Source: Nitrospira sp. (GTDB taxonomy: Bacteria > Nitrospirota > Nitrospiria > Nitrospirales > Nitrospiraceae). Taken from it: DNA of 57,410 bases. The notes under the pieces were generated by a model. It ran no database searches, was not told the DNA's origin, and worked only from the letters and a program-made list of their open reading frames with translations. Made by a program: the position numbers and the translations under genes. Of this stretch, positions 1 to 57,410 are shown in pieces. The stretch lies in the NCBI GenBank assembly GCA_023248215.1, contig JAHFEW010000020.1, positions 1 through 57,410 on the forward strand. Reading direction: 5' to 3'. Each line of letters starts with the position of its first letter. Within the stretch, counting starts at the first letter, position 1.

Positions 1-2
1 AG

Positions 3-839
3 AACTCCTTTCTGGTGGTGGAGGATCCGTTTCGGACCCTCGATCTGAATGTCGATACCCAGATCATCGGTCTTGCCCTCCGTCAACCTGTCTACCGCAC
101 TGTAACCGACGAGTTGGCGGTCTCCCTCGTCGGTGAGCATCTCTATCTGAAGACGACCTCCGCCTTCGACGCGCCCGGCCTTCCGTCTCTGTTTATTCCG
201 GGCTCATCCAACACCGGGGTGGCCACGGTCAGTGCCCTGCGGTTCCTCCAGGAATACACCCATCGCTCTCCCTCATTTGTGTTTGCCGCCCTATCCCGGT
301 TCAGCGTCGGGCTGGATGTCCTTGGGGCCACGATCAATAGCGGGCCTCTGCCTGACGGCCAATTTTTCTCCTGGTTAGGCCAGGCGCAGGCGGTGAAACG
401 GCTGGAGAATTGGTGGGGCGTCCAGTTGTTGGGACGCGTGGCCGCGCAGGTGGCCAACGACCGGCTCTTTCCCCTCGAGCAAATGCCCGTCGGCGGACGC
501 TTCAGTGTGCGCGGCTATCGGGAGAACACGCTCGTGCGAGACGATGCCGTGCTGGCTTCCTTCGAATCGCGATTTCCATTGTTGCAATTCCCTTCAGGCG
601 AAGACCGATTGCAGTTTGCTCAATTCGTCGATTTCGGACATGCGTGGAATGCCAAAGGCGAGACACCCGACCCACAGACACTGGCGAGCGTCGGCGTCGG
701 GTTGCGGTGGAGTATCTTACCCCAAGAACGTGCACGCTTTGAAGTATACTGGGGCCAGCAACTCAATCATGTTCGGGGCGGCGAGGACAACTTGCAGGAT
801 TACGGCATCCATCTTCAACTCGTCGTGCAGGTCCTCTAG
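3..839 (+). CDS. TpsB/FhaC-type outer-membrane secretion pore, C-terminal part
   Basis: The reading frame is open from the left edge (base 3), so the N-terminus with the expected POTRA domains lies outside. The visible 278 residues look like the C-terminal half of a ShlB/FhaC/HecB 16-strand barrel. They carry the family's VRGYR signature (in FSVRGYRENT, about residue 170), followed by alternating hydrophobic strands, and end in a hydrophobic residue (LVVQVL), as outer-membrane proteins do. Family role: it threads a TpsA exoprotein through the outer membrane in two-partner secretion. No TpsA is visible; it may lie upstream. The downstream TPR-CHAT gene follows closely, so the two probably form one transcript. 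The family call is firm; the substrate is unknown. Confidence 0.85.
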   Translation, partial: NSFLVVEDPFRTLDLNVDTQIIGLALRQPVYRTVTDELAVSLVGEHLYLKTTSAFDAPGLPSLFIPGSSNTGVATVSALRFLQEYTHRSPSFVFAALSRFSVGLDVLGATINSGPLPDGQFFSWLGQAQAVKRLENWWGVQLLGRVAAQVANDRLFPLEQMPVGGRFSVRGYRENTLVRDDAVLASFESRFPLLQFPSGEDRLQFAQFVDFGHAWNAKGETPDPQTLASVGVGLRWSILPQERARFEVYWGQQLNHVRGGEDNLQDYGIHLQLVVQVL

Positions 840-869
840 ATGATACGATACCGGCAGAGGGGGTTTGCG

Positions 870-3182
870 ATGGCATCAAGGGCTCCCGCCCCAATTCCAC
901 AGGCATTCAGCCTCTGTCTCGTTTTTCTGCTCTCCTGTGCGGTTGCATTCGCTGCGGATGCCGGGCCTTCGGCCGATGAGCTCATGCAACGCGGTCTCTC
1001 GGCTGCTCATCAAGGGGCTCTGGAGGAGGCACTCGTCGCATGGAAAGAAGCCGCGCGCCTCTACGACCAAGCCGGCCAACCGAAAGGCCACATTCAGGCG
1101 CTCTCCCATGCCGCCTATGCCGCCCGCACACTGGGTCACCTGAACCAGGCCTTCCTGCAACAGGAGCTGGCCCTGCAACTCGCGCGCAAGATCGGCGATC
1201 CCAAATGGCTCACGCTGACCCTCTCCGAGTTGGGCAAAACCTATGTAACGAGCCATCAATACGACACCGCCTCGGACTATTTGTCACAAGCGGCCGAGGT
1301 CGCGCAGACACAGCATCTCAGGGCACTCTCGGCTGCGCTCCAGAATGATCTCGGTATTGTCCGGGCATTGCAGGGCCTCCTCCCGGAAGCGCTGGCCGCA
1401 TTTCAAGACAGCGCGACGCGAGCAACGGAAGAAGATCTGCGCGTGCTTGCCGTTCGCGCCCGTGTCAACGCTGCGCGGGTGGCAATTCAGTTGAAACGAT
1501 TTGAGGAGGCGACGGCGGCCTTGAATGAGGCCGGCAAGATTCTTTCAGCAGCTCCGGCCTCGCACGACAAGGCCGAGGGGCTCGTCAACCTGGCCTTAGG
1601 GTATCGTGACCTTGCACCGGTTCAGCCGGACTATCACGAGCGCTCATTGACACAGGCTGCGGCGCTGCTGCAAGAGGCGGCCACGATGGCGGAGGGGCCC
1701 GGCGATACACGCCTCGCCTCCTATGCGTACGGACACCTCGGACATCTCTATGAGGGTGAACGCCGGTTCGATGAAGCCCTCCAGTTAACCCGAAGAGCCG
1801 TCTTTGCTGCACAGTCCGCCCAAGCACCTGAATCGCTGTACCGCTGGCAGTGGCAAAGTGGTCGTCTTCTCACGCGCCTGGGCAAGCTCGATGACGCATT
1901 GTCCGCCTATCAGGAAGCTGCCGCCACCTTGCAACCGATTCGGCCTGAAGTCACCTTCGCCTCGCAAACCTCTCTGGAGCCGGACCACCAATCGATTCGT
2001 TCGTTGTATTTTGAATTGGCCGATCTGCTGCTGCAACGGGCGGCCTTGATGGGGAATGACACACAGGCTGAACCCTATTTGAAGGCCGCGCGCGACGCGA
2101 TTGAGGCCTATAAGGCTGCCGAGCTCCGGGACTATTTCCGGGATGACTGCGTGGACCAGATGCAGGCTCGCCTCACCAAACTGGATTCAGTCTCCCCTTC
2201 GACTGCCATTATTTACCCGATCATCTTCAGCGATCGCACCGAACTGCTCGTGAGCTTCCCCGACGGCCTCAAACGGCGCTCCGTTCCGGTGACGGCATCG
2301 GCACTAACTGCCGAGATACGCAGCTTCCGGCGCATGCTCGAGAAGCGGACAACCCGCGAGTACTTGCCCCATGCTCAGCAGTTATATGATTGGTTACTTC
2401 GGCCCCTTGGAGATGACCTTCGCAGACTCAAAGTGGACACGCTGGTCTTCGTCCCAGACGGACCGCTCCGCACCATCCCCATGTCGGCACTCCATGACGG
2501 CAGCCAGTTCTTAATCGCACAGTACGCCATAGCGATGACCCCCGGCCTTGATCTGACCGACCCTCAACCCATCAATCGAGCCAGGGTCCAACTTCTATCC
2601 AGTGGTTTAACCAAAGCGGTGCAGGGCTTTCCTCCTCTGCCGCATGTCGCCGAGGAGATGGATTACATTCACTCGTTGTTTAAGGGAGTGCAACTTCTCG
2701 ATAAAAGCTTTGTCACCCCACGCCTGGAAGAAGAATTAAAAGATGGCCGCTACAGCATCCTCCACATCGCCACCCATGGCCAGTTTGCCACGGACGTGAA
2801 TCAATCATTTCTACTGACGTTCGACGATAGGCTGACCATGACACAGTTGGAGCGGCTGGTGGGACTGTTTCGTTTTCGCCAGGATCCGTTGGAGCTCCTG
2901 ACTCTGAGCGCCTGTCAGACCGGCATCGGCGACGACCGTGCCGCTCTTGGGCTCGCCGGCATTGCGGTGAAGGCGGGAGCCAGGAGTGCCCTCGCCACGC
3001 TCTGGTTCATTAACGATGAAGCGTCGTCAGAACTGGTATCAGAATTTTATCGTCAACTGCATGACACGTCGATATCAAAGGCACGTGCTTTGCAGCTTGC
3101 ACAGCTGAAGCTACTATCGGACCGGCTCTATGAACATCCGGCTTACTGGTCGGCCTTCTTGTTATTGAATAATTGGCTGTAG
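870..3182 (+). CDS. Secreted TPR-CHAT domain protein
   Basis: The protein has 770 residues from the ATG at 870, chosen because AGAGGGGG sits just upstream; an in-frame ATG at 840 abuts the previous stop but has no ribosome site. An N-terminal signal peptide (hydrophobic LCLVFLLSC, then AFAA) is followed by about 400 residues of TPR-like helical repeats and a C-terminal CHAT domain. The caspase-like dyad is visible as His636 in IATHGQF and Cys682 in SACQTG, with the typical GLAGIAVKAGARSALATLW segment after it. CHAT proteins are clan CD cysteine-peptidase relatives, and some are proven proteases. The signal peptide and the neighbouring TpsB pore place this one in the periplasm or outside. Its substrate is unknown; processing of a secreted partner is an inference. 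Confidence 0.9.
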   Translation: MASRAPAPIPQAFSLCLVFLLSCAVAFAADAGPSADELMQRGLSAAHQGALEEALVAWKEAARLYDQAGQPKGHIQALSHAAYAARTLGHLNQAFLQQELALQLARKIGDPKWLTLTLSELGKTYVTSHQYDTASDYLSQAAEVAQTQHLRALSAALQNDLGIVRALQGLLPEALAAFQDSATRATEEDLRVLAVRARVNAARVAIQLKRFEEATAALNEAGKILSAAPASHDKAEGLVNLALGYRDLAPVQPDYHERSLTQAAALLQEAATMAEGPGDTRLASYAYGHLGHLYEGERRFDEALQLTRRAVFAAQSAQAPESLYRWQWQSGRLLTRLGKLDDALSAYQEAAATLQPIRPEVTFASQTSLEPDHQSIRSLYFELADLLLQRAALMGNDTQAEPYLKAARDAIEAYKAAELRDYFRDDCVDQMQARLTKLDSVSPSTAIIYPIIFSDRTELLVSFPDGLKRRSVPVTASALTAEIRSFRRMLEKRTTREYLPHAQQLYDWLLRPLGDDLRRLKVDTLVFVPDGPLRTIPMSALHDGSQFLIAQYAIAMTPGLDLTDPQPINRARVQLLSSGLTKAVQGFPPLPHVAEEMDYIHSLFKGVQLLDKSFVTPRLEEELKDGRYSILHIATHGQFATDVNQSFLLTFDDRLTMTQLERLVGLFRFRQDPLELLTLSACQTGIGDDRAALGLAGIAVKAGARSALATLWFINDEASSELVSEFYRQLHDTSISKARALQLAQLKLLSDRLYEHPAYWSAFLLLNNWL

Positions 3183-3420
3183 CAGGATGTTGAAAAAGTC
3201 CGCCAGCGTCGTTCTCGCATCGCTCGGACCATCAACGTACCCTCCATGGGCAAAGCGCCTGTCCCGGCAGGCGTGGGGGGGCGGGTAAGAACGTGACGCC
3301 TTCGGCCCTAAGACACAGCCGGCTCACCGTCTCGCCGGCGTCCGCAAGCGTGACGCTCATTATTCTTCGCGTCGCGGACCTCGCTGCGGCCTTGCTGGAC
3401 GGACTTTTTGAGCATCCTGC
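3182..3420. repeat. 239-bp MITE-like inverted-repeat element
   Basis: Imperfect 27-bp terminal inverted repeats face each other: the left arm is 3182-3208 (GCAGGATGTTGAAAAAGTCC...) and the right arm 3394-3420, whose reverse complement begins GCAGGATGCTCAAAAAGTCC. A smaller internal hairpin pairs CGCCTG (3256-3261) with CAGGCG (3268-3273). The first base is the last base of the CHAT gene stop codon. No credible ORF lies inside. I remember near-identical ends as a dispersed intergenic repeat of Nitrospira genomes, but this is memory, not a search. No flanking target duplication is evident. It could also end transcription of the CHAT gene. Confidence 0.8.
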
Positions 3421-3525
3421 GGGGATTTTCTCTATTGTGTTACAGGGGTGGGCTATTGAATTTCTAGTGTACCAACAGAGTTGTTCAGGAGCCTGCTAAC
3501 GCCCCTGAAGAGAGAGGGTGGCATC

Positions 3526-4257
3526 ATGGCGACATGGACACATCGCTGCATGGCCCGGAGGATAGGCGCAACGGTGCTTCTCGTCGCTCTGCTCGTGAGC
3601 ACCAGCGAGGCGGTGACTGAAGTACAGTCGGAAATACCGATGTACAACGCGCCTCGTCAGGTCACCCCCAGAGCCCGCATCGGCGGAACCTTGCGGGGCA
3701 GCGAGGGAGAAGACCCCGCTGTCGCCGCACTCGTTCCCGACCACGTCGGCATCACCGTCAAGCAACATCCAGCGCTGAATTGGTTCCTTTCCAAACACAC
3801 GTCATTACCGATCAGATTCACCCTGATCGATGAGCGATCGATCCGTGCGTTGGTTGAACAGTCCATCACGCCCCCGAACCAGGCCGGTGTCCATGCCGTC
3901 AAGATCGATGACCTCGGCTTCGCGCTTCAAGCGAACGTCCAATACCGGTGGTATATCTCCGTGATCAAAGACGCGGACTCTCCCTCACGTGATATCGTGA
4001 CCGGCGGAATGATCGAGCGCTGTGACTTTAGCGAGTGCTTACTGCTAGGTGCCATGACCACCTGTACCCGTGAAGCGGTGATGACGAGTGCCGAGAAGGG
4101 CTTTTGGTATGATGCGATGGCCTGTTTATGCGATCTCATTGAATCCGATCCTACGGATACGAGTCTACACAAACAACGAGCGGCCTTGCTCAAGCAGGTC
4201 GGCTTGCATGAAGTGGCCGAGTGGGATCTTGCGCAATCCCACGCGAGCCGACACTAA
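3526..4257 (+). CDS. DUF928 family secreted protein, copy 1
   Basis: The protein has 243 residues from the ATG at 3526, which is preceded by GAGAGGGTGG; a longer TTG frame from 3481 lacks such support. A signal peptide-like stretch (ATVLLVALLVSTSEA) is followed by the DUF928 pattern: PRARIGGTLRG near residue 45, a central beta-rich part with the ALVPDHVGIT and YRWYISV motifs, GGMIERC, and a terminal helical part containing GFWYDAMACLCDLIE. In cyanobacteria DUF928 proteins often sit beside TPS and CHAT genes; their function is unknown. The next gene is a clear paralogue of the same length. Confidence 0.8.
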   Translation: MATWTHRCMARRIGATVLLVALLVSTSEAVTEVQSEIPMYNAPRQVTPRARIGGTLRGSEGEDPAVAALVPDHVGITVKQHPALNWFLSKHTSLPIRFTLIDERSIRALVEQSITPPNQAGVHAVKIDDLGFALQANVQYRWYISVIKDADSPSRDIVTGGMIERCDFSECLLLGAMTTCTREAVMTSAEKGFWYDAMACLCDLIESDPTDTSLHKQRAALLKQVGLHEVAEWDLAQSHASRH

Positions 4258-4296
4258 CGAGAGGCCATAGTCCATCCAACCGCTGATCCAGACAAG

Positions 4297-5028
4297 ATGC
4301 TATCTCTCAAACTCACCCTGCTGGTTGTTGCCGCTGTTATGTGGCTGGTTGCATGGCAGCGCCTTGCCTGGCTGCCGTTCACGCTTCCCGACAGTCACGC
4401 AGCCGATCTCGTCACTCCTCCTGAATCGCGCATGCCCCAGTATAAACCCCGGAAAGACTCTGCTCCCCGGGCACGTATTGGGGGACAGAGCAGGGGGGCT
4501 GAGACGGGAGTCCCTTTGCTGATCGCCTTGGTGCCGGATCATATCGCCTTTACGATCAAAGGCGATCCGTCACTCTGTTGGTACTTGTCCATGCATACCA
4601 CTCAACCGGTTACCATTACGGTGGTCGATTCCCGCGGGATTCGCCCTATTCTTGAACAATCACTTCCATCGCCTGTTCGCGCCGGCATTCACTGCACCAG
4701 GCCTCGTGACTATGGAGTGGAGTTTAAGGAGCAGGAAGCCTATCGGTGGTTTGTGACAGTGGTTGTGGACCCAGACAGTCCTTCCCAGGATGTAGTCGCG
4801 GGCGGCATCATCGAACGGATTTCATTTGATGAAGGCTGCGCCCTCGACATGCCCTGTACCTGGACTGCGTGTAACAGAGAGGCGATTTATCGCTATTCCG
4901 AATCCGGCCTGTGGTATGACGCCATTGCCTGCCTGCTTGAACTAATCGAGCACGATCGTGACAAGAATATGTTGCAGCGAATGCTCGATCACCTATTGAA
5001 GCAGTCCGGGGTCTACTTGCCGAGCTAG
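4297..5028 (+). CDS. DUF928 family secreted protein, copy 2
   Basis: The protein has 243 residues and aligns end to end with the preceding gene. Shared blocks are PRARIGG..RG, ALVPDHIAFTI, the YRWFVTVVVDPDSPS region, GGIIER and GLWYDAIACLLELIE. An N-terminal hydrophobic segment (LTLLVVAAVMWLVAW) indicates a signal peptide or anchor. It starts 39 bp after copy 1 ends and is probably cotranscribed. Tandem duplication with clear divergence suggests two related but non-identical roles in the TPS/CHAT system. Function unknown. Confidence 0.8.
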   Translation: MLSLKLTLLVVAAVMWLVAWQRLAWLPFTLPDSHAADLVTPPESRMPQYKPRKDSAPRARIGGQSRGAETGVPLLIALVPDHIAFTIKGDPSLCWYLSMHTTQPVTITVVDSRGIRPILEQSLPSPVRAGIHCTRPRDYGVEFKEQEAYRWFVTVVVDPDSPSQDVVAGGIIERISFDEGCALDMPCTWTACNREAIYRYSESGLWYDAIACLLELIEHDRDKNMLQRMLDHLLKQSGVYLPS

Positions 5029-5305
5029 GATCAATCACTGTATCCCAACCTGTCTCTGTTATCGAATCAGATACGCATTGCATCTGATTCGATACAGTTT
5101 CTCCGTATACATACCACCTCGCGTGATTGCTCATTCAGAATGCCGTTCCCGTCCAAATGAAAATTCACAGAAATTTCATACAAACGAGATACCGCGTTTC
5201 TCGCCACGGTGATGGCACGACTGTTGCTGTTTCATCGAGTGTACGGAACCCGTCGATGGCCCTGAGGAGTCGAGAGCCCCCACTCGACACGGAAAGGAGC
5301 CTGAT
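5029..5305. other. Intergenic region with a perfect inverted repeat
   Basis: There are 277 bases without a gene between the second DUF928 gene and the small ORF. Apart from the inverted repeat at 5060-5094, I see no coding signal or T-tract terminator. The sequence is visibly less GC-rich than its neighbours. Confidence 0.5.
5060..5094. promoter_or_regulatory. Perfect 13-bp inverted repeat, candidate operator or terminator stem
   Basis: TATCGAATCAGAT (5060-5072) pairs perfectly with ATCTGATTCGATA (5082-5094) across a 9-nt loop. It lies 32 bp after the DUF928 stop and has no T-run, so it is not a classical terminator. The core TATCGAATCAGATA is close to TATCCAGTCAGATA at 5809-5822 and to the reverse complement of 15316-15329. 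That points to a recognition site, perhaps of the nearby ribbon-helix-helix protein; this is inference. Confidence 0.5.
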
Positions 5306-5431
5306 ATGGAACTCATCATGGACGGCCTGTTAATTGGCCTGAGCGGCATGCTCGTCCTGTTGCTTATTGCAGTACGCAAAGAAACTGCTTCTCATCAGGC
5401 TGATGCGCATGCGTCCCACAGAGGATCGTAA
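5306..5431 (+). CDS. Small single-span membrane protein (41 aa)
   Basis: The ATG at 5306 is preceded by GGAAAGGAG at a good distance. The frame encodes 41 residues: a short acidic start, a hydrophobic helix (about residues 8-23, LLIGLSGMLVLLLIAV), then a charged tail rich in His and Ala. I recognise no family. The same AAAGGAG signal precedes the next gene, 106 bp further on. The ribosome site and the membrane-helix pattern support a real small gene, but there is no homology evidence. Confidence 0.45.
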   Translation: MELIMDGLLIGLSGMLVLLLIAVRKETASHQADAHASHRGS

Positions 5432-5537
5432 CCGCGCAGACAACGTCAACAAGCAGCGGACGCGCGCGACATGCTCATCCAGCCAAGCGACAACCGGTGT
5501 CTCGGGGGTTCGCTGCTCTCCCTAAAGGAGTCCCACC

Positions 5538-5831
5538 ATGAACCGCTTTGTGTACTTGAGAACGCACAAACGCCAGCGAATGACCGTGAGCCTGCCCACC
5601 GATCTCTTGGAGCGCATACGCGATGCCGCGTACTGGACCCCCGGCACCACCATGGCCGGTCTCATTTCGTCGGCGCTTCAGGATCTCCTCAAACATCTTG
5701 AGTCGCAGAACGGCCGGCCATTCTCGCCGCGACTCCAAGACCTGAAACCAGGCCGGCCTCGCACCACCAATAACCATGAAACTTCTGTATCTGAAGGCAT
5801 ACAGTCTGTATCCAGTCAGATACGGGCCTAG
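5538..5831 (+). CDS. Ribbon-helix-helix DNA-binding protein
   Basis: The protein has 97 residues from an ATG preceded by TAAAGGAG. Residues 13-50 fit a ribbon-helix-helix fold: a short strand (QRMTVSLP) followed by two helices (TDLLERIRDAAYWT and TMAGLISSALQDLLKHL). The tail is basic and Pro/Arg-rich. Such proteins act as dimeric repressors or partition/antitoxin-type regulators; no toxin partner is visible next to it. A cluster of small palindromes overlaps its last 15 codons (5785-5823), and a related one lies upstream (5060-5094), which would fit autoregulation or control of the neighbouring clusters. Confidence 0.7.
   Translation: MNRFVYLRTHKRQRMTVSLPTDLLERIRDAAYWTPGTTMAGLISSALQDLLKHLESQNGRPFSPRLQDLKPGRPRTTNNHETSVSEGIQSVSSQIRA
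5785..5823. promoter_or_regulatory. Cluster of overlapping short palindromes
   Basis: CTGTAT (5785-5790) pairs with ATACAG (5799-5804), which itself forms a palindrome with CTGTAT (5806-5811). GTATC/GATAC then bracket CAGTCA (5808-5823). The 10-mer CTGTATCTGA here recurs exactly before the kinase gene at 15314. The cluster lies inside the end of the ribbon-helix-helix gene. An operator is a guess based on symmetry and recurrence. Confidence 0.4.
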
Positions 5832-6109
5832 GGCCTGCCCTATGTCTTTGTTCCCCTTGCTGCGACGAGAGCGTGAGAAACGCCTAAATCCCCTCAGAAT
5901 ACGAGCCGTTCCTTCGCTTTCCCCACCGGCCCCATAAGCATGCCTTTTGCGAGAGACCATGTGGAGCCCCCATGGTCCTTGTTCCATCCGTACGTCCGAC
6001 GAGACCCGACAGGGCCGGTAAGGGATTCACGTTATGTCATGCGCCCACGGATGCAGGTCTGTCATGCAGTCCATCCCGGCGCATACTCTCCCACGGGCTC
6101 AACGATACC
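5832..6109. other. Intergenic region ahead of the receptor remnant
   Basis: There are 278 bases with no convincing gene. A hairpin pairs GACCATG (5955-5961) with CATGGTC (5971-5977). I looked for a cobalamin-type riboswitch because a TonB receptor follows, but saw no B12-box-like conserved core. Any ancestral promoter or signal peptide of the decayed receptor would have lain here and is not recognisable. Confidence 0.4.
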
Positions 6110-6703
6110 CCATGGTTAAAAGACCAGTCAGGAACCGCTCGGCACCACGAACAATCCATCTCCCAAGCACCCCCTCCAACGTCTACGTCATTACGGGCGA
6201 ACACCTCCGACCCTCCGGCGCAACGGACATCCCCACGATCCTCCGCCGGGTGTCCGGTCTGGATGTCATGCAAGTGATCGGCGCCGACTTCAACGTCAGC
6301 GCGCGAGGTGACAAGCAACTGTTCGCCAACAAGATCCTGGTCATGGTGACCGGCCAGTCGCTGTACATCGACGGGCAGGTCAACCAAGTCTATACCGACA
6401 TCCAGTACCAGTTTCGCAATGTCTCCGTCCGCGGCTGGTGGCAAGGCAACGGCATTTCCGTCGAATCCGTCACCCATCGGCTGATCGAATACTTTGCCAC
6501 GCTCGCTCCCTCTCTCCCAGCCCCGATCAATCCGACGGTGGATAGTTACACGCTGCTCAACCTTCGCGTCGGCTACCGTTTCCGGCACGACAAGCCGGAA
6601 TTCGCCGTGGCTGTGTATCACGCGCTTGATGATCCGCACAAAAAGCACCCGCTGGTGGACACGTTGGGCAGTCGGTGATGGGCTGGTGACCTTAACATTC
6701 TGA
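6110..6703 (+). pseudogene. Decayed TonB-dependent receptor remnant
   Basis: Pieces matching the intact receptor downstream appear in order but in three frames. A first piece (WLKDQSGTARHHEQSISQAP) matches LKEEETVSIASRYEQPISQAP. A shift at about 6168-6175 leads to SNVYVITGEHLRPSGA...TILRRVSGLDVMQ, the plug domain. A barrel scrap (VRGWWQGN) follows, and then the C-terminal strands NLRVGYRF. A further 1-base deletion near 6674 stops the frame; the terminal GLVTLTF lies in another frame and ends at 6703. More than a kilobase of barrel is missing. This looks like a tandem duplicate that lost function. Confidence 0.85.
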
Positions 6704-6713
6704 ACGTTGAACG

Positions 6714-8780
6714 ATGAATGCTGAATTAAAGAAGGCTGGGCATCCCATGCTGGCTGCGCTCCTGACCGTCAGCCTCAGCAGCTTCGCTGATGCAGAGGCA
6801 GCAACGGTGTCCGTTGATGAATCCCACGCTTCCGCCGTCAGTGACGAGCTTCAACTTTTGAAGGAAGAAGAGACCGTGAGCATTGCCTCGCGTTATGAGC
6901 AGCCGATCTCACAAGCGCCGTCGAATGTCTACGTGATCACCGATGAGGATATTCGACAATCAGGAGCGCCGGATCTGCCGACGGTGTTGCGCCGCGTACC
7001 CGGCCTAGAGGTCATGCAAATGACCGGCGCCGACTTCAACGTGAGTGCGCGGGGAAATAATCAACCCTTCGCAAACAAAATGTTGGTCATGGTAGACGGA
7101 CGCTCGATCTATGTCGATGTGCAGGGGAACGTGTTTTGGAAATCGATCCCGGTCACGCTCCCGGAGATCAAGCGCATCGAGGTGTTGAAAGGCCCTGCCT
7201 CCGCGGTCTATGGGTTCAACGCCTTCGACGGGGTGATCAACATCATCACCAAGTCGCCGGAGGAAATGAAGGGCACCACGCTCCAATTCGGCGGCGGAGA
7301 GCAAGGGACGATCAGCAGTGCGGCTATCCATGCAGGCACAGTCGGCAAGTTCGGCTATCGACTCTCTGTCGGCCGAGATCAGACTCAGCAGTGGCGAAAT
7401 GGAGACGCCCTCGCCTTTCGCTCTCACAAATTCAATGTGCAGACCGAATATGCCTTGTCATCGGTTTCAAAACTTCAGGTATCCGGAGGACTGGTCGAAA
7501 CCAATCGCTATGATGGGCAGGTCGGCGAAGTCACAAGTAATTCCATTCGTCCGTCCCTCGGCTATGCCAACGTCCTCTATGAACAGGGGGCGTTCCTCGT
7601 TCGGGCCTGGTGGTCGGGTTATACCGACGACCCGACGACTAGCCCTAGCCCCCAACTGGTCAACCTGCTCCGCATTACCGATCGCAACGGCAGTTCAACC
7701 AATCCCTTCTCCGGAAACACCTATAACGTGGATGTGCAACATGCGGCGAATCTCTGGGCGACGAACCGGATGCTGTACGGCCTCACCTATCGTCACAACT
7801 CCCTGTCGAGCAGCGCCATCGACCAATTCAGCCGGGAAGACCGGCTGGGGCTGTTCATCCAGGACGAATGGCATGCAACGTCGGCACTGACCATTGTTTC
7901 CGGCATTCGTTACGACCTGCATACCCAGATCAACGGCACCTGGAGCCCACGTGTGGCGATTCTCTATCAGCCGCTGGAAGGCCATACCTTTCATCTTTCC
8001 GGGTCGGTCGCCTATCGCCCCCCGACCCTCTTTGAATCACATCAAGACCAGCGCGTGACCACGTCGATTCCCACGGGATTGCCACCTCCCTTTCCACCCG
8101 TATTCTCCTCGACCGTCCCGGTCACAGGATCGACCAGGCTCGCTCCCGAACAAATCATTTCTTATGAGGCCGGGTATCAAGGGTGGTACTGGAAACATCG
8201 CCTGAGAGTCCGCGCCGATCTGTTCTTCAACCATATCTCCGATTTGATCGGCAGCCGTATTGGGCCCAGCGGGGCCTCTGAATTCGTCAATGACCAAGGG
8301 TCCGCAGACGTCTACGGGGGCGAAGCCGGCGTGGAAGTCTTGGCCACGAAGTGGTTGAGCGGGTTCGCGAACTACGCCTATGAAGAAATCGGCCAAAACT
8401 TCGCGGGCACGGTGCGGAGGGGTGCACCAAGATCCAAGGTCAGCGCGGGCCTCAGAACCGAATGGGAGAACGGCCTCAGCGGAGAGATCAGCTACTACTA
8501 TGTCGGCGCGGCCACCTATCCAGTCGCGCAGACATTCACGCTCCTCGCCAATATCCCCACCACCGGTGTGACTGTCCCATCCGACCGCGTCGGCAGCTAC
8601 AACCTTCTGAACCTGCGCGCAGGATATCGCTTCTGGCAGGAGAAGGCGGCCGCCGGCTACATGCGCGATGCCGAGGTCGCAGTCTCGGTCTTCAATGCGC
8701 TGAACGACGAACACAAGGAACATCCGCTCGGAGACACCATCGGCAGACGGGTGATGGGCTGGGTGACCCTCAGATTTTAG
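6714..8780 (+). CDS. TonB-dependent outer-membrane receptor
   Basis: The protein has 688 residues. A signal peptide (MLAALLTVSLSSFADA) is followed by a TonB-box-like acidic stretch (about residues 45-60). The plug domain (about 62-170) has SNVYVITDEDIRQSG, VLRRVPGLEV, MVDGRSIYVD, the IKRIEVLKGPASAVYG core and NIITK. A 22-strand-type barrel follows, ending VMGWVTLRF with the terminal Phe expected for BAM assembly. It resembles siderophore and BtuB-like receptors; the ligand cannot be read from sequence. An in-frame ATG at 6747 is an alternative start. A decayed copy lies directly upstream. The downstream sensory genes begin 32 bp after its stop, suggesting that ligand uptake and sensing are linked. 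Confidence 0.9.
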   Translation: MNAELKKAGHPMLAALLTVSLSSFADAEAATVSVDESHASAVSDELQLLKEEETVSIASRYEQPISQAPSNVYVITDEDIRQSGAPDLPTVLRRVPGLEVMQMTGADFNVSARGNNQPFANKMLVMVDGRSIYVDVQGNVFWKSIPVTLPEIKRIEVLKGPASAVYGFNAFDGVINIITKSPEEMKGTTLQFGGGEQGTISSAAIHAGTVGKFGYRLSVGRDQTQQWRNGDALAFRSHKFNVQTEYALSSVSKLQVSGGLVETNRYDGQVGEVTSNSIRPSLGYANVLYEQGAFLVRAWWSGYTDDPTTSPSPQLVNLLRITDRNGSSTNPFSGNTYNVDVQHAANLWATNRMLYGLTYRHNSLSSSAIDQFSREDRLGLFIQDEWHATSALTIVSGIRYDLHTQINGTWSPRVAILYQPLEGHTFHLSGSVAYRPPTLFESHQDQRVTTSIPTGLPPPFPPVFSSTVPVTGSTRLAPEQIISYEAGYQGWYWKHRLRVRADLFFNHISDLIGSRIGPSGASEFVNDQGSADVYGGEAGVEVLATKWLSGFANYAYEEIGQNFAGTVRRGAPRSKVSAGLRTEWENGLSGEISYYYVGAATYPVAQTFTLLANIPTTGVTVPSDRVGSYNLLNLRAGYRFWQEKAAAGYMRDAEVAVSVFNALNDEHKEHPLGDTIGRRVMGWVTLRF

Positions 8781-8812
8781 TGTACGAGCCCACAGGGACT
8801 CGGGAGGATGCG

Positions 8813-11800
8813 ATGGCACCAACAACGTTGACTCAATCCATTCTCGTTGTGGACGACGATCCGGATATCGTCCTGGCTTTGCAAGACTTTCTCGACCATG
8901 ACGGCTATGACGTGAGCGTGGCCGGCACCTGCGCCGAAGCCCTTTCACAGACGAGCACGCACCACTATAACGCTGTGTTGTTGGATCTGGGCCTGCCGGA
9001 CGGAGATGGTTCCTCGGTGCTCCGCACGCTGCAAGAGCTGCAACCGCAGTTGCCGGTGATCATCCTCACGGCCTATACCAGTGCCGATCGCACGGTCGGG
9101 TCGCTGACGCAAGGGGCCTTCGCCTACCTCACGAAACCCTACAATAGAGATGAATTACGAGCCGTCCTGCAACGGGCGGTCGGAGTCCAGGCTCTGGCCG
9201 CCAAAGCGGAGCAAGCTGAACATGCACTGAGCGAGAGCGAAGCGCGGTTCCGGTCGCTGGTCGAGGCGGCGACCGACTCCATTGTTTTGGCGGATCACAA
9301 AGGTAATATCCTTTCCTGGAATCCAGCCGCATCCCGCCTGTTCGGGTATACAGACGACGAAGTCCACGGGCGATCCCTGACCATGTTGATGCCGGTACGC
9401 CACCGGGCTGCTCATGAGCGCGGCCTCGCACGCGTCAGAGAAACCGGCCAATCCCGCCTCATCGGCCGTCTGGTGGAACTGGAGGGATTGCGCAAGGACG
9501 GCAGCGAGTTCCCGATAGAGCTGTCGCTCGCGACGTGGAAGACCGACGATGCGGTCTTCTACAGCGGCATCATTCGCGACATTACCCAACGCCGTCTGGC
9601 AGAGGAAATTCTCGACCGCCTTCGCCATCTGCACGAAGTCATTCTCACGCAAGCAGGCGAGGGCATCTACGGGTTGAATGCCGCCGGATTGACGACATTC
9701 GTCAATCCGACCGCTGCCCGGCTGCTCGAATACGAACCCTCCGAGCTACTCGAACAGCCGATGCATGCGCTCCTCCATCACTCACGGCCTGACGGCAGCC
9801 CCTACCCGCGCGAGGACTGTCCGATCTATGCGGCGCTGCGCGACGGCTTGGTCCATCGCGTCGCCACCGACGTCTTCTGGCGCAAAGACGGCACCAGCCT
9901 GCCCGTGGAATACGTCAGCACACCGATTGTGGAGAAGGGCGTCGTGGCCGGGGCCGTCTTGGTGTTCCGCGACATCACCGAACGCAAGGAAGCCGAACGC
10001 GCCGTCGAGGAGAGCCAGGAACGGTTTCGTCAGTTGGCTGAACACATCAAGGAAGTGTTCTGGATCACCGATCCGACGAAGCATCGGATGATCTATATCA
10101 GTCCGGGCTACGAAACCGTGTGGGGGCGTTCCTGCGAAAGTCTGTACGCCTCGCCCCAATCGTGGATGGAGGCCATCCATCCCGACGACCGGCAACGGAT
10201 ACAGGACGCCGCCGTGAATCGCCAGAGCCTGGGCGCCTACGACGAAGAATATCGGATCCTGCGCCCCGATGGGTCGTTGCGATGGATCTGGGATCGCGCC
10301 TTCCCGATCCCTGACGCGTCGGGAACGGTCTATCGCATCGTGGGCTTCGCTGAAGACATCACGGATCACAAGCGGGTCGAAGCGGCGTTGGTCGAGAGCG
10401 AACGACGGTATCGGGCGCTGTTCGACGACAATCCCTCCATGTATTTCATGGTGGATGTGGAAGGCAGGGTGCTGTCGGTCAACCGCTTCGGCGCCGAGCG
10501 ACTCGGTTATCAGGTGGAGGAACTCCTCGGTTCGCAGGTGTTGGACGTGTTTTACCAAGACGATCGGGACGCAGTGCGCCGCAATCTTACCGCCTGTCTG
10601 GCTGAGATGGGACAACCCAAACGGTGGGAATTTCGTAAAGTCCGGAAGGACGGCCGTGTGATCTGGGTGCGGGAAACCGCCCAGGCCGTGCGCAATGACC
10701 AGCAGCTCCCGGTGGTGCTGATTGTGTGCGAGGATATTACTGCCATCAAGGAAACCGAGCTCGCGCTACGCGACAGCGAGGAGGTCACCAATCAAATCCT
10801 GCGCAGCAGCGCCGACTGCATCAAGGTGTTGGATCTGGAAGGCCGGCTGCAATACATGAACGACGCCGGTCAAACGCTGTTACAAATCAGTGATCTCGCC
10901 ACCTATGTCAACAAGCCCTGGAGGGATTTTTGGGAAGGGGATGATCGAGACGCAGCCTTAGCCGCCCTGGAAGCGGCCAAGGCCGGCGAGATCGGCAAAT
11001 TCGTCGGGTTCTGTCCGACCACCAGCGGACAAGCGAAATGGTGGGATGTGCAGGTCACCCCCATGCTCGATACACAGGGCCACATCCGACGCCTTCTGGC
11101 GATCTCCCGTGATATCACCGACCACAAACAGGTCCAGGAATCCCTGCGTGCCAGCGAGGAACGGCTGGAACATGTCATCCGCGGATCCAGCGACGGGTTT
11201 TGGGACGGCCATGTACTCCAGGGAGAGGCCTGGCACTCGCCGTCCACCCCGGTCTGGTGGTCGCCGCGCGTACGCGAGATGCTGGGGTACAGCGAGCAGG
11301 AGTTCCCCAATGTCCTGGGGAGCTGGACGTCCCGGCTGCATCCTGAGGATCGCGAGGGAGTCTTCCAGCGTCTCACCGCCTGTCTCGAACAGGGCGTCTC
11401 CCAATACGACGTCGAATACCGTCTACTGAACAAACAGGGCGAGTACCAATGGGTTCACGCTCGCGCCGAAGTGATGCAGCGGGACGAGCAGGGCCACGGC
11501 GTCCGCATGGCGGGCTCTCTGCAATGCATCACGGAACGCAAACGGGCAGAAGAGCAGCTCCGGGTCAGCGAAGAGCGGTTGCGCATGGCCCTCACCGCCT
11601 CGGAGGTCGGCATCTTGGATTGGGACATGCGGTCAGGCCACCTCTATTGCTCCGCCGGCGTCGAAGCGCTGTTCGGCCTGGCTGCCGGTTCTTTCCTTGG
11701 CACCTACGACGCCTACATCGATGCCATGTATCTGGAAGATCGCGGCGCAGTCATGGCGAGCATCGATCAGAGTCTACGCGACCAGGCTTCCGTCAACATC

Positions 11801-11929
11801 AGGCATCGCGTCGTGTGGCCCGATGGCACCTTGCATTGGCTGGCCTGGACCGGTCGGATCCATCGAGATGCGGAGGGAATCGCCACGCGTGTACTGGGCA
11901 TCGTTCACGAAACGAAGGGACCTATCTAG
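8813..11929 (+). CDS. REC-PAS7 sensory protein without kinase domain
   Basis: The protein has 1038 residues from the ATG at 8813, with GGGAGG just upstream. An N-terminal receiver domain (ILVVDDDPDI, phospho-acceptor Asp58 in LLDLGLPD, KPYN) is followed by seven successive PAS/PAC units, each introduced by an E(S/A)E.R.R-like helix and most closed by a DIT.xK or DITxRK motif. Units start at roughly residues 140, 265, 395, 520, 640, 770 and 905. The protein ends inside the last PAC (GIVHETKGPI) with no HisKA, ATPase, GGDEF or DNA-binding output. It has no membrane helices and is presumably cytoplasmic. It probably works with the two kinases downstream as a phospho-receiver and ligand or redox platform (inference). 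The PAS cofactors are unknown. Confidence 0.9.
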   Translation: MAPTTLTQSILVVDDDPDIVLALQDFLDHDGYDVSVAGTCAEALSQTSTHHYNAVLLDLGLPDGDGSSVLRTLQELQPQLPVIILTAYTSADRTVGSLTQGAFAYLTKPYNRDELRAVLQRAVGVQALAAKAEQAEHALSESEARFRSLVEAATDSIVLADHKGNILSWNPAASRLFGYTDDEVHGRSLTMLMPVRHRAAHERGLARVRETGQSRLIGRLVELEGLRKDGSEFPIELSLATWKTDDAVFYSGIIRDITQRRLAEEILDRLRHLHEVILTQAGEGIYGLNAAGLTTFVNPTAARLLEYEPSELLEQPMHALLHHSRPDGSPYPREDCPIYAALRDGLVHRVATDVFWRKDGTSLPVEYVSTPIVEKGVVAGAVLVFRDITERKEAERAVEESQERFRQLAEHIKEVFWITDPTKHRMIYISPGYETVWGRSCESLYASPQSWMEAIHPDDRQRIQDAAVNRQSLGAYDEEYRILRPDGSLRWIWDRAFPIPDASGTVYRIVGFAEDITDHKRVEAALVESERRYRALFDDNPSMYFMVDVEGRVLSVNRFGAERLGYQVEELLGSQVLDVFYQDDRDAVRRNLTACLAEMGQPKRWEFRKVRKDGRVIWVRETAQAVRNDQQLPVVLIVCEDITAIKETELALRDSEEVTNQILRSSADCIKVLDLEGRLQYMNDAGQTLLQISDLATYVNKPWRDFWEGDDRDAALAALEAAKAGEIGKFVGFCPTTSGQAKWWDVQVTPMLDTQGHIRRLLAISRDITDHKQVQESLRASEERLEHVIRGSSDGFWDGHVLQGEAWHSPSTPVWWSPRVREMLGYSEQEFPNVLGSWTSRLHPEDREGVFQRLTACLEQGVSQYDVEYRLLNKQGEYQWVHARAEVMQRDEQGHGVRMAGSLQCITERKRAEEQLRVSEERLRMALTASEVGILDWDMRSGHLYCSAGVEALFGLAAGSFLGTYDAYIDAMYLEDRGAVMASIDQSLRDQASVNIRHRVVWPDGTLHWLAWTGRIHRDAEGIATRVLGIVHETKGPI

Positions 11930-11986
11930 GCCGGCCTGATTCAGCCACTTCACATGAGGTCGGCGGGTTCAGCGAGGACGTAGATT

Positions 11987-12955
11987 GTGACACTCGTGCG
12001 GATACAACCGGCGTTCATGCTACCCTCTACTGGGCGGCTGCGCCGATGGCTGCAGAGGAGCATGGCCATGCTCCTCTGGCTGCTGCTCTGCCCTGCCCTG
12101 GCCTCGGCGACGGACATCGTCATTCTGAAATCATCTGACATCGCCGCCTATAACCAGGCGCTGAGCGGGTTCAAAGCCACTCTGCCGAGCGGGGTCGTGC
12201 TTTCTGAGTACGATTTGCAGGGAGATTTGGAGAAGGGCCGGAAATTGGCACGCAAGATCCGGGCATCCGACCCGGCCCTTGTGTTCGCCGTCGGGTTGAA
12301 AGCGGCGAAGGCGGCACAACTCGAGATCGTCGATATCCCGGTGGTCTATTCCATGGTATTGGATCCGGCCAAGTATGGGCTCAACACCCCGAACATGACC
12401 GGCATTCTCCTGGAGGTGCCTATTGAACGGCAACTGGCGACGATTCGGGCTGTGCTGCCCAATCTCAAACGCCTCGGCACCCTCTACGATCCGTCCAAGA
12501 CGGCCGCCCTCATTGAGGAGTCCAAGCGCTTGCTCAAATCGAACGGGATTGAACTCATCCCGACTCAAGTCACGAATGAGCGGGATGTTCCCAGCGCGCT
12601 GCGCTCGTTGCTGCCTTCGGTGGGCGCGTTGTGGCTCGTCCCCGACTCCACGGTCCTGACCGATGAGTCCCTACGCTTTATCTTGAATACGGCGTTGGAA
12701 GAACGCGTACCGGTCATCGGGTTCTCCCGTGAGTTTGCGCGAAGCGGGGCCTTTCTGTGCCTGTCCGTCAACTACGGCGATATCGGGCGACAGGCCGGTC
12801 AACTCGCCCGCAAGATCATCGACGGCCAGGTCTCGCTGCCCATGAGACCCTTGCACCCGGACCGCATTGAAATGAGCCTGAATCTCAAGACCGCAAAGTT
12901 CCTTGCTCTCGAGATCCCCAAGGACCTCGAGAGCAAGGCCGACGAGGTCTATTGA
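11987..12955 (+). CDS. Periplasmic ABC-type substrate-binding protein (ABC_sub_bind family)
   Basis: The protein has 322 residues from a GTG at 11987 with GAGGACG upstream; an ATG at 12017 is also possible. A signal peptide (AMLLWLLLCPALASA) precedes a two-lobed binding-protein fold of the PF04392 type: TDIVILKSSDIAAYNQAL, the VFAVGLKAAKAA loop, PVVYSMVLDP, TGILLEVPIERQL and the hinge-region IGFSREFARSG. Members normally feed ABC importers, but no permease or ATPase gene is near. The stop codon overlaps the start of the membrane kinase gene, so it more likely presents a ligand to that kinase than to a transporter. Ligand unknown. Confidence 0.85.
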   Translation: MTLVRIQPAFMLPSTGRLRRWLQRSMAMLLWLLLCPALASATDIVILKSSDIAAYNQALSGFKATLPSGVVLSEYDLQGDLEKGRKLARKIRASDPALVFAVGLKAAKAAQLEIVDIPVVYSMVLDPAKYGLNTPNMTGILLEVPIERQLATIRAVLPNLKRLGTLYDPSKTAALIEESKRLLKSNGIELIPTQVTNERDVPSALRSLLPSVGALWLVPDSTVLTDESLRFILNTALEERVPVIGFSREFARSGAFLCLSVNYGDIGRQAGQLARKIIDGQVSLPMRPLHPDRIEMSLNLKTAKFLALEIPKDLESKADEVY

Positions 12956-15273
12956 TGAAAGGACCCATCGTGAGAGACCCTACTTCCCATAAGAAAATAT
13001 CGCCATTCTCTCGATCCGGTCTGGGACGGTTTATCAGTCTCCGGATGAAATTCGTGGTGTTTTTCAGTTTGATCATCATCCTGACCTGCTCGGGAATGAG
13101 TTGGTACTTCATTCACAGCAAGCGCCTCGCGATGACCGAGCGTGTAAGGGACCTGGGAACCATCCTGGTCAAGAACCTCGCTCACAACGTGCGCTATGGG
13201 ATCATCATCGAGGAGCGCGTCATTCTGGAGCAGTTCATCGATGGTGTGATGGAAGTCGATGAGGTGGTCTACGCCATGATCACTGGCGCCGACGGCCAGG
13301 TCCTCGCCGCGAAGAGCAAAGGCAAACTCGGCAGCCCCCTCGGCAGCCTGCGATCGGCCGAACAGCCCTTCTACCCGCGTCCCGACATTGCGGAATTGCT
13401 GATCAAGGCGCCCGGCTCGGAACCAACCGTCACACGCCTTCGGCTCAGCGGCTCGGACACCATTCCCCTGCAGGAACAGGACTCGACACTTCCCTTCTCG
13501 ACATCCGGTGTTCGAGAAGAGAGCTTCTACGATTTCGCCATCCCTGTCTTGAAGCGCTCGGAATCCCGTCTTGAAGCACTGGCGCTCCAGGACGAGGAGA
13601 CTCGGAAAACGCGAGCGTCTCAACCGACCCACCAAGCCTTCGGCGTCGTACAAATCGGTCTGACCGAGGTGCCGATGCAACGCGAACTGGCGAAGGTCCT
13701 GCGCAATTTCCTCCTCCTCACGCTGGGCATCATCACGACCGGCATTCTCTTCACGAGTCTCCTGGCTCGCCGAATCATTACCCCCTTGCGCAATCTCGCC
13801 GCAGGCGCGCGCAAAGTCGGCGAAGGCGATCTCTCCACCGTTGTCGTGCCGACGACGCAGGACGAGGTGGGCCAATTGACCGCGCTCTTCAATCTCATGA
13901 CCAAATCACTCCAGGAGCGCGACCAGGCGATCTCCTCAAATCTTGAAACGATCCAGAGGCATGTCACGCAATTGACGACATTGAATCAATCCAGCGCCGC
14001 GATTACCTCCACGCTGGACCTTGATCGGCTCCTCTCGACCGTGTTGCAGTTACTGAGCGGGAATCTGGGATTCGCTCGAATGGTCCTGTTCCTGTGGGAC
14101 AGTGAGCGCGGCATTGCGACCGTGGGACAGGTCTTCGGAATGCTCCCTGAAGACGAAGTGACCGTCCGACAATTGGTCATCCCTGTGCGCGATGACGGCG
14201 GCATTGCCGCGGAACTCTTGATCCACGGCAAACCACTGGTGGTGTCGAACCTGGATACGGTCGCCGATCGCATCTCACCCGCGGTGCTGCCGCTGCTTCG
14301 TCACTTGGGAATTTTCTCATTCGTCGGAGTGCCGCTCCGCAGCAGTCAGCAACGGATTCTCGGCTACCTAGGCGCCGATCGCGGGACCCTACCCTGCACC
14401 CAGGAGGACCTGGATCTCCTGGTGACCATTGCCAGCCACGTGGCGGTGGCCGTCGACAACGCGCGCGCCTATACCGAACTGGCCATCTTGACGGAAGACC
14501 TCGAACGACGTGTGCAGGACCGGACCCATGAGCTGCAGACGGCGAACGAACGTCTCCAGGAGCATGATCGACGGCGCTCGAAATTCGTGTCCGTCGCCTC
14601 TCATGAACTACGCACGCCGATGACCTCCATCAAAGGATTCGTCGAGAACATGCTGGATGGGCTGACGGGGCAACTCTCCGAACGGCAAGAGCACTATCTG
14701 CAGCGCATCAAACACAACGTGGATCGTCTGACTCGGATCATCAACCAACTGCTGGACTGGTCCCGGCTGGATGTCGGACGGATCGACATCAAACCCGAAC
14801 CGCTCCCCATCAGCGAGTTCGTGACGGACGTGGTGGAAAGTTTCCAGACGCTCGCGGCGGAGAAGTCCATGGTGCTGGAGGTGACCCCCTGTGATCAGGC
14901 ACTCATGGTTCGCGCCGATCGCGACAAACTCGAACAGATCCTCTGGAATCTTGTCGGCAACGCCATTAAGTTTACTCCCAAATCCGGACGCGTCTCGGTC
15001 AAGTGTGATGTGCGGGACGGCGGGGTTGTCCAGATTGCGGTCTCCGACACTGGCTGCGGGATTGCGCCCCACGAGTTACCCAAAGTGTTCAACGAATTTT
15101 CCAAAGTGGAATCGGCCCTGCCGACCTCTCAAGGGGCCCAACTCGGCCTCTTCATCACGAAAAGTCTCGTGAGTCTCCATGGGGGGCAGATGTGGGTCGA
15201 GAGCCGGTTGGGTGTCGGCACGCAGTTTTTTTTCACCTTGCCGATCGAACCTGCGCCGCCACCGAAACAGTAA
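12955..15273 (+). CDS. Membrane histidine kinase with HAMP and GAF domains
   Basis: The protein has 772 residues; its ATG shares one base with the previous TGA, so translation is likely coupled. The order is: first membrane helix (about 24-44, FVVFFSLIIILTCSGMSWYF), a periplasmic sensor of about 200 residues, second helix (about 250-270), HAMP, GAF (about 345-510), a coiled linker, HisKA with His550 in SVASHELRTPM, and a HATPase with the N-box NLVGNAIKF and G-boxes DTGCGIAP and QLGLFITKSLV. It autophosphorylates and would pass phosphate to one of the receivers in this operon. The periplasmic part and the coupled binding-protein gene suggest that it reads the liganded binding protein. Confidence 0.9.
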   Translation: MKGPIVRDPTSHKKISPFSRSGLGRFISLRMKFVVFFSLIIILTCSGMSWYFIHSKRLAMTERVRDLGTILVKNLAHNVRYGIIIEERVILEQFIDGVMEVDEVVYAMITGADGQVLAAKSKGKLGSPLGSLRSAEQPFYPRPDIAELLIKAPGSEPTVTRLRLSGSDTIPLQEQDSTLPFSTSGVREESFYDFAIPVLKRSESRLEALALQDEETRKTRASQPTHQAFGVVQIGLTEVPMQRELAKVLRNFLLLTLGIITTGILFTSLLARRIITPLRNLAAGARKVGEGDLSTVVVPTTQDEVGQLTALFNLMTKSLQERDQAISSNLETIQRHVTQLTTLNQSSAAITSTLDLDRLLSTVLQLLSGNLGFARMVLFLWDSERGIATVGQVFGMLPEDEVTVRQLVIPVRDDGGIAAELLIHGKPLVVSNLDTVADRISPAVLPLLRHLGIFSFVGVPLRSSQQRILGYLGADRGTLPCTQEDLDLLVTIASHVAVAVDNARAYTELAILTEDLERRVQDRTHELQTANERLQEHDRRRSKFVSVASHELRTPMTSIKGFVENMLDGLTGQLSERQEHYLQRIKHNVDRLTRIINQLLDWSRLDVGRIDIKPEPLPISEFVTDVVESFQTLAAEKSMVLEVTPCDQALMVRADRDKLEQILWNLVGNAIKFTPKSGRVSVKCDVRDGGVVQIAVSDTGCGIAPHELPKVFNEFSKVESALPTSQGAQLGLFITKSLVSLHGGQMWVESRLGVGTQFFFTLPIEPAPPPKQ

Positions 15274-15315
15274 GCTCACTTTCCACCGCTCATGCAATAT
15301 CACCCGCCCACACTG

Positions 15316-15329
15316 TATCTGATCCGATA
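15316..15329. promoter_or_regulatory. TATC-N6-GATA motif upstream of the second kinase
   Basis: TATCTGATCCGATA lies in the 188-bp gap between the two kinase genes. Its reverse complement differs by one base from TATCGAATCAGATA at 5060-5073. The longer word CTGTATCTGA also occurs at 5785. It is a candidate shared operator; the rest of the gap (15274-15461) shows no gene. Confidence 0.4.
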
Positions 15330-15461
15330 ATGCACGCATTCATTTGAACAGACCCGCTTCCTTCCTCCGACACGTGAAGCAAACCAAGACGATCAGGACC
15401 GTCTGCAGAATCAATAGGTTGCTCGATCCGCTCCCATGCGCTTCACGTTCGAGGACGCGGC

Positions 15462-18254
15462 ATGCGTATTGCCCTCAGTCAAGGCAACCCTTCACCTCAA
15501 AGAAACGGCACGGACAGCGCTATGCAGACCCCCATTCTGATTGTCGATGACGATCCCGATATCCGGGAATCGCTCAGCGACATGTTGTCGCACGAGGGGT
15601 ATGCGGTCCAGAGCGCCGCCACCGGCAACGAGGCGTTGCAGCATGCCAAGCGGGAACAATACGGTGCCGCGCTACTCGACATCCAATTGCCGGATCTGAA
15701 TGGACTTTCCGTCCTCAAGGTGATGATGGAGCTGGACCCCTCCCTTCCTATTATCATTCTGACTGGGAATGCCACGCCTGAAAACACGATCGGTTCTCTG
15801 ACCAAAGGCGCGTTCGCCTACCTCACAAAACCTTATAACTCCCAAGAGTTGAAAGCTATTCTCCGCCGCGCCGTATCGGTGAAGGGACTGACCGTCCGGG
15901 CCGAACACGTGGAGCAGGCCCTGCGTGCCAGTGAAGAACGGTTTCGAGCGTTAGTGGAATCGGCAGCCGATGCCATCGTGCTCGCCGATCAAAGCGGTCA
16001 TATCATTTGGTGGAACGGCGCGGCGGAACGGATGTTCGGGCACAGTAAGCGGGAGGCTCTGGGACACCCTCTGACCATGTTGATGCCGGAGCGGTTCCGA
16101 TCGGCCCACAGCGCCGGCATTATGCGCCTCGCGCAAGGTGGGACGCCGAAGCTCATCGGCACAACGATTGAATTGGTGGGCCTCACAAACACCGGCCAAG
16201 AATTCCCGATCGAACTGTCCCTGGCATCCTGGCATGCGAAGGAAGGGATTTTCTTCAGCGGGATCATTCGAGACATTACCCGGCGCAAGGGAGCCGAAGA
16301 ATCCGTCGTCAGGCTGAGCCATCAGAATGCCCTGATTCTCGACAGCGCCGGAGAAGGCATTTTTGGGCTCGACCTTCAAGGATGCGCCACCTTCGTCAAT
16401 GCGACCGGGGCGCGCATGCTCGGCTGGAGTTCCGCGGAGTTGATCGGCAAGGCCATGGCACCCCTGCTCTACCGCTCTGAACCAGCTGGCTCTTCGCACC
16501 CATCCGACCCCTTTTCTCTCCACTCGGCGCTCCGCGACGGGGCCATTCACCGGATCCAGAATGATACCTTTCGCAAGAAAGACGGCGCTCCATTTCCGGT
16601 GCACTACACCACGAGTCCCCTTCGAGAACAAGATCGACTGGTCGGCGTCGTGATAGTCTTTCAGGACATCACGGAACACAAACGGCTGGAAGGCTTGCAG
16701 CAGGCGCAGCTCTCCATCAGTCATATCCTCGCTCAGGCCGGCACAATCAATGAGGCTATTCCGCAACTCCTTCGCGTGGTCAGCGAGATGGGGGCCTGGG
16801 ATCTGGCGCTCTTTTGGCACAACTCGCCTACGGGTGAGACCCTGGTTTCCCAGGGAGCGTGGGTCCGACCATCTCACAGCTGGGACGATTTCATCACGTT
16901 ATGTCGCACGAGCGAATTCCCGCCCGGCATCGATTTTCCTGGAGTCGCCTGGACCACCAAACTCCCCCTCTGGGTTCCGGACGTCTTGGCGGACCCCCGC
17001 TTCACCCGCGCACCGACCGCATCTCGACTGGGGTTGCACGGAGCCTGCGCCATTCCCATCCGGACCGGCGGCGTGATCCACGGAGTGTTGGAACTGTTTT
17101 CCGACGCCGGCCGCCCTGCCGATCGCAACCTCATCCAAATCATGGCCGACACGGGCATGAAGATCGGACAATTCATCGACCGTGCCCAGGCGGGACAGGC
17201 CTTGCGCGCCACACACGAAATGACACAGAGCCTGCTGGCCAGTTTGCCCGGCGCCATTTTCCTCTGCGGACGCGACTTGCACATCCAGTATGCAAACAAC
17301 CTGGCCCATCACTACTTCGCCCAAGCCGGGGAATCTCTGATCGGCCATTCCCTCTCCGAATACCTTGCCCTATCCGAGCCCGCAACCCAACGCCTGGCGC
17401 AGGAATGGACCGCCCTGTCGACAGAATCGGCGCGGGGACTGCCGGAACGCGAATGTGAGGTCGCCAAGCGGGTCTATCGCTATCGATTCTTCCCCGTGGC
17501 CGCTCCTGAACGATCCCAGTATCAGATGGGTATCGTACTCTGGGATATTACCGAGGAGAAACAGCTCCAGGATCAACTCATCCAGGCCGAAAAACTCTCC
17601 AGCCTCGGCACGATGGTGTCCGGCATGGCTCACGAGATCAACAACCCGGCCCAGGCCATTCTCAGCATGGCCGAGTTGATCCAAGAAGAAGAGGACCCCG
17701 GCAAGGTCAAGGAATTTGCCGCCGATATTGTGAACTATGCCCGCCATGTCTCCACGGTCGTGCGGGAGTTCGCCAGTTATGCCCGCTCAGCCGGCCGTGA
17801 CGGGGAGACGGAGATCGATGTGGCGGAGCGTCTGATGGAAGCGGTCAAGATGGTGCGACGGGGACCTTACTTCGGCTATGTGGAAGTCGTCACTCACTTC
17901 GAAGCCCTCGCGTTTCTCCGTGCGCGCAAAGGCGAGATCGATCAGGTGTTCATCAATCTGATCAGTAACGCCGCCCAGGCGATGAACGGAACCGGTCGCT
18001 TGAGGTTGGCGACCGCGCAGGAAGGAGGGTGGATCGACGTAACCATTGCCGACAACGGTCCGGGCATTCCACCTTCAATCTTGCCGAAAATTTTCGATCC
18101 TTTTTTCACCACGAAAGAAGCCGGGAAGGGGACCGGACTCGGGCTCAGCATCGTCCATAAGATCGTCACGAAACATAACGGCACCATCACGGTGGACAGC
18201 ACCGAGCGCGAGGGCACCACATTCCGGTTGCGGTTCCCGGCAGTGTCCCAGTAG
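15462..18254 (+). CDS. Soluble hybrid histidine kinase REC-PAS-PAS-GAF-PAS-HisKA-HATPase
   Basis: The protein has 930 residues from the ATG at 15462 (CGAGGACG upstream). An ATG at 15522 would give a more canonical receiver start (MQTPILIVDDDPD) and is a real alternative. Order: receiver with Asp73 in LLDIQLPD; PAS (about 150-270); PAS (about 280-400) ending in DITEHKR; GAF (about 410-575); PAS (about 590-700); HisKA with His724 in GMAHEINNPAQ; HATPase with the N-box NLISNAAQAM and ADNGPGI/FFTTK boxes. No membrane helix is seen. The dimerisation helix resembles NtrB-type kinases. The N-terminal receiver and PAS1 closely resemble those of the REC-PAS7 protein, so the two share ancestry. The partner is probably the lone receiver 14 bp downstream. 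Confidence 0.9.
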   Translation: MRIALSQGNPSPQRNGTDSAMQTPILIVDDDPDIRESLSDMLSHEGYAVQSAATGNEALQHAKREQYGAALLDIQLPDLNGLSVLKVMMELDPSLPIIILTGNATPENTIGSLTKGAFAYLTKPYNSQELKAILRRAVSVKGLTVRAEHVEQALRASEERFRALVESAADAIVLADQSGHIIWWNGAAERMFGHSKREALGHPLTMLMPERFRSAHSAGIMRLAQGGTPKLIGTTIELVGLTNTGQEFPIELSLASWHAKEGIFFSGIIRDITRRKGAEESVVRLSHQNALILDSAGEGIFGLDLQGCATFVNATGARMLGWSSAELIGKAMAPLLYRSEPAGSSHPSDPFSLHSALRDGAIHRIQNDTFRKKDGAPFPVHYTTSPLREQDRLVGVVIVFQDITEHKRLEGLQQAQLSISHILAQAGTINEAIPQLLRVVSEMGAWDLALFWHNSPTGETLVSQGAWVRPSHSWDDFITLCRTSEFPPGIDFPGVAWTTKLPLWVPDVLADPRFTRAPTASRLGLHGACAIPIRTGGVIHGVLELFSDAGRPADRNLIQIMADTGMKIGQFIDRAQAGQALRATHEMTQSLLASLPGAIFLCGRDLHIQYANNLAHHYFAQAGESLIGHSLSEYLALSEPATQRLAQEWTALSTESARGLPERECEVAKRVYRYRFFPVAAPERSQYQMGIVLWDITEEKQLQDQLIQAEKLSSLGTMVSGMAHEINNPAQAILSMAELIQEEEDPGKVKEFAADIVNYARHVSTVVREFASYARSAGRDGETEIDVAERLMEAVKMVRRGPYFGYVEVVTHFEALAFLRARKGEIDQVFINLISNAAQAMNGTGRLRLATAQEGGWIDVTIADNGPGIPPSILPKIFDPFFTTKEAGKGTGLGLSIVHKIVTKHNGTITVDSTEREGTTFRLRFPAVSQ

Positions 18255-18268
18255 CAAGGAGGCGTGCA

Positions 18269-18706
18269 ATGACCGACAATATTCACACTCCTAACAGTCC
18301 GCGTGAAGGACGCATCCTCGTCGTAGACGATGAACTGTCCATCCGGAAGGCAATTCGAATCGCCCTATTGCAGGCTGGATATGAAGTCGGCGAGGCCGTC
18401 GATGGGCAAGAAGCCATCACAGCCCTGGGTGATGGAGATAACCCACTGATGGTCGATGCGATCCTGTGCGACATCCGCATGCCGCGCATCAATGGGATCG
18501 ATGCGATCTATTTTTTCCGAACACATTATCCGTCGATCCCCGTCATTGTGCTGACGGGTTATCCGGATTGTGACCTTGCGGTCACGCTGATGAAGATGGG
18601 CGTGCGGGACTATCTGGTGAAGCCGGTCACCAAGCAGGATCTCCTCCGAGTCCTGAAGTGCGCGGTCGATAACCACAGGCTCTTCAAGGGCCAGTTCGTC
18701 GCCTGA
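18269..18706 (+). CDS. Single-domain response regulator (CheY-like)
   Basis: The protein has 145 residues; the start is set by AAGGAGG seven bases upstream. It is a complete receiver domain: acidic pair in ILVVDDE, phospho-acceptor Asp68 in CDIRMPR, the Thr in VLTGYP, and the Lys in LVKPVTKQD. Only about 15 residues follow the domain, so there is no output module. It ends the sensory operon and is the natural acceptor for the kinase just upstream. Downstream action would have to go through protein-protein contact or a phosphotransfer protein elsewhere. Confidence 0.9.
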   Translation: MTDNIHTPNSPREGRILVVDDELSIRKAIRIALLQAGYEVGEAVDGQEAITALGDGDNPLMVDAILCDIRMPRINGIDAIYFFRTHYPSIPVIVLTGYPDCDLAVTLMKMGVRDYLVKPVTKQDLLRVLKCAVDNHRLFKGQFVA

Positions 18707-18770
18707 GCCGGTGAGATCGAGGCAACCGAGTGGCGCTGTCAATTCTGGCTGGCAGGTAGGGTGAGAATTT

Positions 18771-19529
18771 TTACGACGCGCGAGGGGTAGAAGACCGCTT
18801 GAAGACCGAGCGTAATCCGAAATAGCCGAACGAATCTTTGAGATTGGAATACAGCCGCTTGAATGGGCCCATGTCAGGATTCGTGACGTACTCCATCGTC
18901 AGGACGATCCGCTCCTCTTGGTCTCCGAGCGGAGTGACAGCATGCCAGAGCTTATCGCCATTGAAGATCACCAGATCGCCCGGTGCCGTGGCCAGTTCAC
19001 GATGAACAGGCTCTTTACCCGGCACATCCTTGAATAGATCGCAGACTAAGCGGCACTGCTTCGACCGATCGAGTAATCCCATCAGAATGGTGTATCGAGC
19101 GCCTTTGTAGTAGGACGTATCGTAGTGATATCCGATATGGTCGCCGGCTTCCGTGTAGTAATACAGGGCACAGGAATGGGGGTCGTTGTCCGGGCAGAGC
19201 AGCAGATTAACCTTGGTCAACCGGTTGAGCATCGTTCGGAATGCCTCTGACTGATACAGATCGATGAACGGCGGCGCCTGTTCCTTGACCGCATAATAAC
19301 TCACGCTGCCGCCCTTCTTATGGCCGGGGATGTAATTGCGGTTCAAGCCAGACTTCAGCGCCTGCGCCTGCGGGACCAGCAGCACCTCCACGACCTCTCG
19401 CGGAAGGAACTCTGGAACGTAGAGGAATTCGTTCTGGTCCCAATAGTCCCGCTCCAACCGATCGAGGTCTAACCCCGCGATCGCCCGCTCCACTGCTTCT
19501 GTGACGCTGCTCGTACAGGTCTGGCTCAT
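18771..19529 (-). CDS. 2-oxoglutarate/Fe(II) oxygenase-like protein
   Basis: The protein has 252 residues; the ATG at 19529 is preceded by GAGGGGAG. The double-stranded beta-helix motif is visible as the HxD pair in GYHYDTSYY, a distal His in DKLWHAVTPLG, and an Arg in ERIVLTMEY that fits 2-oxoglutarate binding. The substrate is unknown; relatives hydroxylate proteins or small molecules. It is convergent with the sensory operon and lies downstream of lolA, separated by 58 bp of low-complexity ATTCATC-like sequence, so it may end the lolA transcript. Confidence 0.7.
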   Translation of the reverse strand: MSQTCTSSVTEAVERAIAGLDLDRLERDYWDQNEFLYVPEFLPREVVEVLLVPQAQALKSGLNRNYIPGHKKGGSVSYYAVKEQAPPFIDLYQSEAFRTMLNRLTKVNLLLCPDNDPHSCALYYYTEAGDHIGYHYDTSYYKGARYTILMGLLDRSKQCRLVCDLFKDVPGKEPVHRELATAPGDLVIFNGDKLWHAVTPLGDQEERIVLTMEYVTNPDMGPFKRLYSNLKDSFGYFGLRSVFKRSSTPRAS

Positions 19530-19539
19530 GCTCCCCTCA

Positions 19540-19580
19540 TCACATCAAAATTCCTCATTCAAAATTCATCATTCATCATT
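19540..19580. repeat. Low-complexity TTCATC/ATTCA tract
   Basis: Short near-repeats of the type AAAATTC, CTCATTC, ATTCATCATTC and ATCATT run through the gap between lolA and the oxygenase gene. Similar tracts precede the TonB receptor gene (about 6690-6720) and folK (56521-56606). There is no ORF. Confidence 0.5.
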
Positions 19581-19587
19581 GCTGGTT

Positions 19588-20310
19588 TCAGGGTCTGCTC
19601 AGCACCGGCGCCCTCACGACTTCTACATCGGCCGGCGCCTTGAAATCAAATAGATCGTCCTTCAATCCGCTGTTCGGCTTCAGTTCGGAAAACTCGAAGG
19701 TGGCGATATTGCCGCTCACCTCATGCAAGGCAATGGTCTTGAGGAAATAGGTCTTGGGCTGCACTTCGATCACAATCCTCTGAACCGCGCGCTCCGGTTC
19801 GGCACGCCCCTGCTTCGGTGTCAACGACACCAGAGGAATGCCTCCCGCTCCCCGCTCTTTGTTCGCCGTCGGCTCGATATCAAATTCTTCATCCAGCTTC
19901 GCCACTCCCTGCAGCAATTGCAGCGGCGCCTGGGAAGCGGCCATATAGGTGAGCTTACCGACCAGCACCTGCTTATGCTCCGGAACGTACATTTTGACGT
20001 CGTCTTTGTTGACGTAGATCTCTTCCGTCGCCGGCTCAATATAGTCCCAGCGCAAGCGTCCGGGCTTCTTGATGTAGAAGCGGCCGGTTGAAATCACGGG
20101 GGTGGAGAATCCTTCGATCTTCGTCTTTTGAGTGAAGGTCGCTTGCAGGTCCTTCGTCTTTTCATACCGAACCTGAATCTTCTTCACCACCTCCTGAACT
20201 TCCTGAAGAGCCTGCGCATCGACCGGCTGTTCGTCCGCCCTCACCGGTTGAGGAACGGCCAGGGCTCCACTCAAGAGGAGCAGCGCGATTATTGCGAACA
20301 TCCGCATCAT
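19588..20310 (-). CDS. lolA: Outer-membrane lipoprotein carrier protein LolA
   Basis: The protein has 240 residues with a clear signal peptide (MMRMFAIIALLLLSGALA, cleaved near VRA-DE). The mature part has the LolA pattern: an N-terminal helix (VQEVVKKIQVRYEKTKDLQATFTQ), GRFYIKKPGRLRWDYIEP, and the later PKTYFLKTIALHE strand pair. LolA carries lipoproteins through the periplasm from LolCDE to the outer membrane. The start codon overlaps the ftsK stop (ATGA), so the two are translationally coupled. This window encodes at least four candidate lipoproteins that may use it. Confidence 0.9.
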   Translation of the reverse strand: MMRMFAIIALLLLSGALAVPQPVRADEQPVDAQALQEVQEVVKKIQVRYEKTKDLQATFTQKTKIEGFSTPVISTGRFYIKKPGRLRWDYIEPATEEIYVNKDDVKMYVPEHKQVLVGKLTYMAASQAPLQLLQGVAKLDEEFDIEPTANKERGAGGIPLVSLTPKQGRAEPERAVQRIVIEVQPKTYFLKTIALHEVSGNIATFEFSELKPNSGLKDDLFDFKAPADVEVVRAPVLSRP

Positions 20311-22739
20311 GCCTCGTCTCCTCCGACCGGTCCGCGACGACCCAGAACCTCTCGACGTCCATCCCGGCCTGCCGCCCCGACAACGCCTTCCGCTTCCATC
20401 TGTTCGATCATGCGTGCCGCCCGGGGATACCCCACACGCAGGCGCCGTTGAATCAGTGACGCAGAGGCCTGCCCGGTCGACAACACCAGATCTTTGGCCT
20501 GTTCGTACACGTCGTCCTTGGCCTGCTCCTCATCCGCTTCGTCCAGCTTGAGCGATTGCAATTCACGGCAATAGGAAGGCAGCGCCTGTTTCTTCACGAA
20601 TTCCACGACCCGCCGCACGTCGTCGTCCGACACATAGGACCCATGAATACGCATCAACTTCCCGGTTCCCGAGGCGAGATAGAGCATGTCGCCCCGACCG
20701 AGCAAGGCTTCCGCCCCGTTGGCATCGAGGATGGTGCGGGAATCGGTTTTGGACGACACCTGAAACGCGATGCGCGCGGGAAAGTTGGCTTTGATGAGAC
20801 CCGTCAACACATCCACCGACGGCCGCTGGGTTGCCAACACGAGGTGAATCCCCGACGCGCGCGCCATCTGCGCCAGCCGCGCAATCTTGTCTTCGACATC
20901 TTTTGGGGCCACCATCATCAGGTCCGCCAACTCGTCGATCATCACCATGATATAGGGCAAGGGTTCCGGCGGAGTCGGTTTGACCGAATCAGTCGGTCCA
21001 TTGTCGCCGGCTGGTTCCGCGTTCTCTCCCTTTGAGAGCCGCTCTTCTTCAGAGAGAAACGTGAGTTCCACCTGCTCCGGTTTGCCGGATTGCCACACAT
21101 CCGAGACGGCCCCTTGAACCTCGGAAATCCTCCGATTATAGGCATCGATGCTCCGCACCCCCGCCTCAGCCAAGAGTTTGTATCGCCGTTCCATTTCTTG
21201 CACCACCCATCCCAATCCACGGGCAGCCGATTTGGGATCTGTGATGACGGGACGGAGCAGATGCGGAATGCCGTCGTAACTTTGAAACTCCAGCATTTTC
21301 GGGTCGATGAGGAGCAGTTTCACTTCATTCGGCCTGGCGCTGAACAGGATGCTGAGCAACATCGTGTTCAAGCTCACGCTCTTGCCGGCACCGGTGGCCC
21401 CGGCGACCAAGAGGTGGGGCATGGTTTTGAGATCGGCGCTGACGGCGCCGCCGAAAATATCTTTCCCAAGGGCCAAGCTCAGCTTGGAACGCGATCGGGA
21501 GAACGAATCACTGGTGACGACCTCCTTGAGCGATACCGTCTCGCGGTGCGGATTGGGCACTTCGATTCCCACGACCGATTTCCCGGGAAGCGGCGCCACG
21601 ATCCGCAGACTGATGGCTTTCAGCGCTAAGGCCAAATCATCGGCAAGGTTGACGATACGGGCGACTTTGGTGCCGGGCGCCGGCTCGAATTCGTACATGG
21701 TCACGACCGGTCCCGGCCGCACTTCCGTCACCCGTCCCTCGATCGTGAAACTTTTCAGGGCCTTGGTCAAAATCTCGGATTGCTGGGTGATCTCTTCATC
21801 GCTGAGGCGGGCGAGAGGTCCGGATGGATCGCTCAATAACTCTTGCGGATCGGGCAACACATATCCGTCCGACACGGAGGGGCTCATGGCCACGGCCGCA
21901 GCCGGTTCCTCGACCGACGCGGCGCGTTTTTCCACCTTGATCGGCGGCTGAATCTTGGGCGGAACCATGGGGACCGCAATCTGGTCCACCGCTTCAGCCA
22001 TGACTTGGACCTCGCGGTCGAACGATTGATCTTCAGCCTCGCGCGGCGCACGGGGCGCCTTCACACGAGACCGTTTCGGCAGGCTTCCTTGAGCGGTCGG
22101 CCACTCAGGTAACCAACCCATTATCTGCTCGCGGGCTGCGGCCCACCATTCGGGAAGTCGCTGGACCAGCAATGTCAAAGAAATGGGGACAGTGAACAAC
22201 AATGCGACCATCAGGCCGGTGAGAATTACAATATGTGCGCCGGTATTAGCGAAATAGCTCCGGACGCCGTCGGCTAATACTTGGCCGATCATGCCGCCGG
22301 CCATGCCGCGGTTTACCCATCCGCTTGAAATGGTCGGAACCGCCGTCACTTCCAAATGGAGGAACGCGCTCAAGCACACCATCGCCGCCACACCGCTGCC
22401 GGCGTTTCTGAGTCGAACCGTGAGCGGGATCGGGATGAAACAACGGGCACCGAGCAGCCCGAGCAGGATGGGAAACAGATAGGCGGCTCCGCCGATCGTA
22501 TAGAAAGACGCAGCCGCTACCAACGCCCCCACCGACCCGATCATGTTCTTGGGTTGATTGCCGGCTGTTCCGGATGCCACCATCGACTTGGCGTCGCCGG
22601 GAAAGAACGACACCAGACTAAGCAGGATCAAGAGGCCGGCGGCGATCAGGAGAACCCCGATCACTTCACGCTTCACATGTGAGGAACGGGAAGGGGCTGA
22701 GCGGGCGTCACCGCGCTTTGCCGTGGTGGATACACCCAT
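20307..22739 (-). CDS. ftsK: DNA translocase FtsK/SpoIIIE
   Basis: The protein has 810 residues from the ATG at 22739; a TTG at 22775 would add 12 poorly supported residues. Four hydrophobic helices lie within the first 190 residues, followed by a Pro/charged linker shorter than in E. coli FtsK, then the motor. Walker A is GATGAGKS (about 447-454) and Walker B is MVMIDELADLMMV. The C-terminal winged-helix gamma domain (DLVLSTGQASASLIQRRLRVGY region) recognises KOPS-type sites. It pumps chromosome ends through the closing septum and activates XerCD. Overlap with lolA and proximity to rsmA form a minus-strand cell-envelope and housekeeping operon. Confidence 0.95.
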   Translation of the reverse strand: MGVSTTAKRGDARSAPSRSSHVKREVIGVLLIAAGLLILLSLVSFFPGDAKSMVASGTAGNQPKNMIGSVGALVAAASFYTIGGAAYLFPILLGLLGARCFIPIPLTVRLRNAGSGVAAMVCLSAFLHLEVTAVPTISSGWVNRGMAGGMIGQVLADGVRSYFANTGAHIVILTGLMVALLFTVPISLTLLVQRLPEWWAAAREQIMGWLPEWPTAQGSLPKRSRVKAPRAPREAEDQSFDREVQVMAEAVDQIAVPMVPPKIQPPIKVEKRAASVEEPAAAVAMSPSVSDGYVLPDPQELLSDPSGPLARLSDEEITQQSEILTKALKSFTIEGRVTEVRPGPVVTMYEFEPAPGTKVARIVNLADDLALALKAISLRIVAPLPGKSVVGIEVPNPHRETVSLKEVVTSDSFSRSRSKLSLALGKDIFGGAVSADLKTMPHLLVAGATGAGKSVSLNTMLLSILFSARPNEVKLLLIDPKMLEFQSYDGIPHLLRPVITDPKSAARGLGWVVQEMERRYKLLAEAGVRSIDAYNRRISEVQGAVSDVWQSGKPEQVELTFLSEEERLSKGENAEPAGDNGPTDSVKPTPPEPLPYIMVMIDELADLMMVAPKDVEDKIARLAQMARASGIHLVLATQRPSVDVLTGLIKANFPARIAFQVSSKTDSRTILDANGAEALLGRGDMLYLASGTGKLMRIHGSYVSDDDVRRVVEFVKKQALPSYCRELQSLKLDEADEEQAKDDVYEQAKDLVLSTGQASASLIQRRLRVGYPRAARMIEQMEAEGVVGAAGRDGRREVLGRRGPVGGDEA

Positions 22740-22837
22740 GCGGCGGATCGTAGCACAGGGAAAAGGGCTTTTCAAACAAAGGGGAAATGTTGCGCAGACC
22801 GTTGAGGCCGCATCTTTCAGAGCTCACTGGCCAGGAC

Positions 22838-23641
22838 TCACGAAGGATCTGGATCAAATGAGCGCGCGAGCGTTCGGTAGGTCTCGAGGGTGAGCATTTC
22901 GGCTCTCGCCCGCGATGGCACGCCGGCCGCCTCCATCGCGCGGGCGATTCGGTCGGCAGGATAGCCTTCATCGCGCAGGGAGTTCACCAATGTCTTACGG
23001 CGATGGGCGAACGACGCCCGCACCAAGCGCCGAAATCGCTCGTGACGGATCGGATCAAACCCATCTTGGGATTTGATGGTGAGGCGCACCACTGTCGATC
23101 CGACGGTTGGGCACGGGCGAAAACAGTTTGCGGAGACGCGAAAGGCCAGCTCCACCTCTGCCGCCTCCTGCGTCATCACCGACAGCACCCCGTAGTCCTT
23201 GCTATTCGGCTGGGCCGCCAGCCTGAGAGCCACTTCCGTTTGCAGCATCAGGACCATGCGATCGAGATGGGCGCGGGCGTCGAGGAGGGCGAACAAGAGC
23301 GGCGTGGAAGCATAATAGGGCAGGTTCGCCACCACCACCGTGCGAGGCGGCAAGCTGTCGAAGGGAAACTTCAACGCATCCCCGATCCGAAGCTCCAGGT
23401 TGCGGCAATGTCCGAGACTCTCCTGCAGATGGGGCTCCAACTGCGGATCGATCTCCACGGCAATCACCCGACCTGCTTCAGCACATAATCCCGCCGTCAA
23501 AGCTCCCCGGCCAGGTCCGATTTCCAGCACCTGGTCGTCCGGGCGAAGCGCCGCCAGGGACACGATCTTGCGGACGATGTTCGGATCGATGAGAAAATTC
23601 TGGCCGAGTCGCTTCAGGGCTGGGGGAAAAGAGGGGGCCAT
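22838..23641 (-). CDS. rsmA: 16S rRNA (adenine-1518/1519) dimethyltransferase
   Basis: The protein has 267 residues, the usual length for RsmA/KsgA. It begins with LGQNFLID, the family's N-terminal signature, followed by the SAM-binding EIGPGRGALT (about 40-49), acidic VEIDP, and the catalytic NLPYY (106-110). The C-terminal helical domain includes FAHRRKTLVNSL. It dimethylates two adjacent adenines in the 3' hairpin of 16S rRNA during small-subunit maturation. The gene follows a small unknown gene by 15 bp and precedes ftsK by 98 bp. Confidence 0.95.
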   Translation of the reverse strand: MAPSFPPALKRLGQNFLIDPNIVRKIVSLAALRPDDQVLEIGPGRGALTAGLCAEAGRVIAVEIDPQLEPHLQESLGHCRNLELRIGDALKFPFDSLPPRTVVVANLPYYASTPLLFALLDARAHLDRMVLMLQTEVALRLAAQPNSKDYGVLSVMTQEAAEVELAFRVSANCFRPCPTVGSTVVRLTIKSQDGFDPIRHERFRRLVRASFAHRRKTLVNSLRDEGYPADRIARAMEAAGVPSRARAEMLTLETYRTLARSFDPDPS

Positions 23642-23656
23642 GGTCTCGCGCTGCGC

Positions 23657-23968
23657 CTACCCGGATGCCGGAGGAGCCGCTGCCCGAAGCCGTTTTGCGA
23701 GCGCCACCAGGTAAGAACGATAACACTCCACCTCGTCGGTGAATTCTTCGACCAGATCATTGGTGAAGGCCGGCCCAGGGTTCTTACGTGCCAGCTCATC
23801 CGCCTCCTTCTTTCCCGCAAGTTGCTGGAGCAATGCCACTGTGCGGATCTTCCATTGCCCCATGCGTTCAGCGCCCAAGACGGTATTAAAGTCCTGAACG
23901 GTCCGTTTCGCAATCGCGTCCAACTCCTTCACCTGTTGATCGATAATTGACGCGGCTGTTTCTGACAT
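23657..23968 (-). CDS. Small helical protein of unknown function
   Basis: The protein has 103 residues from the ATG at 23968, with GAGAGGAG upstream. It appears almost all helical, with a charged pattern (QQVKELDAIAKRTVQDFNTVLGAER, split by a Gly) and no signal peptide or membrane helix. I do not recognise a family. It sits between pdxA (21 bp) and rsmA (15 bp) in the same direction, so it is surely cotranscribed. Codon use matches its neighbours. Confidence 0.65.
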   Translation of the reverse strand: MSETAASIIDQQVKELDAIAKRTVQDFNTVLGAERMGQWKIRTVALLQQLAGKKEADELARKNPGPAFTNDLVEEFTDEVECYRSYLVALAKRLRAAAPPASG

Positions 23969-23989
23969 GGCGGTGCGCACTCCTCTCTG

Positions 23990-25033
23990 TTATCGAGACT
24001 GTCTTGCGGCAGGTGACCAGGATTGGGCAAGCCGGGCCGCCACCTTCACGGCTTCCAGCAGACTGCCATGTTCGGCCACCCCTTTGCCGGCAATATCGTA
24101 CGCCGTCCCATGATCCACCGACGTTCGGATGATCGGCAGACCCACCGTCAGGTTCACACAGGTGCCGAAGGCGAGCAGCTTCAGCGGGATGAGCCCCTGA
24201 TCATGATACATCGCCACCACGCCGTCGTACGCGCCTCTGGCCGCCTTCCCGAACAGGGTATCGGCAGGCAGCGGATCGCTGGCTTTGATCCCGGCGGCAC
24301 GAGCTTGTTGCACGGCCGGGGCGATGCTGGTCGCCTCCTCGTTGCCGAACAAGCCATGTTCGCCCCCGTGCGGATTCAATGCCGCCACACCGATCTTAGG
24401 TCGCGCGATGCCGAAGTATCGCGTCAGCCCGAGATGAGCGAGACGAATGGCCTTGGCGATCCGCTCGGTGGTCAACAGCGCAGACAACGAATTGATCGCC
24501 ACATGCGTGGTGGTGAACATGATTTTCAGTGGCCCGCCGACAATCATCATCCCGAATTCTTTGCTCTCGGTCAGATCGGCCAGCAGTTCCGTATGGCCCG
24601 GGTAGTGATAGCCGGCCATGTTCATCGCTTCTTTGTTGATAGGCGCCGTCACGATCCCGGCCAGACTCCCCCCCTGCGCAAGTTCGACCGCGGTCTTGAT
24701 GAAGTCAACGGAAGCGGCTCCCGTCACGTCCGCCGCCACACCCATGCGAAATCTCGGTAACGGGTTTCTGAGTGCGTCCACCACCGCCACCTGCCCGGCT
24801 TTCAATCGCGCGCTATTCGTCGGATCGAACTCCACCACCTGCAACGACAGCTTCAACGATGTGATCGTCCGTTCCATGACGGCACGAGAGCCGATGACCA
24901 CCGGACGACACAGGCGGGCCAGAGCCTTGTCGGCCAAGGCCTTGGCAATCACCTCTGGTCCGATCCCCGCAGGATCTCCCATCGTGAGGCCCAAGACCGG
25001 ACGCTCTGGACCTGTCGTGCGTTTAGGAACCAT
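23990..25033 (-). CDS. pdxA: 4-hydroxythreonine-4-phosphate dehydrogenase
   Basis: The protein has 347 residues from the ATG at 25033 (MVPKRTTG). Family motifs are GDPAGIGPEV near the start and the metal-binding histidines in YPGHTELLADL, AMYHDQGLIPLK and TSVDHGTAYDIAG. PdxA oxidises 4-phosphohydroxy-L-threonine in the DXP-dependent route to pyridoxal 5'-phosphate; the product condenses with DXP through PdxJ. The 5' end overlaps the exchanger gene by 11 bp, so the two are coupled. Some PdxA-like paralogues act in catabolism, but the housekeeping context favours PdxA. Confidence 0.9.
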   Translation of the reverse strand: MVPKRTTGPERPVLGLTMGDPAGIGPEVIAKALADKALARLCRPVVIGSRAVMERTITSLKLSLQVVEFDPTNSARLKAGQVAVVDALRNPLPRFRMGVAADVTGAASVDFIKTAVELAQGGSLAGIVTAPINKEAMNMAGYHYPGHTELLADLTESKEFGMMIVGGPLKIMFTTTHVAINSLSALLTTERIAKAIRLAHLGLTRYFGIARPKIGVAALNPHGGEHGLFGNEEATSIAPAVQQARAAGIKASDPLPADTLFGKAARGAYDGVVAMYHDQGLIPLKLLAFGTCVNLTVGLPIIRTSVDHGTAYDIAGKGVAEHGSLLEAVKVAARLAQSWSPAARQSR

Positions 25034-26036
25034 GCGTATACAGAAACAGTGTATAACCAAGGTACAGCAATGCACTGCCGCTCAGCAACCAAGGGCGCCA
25101 CTGCCCGGACCAGAGCACCTGGAGCAAACTCATGCCCATTGCGAATACGGCGAGCACCATCGTCGCCAGCGCCGTCGTCCCGAGAGTCCACTCGGTACCA
25201 AGCAAGCCAACGGATACGGGAAACGTGCCCTGAAACACCATCGCACCGGTGACATTGCCGACCGCCAGGCGGTCCTTTTTGCGATAGAGCCAGAGGAAAC
25301 TATTGGACATTTCCGGCAACTCGGTCGCCAATGGCGCGATCAACAACGCGAGGATGAGGGGCGAAACCTGCATTGCCGCTGAAATGGAATTCGCCGCTGT
25401 CACGAACAGGTGGGCTCCTCCGACCAAGCCCAGTAATCCAACGATCCCTTGCACCCCGATCACGAGATAGGACGGACGGGGCGACCGGCGCGCAAACAGC
25501 AAGGGCTCGAGCGCACTGCCCCCCTCCGACTCCTCATCCTCCGCCGAAAATTTGAGCTTCATGTAGTAGACGTAGAGCCCAATCAGGATGATGGCGACCG
25601 CTCCGTGAAAGAGGCGAGACGGGACGACTGCGCAGGTCAACGCCAGGGCATAACTGATGAGAAAAAAGAGGATGTCGACCCGCACTTCGCCATAGTTGAG
25701 CTTGAAGGTCGCGGTCCGTTTCCCAATCCTGGCATAGAGCAACAGCAGCAGCGCCAGAATCGGCAACACCAGCGTGCTCAGCATGAAGGGCGCCCCGAGA
25801 ATCGCCCCCAAACCGACTTCCGCCTGCTCCCGACCGGCCCCGAAAAAAATGGCGATGATCGGAATCGAGGTCTCCGGCAGGGTTGTCCCGACCGCCGCGA
25901 AGACACTTCCCACCGCGCCCTCCGAAATGTTCAGGCGCTTCCCCAGCCACTCAATCCCGTTCGTGAAGAGATGGCACCCCGCCAGGGTGATGATGACCGA
26001 GGCCAGAAACAATCCCACATAGAGCAGGATCGTCAC
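25023..26036 (-). CDS. Sodium/calcium exchanger-family membrane antiporter
   Basis: The protein has 337 residues from a GTG with GAGG upstream. About ten membrane helices occur in two inverted halves. Each half carries an alpha-repeat with acidic and small residues: GAVGSVFAAVGTTLPETS in the first, and ALLIAPLATELPEMSNS then GNVTGAMVFQ in the second. This is the CaCA/YrbG-type arrangement, which exchanges Ca2+ (or another cation) for Na+ or H+. The central loop is acidic (EDEESEGG). The ion cannot be fixed from sequence. It lies between larC and pdxA in the minus-strand operon. Confidence 0.85.
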   Translation of the reverse strand: MTILLYVGLFLASVIITLAGCHLFTNGIEWLGKRLNISEGAVGSVFAAVGTTLPETSIPIIAIFFGAGREQAEVGLGAILGAPFMLSTLVLPILALLLLLYARIGKRTATFKLNYGEVRVDILFFLISYALALTCAVVPSRLFHGAVAIILIGLYVYYMKLKFSAEDEESEGGSALEPLLFARRSPRPSYLVIGVQGIVGLLGLVGGAHLFVTAANSISAAMQVSPLILALLIAPLATELPEMSNSFLWLYRKKDRLAVGNVTGAMVFQGTFPVSVGLLGTEWTLGTTALATMVLAVFAMGMSLLQVLWSGQWRPWLLSGSALLYLGYTLFLYTHGS

Positions 26037-26094
26037 AGAAGGCCTCGTGATGAAACCGGGGATGGGAAGCAGGACACGACAAAGGTCTCGACTC

Positions 26095-27303
26095 TCACTT
26101 GCTCACTTTGACCCTTCGCCGTTTGTCTTGCGACTGCCGATACATCAGCATGGCGGTCTCAATAATATCTTTCACCGGCCGCCCGCTCTGTTCGGCAATA
26201 CGCCTGCAATCCTCATATTCAGGGGAAGCTTTGCTGCGCCCCGGCGCGTGGTCCGCCAGTTTGATGCGGACATCATGGCCATCGACCCGCACCGACACAA
26301 ACCGACGCGGCAACACCCGTCGCTGCACCTCCTGGGTCCGGATGCCCAGCGCCGTCGTGTCGGCGAACAGCACCGCCAAAACGGCCTCTACTTTCTCACG
26401 AGGAGCCAGCACGGAGAGGAGATTCCCGGGCCGGCCTTTTTTCATCATGACCGGCGCCAGAGTGGCATCCACGGCCCCGGCAGCAAACACCCGATCGAAC
26501 ACGGTCTCGTAGACCTGCGGATTGAGGTCGTCGATGTTCGTCTGGAGTTCCACGATCGTCTCCACTGACCCTAGGGCAGCGTCCGCTCCCTCGCCGACAA
26601 AGACCCGCAACACGTTCGGCCACTGTGCCGGATCGGCCGTCCCTGCCCCATACCCCACATGGTGCACCTCCATGCGAGGCAAGAGACCGAATTCTGTGGC
26701 CAGGGTACGAACCAATGCGACTCCAGTCGGCGTAGCCAGCTCACGCGCCGGGCCCTGAGCATAAATGGGTAGTCCAACGGCAAGCGCGGCCACCGCAGGT
26801 CCCGGCACAGGCAACGAACCGTGGGCGGACGTGAGGGTGCCGGATCCCACATTAATCGCGGAGGCCGTCACGCGCTGAATCCCCATGAGGTGCAGGCCCA
26901 AGACACCGCCGACGACGTCGATAAATGAATCGATCACGCCCACCTCGTGGAAATGTACATGCGACGGTTCGACCCCATGAGCCTTCCCCTCGGCATCGGC
27001 CAATCGATCGAACACCGCCTGGCTCTGTTCTTTGACGACGGCAGGCAATCCGCTTTTGAGGAGAATCCGTTTGATTTGCGCCAGAGTCAACGGGGCCCGA
27101 AAGCCCTTCTCGATCAGGACGTCGACCTTCGTCGCAGTGACGGCCCCTCGCTCCACCGGCTTCTGCGCGAGACGAAACCCCTCGATCTGCAACCGGGCAA
27201 GCCCGCGGACGAGATCCTTGAAGGGCAAGCCCGCATCCACCAGCGCGCCTAAAATCATGTCGCCGCTGATGCCCGAGAAACAGTCGAAATGAAGATGCTT
27301 CAC
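26095..27303 (-). CDS. larC: Nickel-pincer cofactor biosynthesis protein LarC
   Basis: The protein has 402 residues from the second of two adjacent GTG codons (27303), seven bases from AGGAG. The N-terminus HLHFDCFSGISGDMILGALVD is typical of LarC (DUF111/TIGR00299). VHFHEVGVIDSFIDVVG, the histidine-containing LTSAHGSLPVP and the C-terminal LQTNIDDLNPQ region also match. LarC inserts nickel into the thiolated pyridinium dithiocarboxylate intermediate, using CTP. In some genomes larC is split by a programmed frameshift; here it is one frame. larB lies nearby; larE and the cofactor user larA are not in the window. Confidence 0.9.
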   Translation of the reverse strand: MKHLHFDCFSGISGDMILGALVDAGLPFKDLVRGLARLQIEGFRLAQKPVERGAVTATKVDVLIEKGFRAPLTLAQIKRILLKSGLPAVVKEQSQAVFDRLADAEGKAHGVEPSHVHFHEVGVIDSFIDVVGGVLGLHLMGIQRVTASAINVGSGTLTSAHGSLPVPGPAVAALAVGLPIYAQGPARELATPTGVALVRTLATEFGLLPRMEVHHVGYGAGTADPAQWPNVLRVFVGEGADAALGSVETIVELQTNIDDLNPQVYETVFDRVFAAGAVDATLAPVMMKKGRPGNLLSVLAPREKVEAVLAVLFADTTALGIRTQEVQRRVLPRRFVSVRVDGHDVRIKLADHAPGRSKASPEYEDCRRIAEQSGRPVKDIIETAMLMYRQSQDKRRRVKVSK

Positions 27304-27476
27304 CACGTGACTCCTACGATTCACCATCATCTGCGATCGAGCGGCATCTTACCGGAGCCGCATCCAGACAGCAATCATTCCGCTCGTTCGTTGACAGCCC
27401 TGCCACGCTGTGTTATCCCCAATCAAGGTACGCATCCGATCAGATCACCGACCCGCTCCGTGCGACGCCGACACCC

Positions 27477-28046
27477 ATGATCAATTCGACCCGGCTCATC
27501 AGCACGACCGCCCCGCGTACTTCGCAGGGGAGACGACTCGGCCTGTTCGTCGTGCTGAGCGCCGTCTTCATGCTGGCAGGACAGACTGTGGACGGGCTGG
27601 CCAAGACCAAGGGCAAAGGGGTCCCGCGCCCCGAGCCGGAATTAAAGATCCTCACACTGCATGCCGCGCCGATGCCCTACCGCCCGCAAGACGGGCCTTT
27701 TCATTTCATCGCCACCGTGCAACTGCCGAAAGACATCGATGAACAGTTGATGTTGGAGGTCTCCGCCCTGGTGACGTCCTCCTCTATGACGTCGCTGCGC
27801 TTCCTCTCGATTCGCCAACCGGTGAATGAGCACGTTCTATCGAACACGAACAGCGACGGGGATCCTTCTCAGAAGCGCGTGCATATCGACCTCGCCTGGG
27901 ACGGGCTCGACCACAATAAGCACCAAGTCCCGATCGGGTCGTACGAATATGAAGTGCGAGTCAAATTGCTCAGTAACGGAGAGAAGGGCCAGCGCACTCA
28001 AATGCTGTCGTGGCCCAAACGCGGCAAGTTTGTGGTCAAGAACTGA
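27477..28046 (+). CDS. Secreted protein of unknown function
   Basis: The protein has 189 residues. A long n-region and hydrophobic segment (LGLFVVLSAVFMLAG) suggest a signal peptide or membrane anchor; the mature part is basic at first (KTKGKG). It then looks like a beta-sandwich: ILTLHAAPMPYRP, HFIATVQLP, VHIDLAWDGLD, GSYEYEVRVKLLSNG. The latter pattern recalls Ig-like or FlgD/CARDB-type folds that bind other proteins, but I assign no family. It is transcribed against its neighbours, divergent from larC and convergent with larB. Confidence 0.65.
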   Translation: MINSTRLISTTAPRTSQGRRLGLFVVLSAVFMLAGQTVDGLAKTKGKGVPRPEPELKILTLHAAPMPYRPQDGPFHFIATVQLPKDIDEQLMLEVSALVTSSSMTSLRFLSIRQPVNEHVLSNTNSDGDPSQKRVHIDLAWDGLDHNKHQVPIGSYEYEVRVKLLSNGEKGQRTQMLSWPKRGKFVVKN

Positions 28047-28069
28047 TCTGTTGAGAACACACCGCCGAC

Positions 28070-28852
28070 CTAGCTCCTCCTGCCTGGAGGAGCAGCAGGC
28101 GACACTTCTCCCACCATGTTGATCCGATGAGCCATGCAGCCGGCCCCGAAGCCGTTGTCGATGTTCATCACCCCAACCCCGGCCGCACAGGAATTCAACA
28201 TGGTCAATAACGCGGCCAAGCCGCCGAAATGCGCACCATAGCCACGACTCGTCGGCACGGCAATCACCGGTTGCCGGACAAGCCCACCCACGACGCTCGG
28301 GAGCACGCCATCCATCCCGGCCACTACCACCAACGCTCGGGCCTCATGCAACCGCTCCTGCTGGCCGAGCAAGCGATGTAAGCCGGCCACACCCACGTCG
28401 TACAGTGTGTCGGTCCGGCTCCCCATGATATCGGCCGTCACGCGCGCCTCTTCCGCCACTGGGATATCGGCGGTGCCGGCGGTGACGATCAACACGGACC
28501 CACGCCGTACCAACTTGGGCGGCGCAATCGCCACCACCCGCGCTGCCTCATGGTAGACCGCTCGCTTGCTGATCCGAAGTAGGGCCCGTGCGACCGATCG
28601 CTCCACCCGCGTGGCCAGTAGCGAATTATTCTTGCGCAGCAGAGTCCTGGCAATGGCCACGACCTGTCGTTCTGTCTTCCCTTCGCAAAAAATCACTTCC
28701 GGAAATCCCTGACGCAGTGCGCGATGGTGGTCGAGCGACGCAAATCCCAGGTTTTCATAAGGGAGGGTCCGCAACTGATGGAGCGCCTCCGGCACTTCGA
28801 GGACACCACGCTGAACCTGGGTGAGTAACGCCTGCAGTTGGTGCTGATTCAT
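28070..28852 (-). CDS. larB: Nickel-pincer cofactor biosynthesis protein LarB
   Basis: The protein has 260 residues. The C-terminal two-thirds is the PurE-like fold of LarB: LIVTAGTADIPVAEEA, VVVAGMDGVLPSVVGGLV, VIAVPTSRGYG and the signature IDNGFGAGCMAHRIN. The N-terminal part (EVIFCEGKTERQV) is specific to LarB. LarB carboxylates nicotinic acid adenine dinucleotide and hydrolyses it to give the pyridinium dicarboxylate precursor of the nickel-pincer cofactor. The start overlaps the gpsA stop (ATGA). larC lies about 770 bp downstream on the same strand, beyond an opposite-strand gene. Confidence 0.9.
   Translation of the reverse strand: MNQHQLQALLTQVQRGVLEVPEALHQLRTLPYENLGFASLDHHRALRQGFPEVIFCEGKTERQVVAIARTLLRKNNSLLATRVERSVARALLRISKRAVYHEAARVVAIAPPKLVRRGSVLIVTAGTADIPVAEEARVTADIMGSRTDTLYDVGVAGLHRLLGQQERLHEARALVVVAGMDGVLPSVVGGLVRQPVIAVPTSRGYGAHFGGLAALLTMLNSCAAGVGVMNIDNGFGAGCMAHRINMVGEVSPAAPPGRRS
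28073..28093. terminator. GC-rich hairpin between convergent genes
   Basis: GCTCCTCC (28073-28080) pairs perfectly with GGAGGAGC (28086-28093) around a 5-nt loop. It falls inside the last codons of larB and 27 bp after the plus-strand gene stop. There is no T-run on either strand, so at most it is a weak or factor-assisted stop for the plus-strand transcript. Confidence 0.35.
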
Positions 28853-29874
28853 GACAGGCTTTTCTCCTCCTTGGCTTCGCGCTCCATGAGGTCACCGACC
28901 GCCTGACGGCACGATTTGTCAGCAAAGAGCACCGCGTTCACTTCCCGCACAATCGGCATGTCCACGCCGCACCGCAGGGCGAGCCCCAGCGCCGCTTTCG
29001 CCGTCCGCACGCCTTCCGCCACCGCCTGCATACTTGCAAGAATGGCATCAAGGCGTTCACCCTTTCCTAACCGCACCCCCACCGAGTGATTGCGGCTCAA
29101 TGGACCGGTGCAGGTGAGGATCAGATCCCCAACCCCGGACAGCCCGTAGAAGGTGCGCGGATCCGCGCCCATCGCCACTCCAAGCCGAACCATTTCAGTC
29201 AATCCTCGGGTAATGAGCGCGGCGCGGGCGTTATGCCCGAGTTCGAGTCCGTCAACCACCCCGGCGGCCAAGGCCATCACGTTTTTCAAGGCGCCGCCGA
29301 GTTGCACGCCGATCAGGTCATCGTCGGCATAGACTCGGAAATTCGGCGTCATGAAGAGGCCCTGGATCGTCTTGACGACTCGGGCATCCTGTCCGGCGAG
29401 ACAGAGCGCTGTCGGTTGCCCGCGACTGACTTCGGTCGCAAAGCTCGGTCCCGACAACACCATCAAAGACCCATGCATAGCTGCCGGCAGCATGTCCTGC
29501 ATGACCTGCGTGATGAGGTCGAGCGTGTCTTCTTCAATTCCTTTTGTGGCACTGACCAGGGGGATCGGCTGCGGGAGTACCAACGCGACCTGTCGCAGGA
29601 CAGGTCGCGCGACATGCGAGGGCACGGCAAAGATCAGGCAGTCGGCCCCCGCCACTGCTTCCGAGAGGGCGTTGGTCGCGGACAATGTCGCGGGAAGAGA
29701 GACCCCCGGCAAATACACGTGGTTCTCGCGCCGGCTTTCGATTCCCCGGACGACATCGGGCTCGTGGGCCCACAGTCGGACGGGAATCTGTTTCCCGGCC
29801 AGGTGCCGAGCCAAAGCCGTTCCCCAAGCTCCCGCGCCAATGACTGCCACACGTTGAATGGATGAAACCGTCAT
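28849..29874 (-). CDS. gpsA: Glycerol-3-phosphate dehydrogenase [NAD(P)+]
   Basis: The protein has 341 residues from the inner ATG (MTVSSIQRVAV); an ATG at 29907 would add 11 residues before the Rossmann fold. The nucleotide loop is VIGAGAWGTALA. Later motifs include VSATKGIE, SGPSFATEV, GGALKNVMALAAG with the catalytic Lys, and LSGVGDLILTCTG. It reduces dihydroxyacetone phosphate to sn-glycerol-3-phosphate for phospholipid synthesis. The 3' end overlaps larB, so larB expression rides on this housekeeping gene. Confidence 0.95.
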   Translation of the reverse strand: MTVSSIQRVAVIGAGAWGTALARHLAGKQIPVRLWAHEPDVVRGIESRRENHVYLPGVSLPATLSATNALSEAVAGADCLIFAVPSHVARPVLRQVALVLPQPIPLVSATKGIEEDTLDLITQVMQDMLPAAMHGSLMVLSGPSFATEVSRGQPTALCLAGQDARVVKTIQGLFMTPNFRVYADDDLIGVQLGGALKNVMALAAGVVDGLELGHNARAALITRGLTEMVRLGVAMGADPRTFYGLSGVGDLILTCTGPLSRNHSVGVRLGKGERLDAILASMQAVAEGVRTAKAALGLALRCGVDMPIVREVNAVLFADKSCRQAVGDLMEREAKEEKSLS

Positions 29875-30114
29875 GGCCGCTTTAGCACCGTGAGGCTTTG
29901 CGGCCATTCCGACGCTGCGATGAATAACATGCGCCTCATGGACGCGGATTATAGGAAGGGGCTTTGAAAGCTGTCAACGAATCACGCATCGAGCACTTCT
30001 TTCATGAGATCACCGGCGTGCAGAAACTGCAGCTTTCATAGGTGCTTTCCCGGTTGTCTGTTATGCTTCTTTTGCCGGACCGGCTTCGCACCACCCAAAC
30101 CAGGAGTCGTACCG

Positions 30115-30813
30115 ATGATCCCACAGCAACACATCGTGGGGCAGTGGCTGTTGACGGCAGCGATCGTGGCCGGTGTCTGGCTGGGCGGGCCCCTGACCGC
30201 GAAGGCGGAGACCTATTTAGCCGGTCAATTCGGCGTCACGCTGGCGGACAAACTCGGCAAAGGGAACGTGACGTCCGACGGCCTGGCGGGGCTGCAGGTG
30301 TCCACGCAGGATCTGAAGAATTCTCTCATGGGCGGCGTGAAGCTGGGGCACTACTTCAGTCAAGCCCGCTGGCTCGGCATTGAAACAGAATTCTTTTACA
30401 CCACGCCCCATATCAAGCAGGGCCCGCTGACCTTTTCCGGCCCCGGCGGATCCGTCACTGCCGACTTTCTAGGACTCCACCAGCGGGTGATGACCTGGGC
30501 CCCGCTGAATATTCTCCTCAGGTACCCCAAGTATAGACTTCAACCCTATGTCGGCATCGGCCCGGGAATCTTTTTTGCCCGAATCAAAGACACCGACAGC
30601 GGGCTCACCCAATCCGGAACGGCTATCGGTCTCAATGCCCAAGCCGGGCTCCGGTACTATGTCACCAGACAATGGGCGATCTTCGGTGAAGGCAAATACA
30701 ATGTGGCCCGCATCGGCTACACCTCCAACGACAGCGACCCCGCCGCGCCGATCGGATTCCGGGCCACCTACAGTGTTTTTCACCTCACCTTCGGGTTAGG
30801 GTACCATTTCTAG
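30115..30813 (+). CDS. Small outer-membrane beta-barrel protein
   Basis: The protein has 232 residues from the ATG at 30115, with AGGAG eight bases upstream; the longer frame from 30004 is Cys-rich and unlikely. A signal peptide (LLTAAIVAGVWLGGPLTAKA) is followed by alternating-residue strands and periodic turn glycines: ETYLAGQFGVTLAD, GGVKLGHYF, WLGIETEFFYTTP, YVGIGPGIFFARI. It ends LTFGLGYHF with a terminal Phe. This fits an OmpW/OmpA-type 8-strand barrel. Role unknown; it may be a porin-like, adhesion or structural protein. Confidence 0.75.
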   Translation: MIPQQHIVGQWLLTAAIVAGVWLGGPLTAKAETYLAGQFGVTLADKLGKGNVTSDGLAGLQVSTQDLKNSLMGGVKLGHYFSQARWLGIETEFFYTTPHIKQGPLTFSGPGGSVTADFLGLHQRVMTWAPLNILLRYPKYRLQPYVGIGPGIFFARIKDTDSGLTQSGTAIGLNAQAGLRYYVTRQWAIFGEGKYNVARIGYTSNDSDPAAPIGFRATYSVFHLTFGLGYHF

Positions 30814-30934
30814 CCGAGAATGACGCTGCCCGCCCGCCGAGCTGGCCGCGATACGCTCTCTGCGATCTCCCATTTTGGCGCTGGCATTCCTGCTCTACTC
30901 CCGATAGGCTTCACGGGACACTTGGAGGCTTTGC

Positions 30935-31291
30935 ATGAAACCCTGCCCTTCCTGCGGACGTGCCCTTCCTGAAATCAACCGGTACTGCACCGATTGCGGA
31001 GCCGCGCTCGAACCCCACGCCCCACCGACTGCTTCTCCGAACAAAAGCACGTCGGCGCCAGAGCAACTGAACCTGAACATTCTGTACGGCATGGTGACGG
31101 TGCTGGTGGTCGCCATCCTGATGCCTCCATGGGAATCGCCTCCCTCACAACCGGCCGCATTCCTCGGGTTTCATTTCCTTCTCTCGCCGCCACAACCAGA
31201 CGCGATCGTCAGTCGCCTATTGCTCACGATTGAGCTCACCACCACGGCCATCGCCGGTCTGTATCTGTCATTTCTCTTTCGAACGCGGTAG
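30935..31291 (+). CDS. Zinc-ribbon membrane protein
   Basis: The protein has 118 residues; the ATG follows GGAGG. The N-terminus holds a zinc ribbon of four cysteines, CPSC at 4-7 and CTDC at 18-21. A Pro/Ser-rich linker follows, then two membrane helices (about 51-65 ILYGMVTVLVVAILM and about 98-113). This layout is common in uncharacterised bacterial proteins and places a metal-bound knob in the cytoplasm. It is convergent with the arginine dihydrolase-like gene, 20 bp away. No function can be assigned. Confidence 0.7.
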   Translation: MKPCPSCGRALPEINRYCTDCGAALEPHAPPTASPNKSTSAPEQLNLNILYGMVTVLVVAILMPPWESPPSQPAAFLGFHFLLSPPQPDAIVSRLLLTIELTTTAIAGLYLSFLFRTR

Positions 31292-31311
31292 GCAGCACCG
31301 CTTGGAAGAAA

Positions 31312-32112
31312 TCAGTCAAGGGCGAGGGTCAGACACTTGGCCGCGCCGCCGGACTTCATAAATTCGTCCAATTGAACTGCGTACGTGCGATAGCCGCGAC
31401 TCTCCAAGAGCTGCGTCGTACGAGGACAAGCGGCTGGGATCACGACCTGTTTGCCGATGCACACAGCGTTGCAGGCGAATCGCAACGCTTCCTCCTCGGG
31501 TACGACTAACCGGCGATCTTCCGGAAGCCGTTGCGCAATAGCCGCCTGACCGTATGAGTCGAACGCCGAGGGAAAGTAGAGCACCTCACCGCCGCTGAGC
31601 GGACAAAAGCAGGTGTCCAGATGATAGAACCGGGTATCGATCAATTCGAGCGGAATGATTTCCCGCTGGAATATCTCGCTCAGCCGGGGAAAGGCCTGGA
31701 TATCCGACCGCTGCCGATACCCGCCGAACCACGTATCCGGAAACCCCAATAGGTCGCCGGCCCCTTCGAAGTAGAGGTTCTTGTCGAGCGTCAACACCTC
31801 ATAGCCCTGCTCGCGAAACCACCGTTCGAAGTATGCTTCCTCTCGTTGCCGCTCCGGGTAACGGAACCGGCTCACCAGCGCGCGGCGACCGACCACCACC
31901 CCCGCATTGGCCGTGAAGACCATATCCGGCAGCCCTTGGACAGGCCGCATCTGTTCGAGGCCTGCCCCGACATCATGGACCAAGACGTCCATCAGCGCTT
32001 GCCATTGGCCGATTGCGCGCGCCGGATCCACAGCGTTCGTCCGCCGCATCCAGGGATTGATTTCGTAGTCGATCTGGAAATAGTCGGGCCGACAGACCAA
32101 CAACCGGCTCAT
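31312..32112 (-). CDS. Arginine dihydrolase-like guanidine-modifying enzyme (ArgZ/AgrE N-domain type)
   Basis: The protein has 266 residues from the ATG at 32112, which overlaps the upstream stop as ATGA. It belongs to the DDAH/amidinotransferase propeller family: LPDMVFTANAG near residue 70, the acidic FEGAGD, the catalytic-His segment FYHLDTCFCPL, and the C-terminal nucleophile in GGAAKCLTL. Asn in the FTANAG position and coupling to an ornithine cyclodeaminase-type gene match cyanobacterial ArgZ and the N-domain of AgrE. These turn arginine into ornithine, ammonia and CO2. A dimethylarginine hydrolase is the main alternative. Confidence 0.75.
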   Translation of the reverse strand: MSRLLVCRPDYFQIDYEINPWMRRTNAVDPARAIGQWQALMDVLVHDVGAGLEQMRPVQGLPDMVFTANAGVVVGRRALVSRFRYPERQREEAYFERWFREQGYEVLTLDKNLYFEGAGDLLGFPDTWFGGYRQRSDIQAFPRLSEIFQREIIPLELIDTRFYHLDTCFCPLSGGEVLYFPSAFDSYGQAAIAQRLPEDRRLVVPEEEALRFACNAVCIGKQVVIPAACPRTTQLLESRGYRTYAVQLDEFMKSGGAAKCLTLALD

Positions 32113-33353
32113 GGACGCCACCCGAGTTCCCGCGCGAGTTCTATGAGAAACGAGGCGGCATCCATCACAAGACCAACCGCTTGGAAACTACCACGGTCCG
32201 CCAATTTCGTCGGGACTGCCGGATTCACATCGACGCAGACCGTGGGGATGGTGGCCGGCAACAAATTGCCGGTGGCGATCGCATGGAGCGTGGACGCAAC
32301 CAACAGAGCGAGTCCGACCCCGTGAATTTCCGCACGCATGGCCTGCTGGGCCTCCATCGAATCCGTCAACACACCGGGCAGCGGACCATCGTCGCGAATG
32401 GTTCCCGCCATCACCATCTTCACATCGCGCCGCACGCAAGCCGCCATGATCCCATCGGCCACGACCCCAGACCGCACCGCCTCTTGAATGCTGCCGATGG
32501 CGCGAATCCGGTTGATGGTCCGAAGATGATGTTCATGGCCATGCGGCACCGAACGGCCGGCGGCCAACCCATAGCCGAGGGACGTGCCGTAGAGACCAGC
32601 CTCCATATCGTGAGCGGCCAAGGCATTGCCGCAGAACAACACCTGCACATAGCCCTGGTCCACCAGCCAGGCCAACGCGTCTCGACCTCCGGCATGCACG
32701 ATCGCCGGCCCGCCTGCCAACAGCACCTTCGCGCCGGCGTGGCCCTGCCGATGCCACGCGCGCAACTTCTGCATCCGCTGGGCGATATCGGCGATGACGG
32801 GCTGATGCGGACGCTCCGACGACACCACGGATTCCATGAATCCAAACACATCGCGCTCAGTCGGACGGGCGAGCGGCGTGACCCTGATTCCGTCTCGGCC
32901 GGTCACGATCAGTTCGCCTGCGGTCACGGCTCCCATGGGAACGGTTCGAGCGCGAGCTTTGGCCGGATCGACACAGATCCCGAGATCCATTTCCAGGCCC
33001 TCGACCTCCACCCACTCGCCATCGAGACGAATCTGAGTTGGAAGGTGTGTCGTCGCATAGAACTGGTCGGGAAACACCCCTGCCGCGGGAGCAGGCTCGA
33101 ACCGGCAATCCTCCTCACGCTCAATGGCGGCGCCATGGGGCTGGATGGCCCGCAGAATCTCACCCAACACGCGGCTGGACGGCGCCCGCACGACGATCCG
33201 GGCCTGAGACGGCGCATCCCTCGTTGCACCGATCTTGACGTCCTGCAGGTCGAACGTCCCGCCCATCATCAGAATCGTGTCCAGGACTTTTGCCAGGATC
33301 AACGAGTCGATGATGTGCCCCTGCAGGAAAACAGTTTCTTGCGACGCTGTCAT
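32109..33353 (-). CDS. Archaeal-type ornithine cyclodeaminase / TIGR00300 (LOR/SDH) protein
   Basis: The protein has 414 residues from the ATG at 33353, behind AGGAGG. The N-terminal 'LOR/SDH' conserved domain (FLQGHIIDSLILAKVLDTI, VEVEGLEMDLGICVD) is followed by a nucleotide-binding part with VLLAGGPAIVHAGG, VLFCGNALAAHDME and RDDGPLPGVLTDS. This arrangement equals the C-terminal domain of cyanobacterial AgrE and the stand-alone methanogen ornithine cyclodeaminase, which make proline and ammonia from ornithine. Coupling to the downstream dihydrolase gene (4-base overlap) supports an arginine-to-proline route. The old annotation as a lysine-ketoglutarate reductase is probably a misnomer. Confidence 0.8.
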   Translation of the reverse strand: MTASQETVFLQGHIIDSLILAKVLDTILMMGGTFDLQDVKIGATRDAPSQARIVVRAPSSRVLGEILRAIQPHGAAIEREEDCRFEPAPAAGVFPDQFYATTHLPTQIRLDGEWVEVEGLEMDLGICVDPAKARARTVPMGAVTAGELIVTGRDGIRVTPLARPTERDVFGFMESVVSSERPHQPVIADIAQRMQKLRAWHRQGHAGAKVLLAGGPAIVHAGGRDALAWLVDQGYVQVLFCGNALAAHDMEAGLYGTSLGYGLAAGRSVPHGHEHHLRTINRIRAIGSIQEAVRSGVVADGIMAACVRRDVKMVMAGTIRDDGPLPGVLTDSMEAQQAMRAEIHGVGLALLVASTLHAIATGNLLPATIPTVCVDVNPAVPTKLADRGSFQAVGLVMDAASFLIELARELGWRP

Positions 33354-33458
33354 GACCGGACCTCCTGAATCTCGCTCCGTTAGGAAGAGCCAAGCACTGT
33401 GAGATACCGCGCCTCCGCTCAAATTCTACCATCTGCCGAGAGAGATGACGCGCGGAGG

Positions 33459-34511
33459 CTACGGGCTGGTTTTCACGACTTCTCGGAGTACGCTGGTAGC
33501 ATAGGAACCGGGAGGCAGCCAAAAAGCCACGGTCAGCACAGAGCCTTCAAGCGACCAGGTCAGTTCATTGAGACGGACTCGGAGAGCTCGCCGTTCGCCG
33601 CGGAATCCGCAGTCGGCGCCCGCTTTCGACAATAACTCCGGAGTGCTCCCTAGGTCGGCCACCACGGCTCGTTCAATATCACCAGGATAGCCCGTCGCCC
33701 AAGGCGCACGGGAACCGAAGAGCGGCCCGGTGGGACTGATCTCAAAACGATCGGCGCGTGGCTGCTCCACCTCAGGCTGTTCCACGGAAAAGCAGGCCCC
33801 ATTCTCCGTCTTCATGGCCCAGTCGCCCAGAAACACCCGGTCGATGCTCTCGATCCGTTTGGCAACGATATGATTAAACACGTGGGATTGATAGGCATTC
33901 ATGAACCAAATGCGCTTGGCGCGGCTCATCTTGTTGCGACGCGCGGCGTCCAGCAGCAACTCGGCACCCAATTGAAAATTCGTCCCCGCTCGCCCTTGCC
34001 GTTGAGGACCAAAATAGTTTGGTACGCCCCGGCGTACTAACTCGTCGAACAGCTGTCGCAAGAGGTCCTCGGTCCCCTTTTGGACGTCCCGAATCACCAG
34101 CCGGAAATGATTGCCCGCATGGTGTCCCCTGCGGAGTCGATTGCGGTGACGCCCCAATATTTCCAGGGCAAGCAGGCGCTCGTCGGTGGGCAACGCCGCC
34201 ACCGTCTCTGCCTTCACCCCCTGCAATGAGACCATCTGCGTTGTGACGGCCTGCGCATCCTTCAGCCCGGCCACCCCAATGGATTGGGCTCTCACATGGA
34301 GCTGAGAAGAGAGTCGCAGCACGAGGTCCGGTGTGGACAGCCCTCGCTTCGTCACCCGAATATACAGATGCTCCCCCTCCCCGCAGGGCAAGTAGAGGGG
34401 TCGTTCCTCGACACGAAAATCCTCCGGGGTACTGCGAATCCGGCCACCGAGCGCCGGAACCGCAGCAGTCAGATAGGGCACTGTCTCATCGAGCCAGGAC
34501 AGGGTTGGCAT
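33459..34511 (-). CDS. truD: tRNA pseudouridine(13) synthase TruD
   Basis: The protein has 350 residues. It has the TruD pattern: PEDFRVEE (29-36), the catalytic Asp85 in GLKDAQAVTTQ, GNHFRLVIRD, VPNYFGPQRQGR and a C-terminal LTVAFWLPPGSYATSVLREV. It isomerises U13 of tRNA-Glu. It is monocistronic by appearance: 106 bp separate it from the upstream cyclodeaminase start (33353), which faces the same way, and a divergent gene starts 120 bp beyond its own start. Confidence 0.9.
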   Translation of the reverse strand: MPTLSWLDETVPYLTAAVPALGGRIRSTPEDFRVEERPLYLPCGEGEHLYIRVTKRGLSTPDLVLRLSSQLHVRAQSIGVAGLKDAQAVTTQMVSLQGVKAETVAALPTDERLLALEILGRHRNRLRRGHHAGNHFRLVIRDVQKGTEDLLRQLFDELVRRGVPNYFGPQRQGRAGTNFQLGAELLLDAARRNKMSRAKRIWFMNAYQSHVFNHIVAKRIESIDRVFLGDWAMKTENGACFSVEQPEVEQPRADRFEISPTGPLFGSRAPWATGYPGDIERAVVADLGSTPELLSKAGADCGFRGERRALRVRLNELTWSLEGSVLTVAFWLPPGSYATSVLREVVKTSP

Positions 34512-34630
34512 GACCGTTCCTTATCGTTCGTGATGGGTCACAATTGATGGTAATTGGGTAGGCACAGAGACCACCCGTGTTATACTCGTAGCAGGCTCAC
34601 TGCTTCAGCAGTCATCCCCGAACGAACCCG

Positions 34631-35296
34631 ATGCAGACCCGATTCGCCCATAAGTACTTTGCGGCCTGGATACTCTTCTATTCGATCACGGCCGGCTCCG
34701 TCACCTCACTCATGGCCGCGACCCAGTTGAACAGCCTCGATATCTTCGCCCACTTCACCCAACATATCCAACGACAAGCCGAGACCGACAAGCAGGCCTT
34801 TGCCGCCGCCAGCCAATGTATGAACTGGTTTTATAAGCAACAGCGCCAGAGGCCGGCCCCACCCGCCGTACAGAGCATCGCCTGGACCCAGCGGGCGGAC
34901 TCACCCTGGACTGCGGCCGACTCATCAGAGCAAGACGCATCCGACTGCCGCACGCGCTATCCGGGAGGAATTGACGCCGTCCGCACCGACTTCCAACGCA
35001 CCCAGGCGTTGCTCTCCCTCAGCCTGACCTTTTATGAGTTCGCCTTGGTGGGCGATGGCGACGACAATGCCACCTACAGCACCCGGGAGCTTCGGGACAT
35101 CCTCCTCGCCCTGGACCTGTCGTCCGAACCATCGCTTGGCGCGGTTGCCCATCTGCGCTCGCTCACGTCGAAATTCGATACTCTGCACGATGCCCGCGGC
35201 ATGGAAGCGCTCATGAACGGCATGGGCAAACTGTATGATCAAGGCTATCGCGTGACCACCGCAGACAAGGCCCACTTGAATCGGGTGATGGAATGA
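34631..35296 (+). CDS. Secreted protein with one EF-hand-like loop
   Basis: The protein has 221 residues with a signal peptide-like start (FAAWILFYSITAGSVTSLMAA). The rest appears helical. One segment, VGDGDDNATYSTRELRDIL, fits a calcium-binding EF-hand: Asp, Asp and Asn at loop positions 1, 3 and 5, and Glu at 12. A second partner hand is not obvious. I do not recognise the family. The stop overlaps the start of the phosphoesterase gene (ATGA), indicating a joint function, perhaps at the membrane or in the periplasm. A TATACT sequence at 34581-34586 may be its promoter -10 element. Confidence 0.65.
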   Translation: MQTRFAHKYFAAWILFYSITAGSVTSLMAATQLNSLDIFAHFTQHIQRQAETDKQAFAAASQCMNWFYKQQRQRPAPPAVQSIAWTQRADSPWTAADSSEQDASDCRTRYPGGIDAVRTDFQRTQALLSLSLTFYEFALVGDGDDNATYSTRELRDILLALDLSSEPSLGAVAHLRSLTSKFDTLHDARGMEALMNGMGKLYDQGYRVTTADKAHLNRVME

Positions 35297-36126
35297 TCGC
35301 CACCCTGATGCGGTGGCAGGAACTGACGCGCGTCTGGATCGGCCACTGGCTGAGCCGCCCGTTCCACCATCTGTTCAACCTGATGCCCGGTGTCGAAGTC
35401 GGTCTGTCCACACAGGCCATTACCCGCCTCCCACTCTTCCATGCTCCGCTGGCCGGGCGTCGCGCGGTGCACTTGAGCGACTTGCATTTGGACCGCTACC
35501 GCCCAAGACATCGCGCCATCGTTCGCAGCGTGGCCGAATTGGCACCCGACTGGATCTTCATCACCGGCGATCTCCTGAATGTTCGTGACGGCCTGCCGCA
35601 TGTCCTTCGCTTTCTCACTGAATTACGGCGTCTTGCTCCGGTGTTCGTCACCCTCGGCAACCACGACCACTACAGCGGTGTGCGCATCGATGAATTCGTC
35701 GAACAATTCGACCGCCGCAAGGTGACGCTGTTGGTCAACCAAGTAACGTTCATTCCCCTGGAGACAGGAGAGTTGGCGATCGTCGGCCTCGACGACCCCT
35801 CACTCCACCGTGCGGATCTCCGTTGCGTTCCGTCGCCGCAGCCGGGGCGCTTTACGCTCGTGCTGGCTCATGCGCCCAATATTCTGGATCAGCTCACACC
35901 TCAGCACCATGTCGACCTCACCCTCTGCGGACATAGCCATGCCGGTCAATGGCGGATACCTTACATCCCGACCTTCTGGTTGCCACCAGGCTGTCATGGA
36001 CGAACCAACGGCCTGTACAGCAAGAACAACCATCGCCTCTACGTCAATCGTGGCCTAGGCTGGTCGGTCATTCCCGTTCGACTGAATTGCACGCCTGAAA
36101 TCGTCGTCCTCGACTGGACCGCCTAA
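35293..36126 (+). CDS. Calcineurin-like metallophosphoesterase
   Basis: The protein has 277 residues. All five metal-site blocks are present in order: HLSDLHLDR, FITGDLLNV, LGNHDHY, LAHAP and CGHSHAGQW. This is the YaeI/LpxH-like branch that binds two metal ions and hydrolyses phosphoester or pyrophosphate bonds, often of membrane lipids. The N-terminus has no clear signal peptide. Translation is coupled to the EF-hand-like protein. The substrate is not readable from sequence. Confidence 0.85.
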   Translation: MIATLMRWQELTRVWIGHWLSRPFHHLFNLMPGVEVGLSTQAITRLPLFHAPLAGRRAVHLSDLHLDRYRPRHRAIVRSVAELAPDWIFITGDLLNVRDGLPHVLRFLTELRRLAPVFVTLGNHDHYSGVRIDEFVEQFDRRKVTLLVNQVTFIPLETGELAIVGLDDPSLHRADLRCVPSPQPGRFTLVLAHAPNILDQLTPQHHVDLTLCGHSHAGQWRIPYIPTFWLPPGCHGRTNGLYSKNNHRLYVNRGLGWSVIPVRLNCTPEIVVLDWTA

Positions 36127-36163
36127 CCAGTCTGTCACCCTCGCACTTTTCTGTTCTTCATAG

Positions 36164-36796
36164 TCATCGGATACGCTCCAATGCCTCGCGAGCCCGGCTC
36201 CGCACCGTTTGATCCCAGTCCTCCTTGCTGACGTATGCGAGCTTGTCTTTCGCGGCGGATGCGCGCAAGCGCCCGAGGCCCAAGGCTGCGCTGGAGCGCA
36301 CATAGGCATGGTCATCCTCCAGTGCCGCCAAGAGATGGGTCACGGCCGTTTCATCGCCTATTACCCCCAGGTGGCTAGCCGCCATCCCCCGCACCCGATG
36401 TTGCTTGTCTCCCAATGCCCGCTGCAACGTCGTTACGAACAATTCTTGGAGCTGCGGCGCGATCGCCTCAAGCCCTGCGCGGCGGTACTCGTTCACTTCG
36501 ATCATCGCAAACGCCAATTCCAGCCGTTTCTCCGATGAGGTCTGCTTCTCCAGCAGCGTGATCAATCGCGCACGCTCCTGGCGCCGATTCAGACGCTTCT
36601 TCACCTTTCCAACGATGATCCAGATCGCGGCCAGCACCGCCAGCAGCAGCGCGGCCAAGGGAAGGGCCTGATCGATGATGAGATCTTGCACCTCCGGCGA
36701 CAGGCGCTTCCACACCCACACACCGGAAACCACGAGGCCGAGCAAAAGCAGGATGGCTGTCAGATTGGCTTGGCCGGATTGTGGGTGACGACGCAT
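36164..36796 (-). CDS. Membrane-anchored HEAT-repeat protein
   Basis: The protein has 210 residues. Two membrane helices near the N-terminus (about 11-29 and 43-63) precede a basic stretch (KVKKRLNRRQERAR). About 130 residues of HEAT/PBS-lyase-type helical repeats follow: HRVRGMAASHLGVIGDE, AYVRSSAALGLGRLRAS, QTVRSRAREALERI. Such repeats form scaffolds for protein contacts. The repeat region would lie in the cytoplasm. No partner can be named; the gene is convergent with the phosphoesterase gene. Confidence 0.75.
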   Translation of the reverse strand: MRRHPQSGQANLTAILLLLGLVVSGVWVWKRLSPEVQDLIIDQALPLAALLLAVLAAIWIIVGKVKKRLNRRQERARLITLLEKQTSSEKRLELAFAMIEVNEYRRAGLEAIAPQLQELFVTTLQRALGDKQHRVRGMAASHLGVIGDETAVTHLLAALEDDHAYVRSSAALGLGRLRASAAKDKLAYVSKEDWDQTVRSRAREALERIR

Positions 36797-36855
36797 GTAG
36801 GCGACATGATAGGGGGCTAGTCCTCACGGCGTCAACGCAACCTCGCCGTCAACTC

Positions 36856-36885
36856 TTGACAGGCACCCGATGTGGTGACTAGGCT
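36856..36885 (+). promoter_or_regulatory. Candidate sigma-70 promoter for the MarR gene
   Basis: A perfect TTGACA (36856-36861) is followed after 18 bp by TAGGCT (36880-36885), a weak -10. Transcription would start near 36892, only a few bases before the GTG start at 36895, so the mRNA may be leaderless. Confidence 0.4.
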
Positions 36886-36894
36886 GCGTGCGCT

Positions 36895-37353
36895 GTGGAC
36901 ATTCCCCACCTCAAAGACGATCCGCATCTCAAAGTTCTACGTCCGTTGGTCGAGGCCTATCTCTCCTTCTGGCGCACGGACAGCCGTCATGTGCGTTCGT
37001 TGCGGCTCACCCCTTCGCAGTTCGACGTGATCGCCACGCTGGGCGACACCGAAGGCCTGACCTGCGCCGAACTGTCAGCTGCCACGCTGGTGACGAAGGG
37101 AACCTTGACCGGCGTGCTGGACCGCCTGGCGGCCAAGGGGTTGATCAGGCGAATCCCAGTGGCCGCTGACCGGCGAAGCACTCGCATCTGTCTCACCGAA
37201 AAAGGCGACCGCCTGTTCCGAAAGACCTTCGCCACGCACATCGCCTTCATTCGCCCCTATTTTGAACGCGCGCTCAGCACCGCAGAAGCCGACCAATTGC
37301 GCGTGCTGCTGCTCCGCTTGCGGCAAAGCTTCCAGGAGGCGCCGGCTTCATGA
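36895..37353 (+). CDS. MarR-family transcriptional regulator
   Basis: The protein has 152 residues from a GTG at 36895 without a ribosome site. It has the winged helix-turn-helix of MarR: LRLTPSQFDVIATLGDTEG, the recognition-helix region LVTKGTLTGVLDRLAAKGLI, and the wing PVAADRRSTRICLTEKG. Flanking helices would dimerise it. MarR proteins usually repress their own operon until a small phenolic or oxidative signal binds. The stop overlaps the next start (ATGA), so it is coupled to the metallo-beta-lactamase-fold gene and probably controls it. Confidence 0.85.
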   Translation: MDIPHLKDDPHLKVLRPLVEAYLSFWRTDSRHVRSLRLTPSQFDVIATLGDTEGLTCAELSAATLVTKGTLTGVLDRLAAKGLIRRIPVAADRRSTRICLTEKGDRLFRKTFATHIAFIRPYFERALSTAEADQLRVLLLRLRQSFQEAPAS

Positions 37354-38108
37354 TCCGGGTCACCGTCCTGGGGTCGGGGACGAACGTGCATCCCACGCGG
37401 GCCGCAGCCGGCTATCTGATTGAAACCGATCACACGTTCCTGCTCGACTTCGGTCCGCGCACCCTCTCCAACTTGATCAAGACCGGCGTGGATCGTCACC
37501 GCATTACGCACATTCTGTTTTCTCATTTCCACGCCGACCATTTCGCCGACTTCATCCCCTTTTTTTTCGACGCCGTCATATTCTGCAAATATCAGGGCGG
37601 CACCAGACCGCCGCTCACCCTCGTCGGGCCGCGCGGGACCACACGTCTGATACGGGCCATGCTGACCACGTTCCCGAGCTTCGACAAGGCACCGTTTCGC
37701 GTCACGATTCGCGAAATCTCCGATCGTAGCTTCCGGCTTGGCGATACCCGCATTCGGCCCGCCACCGTCACACACGCGCCTCGCCTCCACTGCGTGGGGT
37801 ACCGGATTGAATATCAGGACCACGTCGTGGCCTATTCCGGCGATTCGCTCTATTGCGACAGTCTGGTTCGGCTCTGTCGCGAGGCGGACCTGGCCATCCT
37901 GGACTGCTCCTTTCCAGAAAACCGCCCAGGCGCCGGCCATCTGCACGCCGGCCTCTGCGGCCGTGTGGCGCAGGAAGCGGGAATCAACCAACTCGTGCTA
38001 TCACACTTTTATCCGATTGCCGAACGATATGACGTGCGCGCACAGGCGGGGAACCACTTCGCGGGGCGGATTCGGATGGCGCGGGACCTGCTCAGGCTGC
38101 GTGGCTAG
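37350..38108 (+). CDS. Metallo-beta-lactamase-fold hydrolase (RNase Z-like)
   Basis: The protein has 252 residues with the metal-binding HxHxDH motif in FSHFHADHFADF and later ligands in AYSGDS, LDCSFP, HLHAG and LSHFYP. The order matches the RNase Z/arylsulfatase-type branch rather than glyoxalase II. Only one domain is present, and it lacks the exosite arm of true RNase Z, so a small-molecule ester or phosphodiester substrate is plausible. The gene is coupled to marR and ends exactly where the palindromic element begins. Confidence 0.8.
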   Translation: MIRVTVLGSGTNVHPTRAAAGYLIETDHTFLLDFGPRTLSNLIKTGVDRHRITHILFSHFHADHFADFIPFFFDAVIFCKYQGGTRPPLTLVGPRGTTRLIRAMLTTFPSFDKAPFRVTIREISDRSFRLGDTRIRPATVTHAPRLHCVGYRIEYQDHVVAYSGDSLYCDSLVRLCREADLAILDCSFPENRPGAGHLHAGLCGRVAQEAGINQLVLSHFYPIAERYDVRAQAGNHFAGRIRMARDLLRLRG

Positions 38109-38281
38109 CCCAGATTATTCATGAATGCCATCGCGAGGCGTTCGAGACCGAAGCCCGCCGGGGCTTCTCGCAAGTGAGGCCGACGCAGGCGTACTTGCAG
38201 TCCGTCGAGGAGGCTGAACGAGAAAAGCCCCGCCGGACGAAAGGATCGGACGACGTAGCAGGTATTCATGAATAGTCCGGG
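38109..38281. repeat. 173-bp palindromic intergenic element
   Basis: Terminal inverted repeats of 21 bp: the left arm (38109-38129) contains GATTATTCATGAATGCC, and the right arm (38261-38281) mirrors it as GGTATTCATGAATAGTC. A second nested pair matches CCCGCCGGGGCTTCTCG with CGAGAAAAGCCCCGCCGG, so the whole could fold as a long hairpin. It begins on the base after a TAG stop and ends three bases before the opposing gene's stop. I remember ATTCATGAAT-bounded elements as frequent in Nitrospira genomes (memory only). It may act as a bidirectional terminator. Confidence 0.8.
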
Positions 38282-38284
38282 CGG

Positions 38285-39145
38285 CTAGAGCCCGTCTTCT
38301 CGCTGCTCACAGCCCAAAATTTCAATGAACCGTGGCAGGCGGGTTTTTTTCAGCGGCTCATCAAGCTTGTTGTAGATGGCCAGCAGATTCTTGATCATGC
38401 GGGCCAAAATCGCTCGCGTCGGGCTCTTCTGAAGGAATCGGTCTTCAAAACCATAACCGGCTTCGGTGAGGAAACGGGCGCAATTTTTTTCCGTCAGCAG
38501 TGCGCCCCCATTGAAACAGTCGATAAAGATCTTGTACTTGTCCGAGTCGAACTTCACGAGGAAATGGCCCGGCATGCCGATCCCCTGCACCGGCAACTGC
38601 AATCGCCGGCCGATGAGGAGATAGACCGTCGACAGACTGATAGGAATCCCCGTTCGGCGGTCGATCACGCAGTTGAGATAACTGTTCTCGACCTCATAGT
38701 AGTTCTTGGTGTTCCCCTTGAAACCGGCTTCCGTGAACAGATAGCGGTTGAGCGCCTTCACGGTCTCTTCACCCGAGACCCGAGACCCAATCTGCTCCCG
38801 CACATCTTGAGCCATTCGATCCAATTGGCGCCGGTAGGCCTGCACATCGAGCATCGGATAGGCGTAGCGCGCCAGGAGAAAGGCCCCTGTTTCGAGATCG
38901 ATCTGATCGGCCGGTTGCGCGATCAGGTCGCGAAGTTCCTCCTCCAGCTTCGTCCCGCGGATTTCCTCCAACACGGTGACGATGCGCTCGGCCATGTCCG
39001 GCTGTTCGATCTCAGCCTCTTGCAGCAACGGCACGGCGGAGTCACCGAAATCAATGAGTTTGCCGCTGATGGTTCTGACGATCCGTTCATCCTCATCGCC
39101 GAGGAGTCGAATCAATGCGCGGATTTGGCTTTCATTCACGAACAT
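38285..39145 (-). CDS. SirB1-family transglutaminase-like protein
   Basis: The protein has 286 residues from the inner ATG at 39145 (MFVNESQIR) with AAGGA upstream. The N-terminal 95 residues are HEAT-like (LGDEDERIVRTISGKLIDFGDSAVP). The rest has the SirB1/UPF0162 core: a Tyr/Asn-rich strand before DRRTGIPISLSTVYLLIGRRL, then GIGMPGHFLVKF and IDCFNGGALL. The family is transglutaminase-like but its activity is uncertain. It is followed, after a 26-bp gap on the upstream side, by ABC exporter genes in the same direction. Confidence 0.8.
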   Translation of the reverse strand: MFVNESQIRALIRLLGDEDERIVRTISGKLIDFGDSAVPLLQEAEIEQPDMAERIVTVLEEIRGTKLEEELRDLIAQPADQIDLETGAFLLARYAYPMLDVQAYRRQLDRMAQDVREQIGSRVSGEETVKALNRYLFTEAGFKGNTKNYYEVENSYLNCVIDRRTGIPISLSTVYLLIGRRLQLPVQGIGMPGHFLVKFDSDKYKIFIDCFNGGALLTEKNCARFLTEAGYGFEDRFLQKSPTRAILARMIKNLLAIYNKLDEPLKKTRLPRFIEILGCEQREDGL

Positions 39146-39171
39146 GGACGATCCTTGATGCGAAAGAAGGC

Positions 39172-39951
39172 TCACCCGATCGCCCGACGGAAAGCACGCG
39201 CGCCCCCATAGAGGCACAGCGCGTCAAACACCACCATGACCATGATGACCATTCCGACATGCGGCAACGCTTCGGTCCATCCCTGCAGAATCAACGGACG
39301 CACCGCATCAATAGCCCAGGTCATGGGATTAAACTGCGCCAAAAATCCCATCCAGCCCGGCATTGCCGCCAGGGGCACCAACGCCGAACTCAGAAAAATC
39401 ATCGGCAAGGAGAGAAACCCGAGGACGGAAAAGAAGTCGCCATGACTTTTCACAGAAAACGCCATCGCCATCGAAATCGCCGTCAGCCCGACGCCGAACA
39501 TCATGCCGATGAATAGAATCGTCGCCACTCCCAGCAATCCGGTCACCGGCTGCACACCGAATAACCAGGCGACGCCCAGGATGACCAACACTTGCAACGA
39601 CGTGATGGTCATGACAAAAATAAACCGACTCAGGATGACGGAACTCCGGTGAATCGGCGTGGACATCAACCGTTCGAGGAACCCATTCTCCTTATCGAAG
39701 AGCAGATCGACGCCTCCCGCCAACCCATTGTTGAGTACCGTCATGACCACCACGCCGGCGGTGAGGAAACTGATATAGCTCGACGCTTGTGTCACCTGCA
39801 TGTCGGCAGCGCGCTGAAACAAATTGCCGAAGAAGATCAGCCAGAACAACATCGGCTGAACCAAGGTAAAGAGCATGCTGAACTTTTCACGGCTCAGCCG
39901 CCGCACCCAGCGCATCGTCAACGCTCGAATTTCCTGCCAATATTCTTTCAT
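39172..39951 (-). CDS. ABC-2 type exporter permease
   Basis: The protein has 259 residues with six predicted membrane helices. The N-terminal amphipathic helix (EIRALTMRWVRRLSREK) and the ABC2_membrane signature region (GFLERLMSTPIHRSSVILSRF) identify a DrrB/NodJ-type permease. Together with the ATPase gene 29 bp upstream it would form a two-component exporter for a hydrophobic compound, lipid or drug. The substrate is unknown. Confidence 0.85.
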   Translation of the reverse strand: MKEYWQEIRALTMRWVRRLSREKFSMLFTLVQPMLFWLIFFGNLFQRAADMQVTQASSYISFLTAGVVVMTVLNNGLAGGVDLLFDKENGFLERLMSTPIHRSSVILSRFIFVMTITSLQVLVILGVAWLFGVQPVTGLLGVATILFIGMMFGVGLTAISMAMAFSVKSHGDFFSVLGFLSLPMIFLSSALVPLAAMPGWMGFLAQFNPMTWAIDAVRPLILQGWTEALPHVGMVIMVMVVFDALCLYGGARAFRRAIG

Positions 39952-39980
39952 AAAAGATTCCGCGTGCTCCTCACCGATCG

Positions 39981-40952
39981 CTACTGGTCGTCTTCGTTCG
40001 GCTGGTCGTCCTTGATGGACCGCCCGGTGTGTGCGATAAACACGTCATCCAGCCGCGGCCGGTGATAGTCGATGAACTCGAGCTGACAGGTCAGGCGGTT
40101 GGCCGCTTCGAGGATGGCCGGCAAGGCCTTCTCTGGAGAATCGACCCGAATATCCAATCCGTTCGGCTTGGTCATCACGGCGCGGATGGCCGGCAGAGTT
40201 TTGACTGCGGCCGCCAGCGCCTCGACGCGATCCTGTTCGCGCACCGTCAGCGACACCAGATCTCCACCCAATCCAACTTTCAACTCCGTGGGAGACCCCA
40301 AGGCCTTAATCCGGCCGCCGTCGATGATGGCGATCCGATCACAGAGTTGATCGGCCTCATCCAGATAGTTGGTCGTCATGACGACGGTGATGCCCCGCTC
40401 CCGCATCGCCCGTACATGGTCCCAAATACGGAGACGGCTTTGCACATCCAAGCCGAGTGTCGGTTCATCCAGAAAGAGAATCTTCGGATCGGGCAACAAC
40501 CCGCAGGCGATATCCAGCTTCCGCTTCATGCCGCCGGAATAGGTCTTGGCCGGACGATCGGCATGCGCCTCCAGTTCGACCAGCTTCAGCAGTTGGGGGA
40601 TGCGCGTGGACGCTTCTTCGGCCGACAGGTGATACAGGTCCGCAAGCAGTTCGAGATGTTCTCGTCCCGTCAGAAAGCGATCGATGGCGCGCTCCTGAGG
40701 CACGTACCCGATCGTCTGCCGCACACGGTCCGCATCCTTCACCGAATCCAGTCCGAAAATCTTGGCCGACCCCGAGGTCGGATGGAGCAGGGTAATCAGA
40801 ATGCGAAGGGTGGTACTCTTACCCGCACCGTTCGGTCCAAGCAGACCGAATATTTCACCGGTATAGACCTGAAACGACAGATCATCGACGGCCCGGATCT
40901 TGTCGTAGGCTTTCCCGAGATGCGACACCTCAATAGCGACAGCCCGCGACAT
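39981..40952 (-). CDS. ABC exporter ATP-binding protein (DrrA-like)
   Basis: The protein has 323 residues from the ATG at 40952, whose first base is also the first base of the upstream gene's TAA stop. It has Walker A GPNGAGKS, the Q-loop in GYVPQE, the signature YSGGMKRKLDIA, Walker B ILFLDEPTLGLD and the H-loop region VVMTTNYLDEADQLCD. The C-terminal 90 residues are a DrrA-type regulatory tail with HRPRLDDVFIAHTGRS. It powers the permease encoded downstream. Confidence 0.9.
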   Translation of the reverse strand: MSRAVAIEVSHLGKAYDKIRAVDDLSFQVYTGEIFGLLGPNGAGKSTTLRILITLLHPTSGSAKIFGLDSVKDADRVRQTIGYVPQERAIDRFLTGREHLELLADLYHLSAEEASTRIPQLLKLVELEAHADRPAKTYSGGMKRKLDIACGLLPDPKILFLDEPTLGLDVQSRLRIWDHVRAMRERGITVVMTTNYLDEADQLCDRIAIIDGGRIKALGSPTELKVGLGGDLVSLTVREQDRVEALAAAVKTLPAIRAVMTKPNGLDIRVDSPEKALPAILEAANRLTCQLEFIDYHRPRLDDVFIAHTGRSIKDDQPNEDDQ

Positions 40953-41641
40953 TACCCCCACCCTCCGGCGCCGCGCCGCTCCGCCAGCCTAAATTGGATT
41001 AAATCGCTGAGCCGTCGAGCCTGCTGCGGCAGGTGTTCCGCCTCCAACAAGAACTGCTTTTCAAGCGGAGTGCAGTCCAAGTAGGTCGAGAGGGAGTTCA
41101 CGAACACTTCGTCGCTCACATCGGGCCGGACGAGACTGTGAAGCGGCGATGCCTCTTCGTCGGCCTGAAGATATTCATCGAGAACATCCATCAGATACCG
41201 GCGCAACGGCGGGTCCATCGAAAAATCGCGGTCTCGAGGCTTCAGTGTCACACGAGCTTCGCGATAACTTTTCTCGAAGAACTCCTCGCGCACTTCGTAG
41301 CGCTCAATGCCTTGGAGAAGAATGTTCGAGCGGCCATCGGGCAGTTTTTGGACACTGGCCAGACGCCCGACACAGCCCACCGAAAAGATCGGCGGATTCC
41401 CATCGTATTGTTCTTCCCATCCCTCCTTCAGGAGCGCCATGCCAATGCATTGCCCTCCTGCCGCCGCATCCGCTACCATCTGGCGGTAGCGCGGCTCAAA
41501 TACATGGAGCGGAAGGTAGGTTTTGGGAAAGAACACGACGTTCGGGAGAGGAAACAACGGAATGCGCTCCGGAACGGGAAATGGCTGGGCCTTTCCCGAC
41601 AACTCACGGCTTGGCTTATCGCGTTCCGGTTCAAGAAACAT
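40952..41641 (-). CDS. Stand-alone Lon N-terminal substrate-binding domain protein
   Basis: The protein has 229 residues. The beta-rich Lon-N domain is evident in IPLFPLPNVVFFPKTYLPLHVFEPRYRQM (LPLHVFE core), followed by GCVGRLASVQKLPDGRSNILLQG and a helical C-terminus. It lacks the AAA and protease domains of Lon, as is common for short paralogues of unknown function. It precedes the ABC ATPase gene with a 1-base overlap, so the three genes are one operon. Confidence 0.85.
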   Translation of the reverse strand: MFLEPERDKPSRELSGKAQPFPVPERIPLFPLPNVVFFPKTYLPLHVFEPRYRQMVADAAAGGQCIGMALLKEGWEEQYDGNPPIFSVGCVGRLASVQKLPDGRSNILLQGIERYEVREEFFEKSYREARVTLKPRDRDFSMDPPLRRYLMDVLDEYLQADEEASPLHSLVRPDVSDEVFVNSLSTYLDCTPLEKQFLLEAEHLPQQARRLSDLIQFRLAERRGAGGWG

Positions 41642-41820
41642 GGCTCACGATAGCTGATGCTTTGCAAAATTGTCAACGTCGTGACGCCGCTTCTCAACAG
41701 CATCGATCGCCTGAAAACCATGATGAATACTGATGTTCATCCAATCGGTCATCAAGGACATACACAGAGGCCTGGACACTCCCTGATGGCTCACCCCCTG
41801 CGCCGGCCGGCGAGTCCGCG

Positions 41821-42960
41821 ATGATGCTCACACGTATTTTCTTTCTCACTTCGTTGGTGACAACGCTCGTGCTGCTGTCCCTCGGCACCCAATCTATTGC
41901 GACAGATGACGCCCCGCAGCCTTTTCACATCGCCACGCCGGGTTATCAGTATCGGTTTCCTGAAGACCATGGCGCCCACGAACGGTTTCGCACGGAATGG
42001 TGGTATTACACCGGGCATCTCACGGCGGCCAATGGCCGACCATTCGGCTTTCAACTCACCTTTTTCCGCCGCGGCATTCCGCCGGATCAGGTCAAGACAG
42101 ATCCTTCCAAATGGTCTATACACCAACTCTACCTCGCGCACTTCGCCCTGACGGACCTTGAGAGCGGCCGATTCCTTTATGCCGACAAACTCAGTCGTGA
42201 AGGACTCGGCAAAGCCGGTGCCGAGACGGACCGATTGCGCGTGTGGATCGATCGCTGGTCCGTCTCAATGGATGATCGAATGCCGGATCGGCAAAGACTC
42301 CAGGCCGCGACCGATGAATTCGCCATCGACCTTCATGTGACCCCGCGGAAGCCTCCCGCTCTGCATGGTCGAGAGGGAGTCAGCCGCAAAGGCGCCGCCC
42401 CGGAGCAGGCCTCGCACTACTATTCATTCACTCATCTCGCGACCAAGGGACAGATTCGGGTGGGCGCCGAGACCTTCACCGTCACCGGCCTGAGCTGGAT
42501 GGATCATGAGTTCGGTTCGGCCGACCTCGGCCGGGACGTGGTGGGATGGGACTGGTTCAGCCTGCATTTGAGCGATTCGACTGAGCTCATGTGGTATTCG
42601 TTGCGGCGTGCCGATGGTTCGGCCGATCCCCTGTCAAGCGGCACGCTCATCTTTGCCGATGGACAAACCCAGCCGCTCAACGCGCAGGACCTCACGATTG
42701 AGCCGCTCTCATATTGGACGAGTCCACGATCCCACGCGCGTTACCCGCAGCGTTGGCGACTCTCCGCGCCCTCTTTAGGACTGGATCTGGATGTGGTGTC
42801 GTTACTCACAGACCAAGAATTGCACACTGCCCGCAGCACCCGCGTGACGTACTGGGAAGGGGCCGTGTCCGCCACCGGCCAGGCGCGGGGCGCGCCTATT
42901 TCAGGACGTGGCTATGTCGAACTCACGGGATACGCCGAACGATTCACACAGCGTCTCTAA
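41821..42960 (+). CDS. Secreted CrtC/lipocalin-like protein
   Basis: The protein has 379 residues with a signal peptide (RIFFLTSLVTTLVLLS). It contains the hallmark EWWYYTGHL (about 59-67), then FQLTFFRRG, a central SWMDHEFGSADLG block and WDWFSLHLSD. This combination marks the CrtC/AttH-type double-lipocalin family (PF07143 and relatives). In phototrophs the name-giver hydrates carotenoids, but many members in other bacteria are secreted proteins of unknown use, often next to ABC exporters. The gene is divergent from the ABC/Lon-N operon across 179 bp. Confidence 0.8.
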   Translation: MMLTRIFFLTSLVTTLVLLSLGTQSIATDDAPQPFHIATPGYQYRFPEDHGAHERFRTEWWYYTGHLTAANGRPFGFQLTFFRRGIPPDQVKTDPSKWSIHQLYLAHFALTDLESGRFLYADKLSREGLGKAGAETDRLRVWIDRWSVSMDDRMPDRQRLQAATDEFAIDLHVTPRKPPALHGREGVSRKGAAPEQASHYYSFTHLATKGQIRVGAETFTVTGLSWMDHEFGSADLGRDVVGWDWFSLHLSDSTELMWYSLRRADGSADPLSSGTLIFADGQTQPLNAQDLTIEPLSYWTSPRSHARYPQRWRLSAPSLGLDLDVVSLLTDQELHTARSTRVTYWEGAVSATGQARGAPISGRGYVELTGYAERFTQRL

Positions 42961-43032
42961 CCTCTCCCACGACTCTACGATGCGTTACCTTGACTCAGTC
43001 GCCGCGCTATGGTTAGGTCTGCGGCCATTGTG

Positions 43033-44076
43033 ATGTCGTTAGGGAATCAATCTCGTGCCATCCTCCGACGGTCCGTTTTTCTGATCGGCCTACTCCTGCT
43101 GGCCTGCGGGAAGCGGGAAGCGGCCGTGGTCTCAATCGCGCTCCATCCGTCGAATCCCAACATCGTCTATATCGCCACCAACGACGCGGTGCACAAGACC
43201 AGGGACGGCGGCCAGACCTGGGAGCAGTTTCCGAGCTTCACCGCCCGCCGCGTCACGACCTTGGCCATCGACCCGAAGCTCCCTGCCACCGTGTACGCCG
43301 GCACCATGGGGGATGCCATTTACAAAAGTCCGGATGGCGGCCAACATTGGCTGCCGCACAACGTCGGGCTCAAGGAGCACGTCTCATTCGTCAATGAAAT
43401 CATCTTTCATCCGAACAATACCGAGCTGATCTACCTCGCCACCACGGTCGGGGCGTTCGTCACCAAAAACGGAGGCCGGGAGTGGGAAGAACGGATGGCT
43501 GGAATGAAGGAAGTCCACATCGTCACCTGCATCACCATGGATCACCAACACCCCCGCGTCCTCTATGCAGGGACGACCGGCGGCACCTATCGCAGCGAGG
43601 ATGGCGGCGGGAACTGGCAGAAAAAGAATAGCGGGCTCATTCCTGACGACGTACTGAACGCCTCCATGGCACTCGGAGTGAATGTGTTGGCGGTCGATCC
43701 GCTGAATTCCGGTATCGTCTACGCCGGAACCACGAAGGGGCTCTTTCGAACCACCAACCGGGCGGAGTACTGGGAACAGATCGGGCAGGGACTGTCGGAC
43801 CAATTCATCAGCACCTTGGTCGTGCATCCGACGAATCCCGGCATTCTATACATCGGCGGGCCGGCCGGCGTCCTCAAGACCGCCGATGCCGGAAAAACCT
43901 GGCAGCCTCACAATCAGGGGCTCGCCACATTGAATGTGCGCACCATCGCCATCAGCGCACGCGATCCCCAGCTCCTCTACGCAGGTACGAATGGGAGCGG
44001 GTTATACCGATCGACCGACGGCGGGGAAACCTGGACAGCGATCCCCCTGACTCATCCCGTCCTGGCCGCACCGTAA
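43033..44076 (+). CDS. BNR/YCF48-type beta-propeller lipoprotein
   Basis: The protein has 347 residues from the ATG at 43033; an ATG at 43009 also exists but falls within a possible promoter (TTGACT at 42990-42995). The lipobox LLLLAC gives a lipid-anchored Cys25. Seven Asp-box-like repeats follow (TRDGGQTWEQ, SPDGGQHWLP, TKNGGREWEE, SEDGGGNWQK, TTNRAEYWEQ, TADAGKTWQP, STDGGETWTA), spaced about 45 residues. They predict a seven-bladed propeller. Ligand or partner unknown. Confidence 0.8.
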   Translation: MSLGNQSRAILRRSVFLIGLLLLACGKREAAVVSIALHPSNPNIVYIATNDAVHKTRDGGQTWEQFPSFTARRVTTLAIDPKLPATVYAGTMGDAIYKSPDGGQHWLPHNVGLKEHVSFVNEIIFHPNNTELIYLATTVGAFVTKNGGREWEERMAGMKEVHIVTCITMDHQHPRVLYAGTTGGTYRSEDGGGNWQKKNSGLIPDDVLNASMALGVNVLAVDPLNSGIVYAGTTKGLFRTTNRAEYWEQIGQGLSDQFISTLVVHPTNPGILYIGGPAGVLKTADAGKTWQPHNQGLATLNVRTIAISARDPQLLYAGTNGSGLYRSTDGGETWTAIPLTHPVLAAP

Positions 44077-44094
44077 CGTCCACGAGTGTCACTG

Positions 44095-44703
44095 ATGCCG
44101 ATTCTGCTACTCATCAGACATGGAGAAACCGACTGGAACCGGTCCGGTCGCGTGATGGGCGACCAATCGATTCCTCTCAACCAGACCGGCGAACGCCAAG
44201 CCCATGCCTGCGCCGAGGTGTTGTCCCGCACCCCGATCACCGGCATCTTCACCAGCCCCGTCTTGCGCGCCGTGCAGACGGCCGAGATTTTGCGTCTGCC
44301 GCAAGGGGCGCCTCTGTACCATATTCCGGGACTGAGTGAGATTGGAGTGGGTGATTGGATCAATCGTTACTGGCAGGATTTCGCCGATGATCCGGCGAAG
44401 CGGGAATGGTACACCCAACCGGACCAGGCTCGCCCATCCGGCGGGGAAACGCTGCGAGAGGTGCAACGTCGTGCGGTCGCTGCGGTGGAACAAGTGATCG
44501 ACAGCGCGCAGGACAGGCCCTACGTCTTCGTATCCCACGGCGATGTCATCCGGGCGATTCTCGCCCATTATCTGCACCTCGACTTGGCGATCATCCGCCA
44601 TGCGAGAATCGATCATGTCTCCGCCAGCGGGCTGGAGCTGACAGGCCACGCCGCTCAGCTTCTGTTCCTCAACCATCGACCAGGTTTGGACCGGCTCCTC
44701 TGA
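44095..44703 (+). CDS. Histidine phosphatase (phosphoglycerate mutase superfamily)
   Basis: The protein has 202 residues from the ATG at 44095; a GTG at 44086 is possible. The phosphohistidine motif LIRHGETDWNRSGR opens the protein. The second catalytic half includes TSPVLRAVQTAEIL, the acidic GLSEIGVGDW, and the distal FVSHGDVIRAIL. This is the two-histidine core of GpmB/CobC-type phosphatases. It could act on sugar phosphates, cobalamin or a protein; the substrate is not fixed by the sequence. It follows the propeller gene by 18 bp. Confidence 0.85.
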   Translation: MPILLLIRHGETDWNRSGRVMGDQSIPLNQTGERQAHACAEVLSRTPITGIFTSPVLRAVQTAEILRLPQGAPLYHIPGLSEIGVGDWINRYWQDFADDPAKREWYTQPDQARPSGGETLREVQRRAVAAVEQVIDSAQDRPYVFVSHGDVIRAILAHYLHLDLAIIRHARIDHVSASGLELTGHAAQLLFLNHRPGLDRLL

Positions 44704-44717
44704 ACACCGCCTCCGGT

Positions 44718-45200
44718 CTATGGTTGGGAGGGAGCCGGCGCCTCCGTCCTCTTCCCGTAGTAGCGGCTTCCGTACCCCTTCAGGTCCTCCGACAGGCCCG
44801 TCCATTCTTGGGCCGTCAAGAGCCCCTTCATCTTGAAGCGGAGGCCCAGAATCTTTGCCGAAGAGCGCATCCGGCTATTGTTCAACTCATCGAGAATCTT
44901 CGTGAACTCGTCCGGCGACGCAGCGTAATTCGCATTCAACTCATAGAGCGCGCGATGGTACTCGCGGTGTTGCTCCCGTGCCGACTTGATCTCGGTGATG
45001 ATTTCCCCCATCACCACATTCACCTGTTTTACCTTCTCCGGGTCTTTGACATGTTTCTCGACCAGGCCGCTCACATCCTTACCGGCTTTGTTCCAGTAGT
45101 CGCCCTGCGCGCGGTCATAATTCCCGTGGTGATGGGACGAACAACCGGCGAACAGGGTCAGAATTAAACCGCTGAGAAGCATCAGATACCGACTGCTCAT
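44718..45200 (-). CDS. Small helical lipoprotein
   Basis: The protein has 160 residues, starting at the ATG (MSSRYLML) that follows GGAGG rather than the ATG four codons upstream. The lipobox is LTLFAGC and the mature start is His-rich (SSHHHGNYD). The body is charged and helical (KDPEKVKQVNVVMGEIITEIKSAREQHREY) and recalls the CpxP/Spy or heavy-metal-resistance type of periplasmic helical proteins, including a TAQEWTGL stretch. That resemblance is weak. Confidence 0.65.
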   Translation of the reverse strand: MSSRYLMLLSGLILTLFAGCSSHHHGNYDRAQGDYWNKAGKDVSGLVEKHVKDPEKVKQVNVVMGEIITEIKSAREQHREYHRALYELNANYAASPDEFTKILDELNNSRMRSSAKILGLRFKMKGLLTAQEWTGLSEDLKGYGSRYYGKRTEAPAPSQP

Positions 45201-45317
45201 GTCGACCTCCATTTAAAGATACAGAAAAATACATCGTTGAAATGAAAACGCGTTGCGTGTCACACCGTTCCTGCCGTAAGCTTCCACCCAGATATCATAC
45301 CGCTGAGGAACGTCGGC

Positions 45318-45674
45318 ATGGGCAGCCACATGGGTCACAATCGGGGAACAGGCCCGGTAGAGTCGCTCCGGGACGAGTTCCGGGAACATCTCGATGTGTT
45401 TTACAGTCGGCTGAAACTGGCCGCACCCTATGACACGGTCGAAAAGGCCTTAGGGAGCCTGACCACGAGACTCAACGCCCTACCGCCGGAAGAGCTTCAG
45501 AACCTGTCCACGGACGCGGCGCAGCGATGGGTGCACTTTCGGCAGGCGTTCGTCGAATCGGGCTTGAGCCTGAAACATCGCGGCATCATTGCGGGCCTGG
45601 CACGATCCAGACAAACGCTCAACCTGCCGCCGGAATTTGACCACCTGCTCAATCTATACAGCACAACCCCCTAA
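45318..45674 (+). CDS. Small soluble protein of unknown function
   Basis: The protein has 118 residues with no signal peptide or membrane helix. It appears helical and charged (SLRDEFREHLDVFYSRLKLAAP, then LPPEELQNLSTDAAQRW). I recognise no family. It overlaps the convergent membrane-protein gene by 4 bp. Codon use fits the neighbours, which supports a real gene. Confidence 0.5.
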   Translation: MGSHMGHNRGTGPVESLRDEFREHLDVFYSRLKLAAPYDTVEKALGSLTTRLNALPPEELQNLSTDAAQRWVHFRQAFVESGLSLKHRGIIAGLARSRQTLNLPPEFDHLLNLYSTTP

Positions 45675-46354
45675 GCTGTGCCCGTACCGTCCAATGCCAC
45701 GGCCCGGAGTTCCGTATAGACCTGCATCAACCTTGTGTTCTCGATTCGATAGGCCACCGCCACGGTCAACAGGCCGAAGGCCACCACGATCAATCCCACA
45801 CCCGTCACCCCGACTCCCAACAACAGCCCTCCTAACGATTCGAATCCTCCCTGGAACAGATAGGTAATGAGAAATCCGAGTGTTCCGAGGCCCACGAGAC
45901 TGAACCACAAGAAGGTGAGGATTGACGACGACCAGGGTATTCGTTTCGTGCAGACCAACTTGAGTCCGTCCGCCTCGGACGCCCATTCGATGGAGCCCTT
46001 TAACGGCCAGGCCGTGCGGAAGCGCATGGAGAACAGCCGATAGGTCGGGCGGATCACCATCCTGTTGGCCTCCGGAAAGACCCGCGCCACGCCGTGAGGC
46101 AAGGAAAGAAATCCGTTCGTATCGAAGTGTCGCACGAGCCTCTGGACGCCCAACGAGGTAATCTGGTCCTGCACCTGTCCGATCCCATACCCATAGCGGC
46201 AGGCGTCGGATGAAAGACGGGCGAAGTACATCCAATCGCCGACAATCAGCCCAACAAACAACACGATGGCGAATGCACCGGCCAGTACCATAACGGAAAC
46301 TTCCCACAGGGCTTTGCGGAGAATCAAGCCCGAATGAAATGAGGCGTCGCTCAA
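45671..46354 (-). CDS. Membrane protein of unknown function
   Basis: The protein has up to 227 residues from a TTG at 46354; no good ribosome site is visible, so the true start may be further inside. One helix (about 20-40, VMVLAGAFAIVLFVGLIVG) precedes a soluble domain of about 100 residues. Two further helices follow (about 147-167 and 175-205, rich in Gly). No family recognised. It is divergent from the methyltransferase gene. Confidence 0.55.
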   Translation of the reverse strand: MSDASFHSGLILRKALWEVSVMVLAGAFAIVLFVGLIVGDWMYFARLSSDACRYGYGIGQVQDQITSLGVQRLVRHFDTNGFLSLPHGVARVFPEANRMVIRPTYRLFSMRFRTAWPLKGSIEWASEADGLKLVCTKRIPWSSSILTFLWFSLVGLGTLGFLITYLFQGGFESLGGLLLGVGVTGVGLIVVAFGLLTVAVAYRIENTRLMQVYTELRAVALDGTGTA

Positions 46355-46370
46355 CTCCCAGAGGAACCTG

Positions 46371-46400
46371 TTGACTCCCCATGAGTGCTTTGGCTACATT
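46371..46400 (+). promoter_or_regulatory. Candidate sigma-70 promoter for the methyltransferase gene
   Basis: TTGACT (46371-46376) and TACATT (46395-46400) are separated by 18 bp. Transcription would start near 46407 and leave a leader of about 140 nt before the methyltransferase ATG. Confidence 0.4.
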
Positions 46401-46545
46401 AAGCCCGTTCTTATCCGGCGGGTGAGGACGAGTCATCCGGGTCACGGTCCCGCCTTCATAGATTTTTCCACGCCACACTTCTCATCGCCGTCACTTCTGC
46501 ACTGCAGAGTGTGCGGGCAGAGAGGCGTGATTTTGCGGAGGGACG

Positions 46546-47226
46546 ATGGATATCGCCAAAGTCGAGCGAGTGTACACCAGTTATTCCGGCGTCTACGATC
46601 ATATTTTCGGAAAAATCTTCCACGAGTCGCGCGAGTCCGCCGTGCGCAACCTCAGAATCCGGCCCGAAGAAAAAATTCTGGAAGTCGGAGTCGGAACAGG
46701 GATCGCCCTGGAGTACTACCCGAAGAACTGCGAAATCATCGGCATCGACCTCTCCTCAGGCATGCTGGCGAAGGCCCGGCAGCGCCAGTCCCACTATCAT
46801 CTGGACCATGTGCGGCTCATGCTGATGGACGCAGGCAAAATGGATTTTGCCGACGATAGCTTCGATACCGTGATGGCGGCGTACGTGGTCACCGCCGTGC
46901 CGGATTACCGCAAAGTCGTGAACGAAATGATTCGGGTCTGCAAACCAGGGGGGCGCATCATCATGCTGAACCACTTCAGCAACGGCAATAAGCTGATCGC
47001 CGCCGTGGAAAAAGTCATCTCCCCCCTCTGTAAACATATCGGCTTCCGCACCGATCTTTCCCTCAACACCGTACTGGAAGGCACCGGCCTGCATGTCGCC
47101 CGAAAAGAAAAAGTCAACCCGATGAAGTTTTGGCACTTGGTGGAATGTGTCAATCGGAAGACCGGCAAGCATGTCAGCGTGAATGGGAATGGAAACGGGA
47201 ACGGAAGGAACGGTCACCACAGCTGA
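46546..47226 (+). CDS. Class I SAM-dependent methyltransferase, possibly phospholipid N-methyltransferase
   Basis: The protein has 226 residues; the ATG follows GGAGGGACG. The Rossmann methyltransferase motifs are ILEVGVGTGIAL (motif I), IIGIDLSSGML, DAGKMDFADDSFDTV and KPGGRIIMLNHF. The opening SYSGVYDHIFGKIFHESR and the length resemble Rhodobacter-type PmtA, which methylates phosphatidylethanolamine, but also UbiE-like enzymes. The C-terminus ends in an Asn-Gly repeat tail (NGNGNGNG, then RNGHHS) encoded by a GGGAAC-like simple repeat. Substrate uncertain. Confidence 0.75.
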   Translation: MDIAKVERVYTSYSGVYDHIFGKIFHESRESAVRNLRIRPEEKILEVGVGTGIALEYYPKNCEIIGIDLSSGMLAKARQRQSHYHLDHVRLMLMDAGKMDFADDSFDTVMAAYVVTAVPDYRKVVNEMIRVCKPGGRIIMLNHFSNGNKLIAAVEKVISPLCKHIGFRTDLSLNTVLEGTGLHVARKEKVNPMKFWHLVECVNRKTGKHVSVNGNGNGNGRNGHHS

Positions 47227-47248
47227 CGACCGCGTGCTCGCCTGACAA

Positions 47249-48067
47249 TCACAAACGCGCGTGATGTGCGCGCCCCAGCGATTTCCAATTCACCCATTCT
47301 TCCTGTGAAAAAAACGTCTGTCCCACAAGACAGGTCCCGGAAAAGGATTGCGTGACCAGGTCGGTCACAAGGCTCAGCAAGCGGCCACCTGATCGACCGG
47401 CAAGGTGGTGGAGTCGCATTCGCATTCCAAACCCGGCACAGTCGATCGGTCCATACGTCTGGACCTCAACCGCCGCCGCTGAACCGGCGCTCACATCGAC
47501 TGCGGCCACCAATTTGCCTTCCCAGCACAACCCTCGGTACGGTGCGGTTCGAGGTCCCGCCGCCCTCCAAATGCAAGGTGCCCCCGCCCGATCCAGTTGA
47601 TCAAGTAGCCAGGCCACAGTGGGCGCCTCGCCGGAATCTGCCTGAAAGGTCCACTGCGCCACCGCGCCATCCATGTCCGCATCGCTCTGTGGAAGCGACA
47701 CCTCTTCGAGCATCGCCTCCTCGCAGACCACGTACAGCTCGCCGTGCGGATCGAACCAAAAACGCAATTTCCCTTCGTTCAGCTCCACCTGGATGACACC
47801 CAATACAGAACAGTCGGCGCCGTCCTGCTCGAAGATGGACAGGTCAGAGACGCCCTGCATCGTCAGCTTGGCGACCCGTATAATGCCCTGCGCTGGGTAG
47901 CGCACCACAACCGTCGCCGCAGTGCCCGCCAAGACGTCGTGCCCGGACTCCTCGTCAAAGATCCGGCGCTTGGACACATGCACATCGGTCACCTGCCCAC
48001 CGCGAAACCCCTGCGTGTGCGCGAGAAACCAGCGAAGATCTTCCACGGTCTTAATAGGGTAGGTCAT
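47249..48067 (-). CDS. Soluble protein of unknown function
   Basis: The protein has 272 residues with no signal peptide or membrane helix. It looks mixed alpha/beta with many short strands; the second half is Ala/Gly-rich. Two Trp-containing segments stand out (KTVEDLRWFLAHTQGF at the start and QEEWVNWKSLGRAHH at the end). I do not recognise a family. It is convergent with the methyltransferase gene, 22 bp away. Confidence 0.6.
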   Translation of the reverse strand: MTYPIKTVEDLRWFLAHTQGFRGGQVTDVHVSKRRIFDEESGHDVLAGTAATVVVRYPAQGIIRVAKLTMQGVSDLSIFEQDGADCSVLGVIQVELNEGKLRFWFDPHGELYVVCEEAMLEEVSLPQSDADMDGAVAQWTFQADSGEAPTVAWLLDQLDRAGAPCIWRAAGPRTAPYRGLCWEGKLVAAVDVSAGSAAAVEVQTYGPIDCAGFGMRMRLHHLAGRSGGRLLSLVTDLVTQSFSGTCLVGQTFFSQEEWVNWKSLGRAHHARL

Positions 48068-48199
48068 GGACGGTCCGGGTACCTTTCGCCGTGCTGCGGT
48101 CGACCGACGGCCGCGAACAGGTTACCTTATCATGCCGATGAGGTTGGAGACACGAGGCGGGAAGAGGCAAGAAACACGAGGGGAAACTCGTCACCGGTG

Positions 48200-48403
48200 T
48201 CAAAACAGCAACGGTTGCTGTTTGAGTTCCGCCAATCGGCGTTCCAGATCATCCACACGCTCCTGCAGACGTTGATTGTCCAGACGCAGGAGATCGAGGC
48301 GATCCAACAGCTGTTCGCGTTGGATATTCGTCCATTCCAGCGTGCGCTTCAATCCGGCCAGCTCAAGCTGTGCCTGTCGTCCGTCATCGAACCCGGAACC
48401 CAT
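48200..48403 (-). CDS. Small coiled-coil protein (SlyX-like)
   Basis: The protein has 67 residues, preceded by GAGG at a suitable distance. Nearly the whole length is a heptad-pattern helix (LDRLDLLRLDNQRLQERVDDLERRL) ending in a short hydrophobic tail (QQPLLF). This resembles SlyX, a small conserved coiled-coil protein of unknown function. Length and tail agree with that family, but a coiled coil alone is weak evidence. Confidence 0.5.
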   Translation of the reverse strand: MGSGFDDGRQAQLELAGLKRTLEWTNIQREQLLDRLDLLRLDNQRLQERVDDLERRLAELKQQPLLF

Positions 48404-48555
48404 GCGTACGCCTCAGTCGATCGTCGTCCGGCAGTGCTACGCCGAATCGTAGCGCATTCTCCGTTCATTGCGGAGCGATTAGTGAATAATCGACAGAGGC
48501 ATGCCACGGAGGGAAACACACTGGATCAACAGGATGAAACCGTCGCGGAGAAAGG

Positions 48556-49857
48556 TCAGTGCACGTGAGCACGAGAGGACACTGTGGCGTCTGGGAGCCC
48601 CTCAGAAGACTCCCATCGATAGCGCAGCAGCACGCCGTTGCCTTCCCATCCCGGTGGGCACAGATTGCCCGTTCCATAGTAGTCGGCGTCGAGGACCGAA
48701 AATGGCGCGACGTTTTTGATCCAATCTTGGGCACGCCCATTGGATTCAAGATAGGATTGGAAAAAGTATGCGCCGCCCGTTAATGGTAGCTCAGGCAGAA
48801 TAAAATCAACGTACCCTTCACCCCGCAACGTCAATGGAGTGGGGTCCACAATATCAGTCGAGAGCACGAAGAGATCTTGCCCCTTGTGTCCGTTCACCGA
48901 GATGCTGACACGGCAGTTCAGAAATTCTTTGGCTTTTGCGCACCGGTAGTACATGCGGATAATGACATCCCGACCGGTAATCGCCGCCGAGACCGGATGC
49001 CGGTTGCTATCAAGCACCTCGATCCTGGTGAGCAGAATTTCTCCAACACCGACCCGGTCTCGGCGCGCCTCGATCGCCGTTCCCGATTGACTCCGGATCG
49101 CATCGGCATATCCTTCGACCACCTCTCGAGTCTTGCCGACCTTTGCGACTTGCCCCTTTTCTAGCAGGATCGCCCGTTCACAGAGCCCCTCGATCACGGT
49201 CATATTGTGACTGACGATGAGAACCGTCCGCCCGCTTCGACTGACTTCCTCCATCTTGCCCAAGCACTTTTGCTGGAAGCTGGCGTCGCCCACGGCCAGG
49301 ACCTCGTCCACGATCAAAATCTCCGGCTCGAGATGCGCGGCCACGGCAAATGCCAGCCGCACATACATGCCGCTCGAATAACGTTTGACCGGCGTGTCAA
49401 TGAAGTCCTCCACCCCCGAAAAGGCAACAATCTCGTCGAACTTTCGCCGCACTTCTTGTCGGCGCATGCCTAACATCGCCGCGTTCAGGAAAATATTCTC
49501 CCGCCCGGTCAGCTCGGAATGAAAACCCGTTCCCACCTCGAGCAGCGAGCTCACTCGTCCATATATATCCGCCGTCCCCGTCGTAGGCTGAGTAATGCGG
49601 GATAAAATCTTGAGCAAGGTGCTCTTCCCCGCGCCGTTGTGGCCGATGATTCCCAACACCTCGCCCCGTTTGACCTCAAACGAGACATCCTTCAGCGCCC
49701 AAAACAATGTGTCCGAACCAGACTGGGTGGTTCCCCTTCGCGTGAGGATTCTCAGGCCGTGCATCAGGTGATCGCGAAGGGTATTGTGCTGAACGGCCCC
49801 CACGCCCAGCTGGTACCGTTTCGACAGATGCTCTGCCCTAATCGCGACATTGCCCAT
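48556..49857 (-). CDS. wzt: Polysaccharide ABC exporter ATPase with Wzt C-terminal domain
   Basis: The protein has 433 residues. The ATPase half has Walker A GHNGAGKS, the signature YSSGMYVRLAFAVAA, Walker B ILIVDEVLAVGD and the H-loop IVSHNM. After residue 260 comes a beta-sandwich Wzt_C domain (ILLTRIEVLDSNRHPVSAAI ... GAYFFQSYLES), which in E. coli O8/O9a binds the terminal modification of the O-antigen chain before export. The length fits this long form. It pairs with the permease gene directly upstream (TGAATG junction). No glycosyltransferase gene is nearby. Confidence 0.9.
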   Translation of the reverse strand: MGNVAIRAEHLSKRYQLGVGAVQHNTLRDHLMHGLRILTRRGTTQSGSDTLFWALKDVSFEVKRGEVLGIIGHNGAGKSTLLKILSRITQPTTGTADIYGRVSSLLEVGTGFHSELTGRENIFLNAAMLGMRRQEVRRKFDEIVAFSGVEDFIDTPVKRYSSGMYVRLAFAVAAHLEPEILIVDEVLAVGDASFQQKCLGKMEEVSRSGRTVLIVSHNMTVIEGLCERAILLEKGQVAKVGKTREVVEGYADAIRSQSGTAIEARRDRVGVGEILLTRIEVLDSNRHPVSAAITGRDVIIRMYYRCAKAKEFLNCRVSISVNGHKGQDLFVLSTDIVDPTPLTLRGEGYVDFILPELPLTGGAYFFQSYLESNGRAQDWIKNVAPFSVLDADYYGTGNLCPPGWEGNGVLLRYRWESSEGLPDATVSSRAHVH

Positions 49858-50715
49858 TCAGATCACATCCGCAAAGGTTCGTTCCATGGAACGAAAATAG
49901 ATCAAGCCACCGATGAGGACGACGAACACAATCCCCAGGCTCGGAACGAACATCGAAAAGTCTACCTGAAACCCAGGAATGAGCGCCCACCGAAATCCCT
50001 CGACCACGCTCACGATCGGGTTCAACGCGTAGAGCGTCCGCCAAGACTCCGGCACCTTGCTCACGGGATAGAGAATGGGCGATACAAACATCCCCAACTG
50101 GATGAACATGGGCAGGATATGCCCCACATCCCGATACCTGACGTACAGAGCCGAGATCCAGAGTCCGCCGGCCAAGGTCACCATAGCAGCCAAGCCGGCG
50201 AACAGGGGCAACAGGAGGATGCGCCAGGTCGGCATGACTTCGAACCAAGCCATCAGGCCTACAAATGCGACGAACGCGAGCAGGAGATCGATCAACGGAG
50301 CAATCGTCGCAGAGAGCGGAAGAATGAGTCGAGGGAAATAGACCTTGCTGATGAGCGGCGCTTCTCCAACCAAACTGGTCCCGCCCCGGCTCAACGCTTG
50401 CGACACATAAAACCACGGCAACAAGCCCGCATAGAGGAACACCGGATAGGGAAACCCATCCGAAGGAATCTTCCCCATCACACTGAAAACCACGGTAAAA
50501 ATCAGCATCGTCGCGATCGGCTGGAACATGGCCCACGCGACTCCGAGCAGCGTCTGCTTGTACCGCACCATCACATCCCGCCACACCAGAATATAAATCA
50601 GCTCCCGATAGTGCCACAGGCTCGACAAGTCCAAATCCAGCAGACCCTTGACGGGCCTAATCTGAACGTGAGAAAGCACGACCGGGTGCTCCTGGTCGAG
50701 GTTCAGCTCAGACAT
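49858..50715 (-). CDS. wzm: Polysaccharide ABC exporter permease
   Basis: The protein has 285 residues with six membrane helices. It has the Wzm/KpsM pattern: HYRELIYILVWRDVMVRYKQT before the first helix, the GVAWAMFQPIATMLIF region, and YALNPIVSVVEGFRWAL near the C-terminus. With the ATPase it moves finished O-antigen or capsule chains across the inner membrane. The ATPase gene begins immediately after its stop codon. The upstream 490 bp are non-coding and should hold the promoter. Confidence 0.9.
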   Translation of the reverse strand: MSELNLDQEHPVVLSHVQIRPVKGLLDLDLSSLWHYRELIYILVWRDVMVRYKQTLLGVAWAMFQPIATMLIFTVVFSVMGKIPSDGFPYPVFLYAGLLPWFYVSQALSRGGTSLVGEAPLISKVYFPRLILPLSATIAPLIDLLLAFVAFVGLMAWFEVMPTWRILLLPLFAGLAAMVTLAGGLWISALYVRYRDVGHILPMFIQLGMFVSPILYPVSKVPESWRTLYALNPIVSVVEGFRWALIPGFQVDFSMFVPSLGIVFVVLIGGLIYFRSMERTFADVI

Positions 50716-51203
50716 TGCAATCTATCCATTCCTAGAAGGCTTCCCCGAGCCAGAGTACCCACCATTTACGCTAGCGCACATGGTGGCCCGAGGGGAGCCG
50801 TATGTAATCTTGTTCGCCGACCTATCGGCAAAGAATTCCTCACAACGCGATCTGGCATCGACAGAGCCGCGGGCGCAGTAATTCTAACTCGAACGGAACA
50901 TATAACTTTATGCCAAACGTACCCCGAAGGGTCAAGGAATTCGTTTTTCCTTTTCTACATCGAACTCCGATTCCGGATAAGCAGCGCCTACCTGGCGAGT
51001 AATCCAAGGGGAAAAGCAGAGAATGCCCGACGCATGATCGAGATACTGCTTCACGCTCACGCCAGTACCCCACCGGCGCATCGACACTCAGACGCGACAG
51101 AATGACTTATGCGAAGTCGGAGGAGAAGTTGCCTGGACCGAGAGGAACCATGCCAGAGGCTAGGACTCACAAATCCATGACATCATGGGTGGCAAAGAAC
51201 GGG
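50716..51203. other. Long intergenic region upstream of wzm
   Basis: There are 488 bases without a gene I can support on either strand. The stretch around 50880-50990 is noticeably AT-richer than the coding DNA. Only an antisense-type frame with no start signal crosses it. It should contain the wzm-wzt promoter, but no clear -35/-10 pair stands out. I see no tRNA or mobile-element ends. Confidence 0.5.
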
Positions 51204-51728
51204 CTAGGGTGCGGCCGGCGCATGCTTCGGAGCGGTACGCAGCTCTTCATCCGAAACGTAACGAATTGCTAAACCGGACATATGGAGCATCCAGCCTTGC
51301 CCACCACCAGCCCCCTGGCTGAAGCTCCAGGCGTCCATCCGGAATGGATTCCAGTACCCGCTGCGGTAAGAATTGGCCGACGTCGTGCCCTGAATCCCCG
51401 AACCCATGGTCGATTGAAATGTCGGCCCACGGTCCGCGAGGCGACGCACATCCGCCTCTCCAAGCACCACGGCATCGGCCCCCAACTCCTTCGCCCGTGA
51501 AAGAATGCGATCTCGCAACGTCTCTTCGCTGGCATATTCACTGGTCGCGACAATGCGGGCGATCTGCACATACCCGCGATTCGGCTCACGCTGCAAGGTT
51601 TTCACGTCGTCTCCCCCCGTGCGAGGCTCAAATGCCTTGCCAGTCAGGGGATCGACCTGTACGGACACACATGCGCTTGAGAGCGCCAAGAGCAGTATCA
51701 AGAGGACGCGGAAGATTGATGTCATCAC
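51204..51728 (-). CDS. Lipoprotein of unknown function
   Basis: The protein has 174 residues with signal peptide and lipobox (LLILLLALSSAC, Cys20). The mature part has a beta-strand (YVQIARIVATSEYA) followed by a helix (ETLRDRILSRAKELGADAVVLGE). This pattern recalls the YbjQ/RcsF-like 'heavy-metal-binding' or DUF4156 lipoprotein folds. The C-terminal half is Ser/Gly-rich and aromatic. Family assignment is tentative; surface or periplasmic location is likely. Confidence 0.65.
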   Translation of the reverse strand: MMTSIFRVLLILLLALSSACVSVQVDPLTGKAFEPRTGGDDVKTLQREPNRGYVQIARIVATSEYASEETLRDRILSRAKELGADAVVLGEADVRRLADRGPTFQSTMGSGIQGTTSANSYRSGYWNPFRMDAWSFSQGAGGGQGWMLHMSGLAIRYVSDEELRTAPKHAPAAP

Positions 51729-51925
51729 AAGCTCTCTCGCATGCTAGCGCGACGGAGAACATTCCGGCTCGCTTCAATCTACGTTCATACTGACGGCTTA
51801 GGCCGGTCAATTCAACTACAAATCACAACTCACAACTAGACGTGATCGTACCCATCGGCAACAGTGGCGTCAACCTCTCACCGGTGCGATCGCAGGCCCC
51901 TCGCAAAGGGTTGTCCAATTTCGGA

Positions 51926-52051
51926 CTACAATTTCCCTTCGGCCAAGGCGCGAATCTCTTCCATTCGCCGGCGGTTCACGCCGAGATCGCTATAACCGCT
52001 CCGGGAGGCCGAGCGGAAGTGGACCGTCTTAGTCGCATCGTCGAACAAAGA
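51926..52051 (-). pseudogene. C-terminal fragment of a DUF1499 gene
   Basis: About 41 codons ending at 51926 (LFDDATKTVHFRSASRSG, then YSDLGVNRRRMEEI and EGKL) match the C-terminus of the intact DUF1499 gene at 53656-54012. The two DNA stretches are similar by eye over about 115 bp. Upstream of codon LFDD the similarity vanishes, and the first two-thirds of the gene, including the start, are missing. No other gene is seen in 51729-52112. Confidence 0.75.
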
Positions 52052-52112
52052 GCTCAGGCCACTGTGCTTCATCCGCACACAGCCGCATTGTGATGACCAG
52101 TAGGCGGCGCTT

Positions 52113-52502
52113 CTACCTATCCGAAGGAGCGCTGAGGGACTCATTGTCTAAGACGATACCTATCCTCCCTCCACCTTTTTGGCGCTCCAATTCTCGACTG
52201 ATCCTGAGCCTGACGAGCTCATTGCGAAGATCGCCCCAGTTCTTCGTAATACTGTCGAGACGCTCGACCGACGAGCCAAGTCGACTCGCCAAATCCTCCA
52301 TCTGCTTGCTACGTTGAGTATGCATCTTCTCAATGGCCTGGATCTTCAGGCGTTCCTGTTGCAATTCGTGTCGAAGGTCCTCGGCCTCTTTCTTGGCAAC
52401 CTGGTAGGTACTGCTACCCACGCACCCAGGAACCGACAGCACGCAAAATCCCAGGATGACCACAACCGACAGGAGACGCGTGCTCCGAGATGTTGTGTCC
52501 AT
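52113..52502 (-). CDS. Coiled-coil lipoprotein
   Basis: The protein has 129 residues from the ATG at 52502, behind GAGGAGGG; the frame continues upstream without support. The lipobox is LSVPGC, followed by GSSTYQ. The mature protein is a long coiled coil (VAKKEAEDLRHELQQERLKIQAIEK) with a basic second half. It resembles Lpp/OsmB-like or periplasmic spacer lipoproteins in layout only. The next gene upstream on the same strand encodes a second coiled-coil lipoprotein, 51 bp away, so the pair probably acts together. Confidence 0.7.
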   Translation of the reverse strand: MDTTSRSTRLLSVVVILGFCVLSVPGCVGSSTYQVAKKEAEDLRHELQQERLKIQAIEKMHTQRSKQMEDLASRLGSSVERLDSITKNWGDLRNELVRLRISRELERQKGGGRIGIVLDNESLSAPSDR

Positions 52503-52553
52503 GGCTCGCCCTCCTCTTATCAAACTTGGTCTTCCCGCCATACGCCCTGATCT

Positions 52554-53195
52554 TCATTTCTCCAGACCTGGCCCACTCTGTTGTCGGGCCTCAAGCGGCC
52601 TCAGCCGTTTCTTCATTTCCTCAACAGCCCGGAGACGATCCCTCAGCGCCACCTCCTCTAGTTCGTAGCTTCCCAGTAAGGTCTCGGTGAGCGACCGGAC
52701 CTCTGTTCCAAGTGCGGAGACGAGTGGAGGAAGCTGGTCGATTCGGCCGCTGAAACCGGAGACAATTTGCTGGACGGTCCGAATCTGCTTCGTCGCCTCC
52801 CCTGTCATCTCCTCGATCCTACCGAAGTGCTCACGGGCCTTTGCACTGTAGCCCTCCACCTCCCTCTTGGTGCTGATTGTCACGGTGGAGAGATCCCTCA
52901 AGGCTTGCTCCCTGATCACCCCTTGCTCGTTCACCAGTTCGAGAGCTGCACTCGTGTCGAGCTGAAACGTGCGCACCTGCGCACGAAGACCTTCCGTTTC
53001 AGTACTTAAGGTCTTGACTCGCCCAAGCAGACTGCTCACCTCTGAGCGCATGGCTCTGCTCTGCGCATCCATTTTTTGGCTCAGATTCCGATCGAGCTGC
53101 TCTAAGTCCGAAGAGGTTACACACCCTGCCGCCAGCAGGGAGACGACAATGCCGGCCCCCATCAGGGGGAGCACGCTCTGGGATAACAGTTTCAT
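52554..53195 (-). CDS. Coiled-coil lipoprotein
   Basis: The protein has 213 residues from the ATG at 53195, with GGGAGG seven bases upstream; the frame runs 67 codons further without a start signal. The lipobox is SLLAAGC, followed by VTSSDLEQLDRNLSQKMDAQ. Several heptad-rich helices follow (SSLLGRVKTLSTETEGLRAQ, then TKQIRTVQQIVSGFSGRIDQL), reminiscent of methyl-accepting or YbgF/CpoB-like coiled coils. It is likely periplasmic and anchored to a membrane. No family is assigned. Confidence 0.7.
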   Translation of the reverse strand: MKLLSQSVLPLMGAGIVVSLLAAGCVTSSDLEQLDRNLSQKMDAQSRAMRSEVSSLLGRVKTLSTETEGLRAQVRTFQLDTSAALELVNEQGVIREQALRDLSTVTISTKREVEGYSAKAREHFGRIEEMTGEATKQIRTVQQIVSGFSGRIDQLPPLVSALGTEVRSLTETLLGSYELEEVALRDRLRAVEEMKKRLRPLEARQQSGPGLEK

Positions 53196-53655
53196 AACCC
53201 ACCTCCCCTGGTGAGCCCACCCCATTATCCTACTCACCACTCGCGAGAAAGTGCCAAGATGGGTGAAGTACGCAGGGAAGCTGAACGAGCGGAGGCGGTC
53301 TTGTGATCGTCGAGCGTTCTTCAAGGGATGAACCACGGTCCCGCATTCGCATATTTGCCCCGCTCCGCCTGCCGAAACCAGCGATCCACGATACACCTCA
53401 TGTACCTACATGAGGTGTATCGACGACTGTCCGCGCAGACATCTCCACTGGTGACCTTAGGAGATGGCCTTGGAATAAAACAGTTCTCGATTCGGTTTAT
53501 ATGTCTGGCCCATGCCTTCAAGACACCAGCGACGGCATGGTTGCAGCACGGAAGCGTCCTACCTGCCGGCTCGTGGGCTAAGTCCTAGCCCGAGGCTTTC
53601 TGCCCATCGTCCGGTGTGCGAGCGCAGAACTCACGCCACCCATAGCCTGTGGGTG
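53196..53655. other. Intergenic region with a 34-nt palindrome
   Basis: There are 460 bases with no gene that I can support. Short frames on both strands lack ribosome sites and protein-like composition. The striking item is the palindrome at 53389-53422. Promoters for the lipoprotein pair should lie at the left end. Confidence 0.5.
53389..53422. repeat. 34-nt near-perfect palindrome
   Basis: CGATACACCTCATGTA (53389-53404) and TACATGAGGTGTATCG (53407-53422) are exact inverted copies around a 2-nt centre. No T-run follows on either strand, so a Rho-independent terminator is unlikely. Symmetry this close fits a dimeric-protein operator, a recombination or attachment-type site, or a cruciform. 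Confidence 0.7.
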
Positions 53656-54012
53656 CTATAGCTTCCCTTCGACCAATTTGCGAATCTCTTCCATCCGCCG
53701 GCGGTTTACGCCGAAGTCACTATGGCCGGTTCGGGAGGCGGAGCGGAAGTGGATCGTCTTGGTCTCATCAGCGAACAAAAACTCCACATCGTCGACAAAT
53801 CGCAACAGCAGGCTGGTGAATTCGTAATGCAGGTAGGTCTCGTCTTCTTCGACGAGTTTCGTGCGGGGCAGGGACAGGATGCTGTCTTTCACCACCTGTT
53901 TCGCCTCTGCTTTGCTCTTTTGGTAACGAAGCGGCTTAATTGCGTGGTCTTGATCATGGGCTTGGGTTGAAACACAGTTGGGACTCGATGGGCAGGGAGC
54001 GAGCTGTCTCAT
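53656..54012 (-). CDS. DUF1499 family protein
   Basis: The protein has 118 residues. It begins with CPSSPNCVST, the typical Cys-rich DUF1499 start, and continues with LHYEFTSLLLRFVDDVEFLF and the C-terminal signature IHFRSASRTGHSDFGVNRRR. DUF1499 proteins are small, often secreted or periplasmic, of unknown function. No signal peptide is seen before MRQLAPCP, so the true start might lie further upstream or the protein may be cytoplasmic. A C-terminal fragment of a second copy lies about 1.6 kb away. Confidence 0.75.
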   Translation of the reverse strand: MRQLAPCPSSPNCVSTQAHDQDHAIKPLRYQKSKAEAKQVVKDSILSLPRTKLVEEDETYLHYEFTSLLLRFVDDVEFLFADETKTIHFRSASRTGHSDFGVNRRRMEEIRKLVEGKL

Positions 54013-54171
54013 AGCGGCACCAGGGATCGAGCGGTTTTTGAATGTTCCTGTAACCTGTCCGGAACTTGGCGGGTGGGAAGTGCAACGATCCCGCCGATCA
54101 CAGTTGAAGCGTAATGCGATTAACCGGGGGAGTCAATGAGCGCCAGCCATCCCCAGCTAGTGTATGGCCTG

Positions 54172-54684
54172 TCACCTGGCTGATACCGTGCGTGAGACCG
54201 TTATCTCAGGAGCCTGACGGAGCGTTTGATAGACGACACAATATCGTTCAGTGAGCCGAAGTAGCGTGGCTAGTTGATCTTCGGACGCATCGGTGTCCAG
54301 GTCGAAGTGGAGTCGGATATGCTGAAAACCCACGGGCACGTCTTTGGCCACACCCAACGTTCCTCGAAAGTCCAGATCACCCTCCGCTTGAACTGAACCG
54401 CGCCGGATCTCGATGCCAAGGGCTGTTGCCACGGCGTTGAGCGTCACTCCAGCGCAAGCCACAAGCGCTTCAAGGAGCAAGTCACCGGAACAGACGCTGA
54501 GCCCGTCACCGCCGGTTGCCGGATGGAGCCCTGCTTCGACCAGGGCCTTGCCTGTCGAGACCTTGCACGTCACGTTTTCTGCCAAAGCTCCTTTGGCTTT
54601 CAGGGTCAAGACGGCCGCATCAGGCTGATCCTTGTAGCGTGCTTTTAGGGGTGCCTGAATGGCTCGAAACTCTGTTGCGTTCAT
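54172..54684 (-). CDS. OsmC/Ohr-family protein
   Basis: The protein has 170 residues. Both peroxidatic cysteines of the OsmC fold are present: one in ALVACAGVTLNAV on the central helix, the other in TERYCVVYQTL. The preceding GDGLSVCSGDLLLEAL segment and the strand LRLHFDLDTDA also fit. OsmC-type proteins reduce organic hydroperoxides with thiols, often during stress. It stands alone, between a DUF1499 gene and a broken amidotransferase gene. Confidence 0.85.
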   Translation of the reverse strand: MNATEFRAIQAPLKARYKDQPDAAVLTLKAKGALAENVTCKVSTGKALVEAGLHPATGGDGLSVCSGDLLLEALVACAGVTLNAVATALGIEIRRGSVQAEGDLDFRGTLGVAKDVPVGFQHIRLHFDLDTDASEDQLATLLRLTERYCVVYQTLRQAPEITVSRTVSAR

Positions 54685-54806
54685 GACACTGCTCCGGGGC
54701 TCGGACCTATTGTTCTTGCCATCTAAACTTGAAGTCGAGACGGGAATCGGAATCTTGATCGATCTCGTCCCGGCTGGAGACTAGTTCGATTCTCCCGGAG
54801 CTGTCA

Positions 54807-55150
54807 ATGCGCACAGTCTGCCTACAACACGTTCCCTCTGAAGGGCCCGGCGCCTTCGCGACGCACCTTACAAATCGCGGCGTGACACTCGAACGCTACC
54901 TTCTACCGAAGGACGGCCTGCCAAAAGATCCCGACGATGTACTGATGGTGATGGGTGGACCGATGTCGGTGAACGAGGCCGATCCCTGAATCGTGGAGGA
55001 GCCCTCGTTTATCTGCGCCGCGATCCAGGCAGAGACGGCAGTGCTGGGGATTTGTCTGGGGAGTCAATTCATCGCAAAAATCTTGGGCGCTACCGTTCAG
55101 CTCGGTCGGAGGCTTGAGAGCGGAATGGCCCCGAACGAAGGCGAGACCCC
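54807..55150 (+). pseudogene. Broken class I glutamine amidotransferase (GMP synthase-like)
   Basis: The reading frame starts with a good ATG behind CGGAG and matches GATase1 proteins: RTVCLQHVPSEGPGAF, VMGGPMSVNEADP. An in-frame TGA (54987-54989) stands where family members have Trp. The frame continues with the conserved nucleophile region TAVLGICLGSQFIAKILGATV. After about residue 105 the similarity is lost; the C-terminal half with the His-Glu pair of the triad is missing. A nonsense mutation plus 3' truncation makes it non-functional. Confidence 0.8.
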
Positions 55151-55341
55151 CACCTGCCGAGAACCTGCACGCCATGACAAACCATCTGCTGGATTATCTG
55201 CTCGATTGATTGACGGACTGTTTCTGAAGTACTCTGAATACCCTTACGCGAGCTGTCAACGGCTAGCCTTCAGCTATGCAATGTCGGCTGAATACGATTG
55301 CTGACGGTTGATCACTCTATCCAGAAAAGGAGCACATTCGC

Positions 55342-56517
55342 ATGTCCGGTTTCCCGATTGAATATGCCACCCGCATCAAGACGCTGCCTCCCTATCTGTT
55401 CGCCGCCATCGACAAAATGAAGCAAGAAGCACTCGTGCGCGGCGTCGATATCATCAACCTTGGCATCGGCGATCCTGATCTGCCGACGCCTGCGCCAATC
55501 ATCGAGAGCCTGGCTCACGCCGCCAAGAACCCGAAACACCATCAATATCCTTCGTATGAAGGCATGCTGGCGTTCCGCAAGGCGGTAGCGGATTGGTACA
55601 AGCGCCGATTCAATGTGACGCTCGATCCGGCCAACGAAGTGCTGACCTTGATCGGCTCGAAGGAAGGGATCGGCCACATTCATCTCGCCTTCGTTGATCC
55701 AGGCGACATTGTCCTGGTGCCCAGCCCCGGCTATCCGGTCTATCCGGTCGGGACGAGCTTTTCCGGTGGCATATCGCACATCATGCCGCTCACGAAGGCC
55801 AACGGCTTCCTGCCCGACCTGGATGCGATCCCGAAGGATGTAGCCAAGAAGGCCAAGCTGATGTGGTTGAATTCGCCGAATAATCCCACCTCGGTCATCA
55901 TGACCAAGGACTACTTCAAGCGCGTGGTGGAATTTGCGCAGGAGAATCAGGTCATCGTCTGTCATGACGCGGCCTACTCGGAGATTTTCTACGACGGCAA
56001 GCGCCCGGCAAGCTTTCTCGAAGTGGAGGGGGCCAAGGACGTCGGGGTCGAGTTCCACTCCCTCTCTAAGACCTACAACATGACCGGCTGGCGCATCGGG
56101 TTCGTCGTCGGCAACAAGGACGTCTTGGTCGGGCTCGGCAAGGTGAAGAGCAACTTGGACTCCGGCGTGTTCGAGGCGGTGCAAGCGGCAGGCATCACGG
56201 CGCTGGGGCTGGACGACTCTGTCACCGACCGCCTTCGGAAGGTGTATCAGGAACGACGCGACACACTCGTCCCTGGCTTGAAGAAACTGGGGTTGGAGGT
56301 CGATCCGCCTCCTGCCGCGTTCTACATCTGGGTGACGGTGCCGAAGGGCTATATCTCCGCATCATTCACCGCCCACCTCTTAGAGAAGGCCGGCATTGTG
56401 ACGACACCAGGCAACGGCTTCGGCACGCCCGGCGAAGGCTATATTCGCATGACCGTGTGCACCACGAAGGAACGGCTCGCAGAAGCGGTTGAGCGCATCA
56501 AGAAGACGGGATTCTAA
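55342..56517 (+). CDS. dapL: LL-diaminopimelate aminotransferase
   Basis: The protein has 391 residues; AAAAGGAG precedes the ATG. It is a fold-type I PLP enzyme: INLGIGDPDLPTP at the start, the SKEGI loop, WLNSPNNPTS, HDAAYSEIFYDG, the cofactor Lys243 in SLSKTYNMTGWRIGF, and the carboxylate-binding Arg in GYIRMTV. The DPDLPTP and DAAYSEI segments favour DapL over a general aspartate aminotransferase. DapL makes LL-diaminopimelate directly from tetrahydrodipicolinate, bypassing DapC/D/E, for lysine and peptidoglycan. Confidence 0.85.
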   Translation: MSGFPIEYATRIKTLPPYLFAAIDKMKQEALVRGVDIINLGIGDPDLPTPAPIIESLAHAAKNPKHHQYPSYEGMLAFRKAVADWYKRRFNVTLDPANEVLTLIGSKEGIGHIHLAFVDPGDIVLVPSPGYPVYPVGTSFSGGISHIMPLTKANGFLPDLDAIPKDVAKKAKLMWLNSPNNPTSVIMTKDYFKRVVEFAQENQVIVCHDAAYSEIFYDGKRPASFLEVEGAKDVGVEFHSLSKTYNMTGWRIGFVVGNKDVLVGLGKVKSNLDSGVFEAVQAAGITALGLDDSVTDRLRKVYQERRDTLVPGLKKLGLEVDPPPAAFYIWVTVPKGYISASFTAHLLEKAGIVTTPGNGFGTPGEGYIRMTVCTTKERLAEAVERIKKTGF

Positions 56518-56527
56518 CGCGAATGTT

Positions 56528-56606
56528 CAATGCTCAATGTGCAATGTTGAATTGAGGAACGTCTCGGCATTGACATTGATCATTCACCATTGAACATTGA
56601 GCATTG
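56528..56606. repeat. Inverted repeat of the CAATGTTCAATG type
   Basis: CAATGCTCAATGT (56528-56540) pairs perfectly with ACATTGAGCATTG (56594-56606). The DNA between is built of near-repeats of CAATGTTGAATT and CATTGAACATT. It fills the gap between dapL and folK and ends 11 bp before the folK ATG. Similar AT-rich words occur before the TonB receptor and after lolA. Confidence 0.6.
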
Positions 56607-56617
56607 TCAGGGCGGCG

Positions 56618-57410
<793 letters not shown>

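What the first reader, a model, noticed from the sequence alone, without database searches (positions are those of the whole stretch)
6714..18706. Possible outer-membrane-to-cytoplasm ligand-sensing relay
In order: TonB receptor, REC-PAS7, periplasmic binding protein, membrane kinase coupled to it, soluble REC-PAS-GAF kinase, lone receiver. There are no transport ATPase, permease or DNA-binding output genes. I infer that a ligand taken up by the receptor is bound by the periplasmic protein, read by the membrane kinase, and integrated with intracellular signals through the PAS-rich proteins. The combination as a unit is not one I know as described.
Basis: inference. Interest (0 to 1): 0.75.

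Follow-up and report, generated by a model that had tools for sequence, protein, structure and literature searches.

The report
Binding-protein-coupled sensor operon in Nitrospira
This Nitrospira operon joins an outer-membrane receptor, a transporter-like binding protein with no transporter, and sensor kinases, and the same binding-protein-plus-membrane-sensor pair recurs in several bacterial phyla with interchangeable outputs, which suggests a widespread sensing cassette that seems not to have been described.

Summary
The gene order is real: TonB receptor, REC-PAS7, PF04392 binding protein (PBP), membrane HAMP-GAF kinase (HK1), soluble REC-PAS-GAF kinase (HK2), lone receiver. It is not strain-specific: 20 of 20 fully sampled Nitrospira loci keep TonB/REC-PAS/PBP/HK1/HK2; the lone receiver varies. 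PBP and HK1 are the core. In 149 relatives, 114 of 119 occurrences of HK1's periplasmic sensor lie beside a PF04392 gene, and their reading frames overlap (TGATG). The genome has one PF04392 gene, one such sensor and no PF02653 permease. A paralogous family in at least six phyla has TonB receptor, PBP and membrane transducer in a row (TonB 66/70, histidine kinase 55/76); the other transducers examined are GGDEF-EAL or chemoreceptors, and no ABC permease was found. Best reading: a binding-protein-dependent, LuxPQ-like cross-envelope sensor. The TonB step is inferred, and several relatives have lost it. Novelty: new variant of a known kind. No biochemistry was possible.

The parts
5059..5095 (.). 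Two copies of a 16-bp palindrome (GTATCnRRTCnGATAC) 21 bp apart, enhancer-like, about 130-150 nt upstream of the sigma-54 promoter
   Evidence: conserved in Nitrospira; 28 strand hits genome-wide with up to 1 mismatch against 1 for the backward control
5213..5228 (+). Sigma-54 (-24/-12) promoter TGGCACGACTGTTGCT
   Evidence: about 96% conserved island in 20 genus loci against roughly 45-55% flanks; the only exact consensus match in the genome (the backward control also has 1); RpoN is present
5306..5431 (+). Small 41-aa hydrophobic (membrane) peptide, conserved
5538..5831 (+). 97-aa conserved protein, ribbon-helix-helix-like by eye; no Pfam or NCBIfam match
   Evidence: relatives seen; no family match
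5808..5823 (.). Third copy of the palindrome, perfect match, at the end of the 97-aa gene
6034..6678 (+). Deletion remnant of a tandem TonB-receptor paralogue (plug plus barrel end); full length in most Nitrospira relatives
6714..8780 (+). TonB-dependent outer-membrane receptor (Plug plus beta-barrel, no STN signalling domain)
8813..11929 (+). REC-PAS7 protein without output domain; phospho-acceptor residues invariant in 23 relatives
11987..12955 (+). Periplasmic binding protein, PF04392, hydrophobic signal sequence; model pLDDT 95; nearest solved folds are the aromatic-amino-acid binding proteins 3lkv, 3lft, 6hni/6hnj
12955..15273 (+). HK1, membrane sensor kinase: TM, about 200-aa Cache-like periplasmic domain, TM, HAMP, GAF, HisKA, HATPase; ATG overlaps the PBP stop codon
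15315..15330 (.). Fourth copy of the palindrome, in the HK1-HK2 gap, conserved in the genus
15458..15473 (+). Second sigma-54-like promoter (CGGCATGCGTATTGCC), conserved in the genus, 143 nt from the palindrome
15522..18254 (+). HK2, soluble REC-PAS-PAS-GAF-PAS-HisKA-HATPase kinase; N-terminal 392 aa 51% identical to the REC-PAS7 protein
18269..18706 (+). Lone receiver protein, present in only some relatives

Best explanation
The core is a three-component sensor. The PF04392 binding protein (PBP) has lost its transporter and acts in the periplasm as ligand-binding co-receptor for HK1. Ligand binding changes its contact with HK1's Cache-like periplasmic domain and so sets HK1's kinase/phosphatase balance (mechanism inferred, by analogy with LuxP-LuxQ and CuaD-CuaS). 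HK1 then phosphorylates the neighbouring receivers. The receivers of REC-PAS7 and HK2 are a duplicate pair, so both are likely targets (inferred). HK2, set by its own PAS and GAF inputs, probably passes phosphate to the lone receiver (inferred). The TonB receptor probably brings the ligand across the outer membrane (inferred; it is also co-transcribed and may itself be a controlled target). Two sigma-54 promoters with shared palindromic enhancer-like sites drive the genes (promoter conservation shown, transcription inferred). The activator is encoded elsewhere in this genome, whereas sister genera encode an NtrC-type regulator at the end of the operon. Shown here: anatomy, conservation, PBP-sensor pairing, absence of the PF02653 permease, output swapping, promoter conservation.
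For: Sensor in 92 and PF04392 in 93 of 149 relatives, 89 with both; 114/119 sensor hits beside PF04392. Of the five exceptions, two lie at contig ends, one is a real PBP loss, two are marginal. One sensor, one PBP and no PF02653 permease in the genome. Translational overlap TGATG; median PBP-to-transducer gap -4 nt over 135 loci. HK1's periplasmic domain matches a periplasm-only profile of other phyla's transducers, E 4e-11. The transducer class is kinase, GGDEF-EAL or MCP, with at least 9 switches on the PBP tree. PBPs are separated from ABC-linked ones by a well-supported long branch. Phosphotransfer residues are invariant. Promoters and palindromes. Precedents: PMC9602780, PMC10384115, PMC8534201.
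Against: No binding, phosphotransfer or expression data. The TonB receptor is missing or fragmentary in many sister-genus loci that keep PBP and HK1, so the outer-membrane step is not obligatory. One genome (L211) keeps HK1 without the PBP. Importers other than the PF02653 type were not excluded. The ligand is unknown. The activator of the sigma-54 promoters is not identified.
Confidence: 0.72

Rival explanations
1. PBP-HK1 is a signalling pair, but the TonB receptor is a regulated output, not an upstream step: the system senses scarcity or presence of something in the periplasm and switches on TonB receptors from sigma-54 promoters.
For: The receptor lies behind the sigma-54 promoter. A second TonB gene (61% identical) on contig C194 lies behind the same palindrome pair and a sigma-54-like site. 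PBP-HK1 persists without TonB in several genera.
Against: Across phyla the TonB gene stays directly upstream of the PBP, median gap 11 nt, whichever output is used; output-type targets would be expected to vary more.
Confidence: 0.3
2. The PBP is an inhibitor-type partner, like YfiR, and HK1 senses something else directly (redox, or a ligand in its own Cache domain).
For: HK1's domain resembles direct-binding Cache sensors such as CitA and DctB. One relative keeps HK1 without PBP.
Against: The PBP keeps a confidently modelled two-lobed binding fold and the invariant Asp and mostly conserved Tyr that align with ligand-site positions of the amino-acid binding relatives.
Confidence: 0.15
3. The PBP belongs to an ABC importer whose other parts are elsewhere.
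For: PF04392 proteins elsewhere sit in SBP-permease-ATPase operons.
Against: No PF02653 permease in the genome; no ABC permease in 80 related loci; TrpX equivalog score 97.7 against a cut-off of 390; separate clade.
Confidence: 0.05
4. The genes serve the neighbouring two-partner-secretion/CHAT/DUF928 cluster: the system senses the exported protein or its products.
For: ShlB-CHAT-DUF928 sits upstream in many family loci; an upstream TPS exoprotein gene was found in one; sigma-54-like and palindrome sites occur there too.
Against: The cluster is absent beside many Nitrospira copies, and none is part of the trio in other phyla as far as the genes there were identified.
Confidence: 0.1

Closest known systems
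LuxP-LuxQ, and three-component systems such as CuaD-CuaS-CuaR (PMC8534201, PMC10384115)
   Same: Extracytoplasmic binding protein used for signalling, adjacent sensor kinase; in LuxQ a PAS/Cache-like periplasmic domain reads the binding protein.
   Different: PF04392 binding protein; single Cache-like domain; TonB receptor next to it; output class swaps between kinase, GGDEF-EAL and MCP among relatives; sigma-54 control.
TrpX/CD0873/VC_1101 PF04392 binding proteins of importers (PMC6816091)
   Same: Fold and family of the binding protein.
   Different: No permease or ATPase; separate clade; below the TrpX cut-off.
FecA-FecR-FecI cell-surface signalling (own knowledge)
   Same: TonB receptor linked to gene control across the envelope.
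   Different: Receptor has no STN domain; no anti-sigma or ECF sigma gene among the six; uses binding protein and kinase.
YfiBNR (own knowledge)
   Same: Periplasmic protein controlling a membrane HAMP signalling protein.
   Different: No DUF4154 protein in the genome; the partner has a ligand-binding fold.

Membership tests
SBP-activated three-component sensor (LuxPQ kind) | Extracytoplasmic binding protein encoded beside a membrane sensor | tested here: met
SBP-activated three-component sensor (LuxPQ kind) | Sensor has a periplasmic domain between two TM helices, PAS/Cache-like | tested here: met
   (core confident, the insertion not; many Cache sensors score alike)
SBP-activated three-component sensor (LuxPQ kind) | Direct binding of binding protein to sensor, changed by ligand | not testable with these tools
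   needs purified proteins
PF04392 ABC importer (TrpXYZ type) | Permease and ATPase genes in the operon | tested here: not met
PF04392 ABC importer (TrpXYZ type) | PF02653 permease somewhere in the genome | tested here: not met
   one search shows a PF04392-linked permease is PF02653
PF04392 ABC importer (TrpXYZ type) | TrpX equivalog score above cut-off | tested here: not met
   97.7 against 390 bits
FecA-type TonB transducer | N-terminal STN domain on the receptor | tested here: not met
   no STN match; Plug starts at residue 65
FecA-type TonB transducer | FecR-like anti-sigma and ECF sigma genes adjacent | tested here: not met
   for the genes 6714-18706
YfiBNR system | DUF4154 (YfiR) protein | tested here: not met
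Sigma-54 transcription unit | -24/-12 promoter conserved in relatives, RpoN present | tested here: met
Sigma-54 transcription unit | Transcription depends on RpoN and an enhancer-binding protein | not testable with these tools
   needs expression data

The most novel reading that the evidence does not exclude
A widespread, unrecognised class of cross-envelope sensing cassettes: TonB receptor, PF04392 co-receptor and Cache-HAMP transducer handed down as a unit in at least six phyla, with the cytoplasmic output (kinase, cyclic-di-GMP enzyme or chemoreceptor) exchanged freely. The outer-membrane receptor feeds ligand to the co-receptor for sensing rather than for uptake.
Probability: 0.5. Interest if true: 0.82.

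Novelty: new variant of a known kind. Interest (0 to 1): 0.66.

Why it matters
Only about ten binding-protein-activated kinases had been characterised by 2022 (PMC9602780). Here is a family, countable in genomes, in which one binding-protein clade has been paired with three kinds of output in several phyla. That makes a general question testable: how a binding protein drives unlike outputs through one kind of sensor domain. It also tells annotators that these 'ABC transporter substrate-binding proteins' in Nitrospira are probably sensors, and it gives a sigma-54 regulon motif for a nitrifier genus that is hard to study genetically.

Tried and rejected
PBP-kinase fusions were suspected from long PF04392 frames in five genomes; the one scanned by Pfam is a PF04392-TolC fusion and three translations look alike, so they are no evidence for kinase coupling. 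A mixed alignment of both PBP subfamilies was too diverse for the collection scan. Short ORFs ahead of the PBP in sister genera were first taken for plug-only proteins; some are TonB fragments, others unrelated. A sigma-70 promoter scan gave fewer sites than shuffles. The nearest enhancer-binding protein in the genome (contig C161, 51% identical to the sister-genus regulator) is no clear ortholog (48-59% to all candidates), so the activator stays unidentified. DUF4154 was sought and is absent. Literature searches gave no description of the trio; the library is open-access only, and the main review of SBPs in signalling was not held. The second structural look lists many Cache sensors at similar Z, so no single closest relative is claimed.

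Full report
WHAT IS THERE. The six genes lie as described on the + strand. The TonB receptor has Plug and barrel but no STN domain. REC-PAS7 has seven PAS stretches and no output. The PF04392 protein has a hydrophobic signal sequence, and its stop codon overlaps the HK1 start (TGATG). HK1 has two membrane helices about 200 residues apart. The phospho-acceptor Asp and kinase His positions are invariant in the sampled relatives. REC-PAS7 and HK2 share 51% identity over 392 N-terminal residues, a duplication within the operon, so their receivers are likely seen by the same kinase (inference).

CONSERVATION. Of 149 relatives, 93 have a PF04392 match. In the 20 Nitrospira loci sampled without contig breaks, TonB, REC-PAS, PBP, HK1 and HK2 keep this order, with lolA and ftsK following on the other strand; the lone receiver is there in only a few. 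In several other genera of the family the kinase is followed by an NtrC-type response regulator (REC, sigma-54 ATPase, HTH; Pfam on one example) instead of HK2. In the sister family it is often on the opposite strand. The TonB gene is missing or fragmentary in many of these loci. PBP and HK1 are therefore the invariant core, and the rest is variable.

PBP AND SENSOR BELONG TOGETHER. A profile of HK1's periplasmic domain finds 119 places in 149 relatives; 114 lie beside a PF04392 gene. Of the five exceptions two are at contig ends, one is a real loss of the PBP (L211), and two are marginal. Genome-level co-occurrence is 89 both, 4 PF04392 only, 3 sensor only (the window's own genome included in the 89); the Fisher value of 7e-32 ignores shared ancestry. 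In the window's own genome there is one sensor, one PF04392 gene and no PF02653 permease, the permease family seen with PF04392 in a canonical operon.

WIDER FAMILY. A scan of GTDB genomes with a paralogous PBP (about 30% identical to the window's) gave 80 named loci in Nitrospirota, Pseudomonadota, Thermodesulfobacteriota, Acidobacteriota, Planctomycetota and Myxococcota. A TonB receptor lies immediately upstream in 66 of 70 testable loci, and two of the four misses also have one by inspection. A histidine kinase follows in 55 of 76; no ABC permease was found. Most of the remaining followers were scanned and are HAMP-GGDEF-EAL proteins or HAMP-MCP chemoreceptors, some with an sCache_4 match. 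In about 20 loci of this family a receiver-GGDEF-EAL protein lies nearby, in most on the same strand just after the kinase. Profiles built only from GGDEF-EAL-linked, hybrid-kinase-linked or MCP-linked sensors each recognise HK1; a periplasm-only profile does so at E 4e-11 in two segments around an insertion. On a tree of 90 PBPs the signalling PBPs are separated from ABC-linked ones by a well-supported long branch, and the output class changes at least nine times (quick tree). This pattern fits a co-receptor whose partner is the sensor domain, not the output.

STRUCTURE. The PBP model (pLDDT 95) is closest to 3lkv, 3lft and 6hni/6hnj, proteins that bind aromatic amino acids (PMC6816091). The Asp of the D(N/S)T motif is invariant and the Tyr matching CD0873 Tyr279 mostly kept, but the segment aligned with the importers' T-P motif differs (L-K here), so the ligand may differ; that is inference. 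The HK1 sensor model (pLDDT 78; core confident, insertion not) has a Cache/PDC-like fold, with CitA, a LapD ortholog, WalK and DctB among the matches.

CONTROL REGION. A perfect sigma-54 promoter at 5213-5228 is an island of about 96% conservation in the genus, and it is the only exact consensus match in the genome; the backward control also has one match, so the conservation is the evidence. A 16-bp palindrome occurs twice 130-150 nt upstream, again at 5808 and again at 15315, where a second sigma-54-like site follows at 15458. Genome-wide it has 28 strand hits against 1 for the control. Other hits stand ahead of a di-haem MauG-like gene plus a TonB receptor 61% identical to this one, a subtilase group, and a receiver 54% identical to the lone receiver. 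RpoN and about 30 enhancer-binding proteins are present; which of them acts here is unknown.

MECHANISM. Best supported: ligand, PBP, HK1 Cache domain, HK1 kinase, duplicate receivers. The pairing is shown by comparative evidence; the biochemical steps are inferred from LuxPQ and CuaDSR precedents. The TonB receptor as ligand supplier is plausible (about 0.6), with regulated target as the main rival.

VERDICT. The mechanism class is known; the PF04392-TonB trio with exchangeable outputs was not found described in the open-access library searched.

Noticed in passing
window 6034-6678: Deletion remnant of a second, tandem TonB receptor that is full length in most Nitrospira relatives.
   Followed up: partly
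window 15-5028: ShlB-like transporter, CHAT-TPR protein and two DUF928 proteins upstream; conserved beside the signalling genes in many family members, with a TPS exoprotein gene in L075.
   Followed up: partly
window 5538-5831: Conserved 97-aa protein resembling a ribbon-helix-helix regulator; no Pfam or NCBIfam match.
   Followed up: no
L094, L095, L097 (and L096, L098): PF04392 domain fused to a TolC-type outer-membrane efflux protein in a sister family.
   Followed up: partly
L234 1-10000 (own genome C194): Two palindrome pairs with sigma-54-like sites ahead of a MauG-like di-haem gene plus TonB receptor and of a subtilase group.
   Followed up: partly
L237 3867 and 7783: The same palindrome near a subtilase gene and a tyrosinase gene.
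   Followed up: no
window 3079-3094: Second sigma-54-like site (AGGCACGTGCTTTGCA) ahead of DUF928; similar sites in several relatives.
   Followed up: partly
L139: Record titled Klebsiella pneumoniae MAG carries this Nitrospira/Deltaproteobacteria-like module; probably mislabelled or mixed bin.
   Followed up: no
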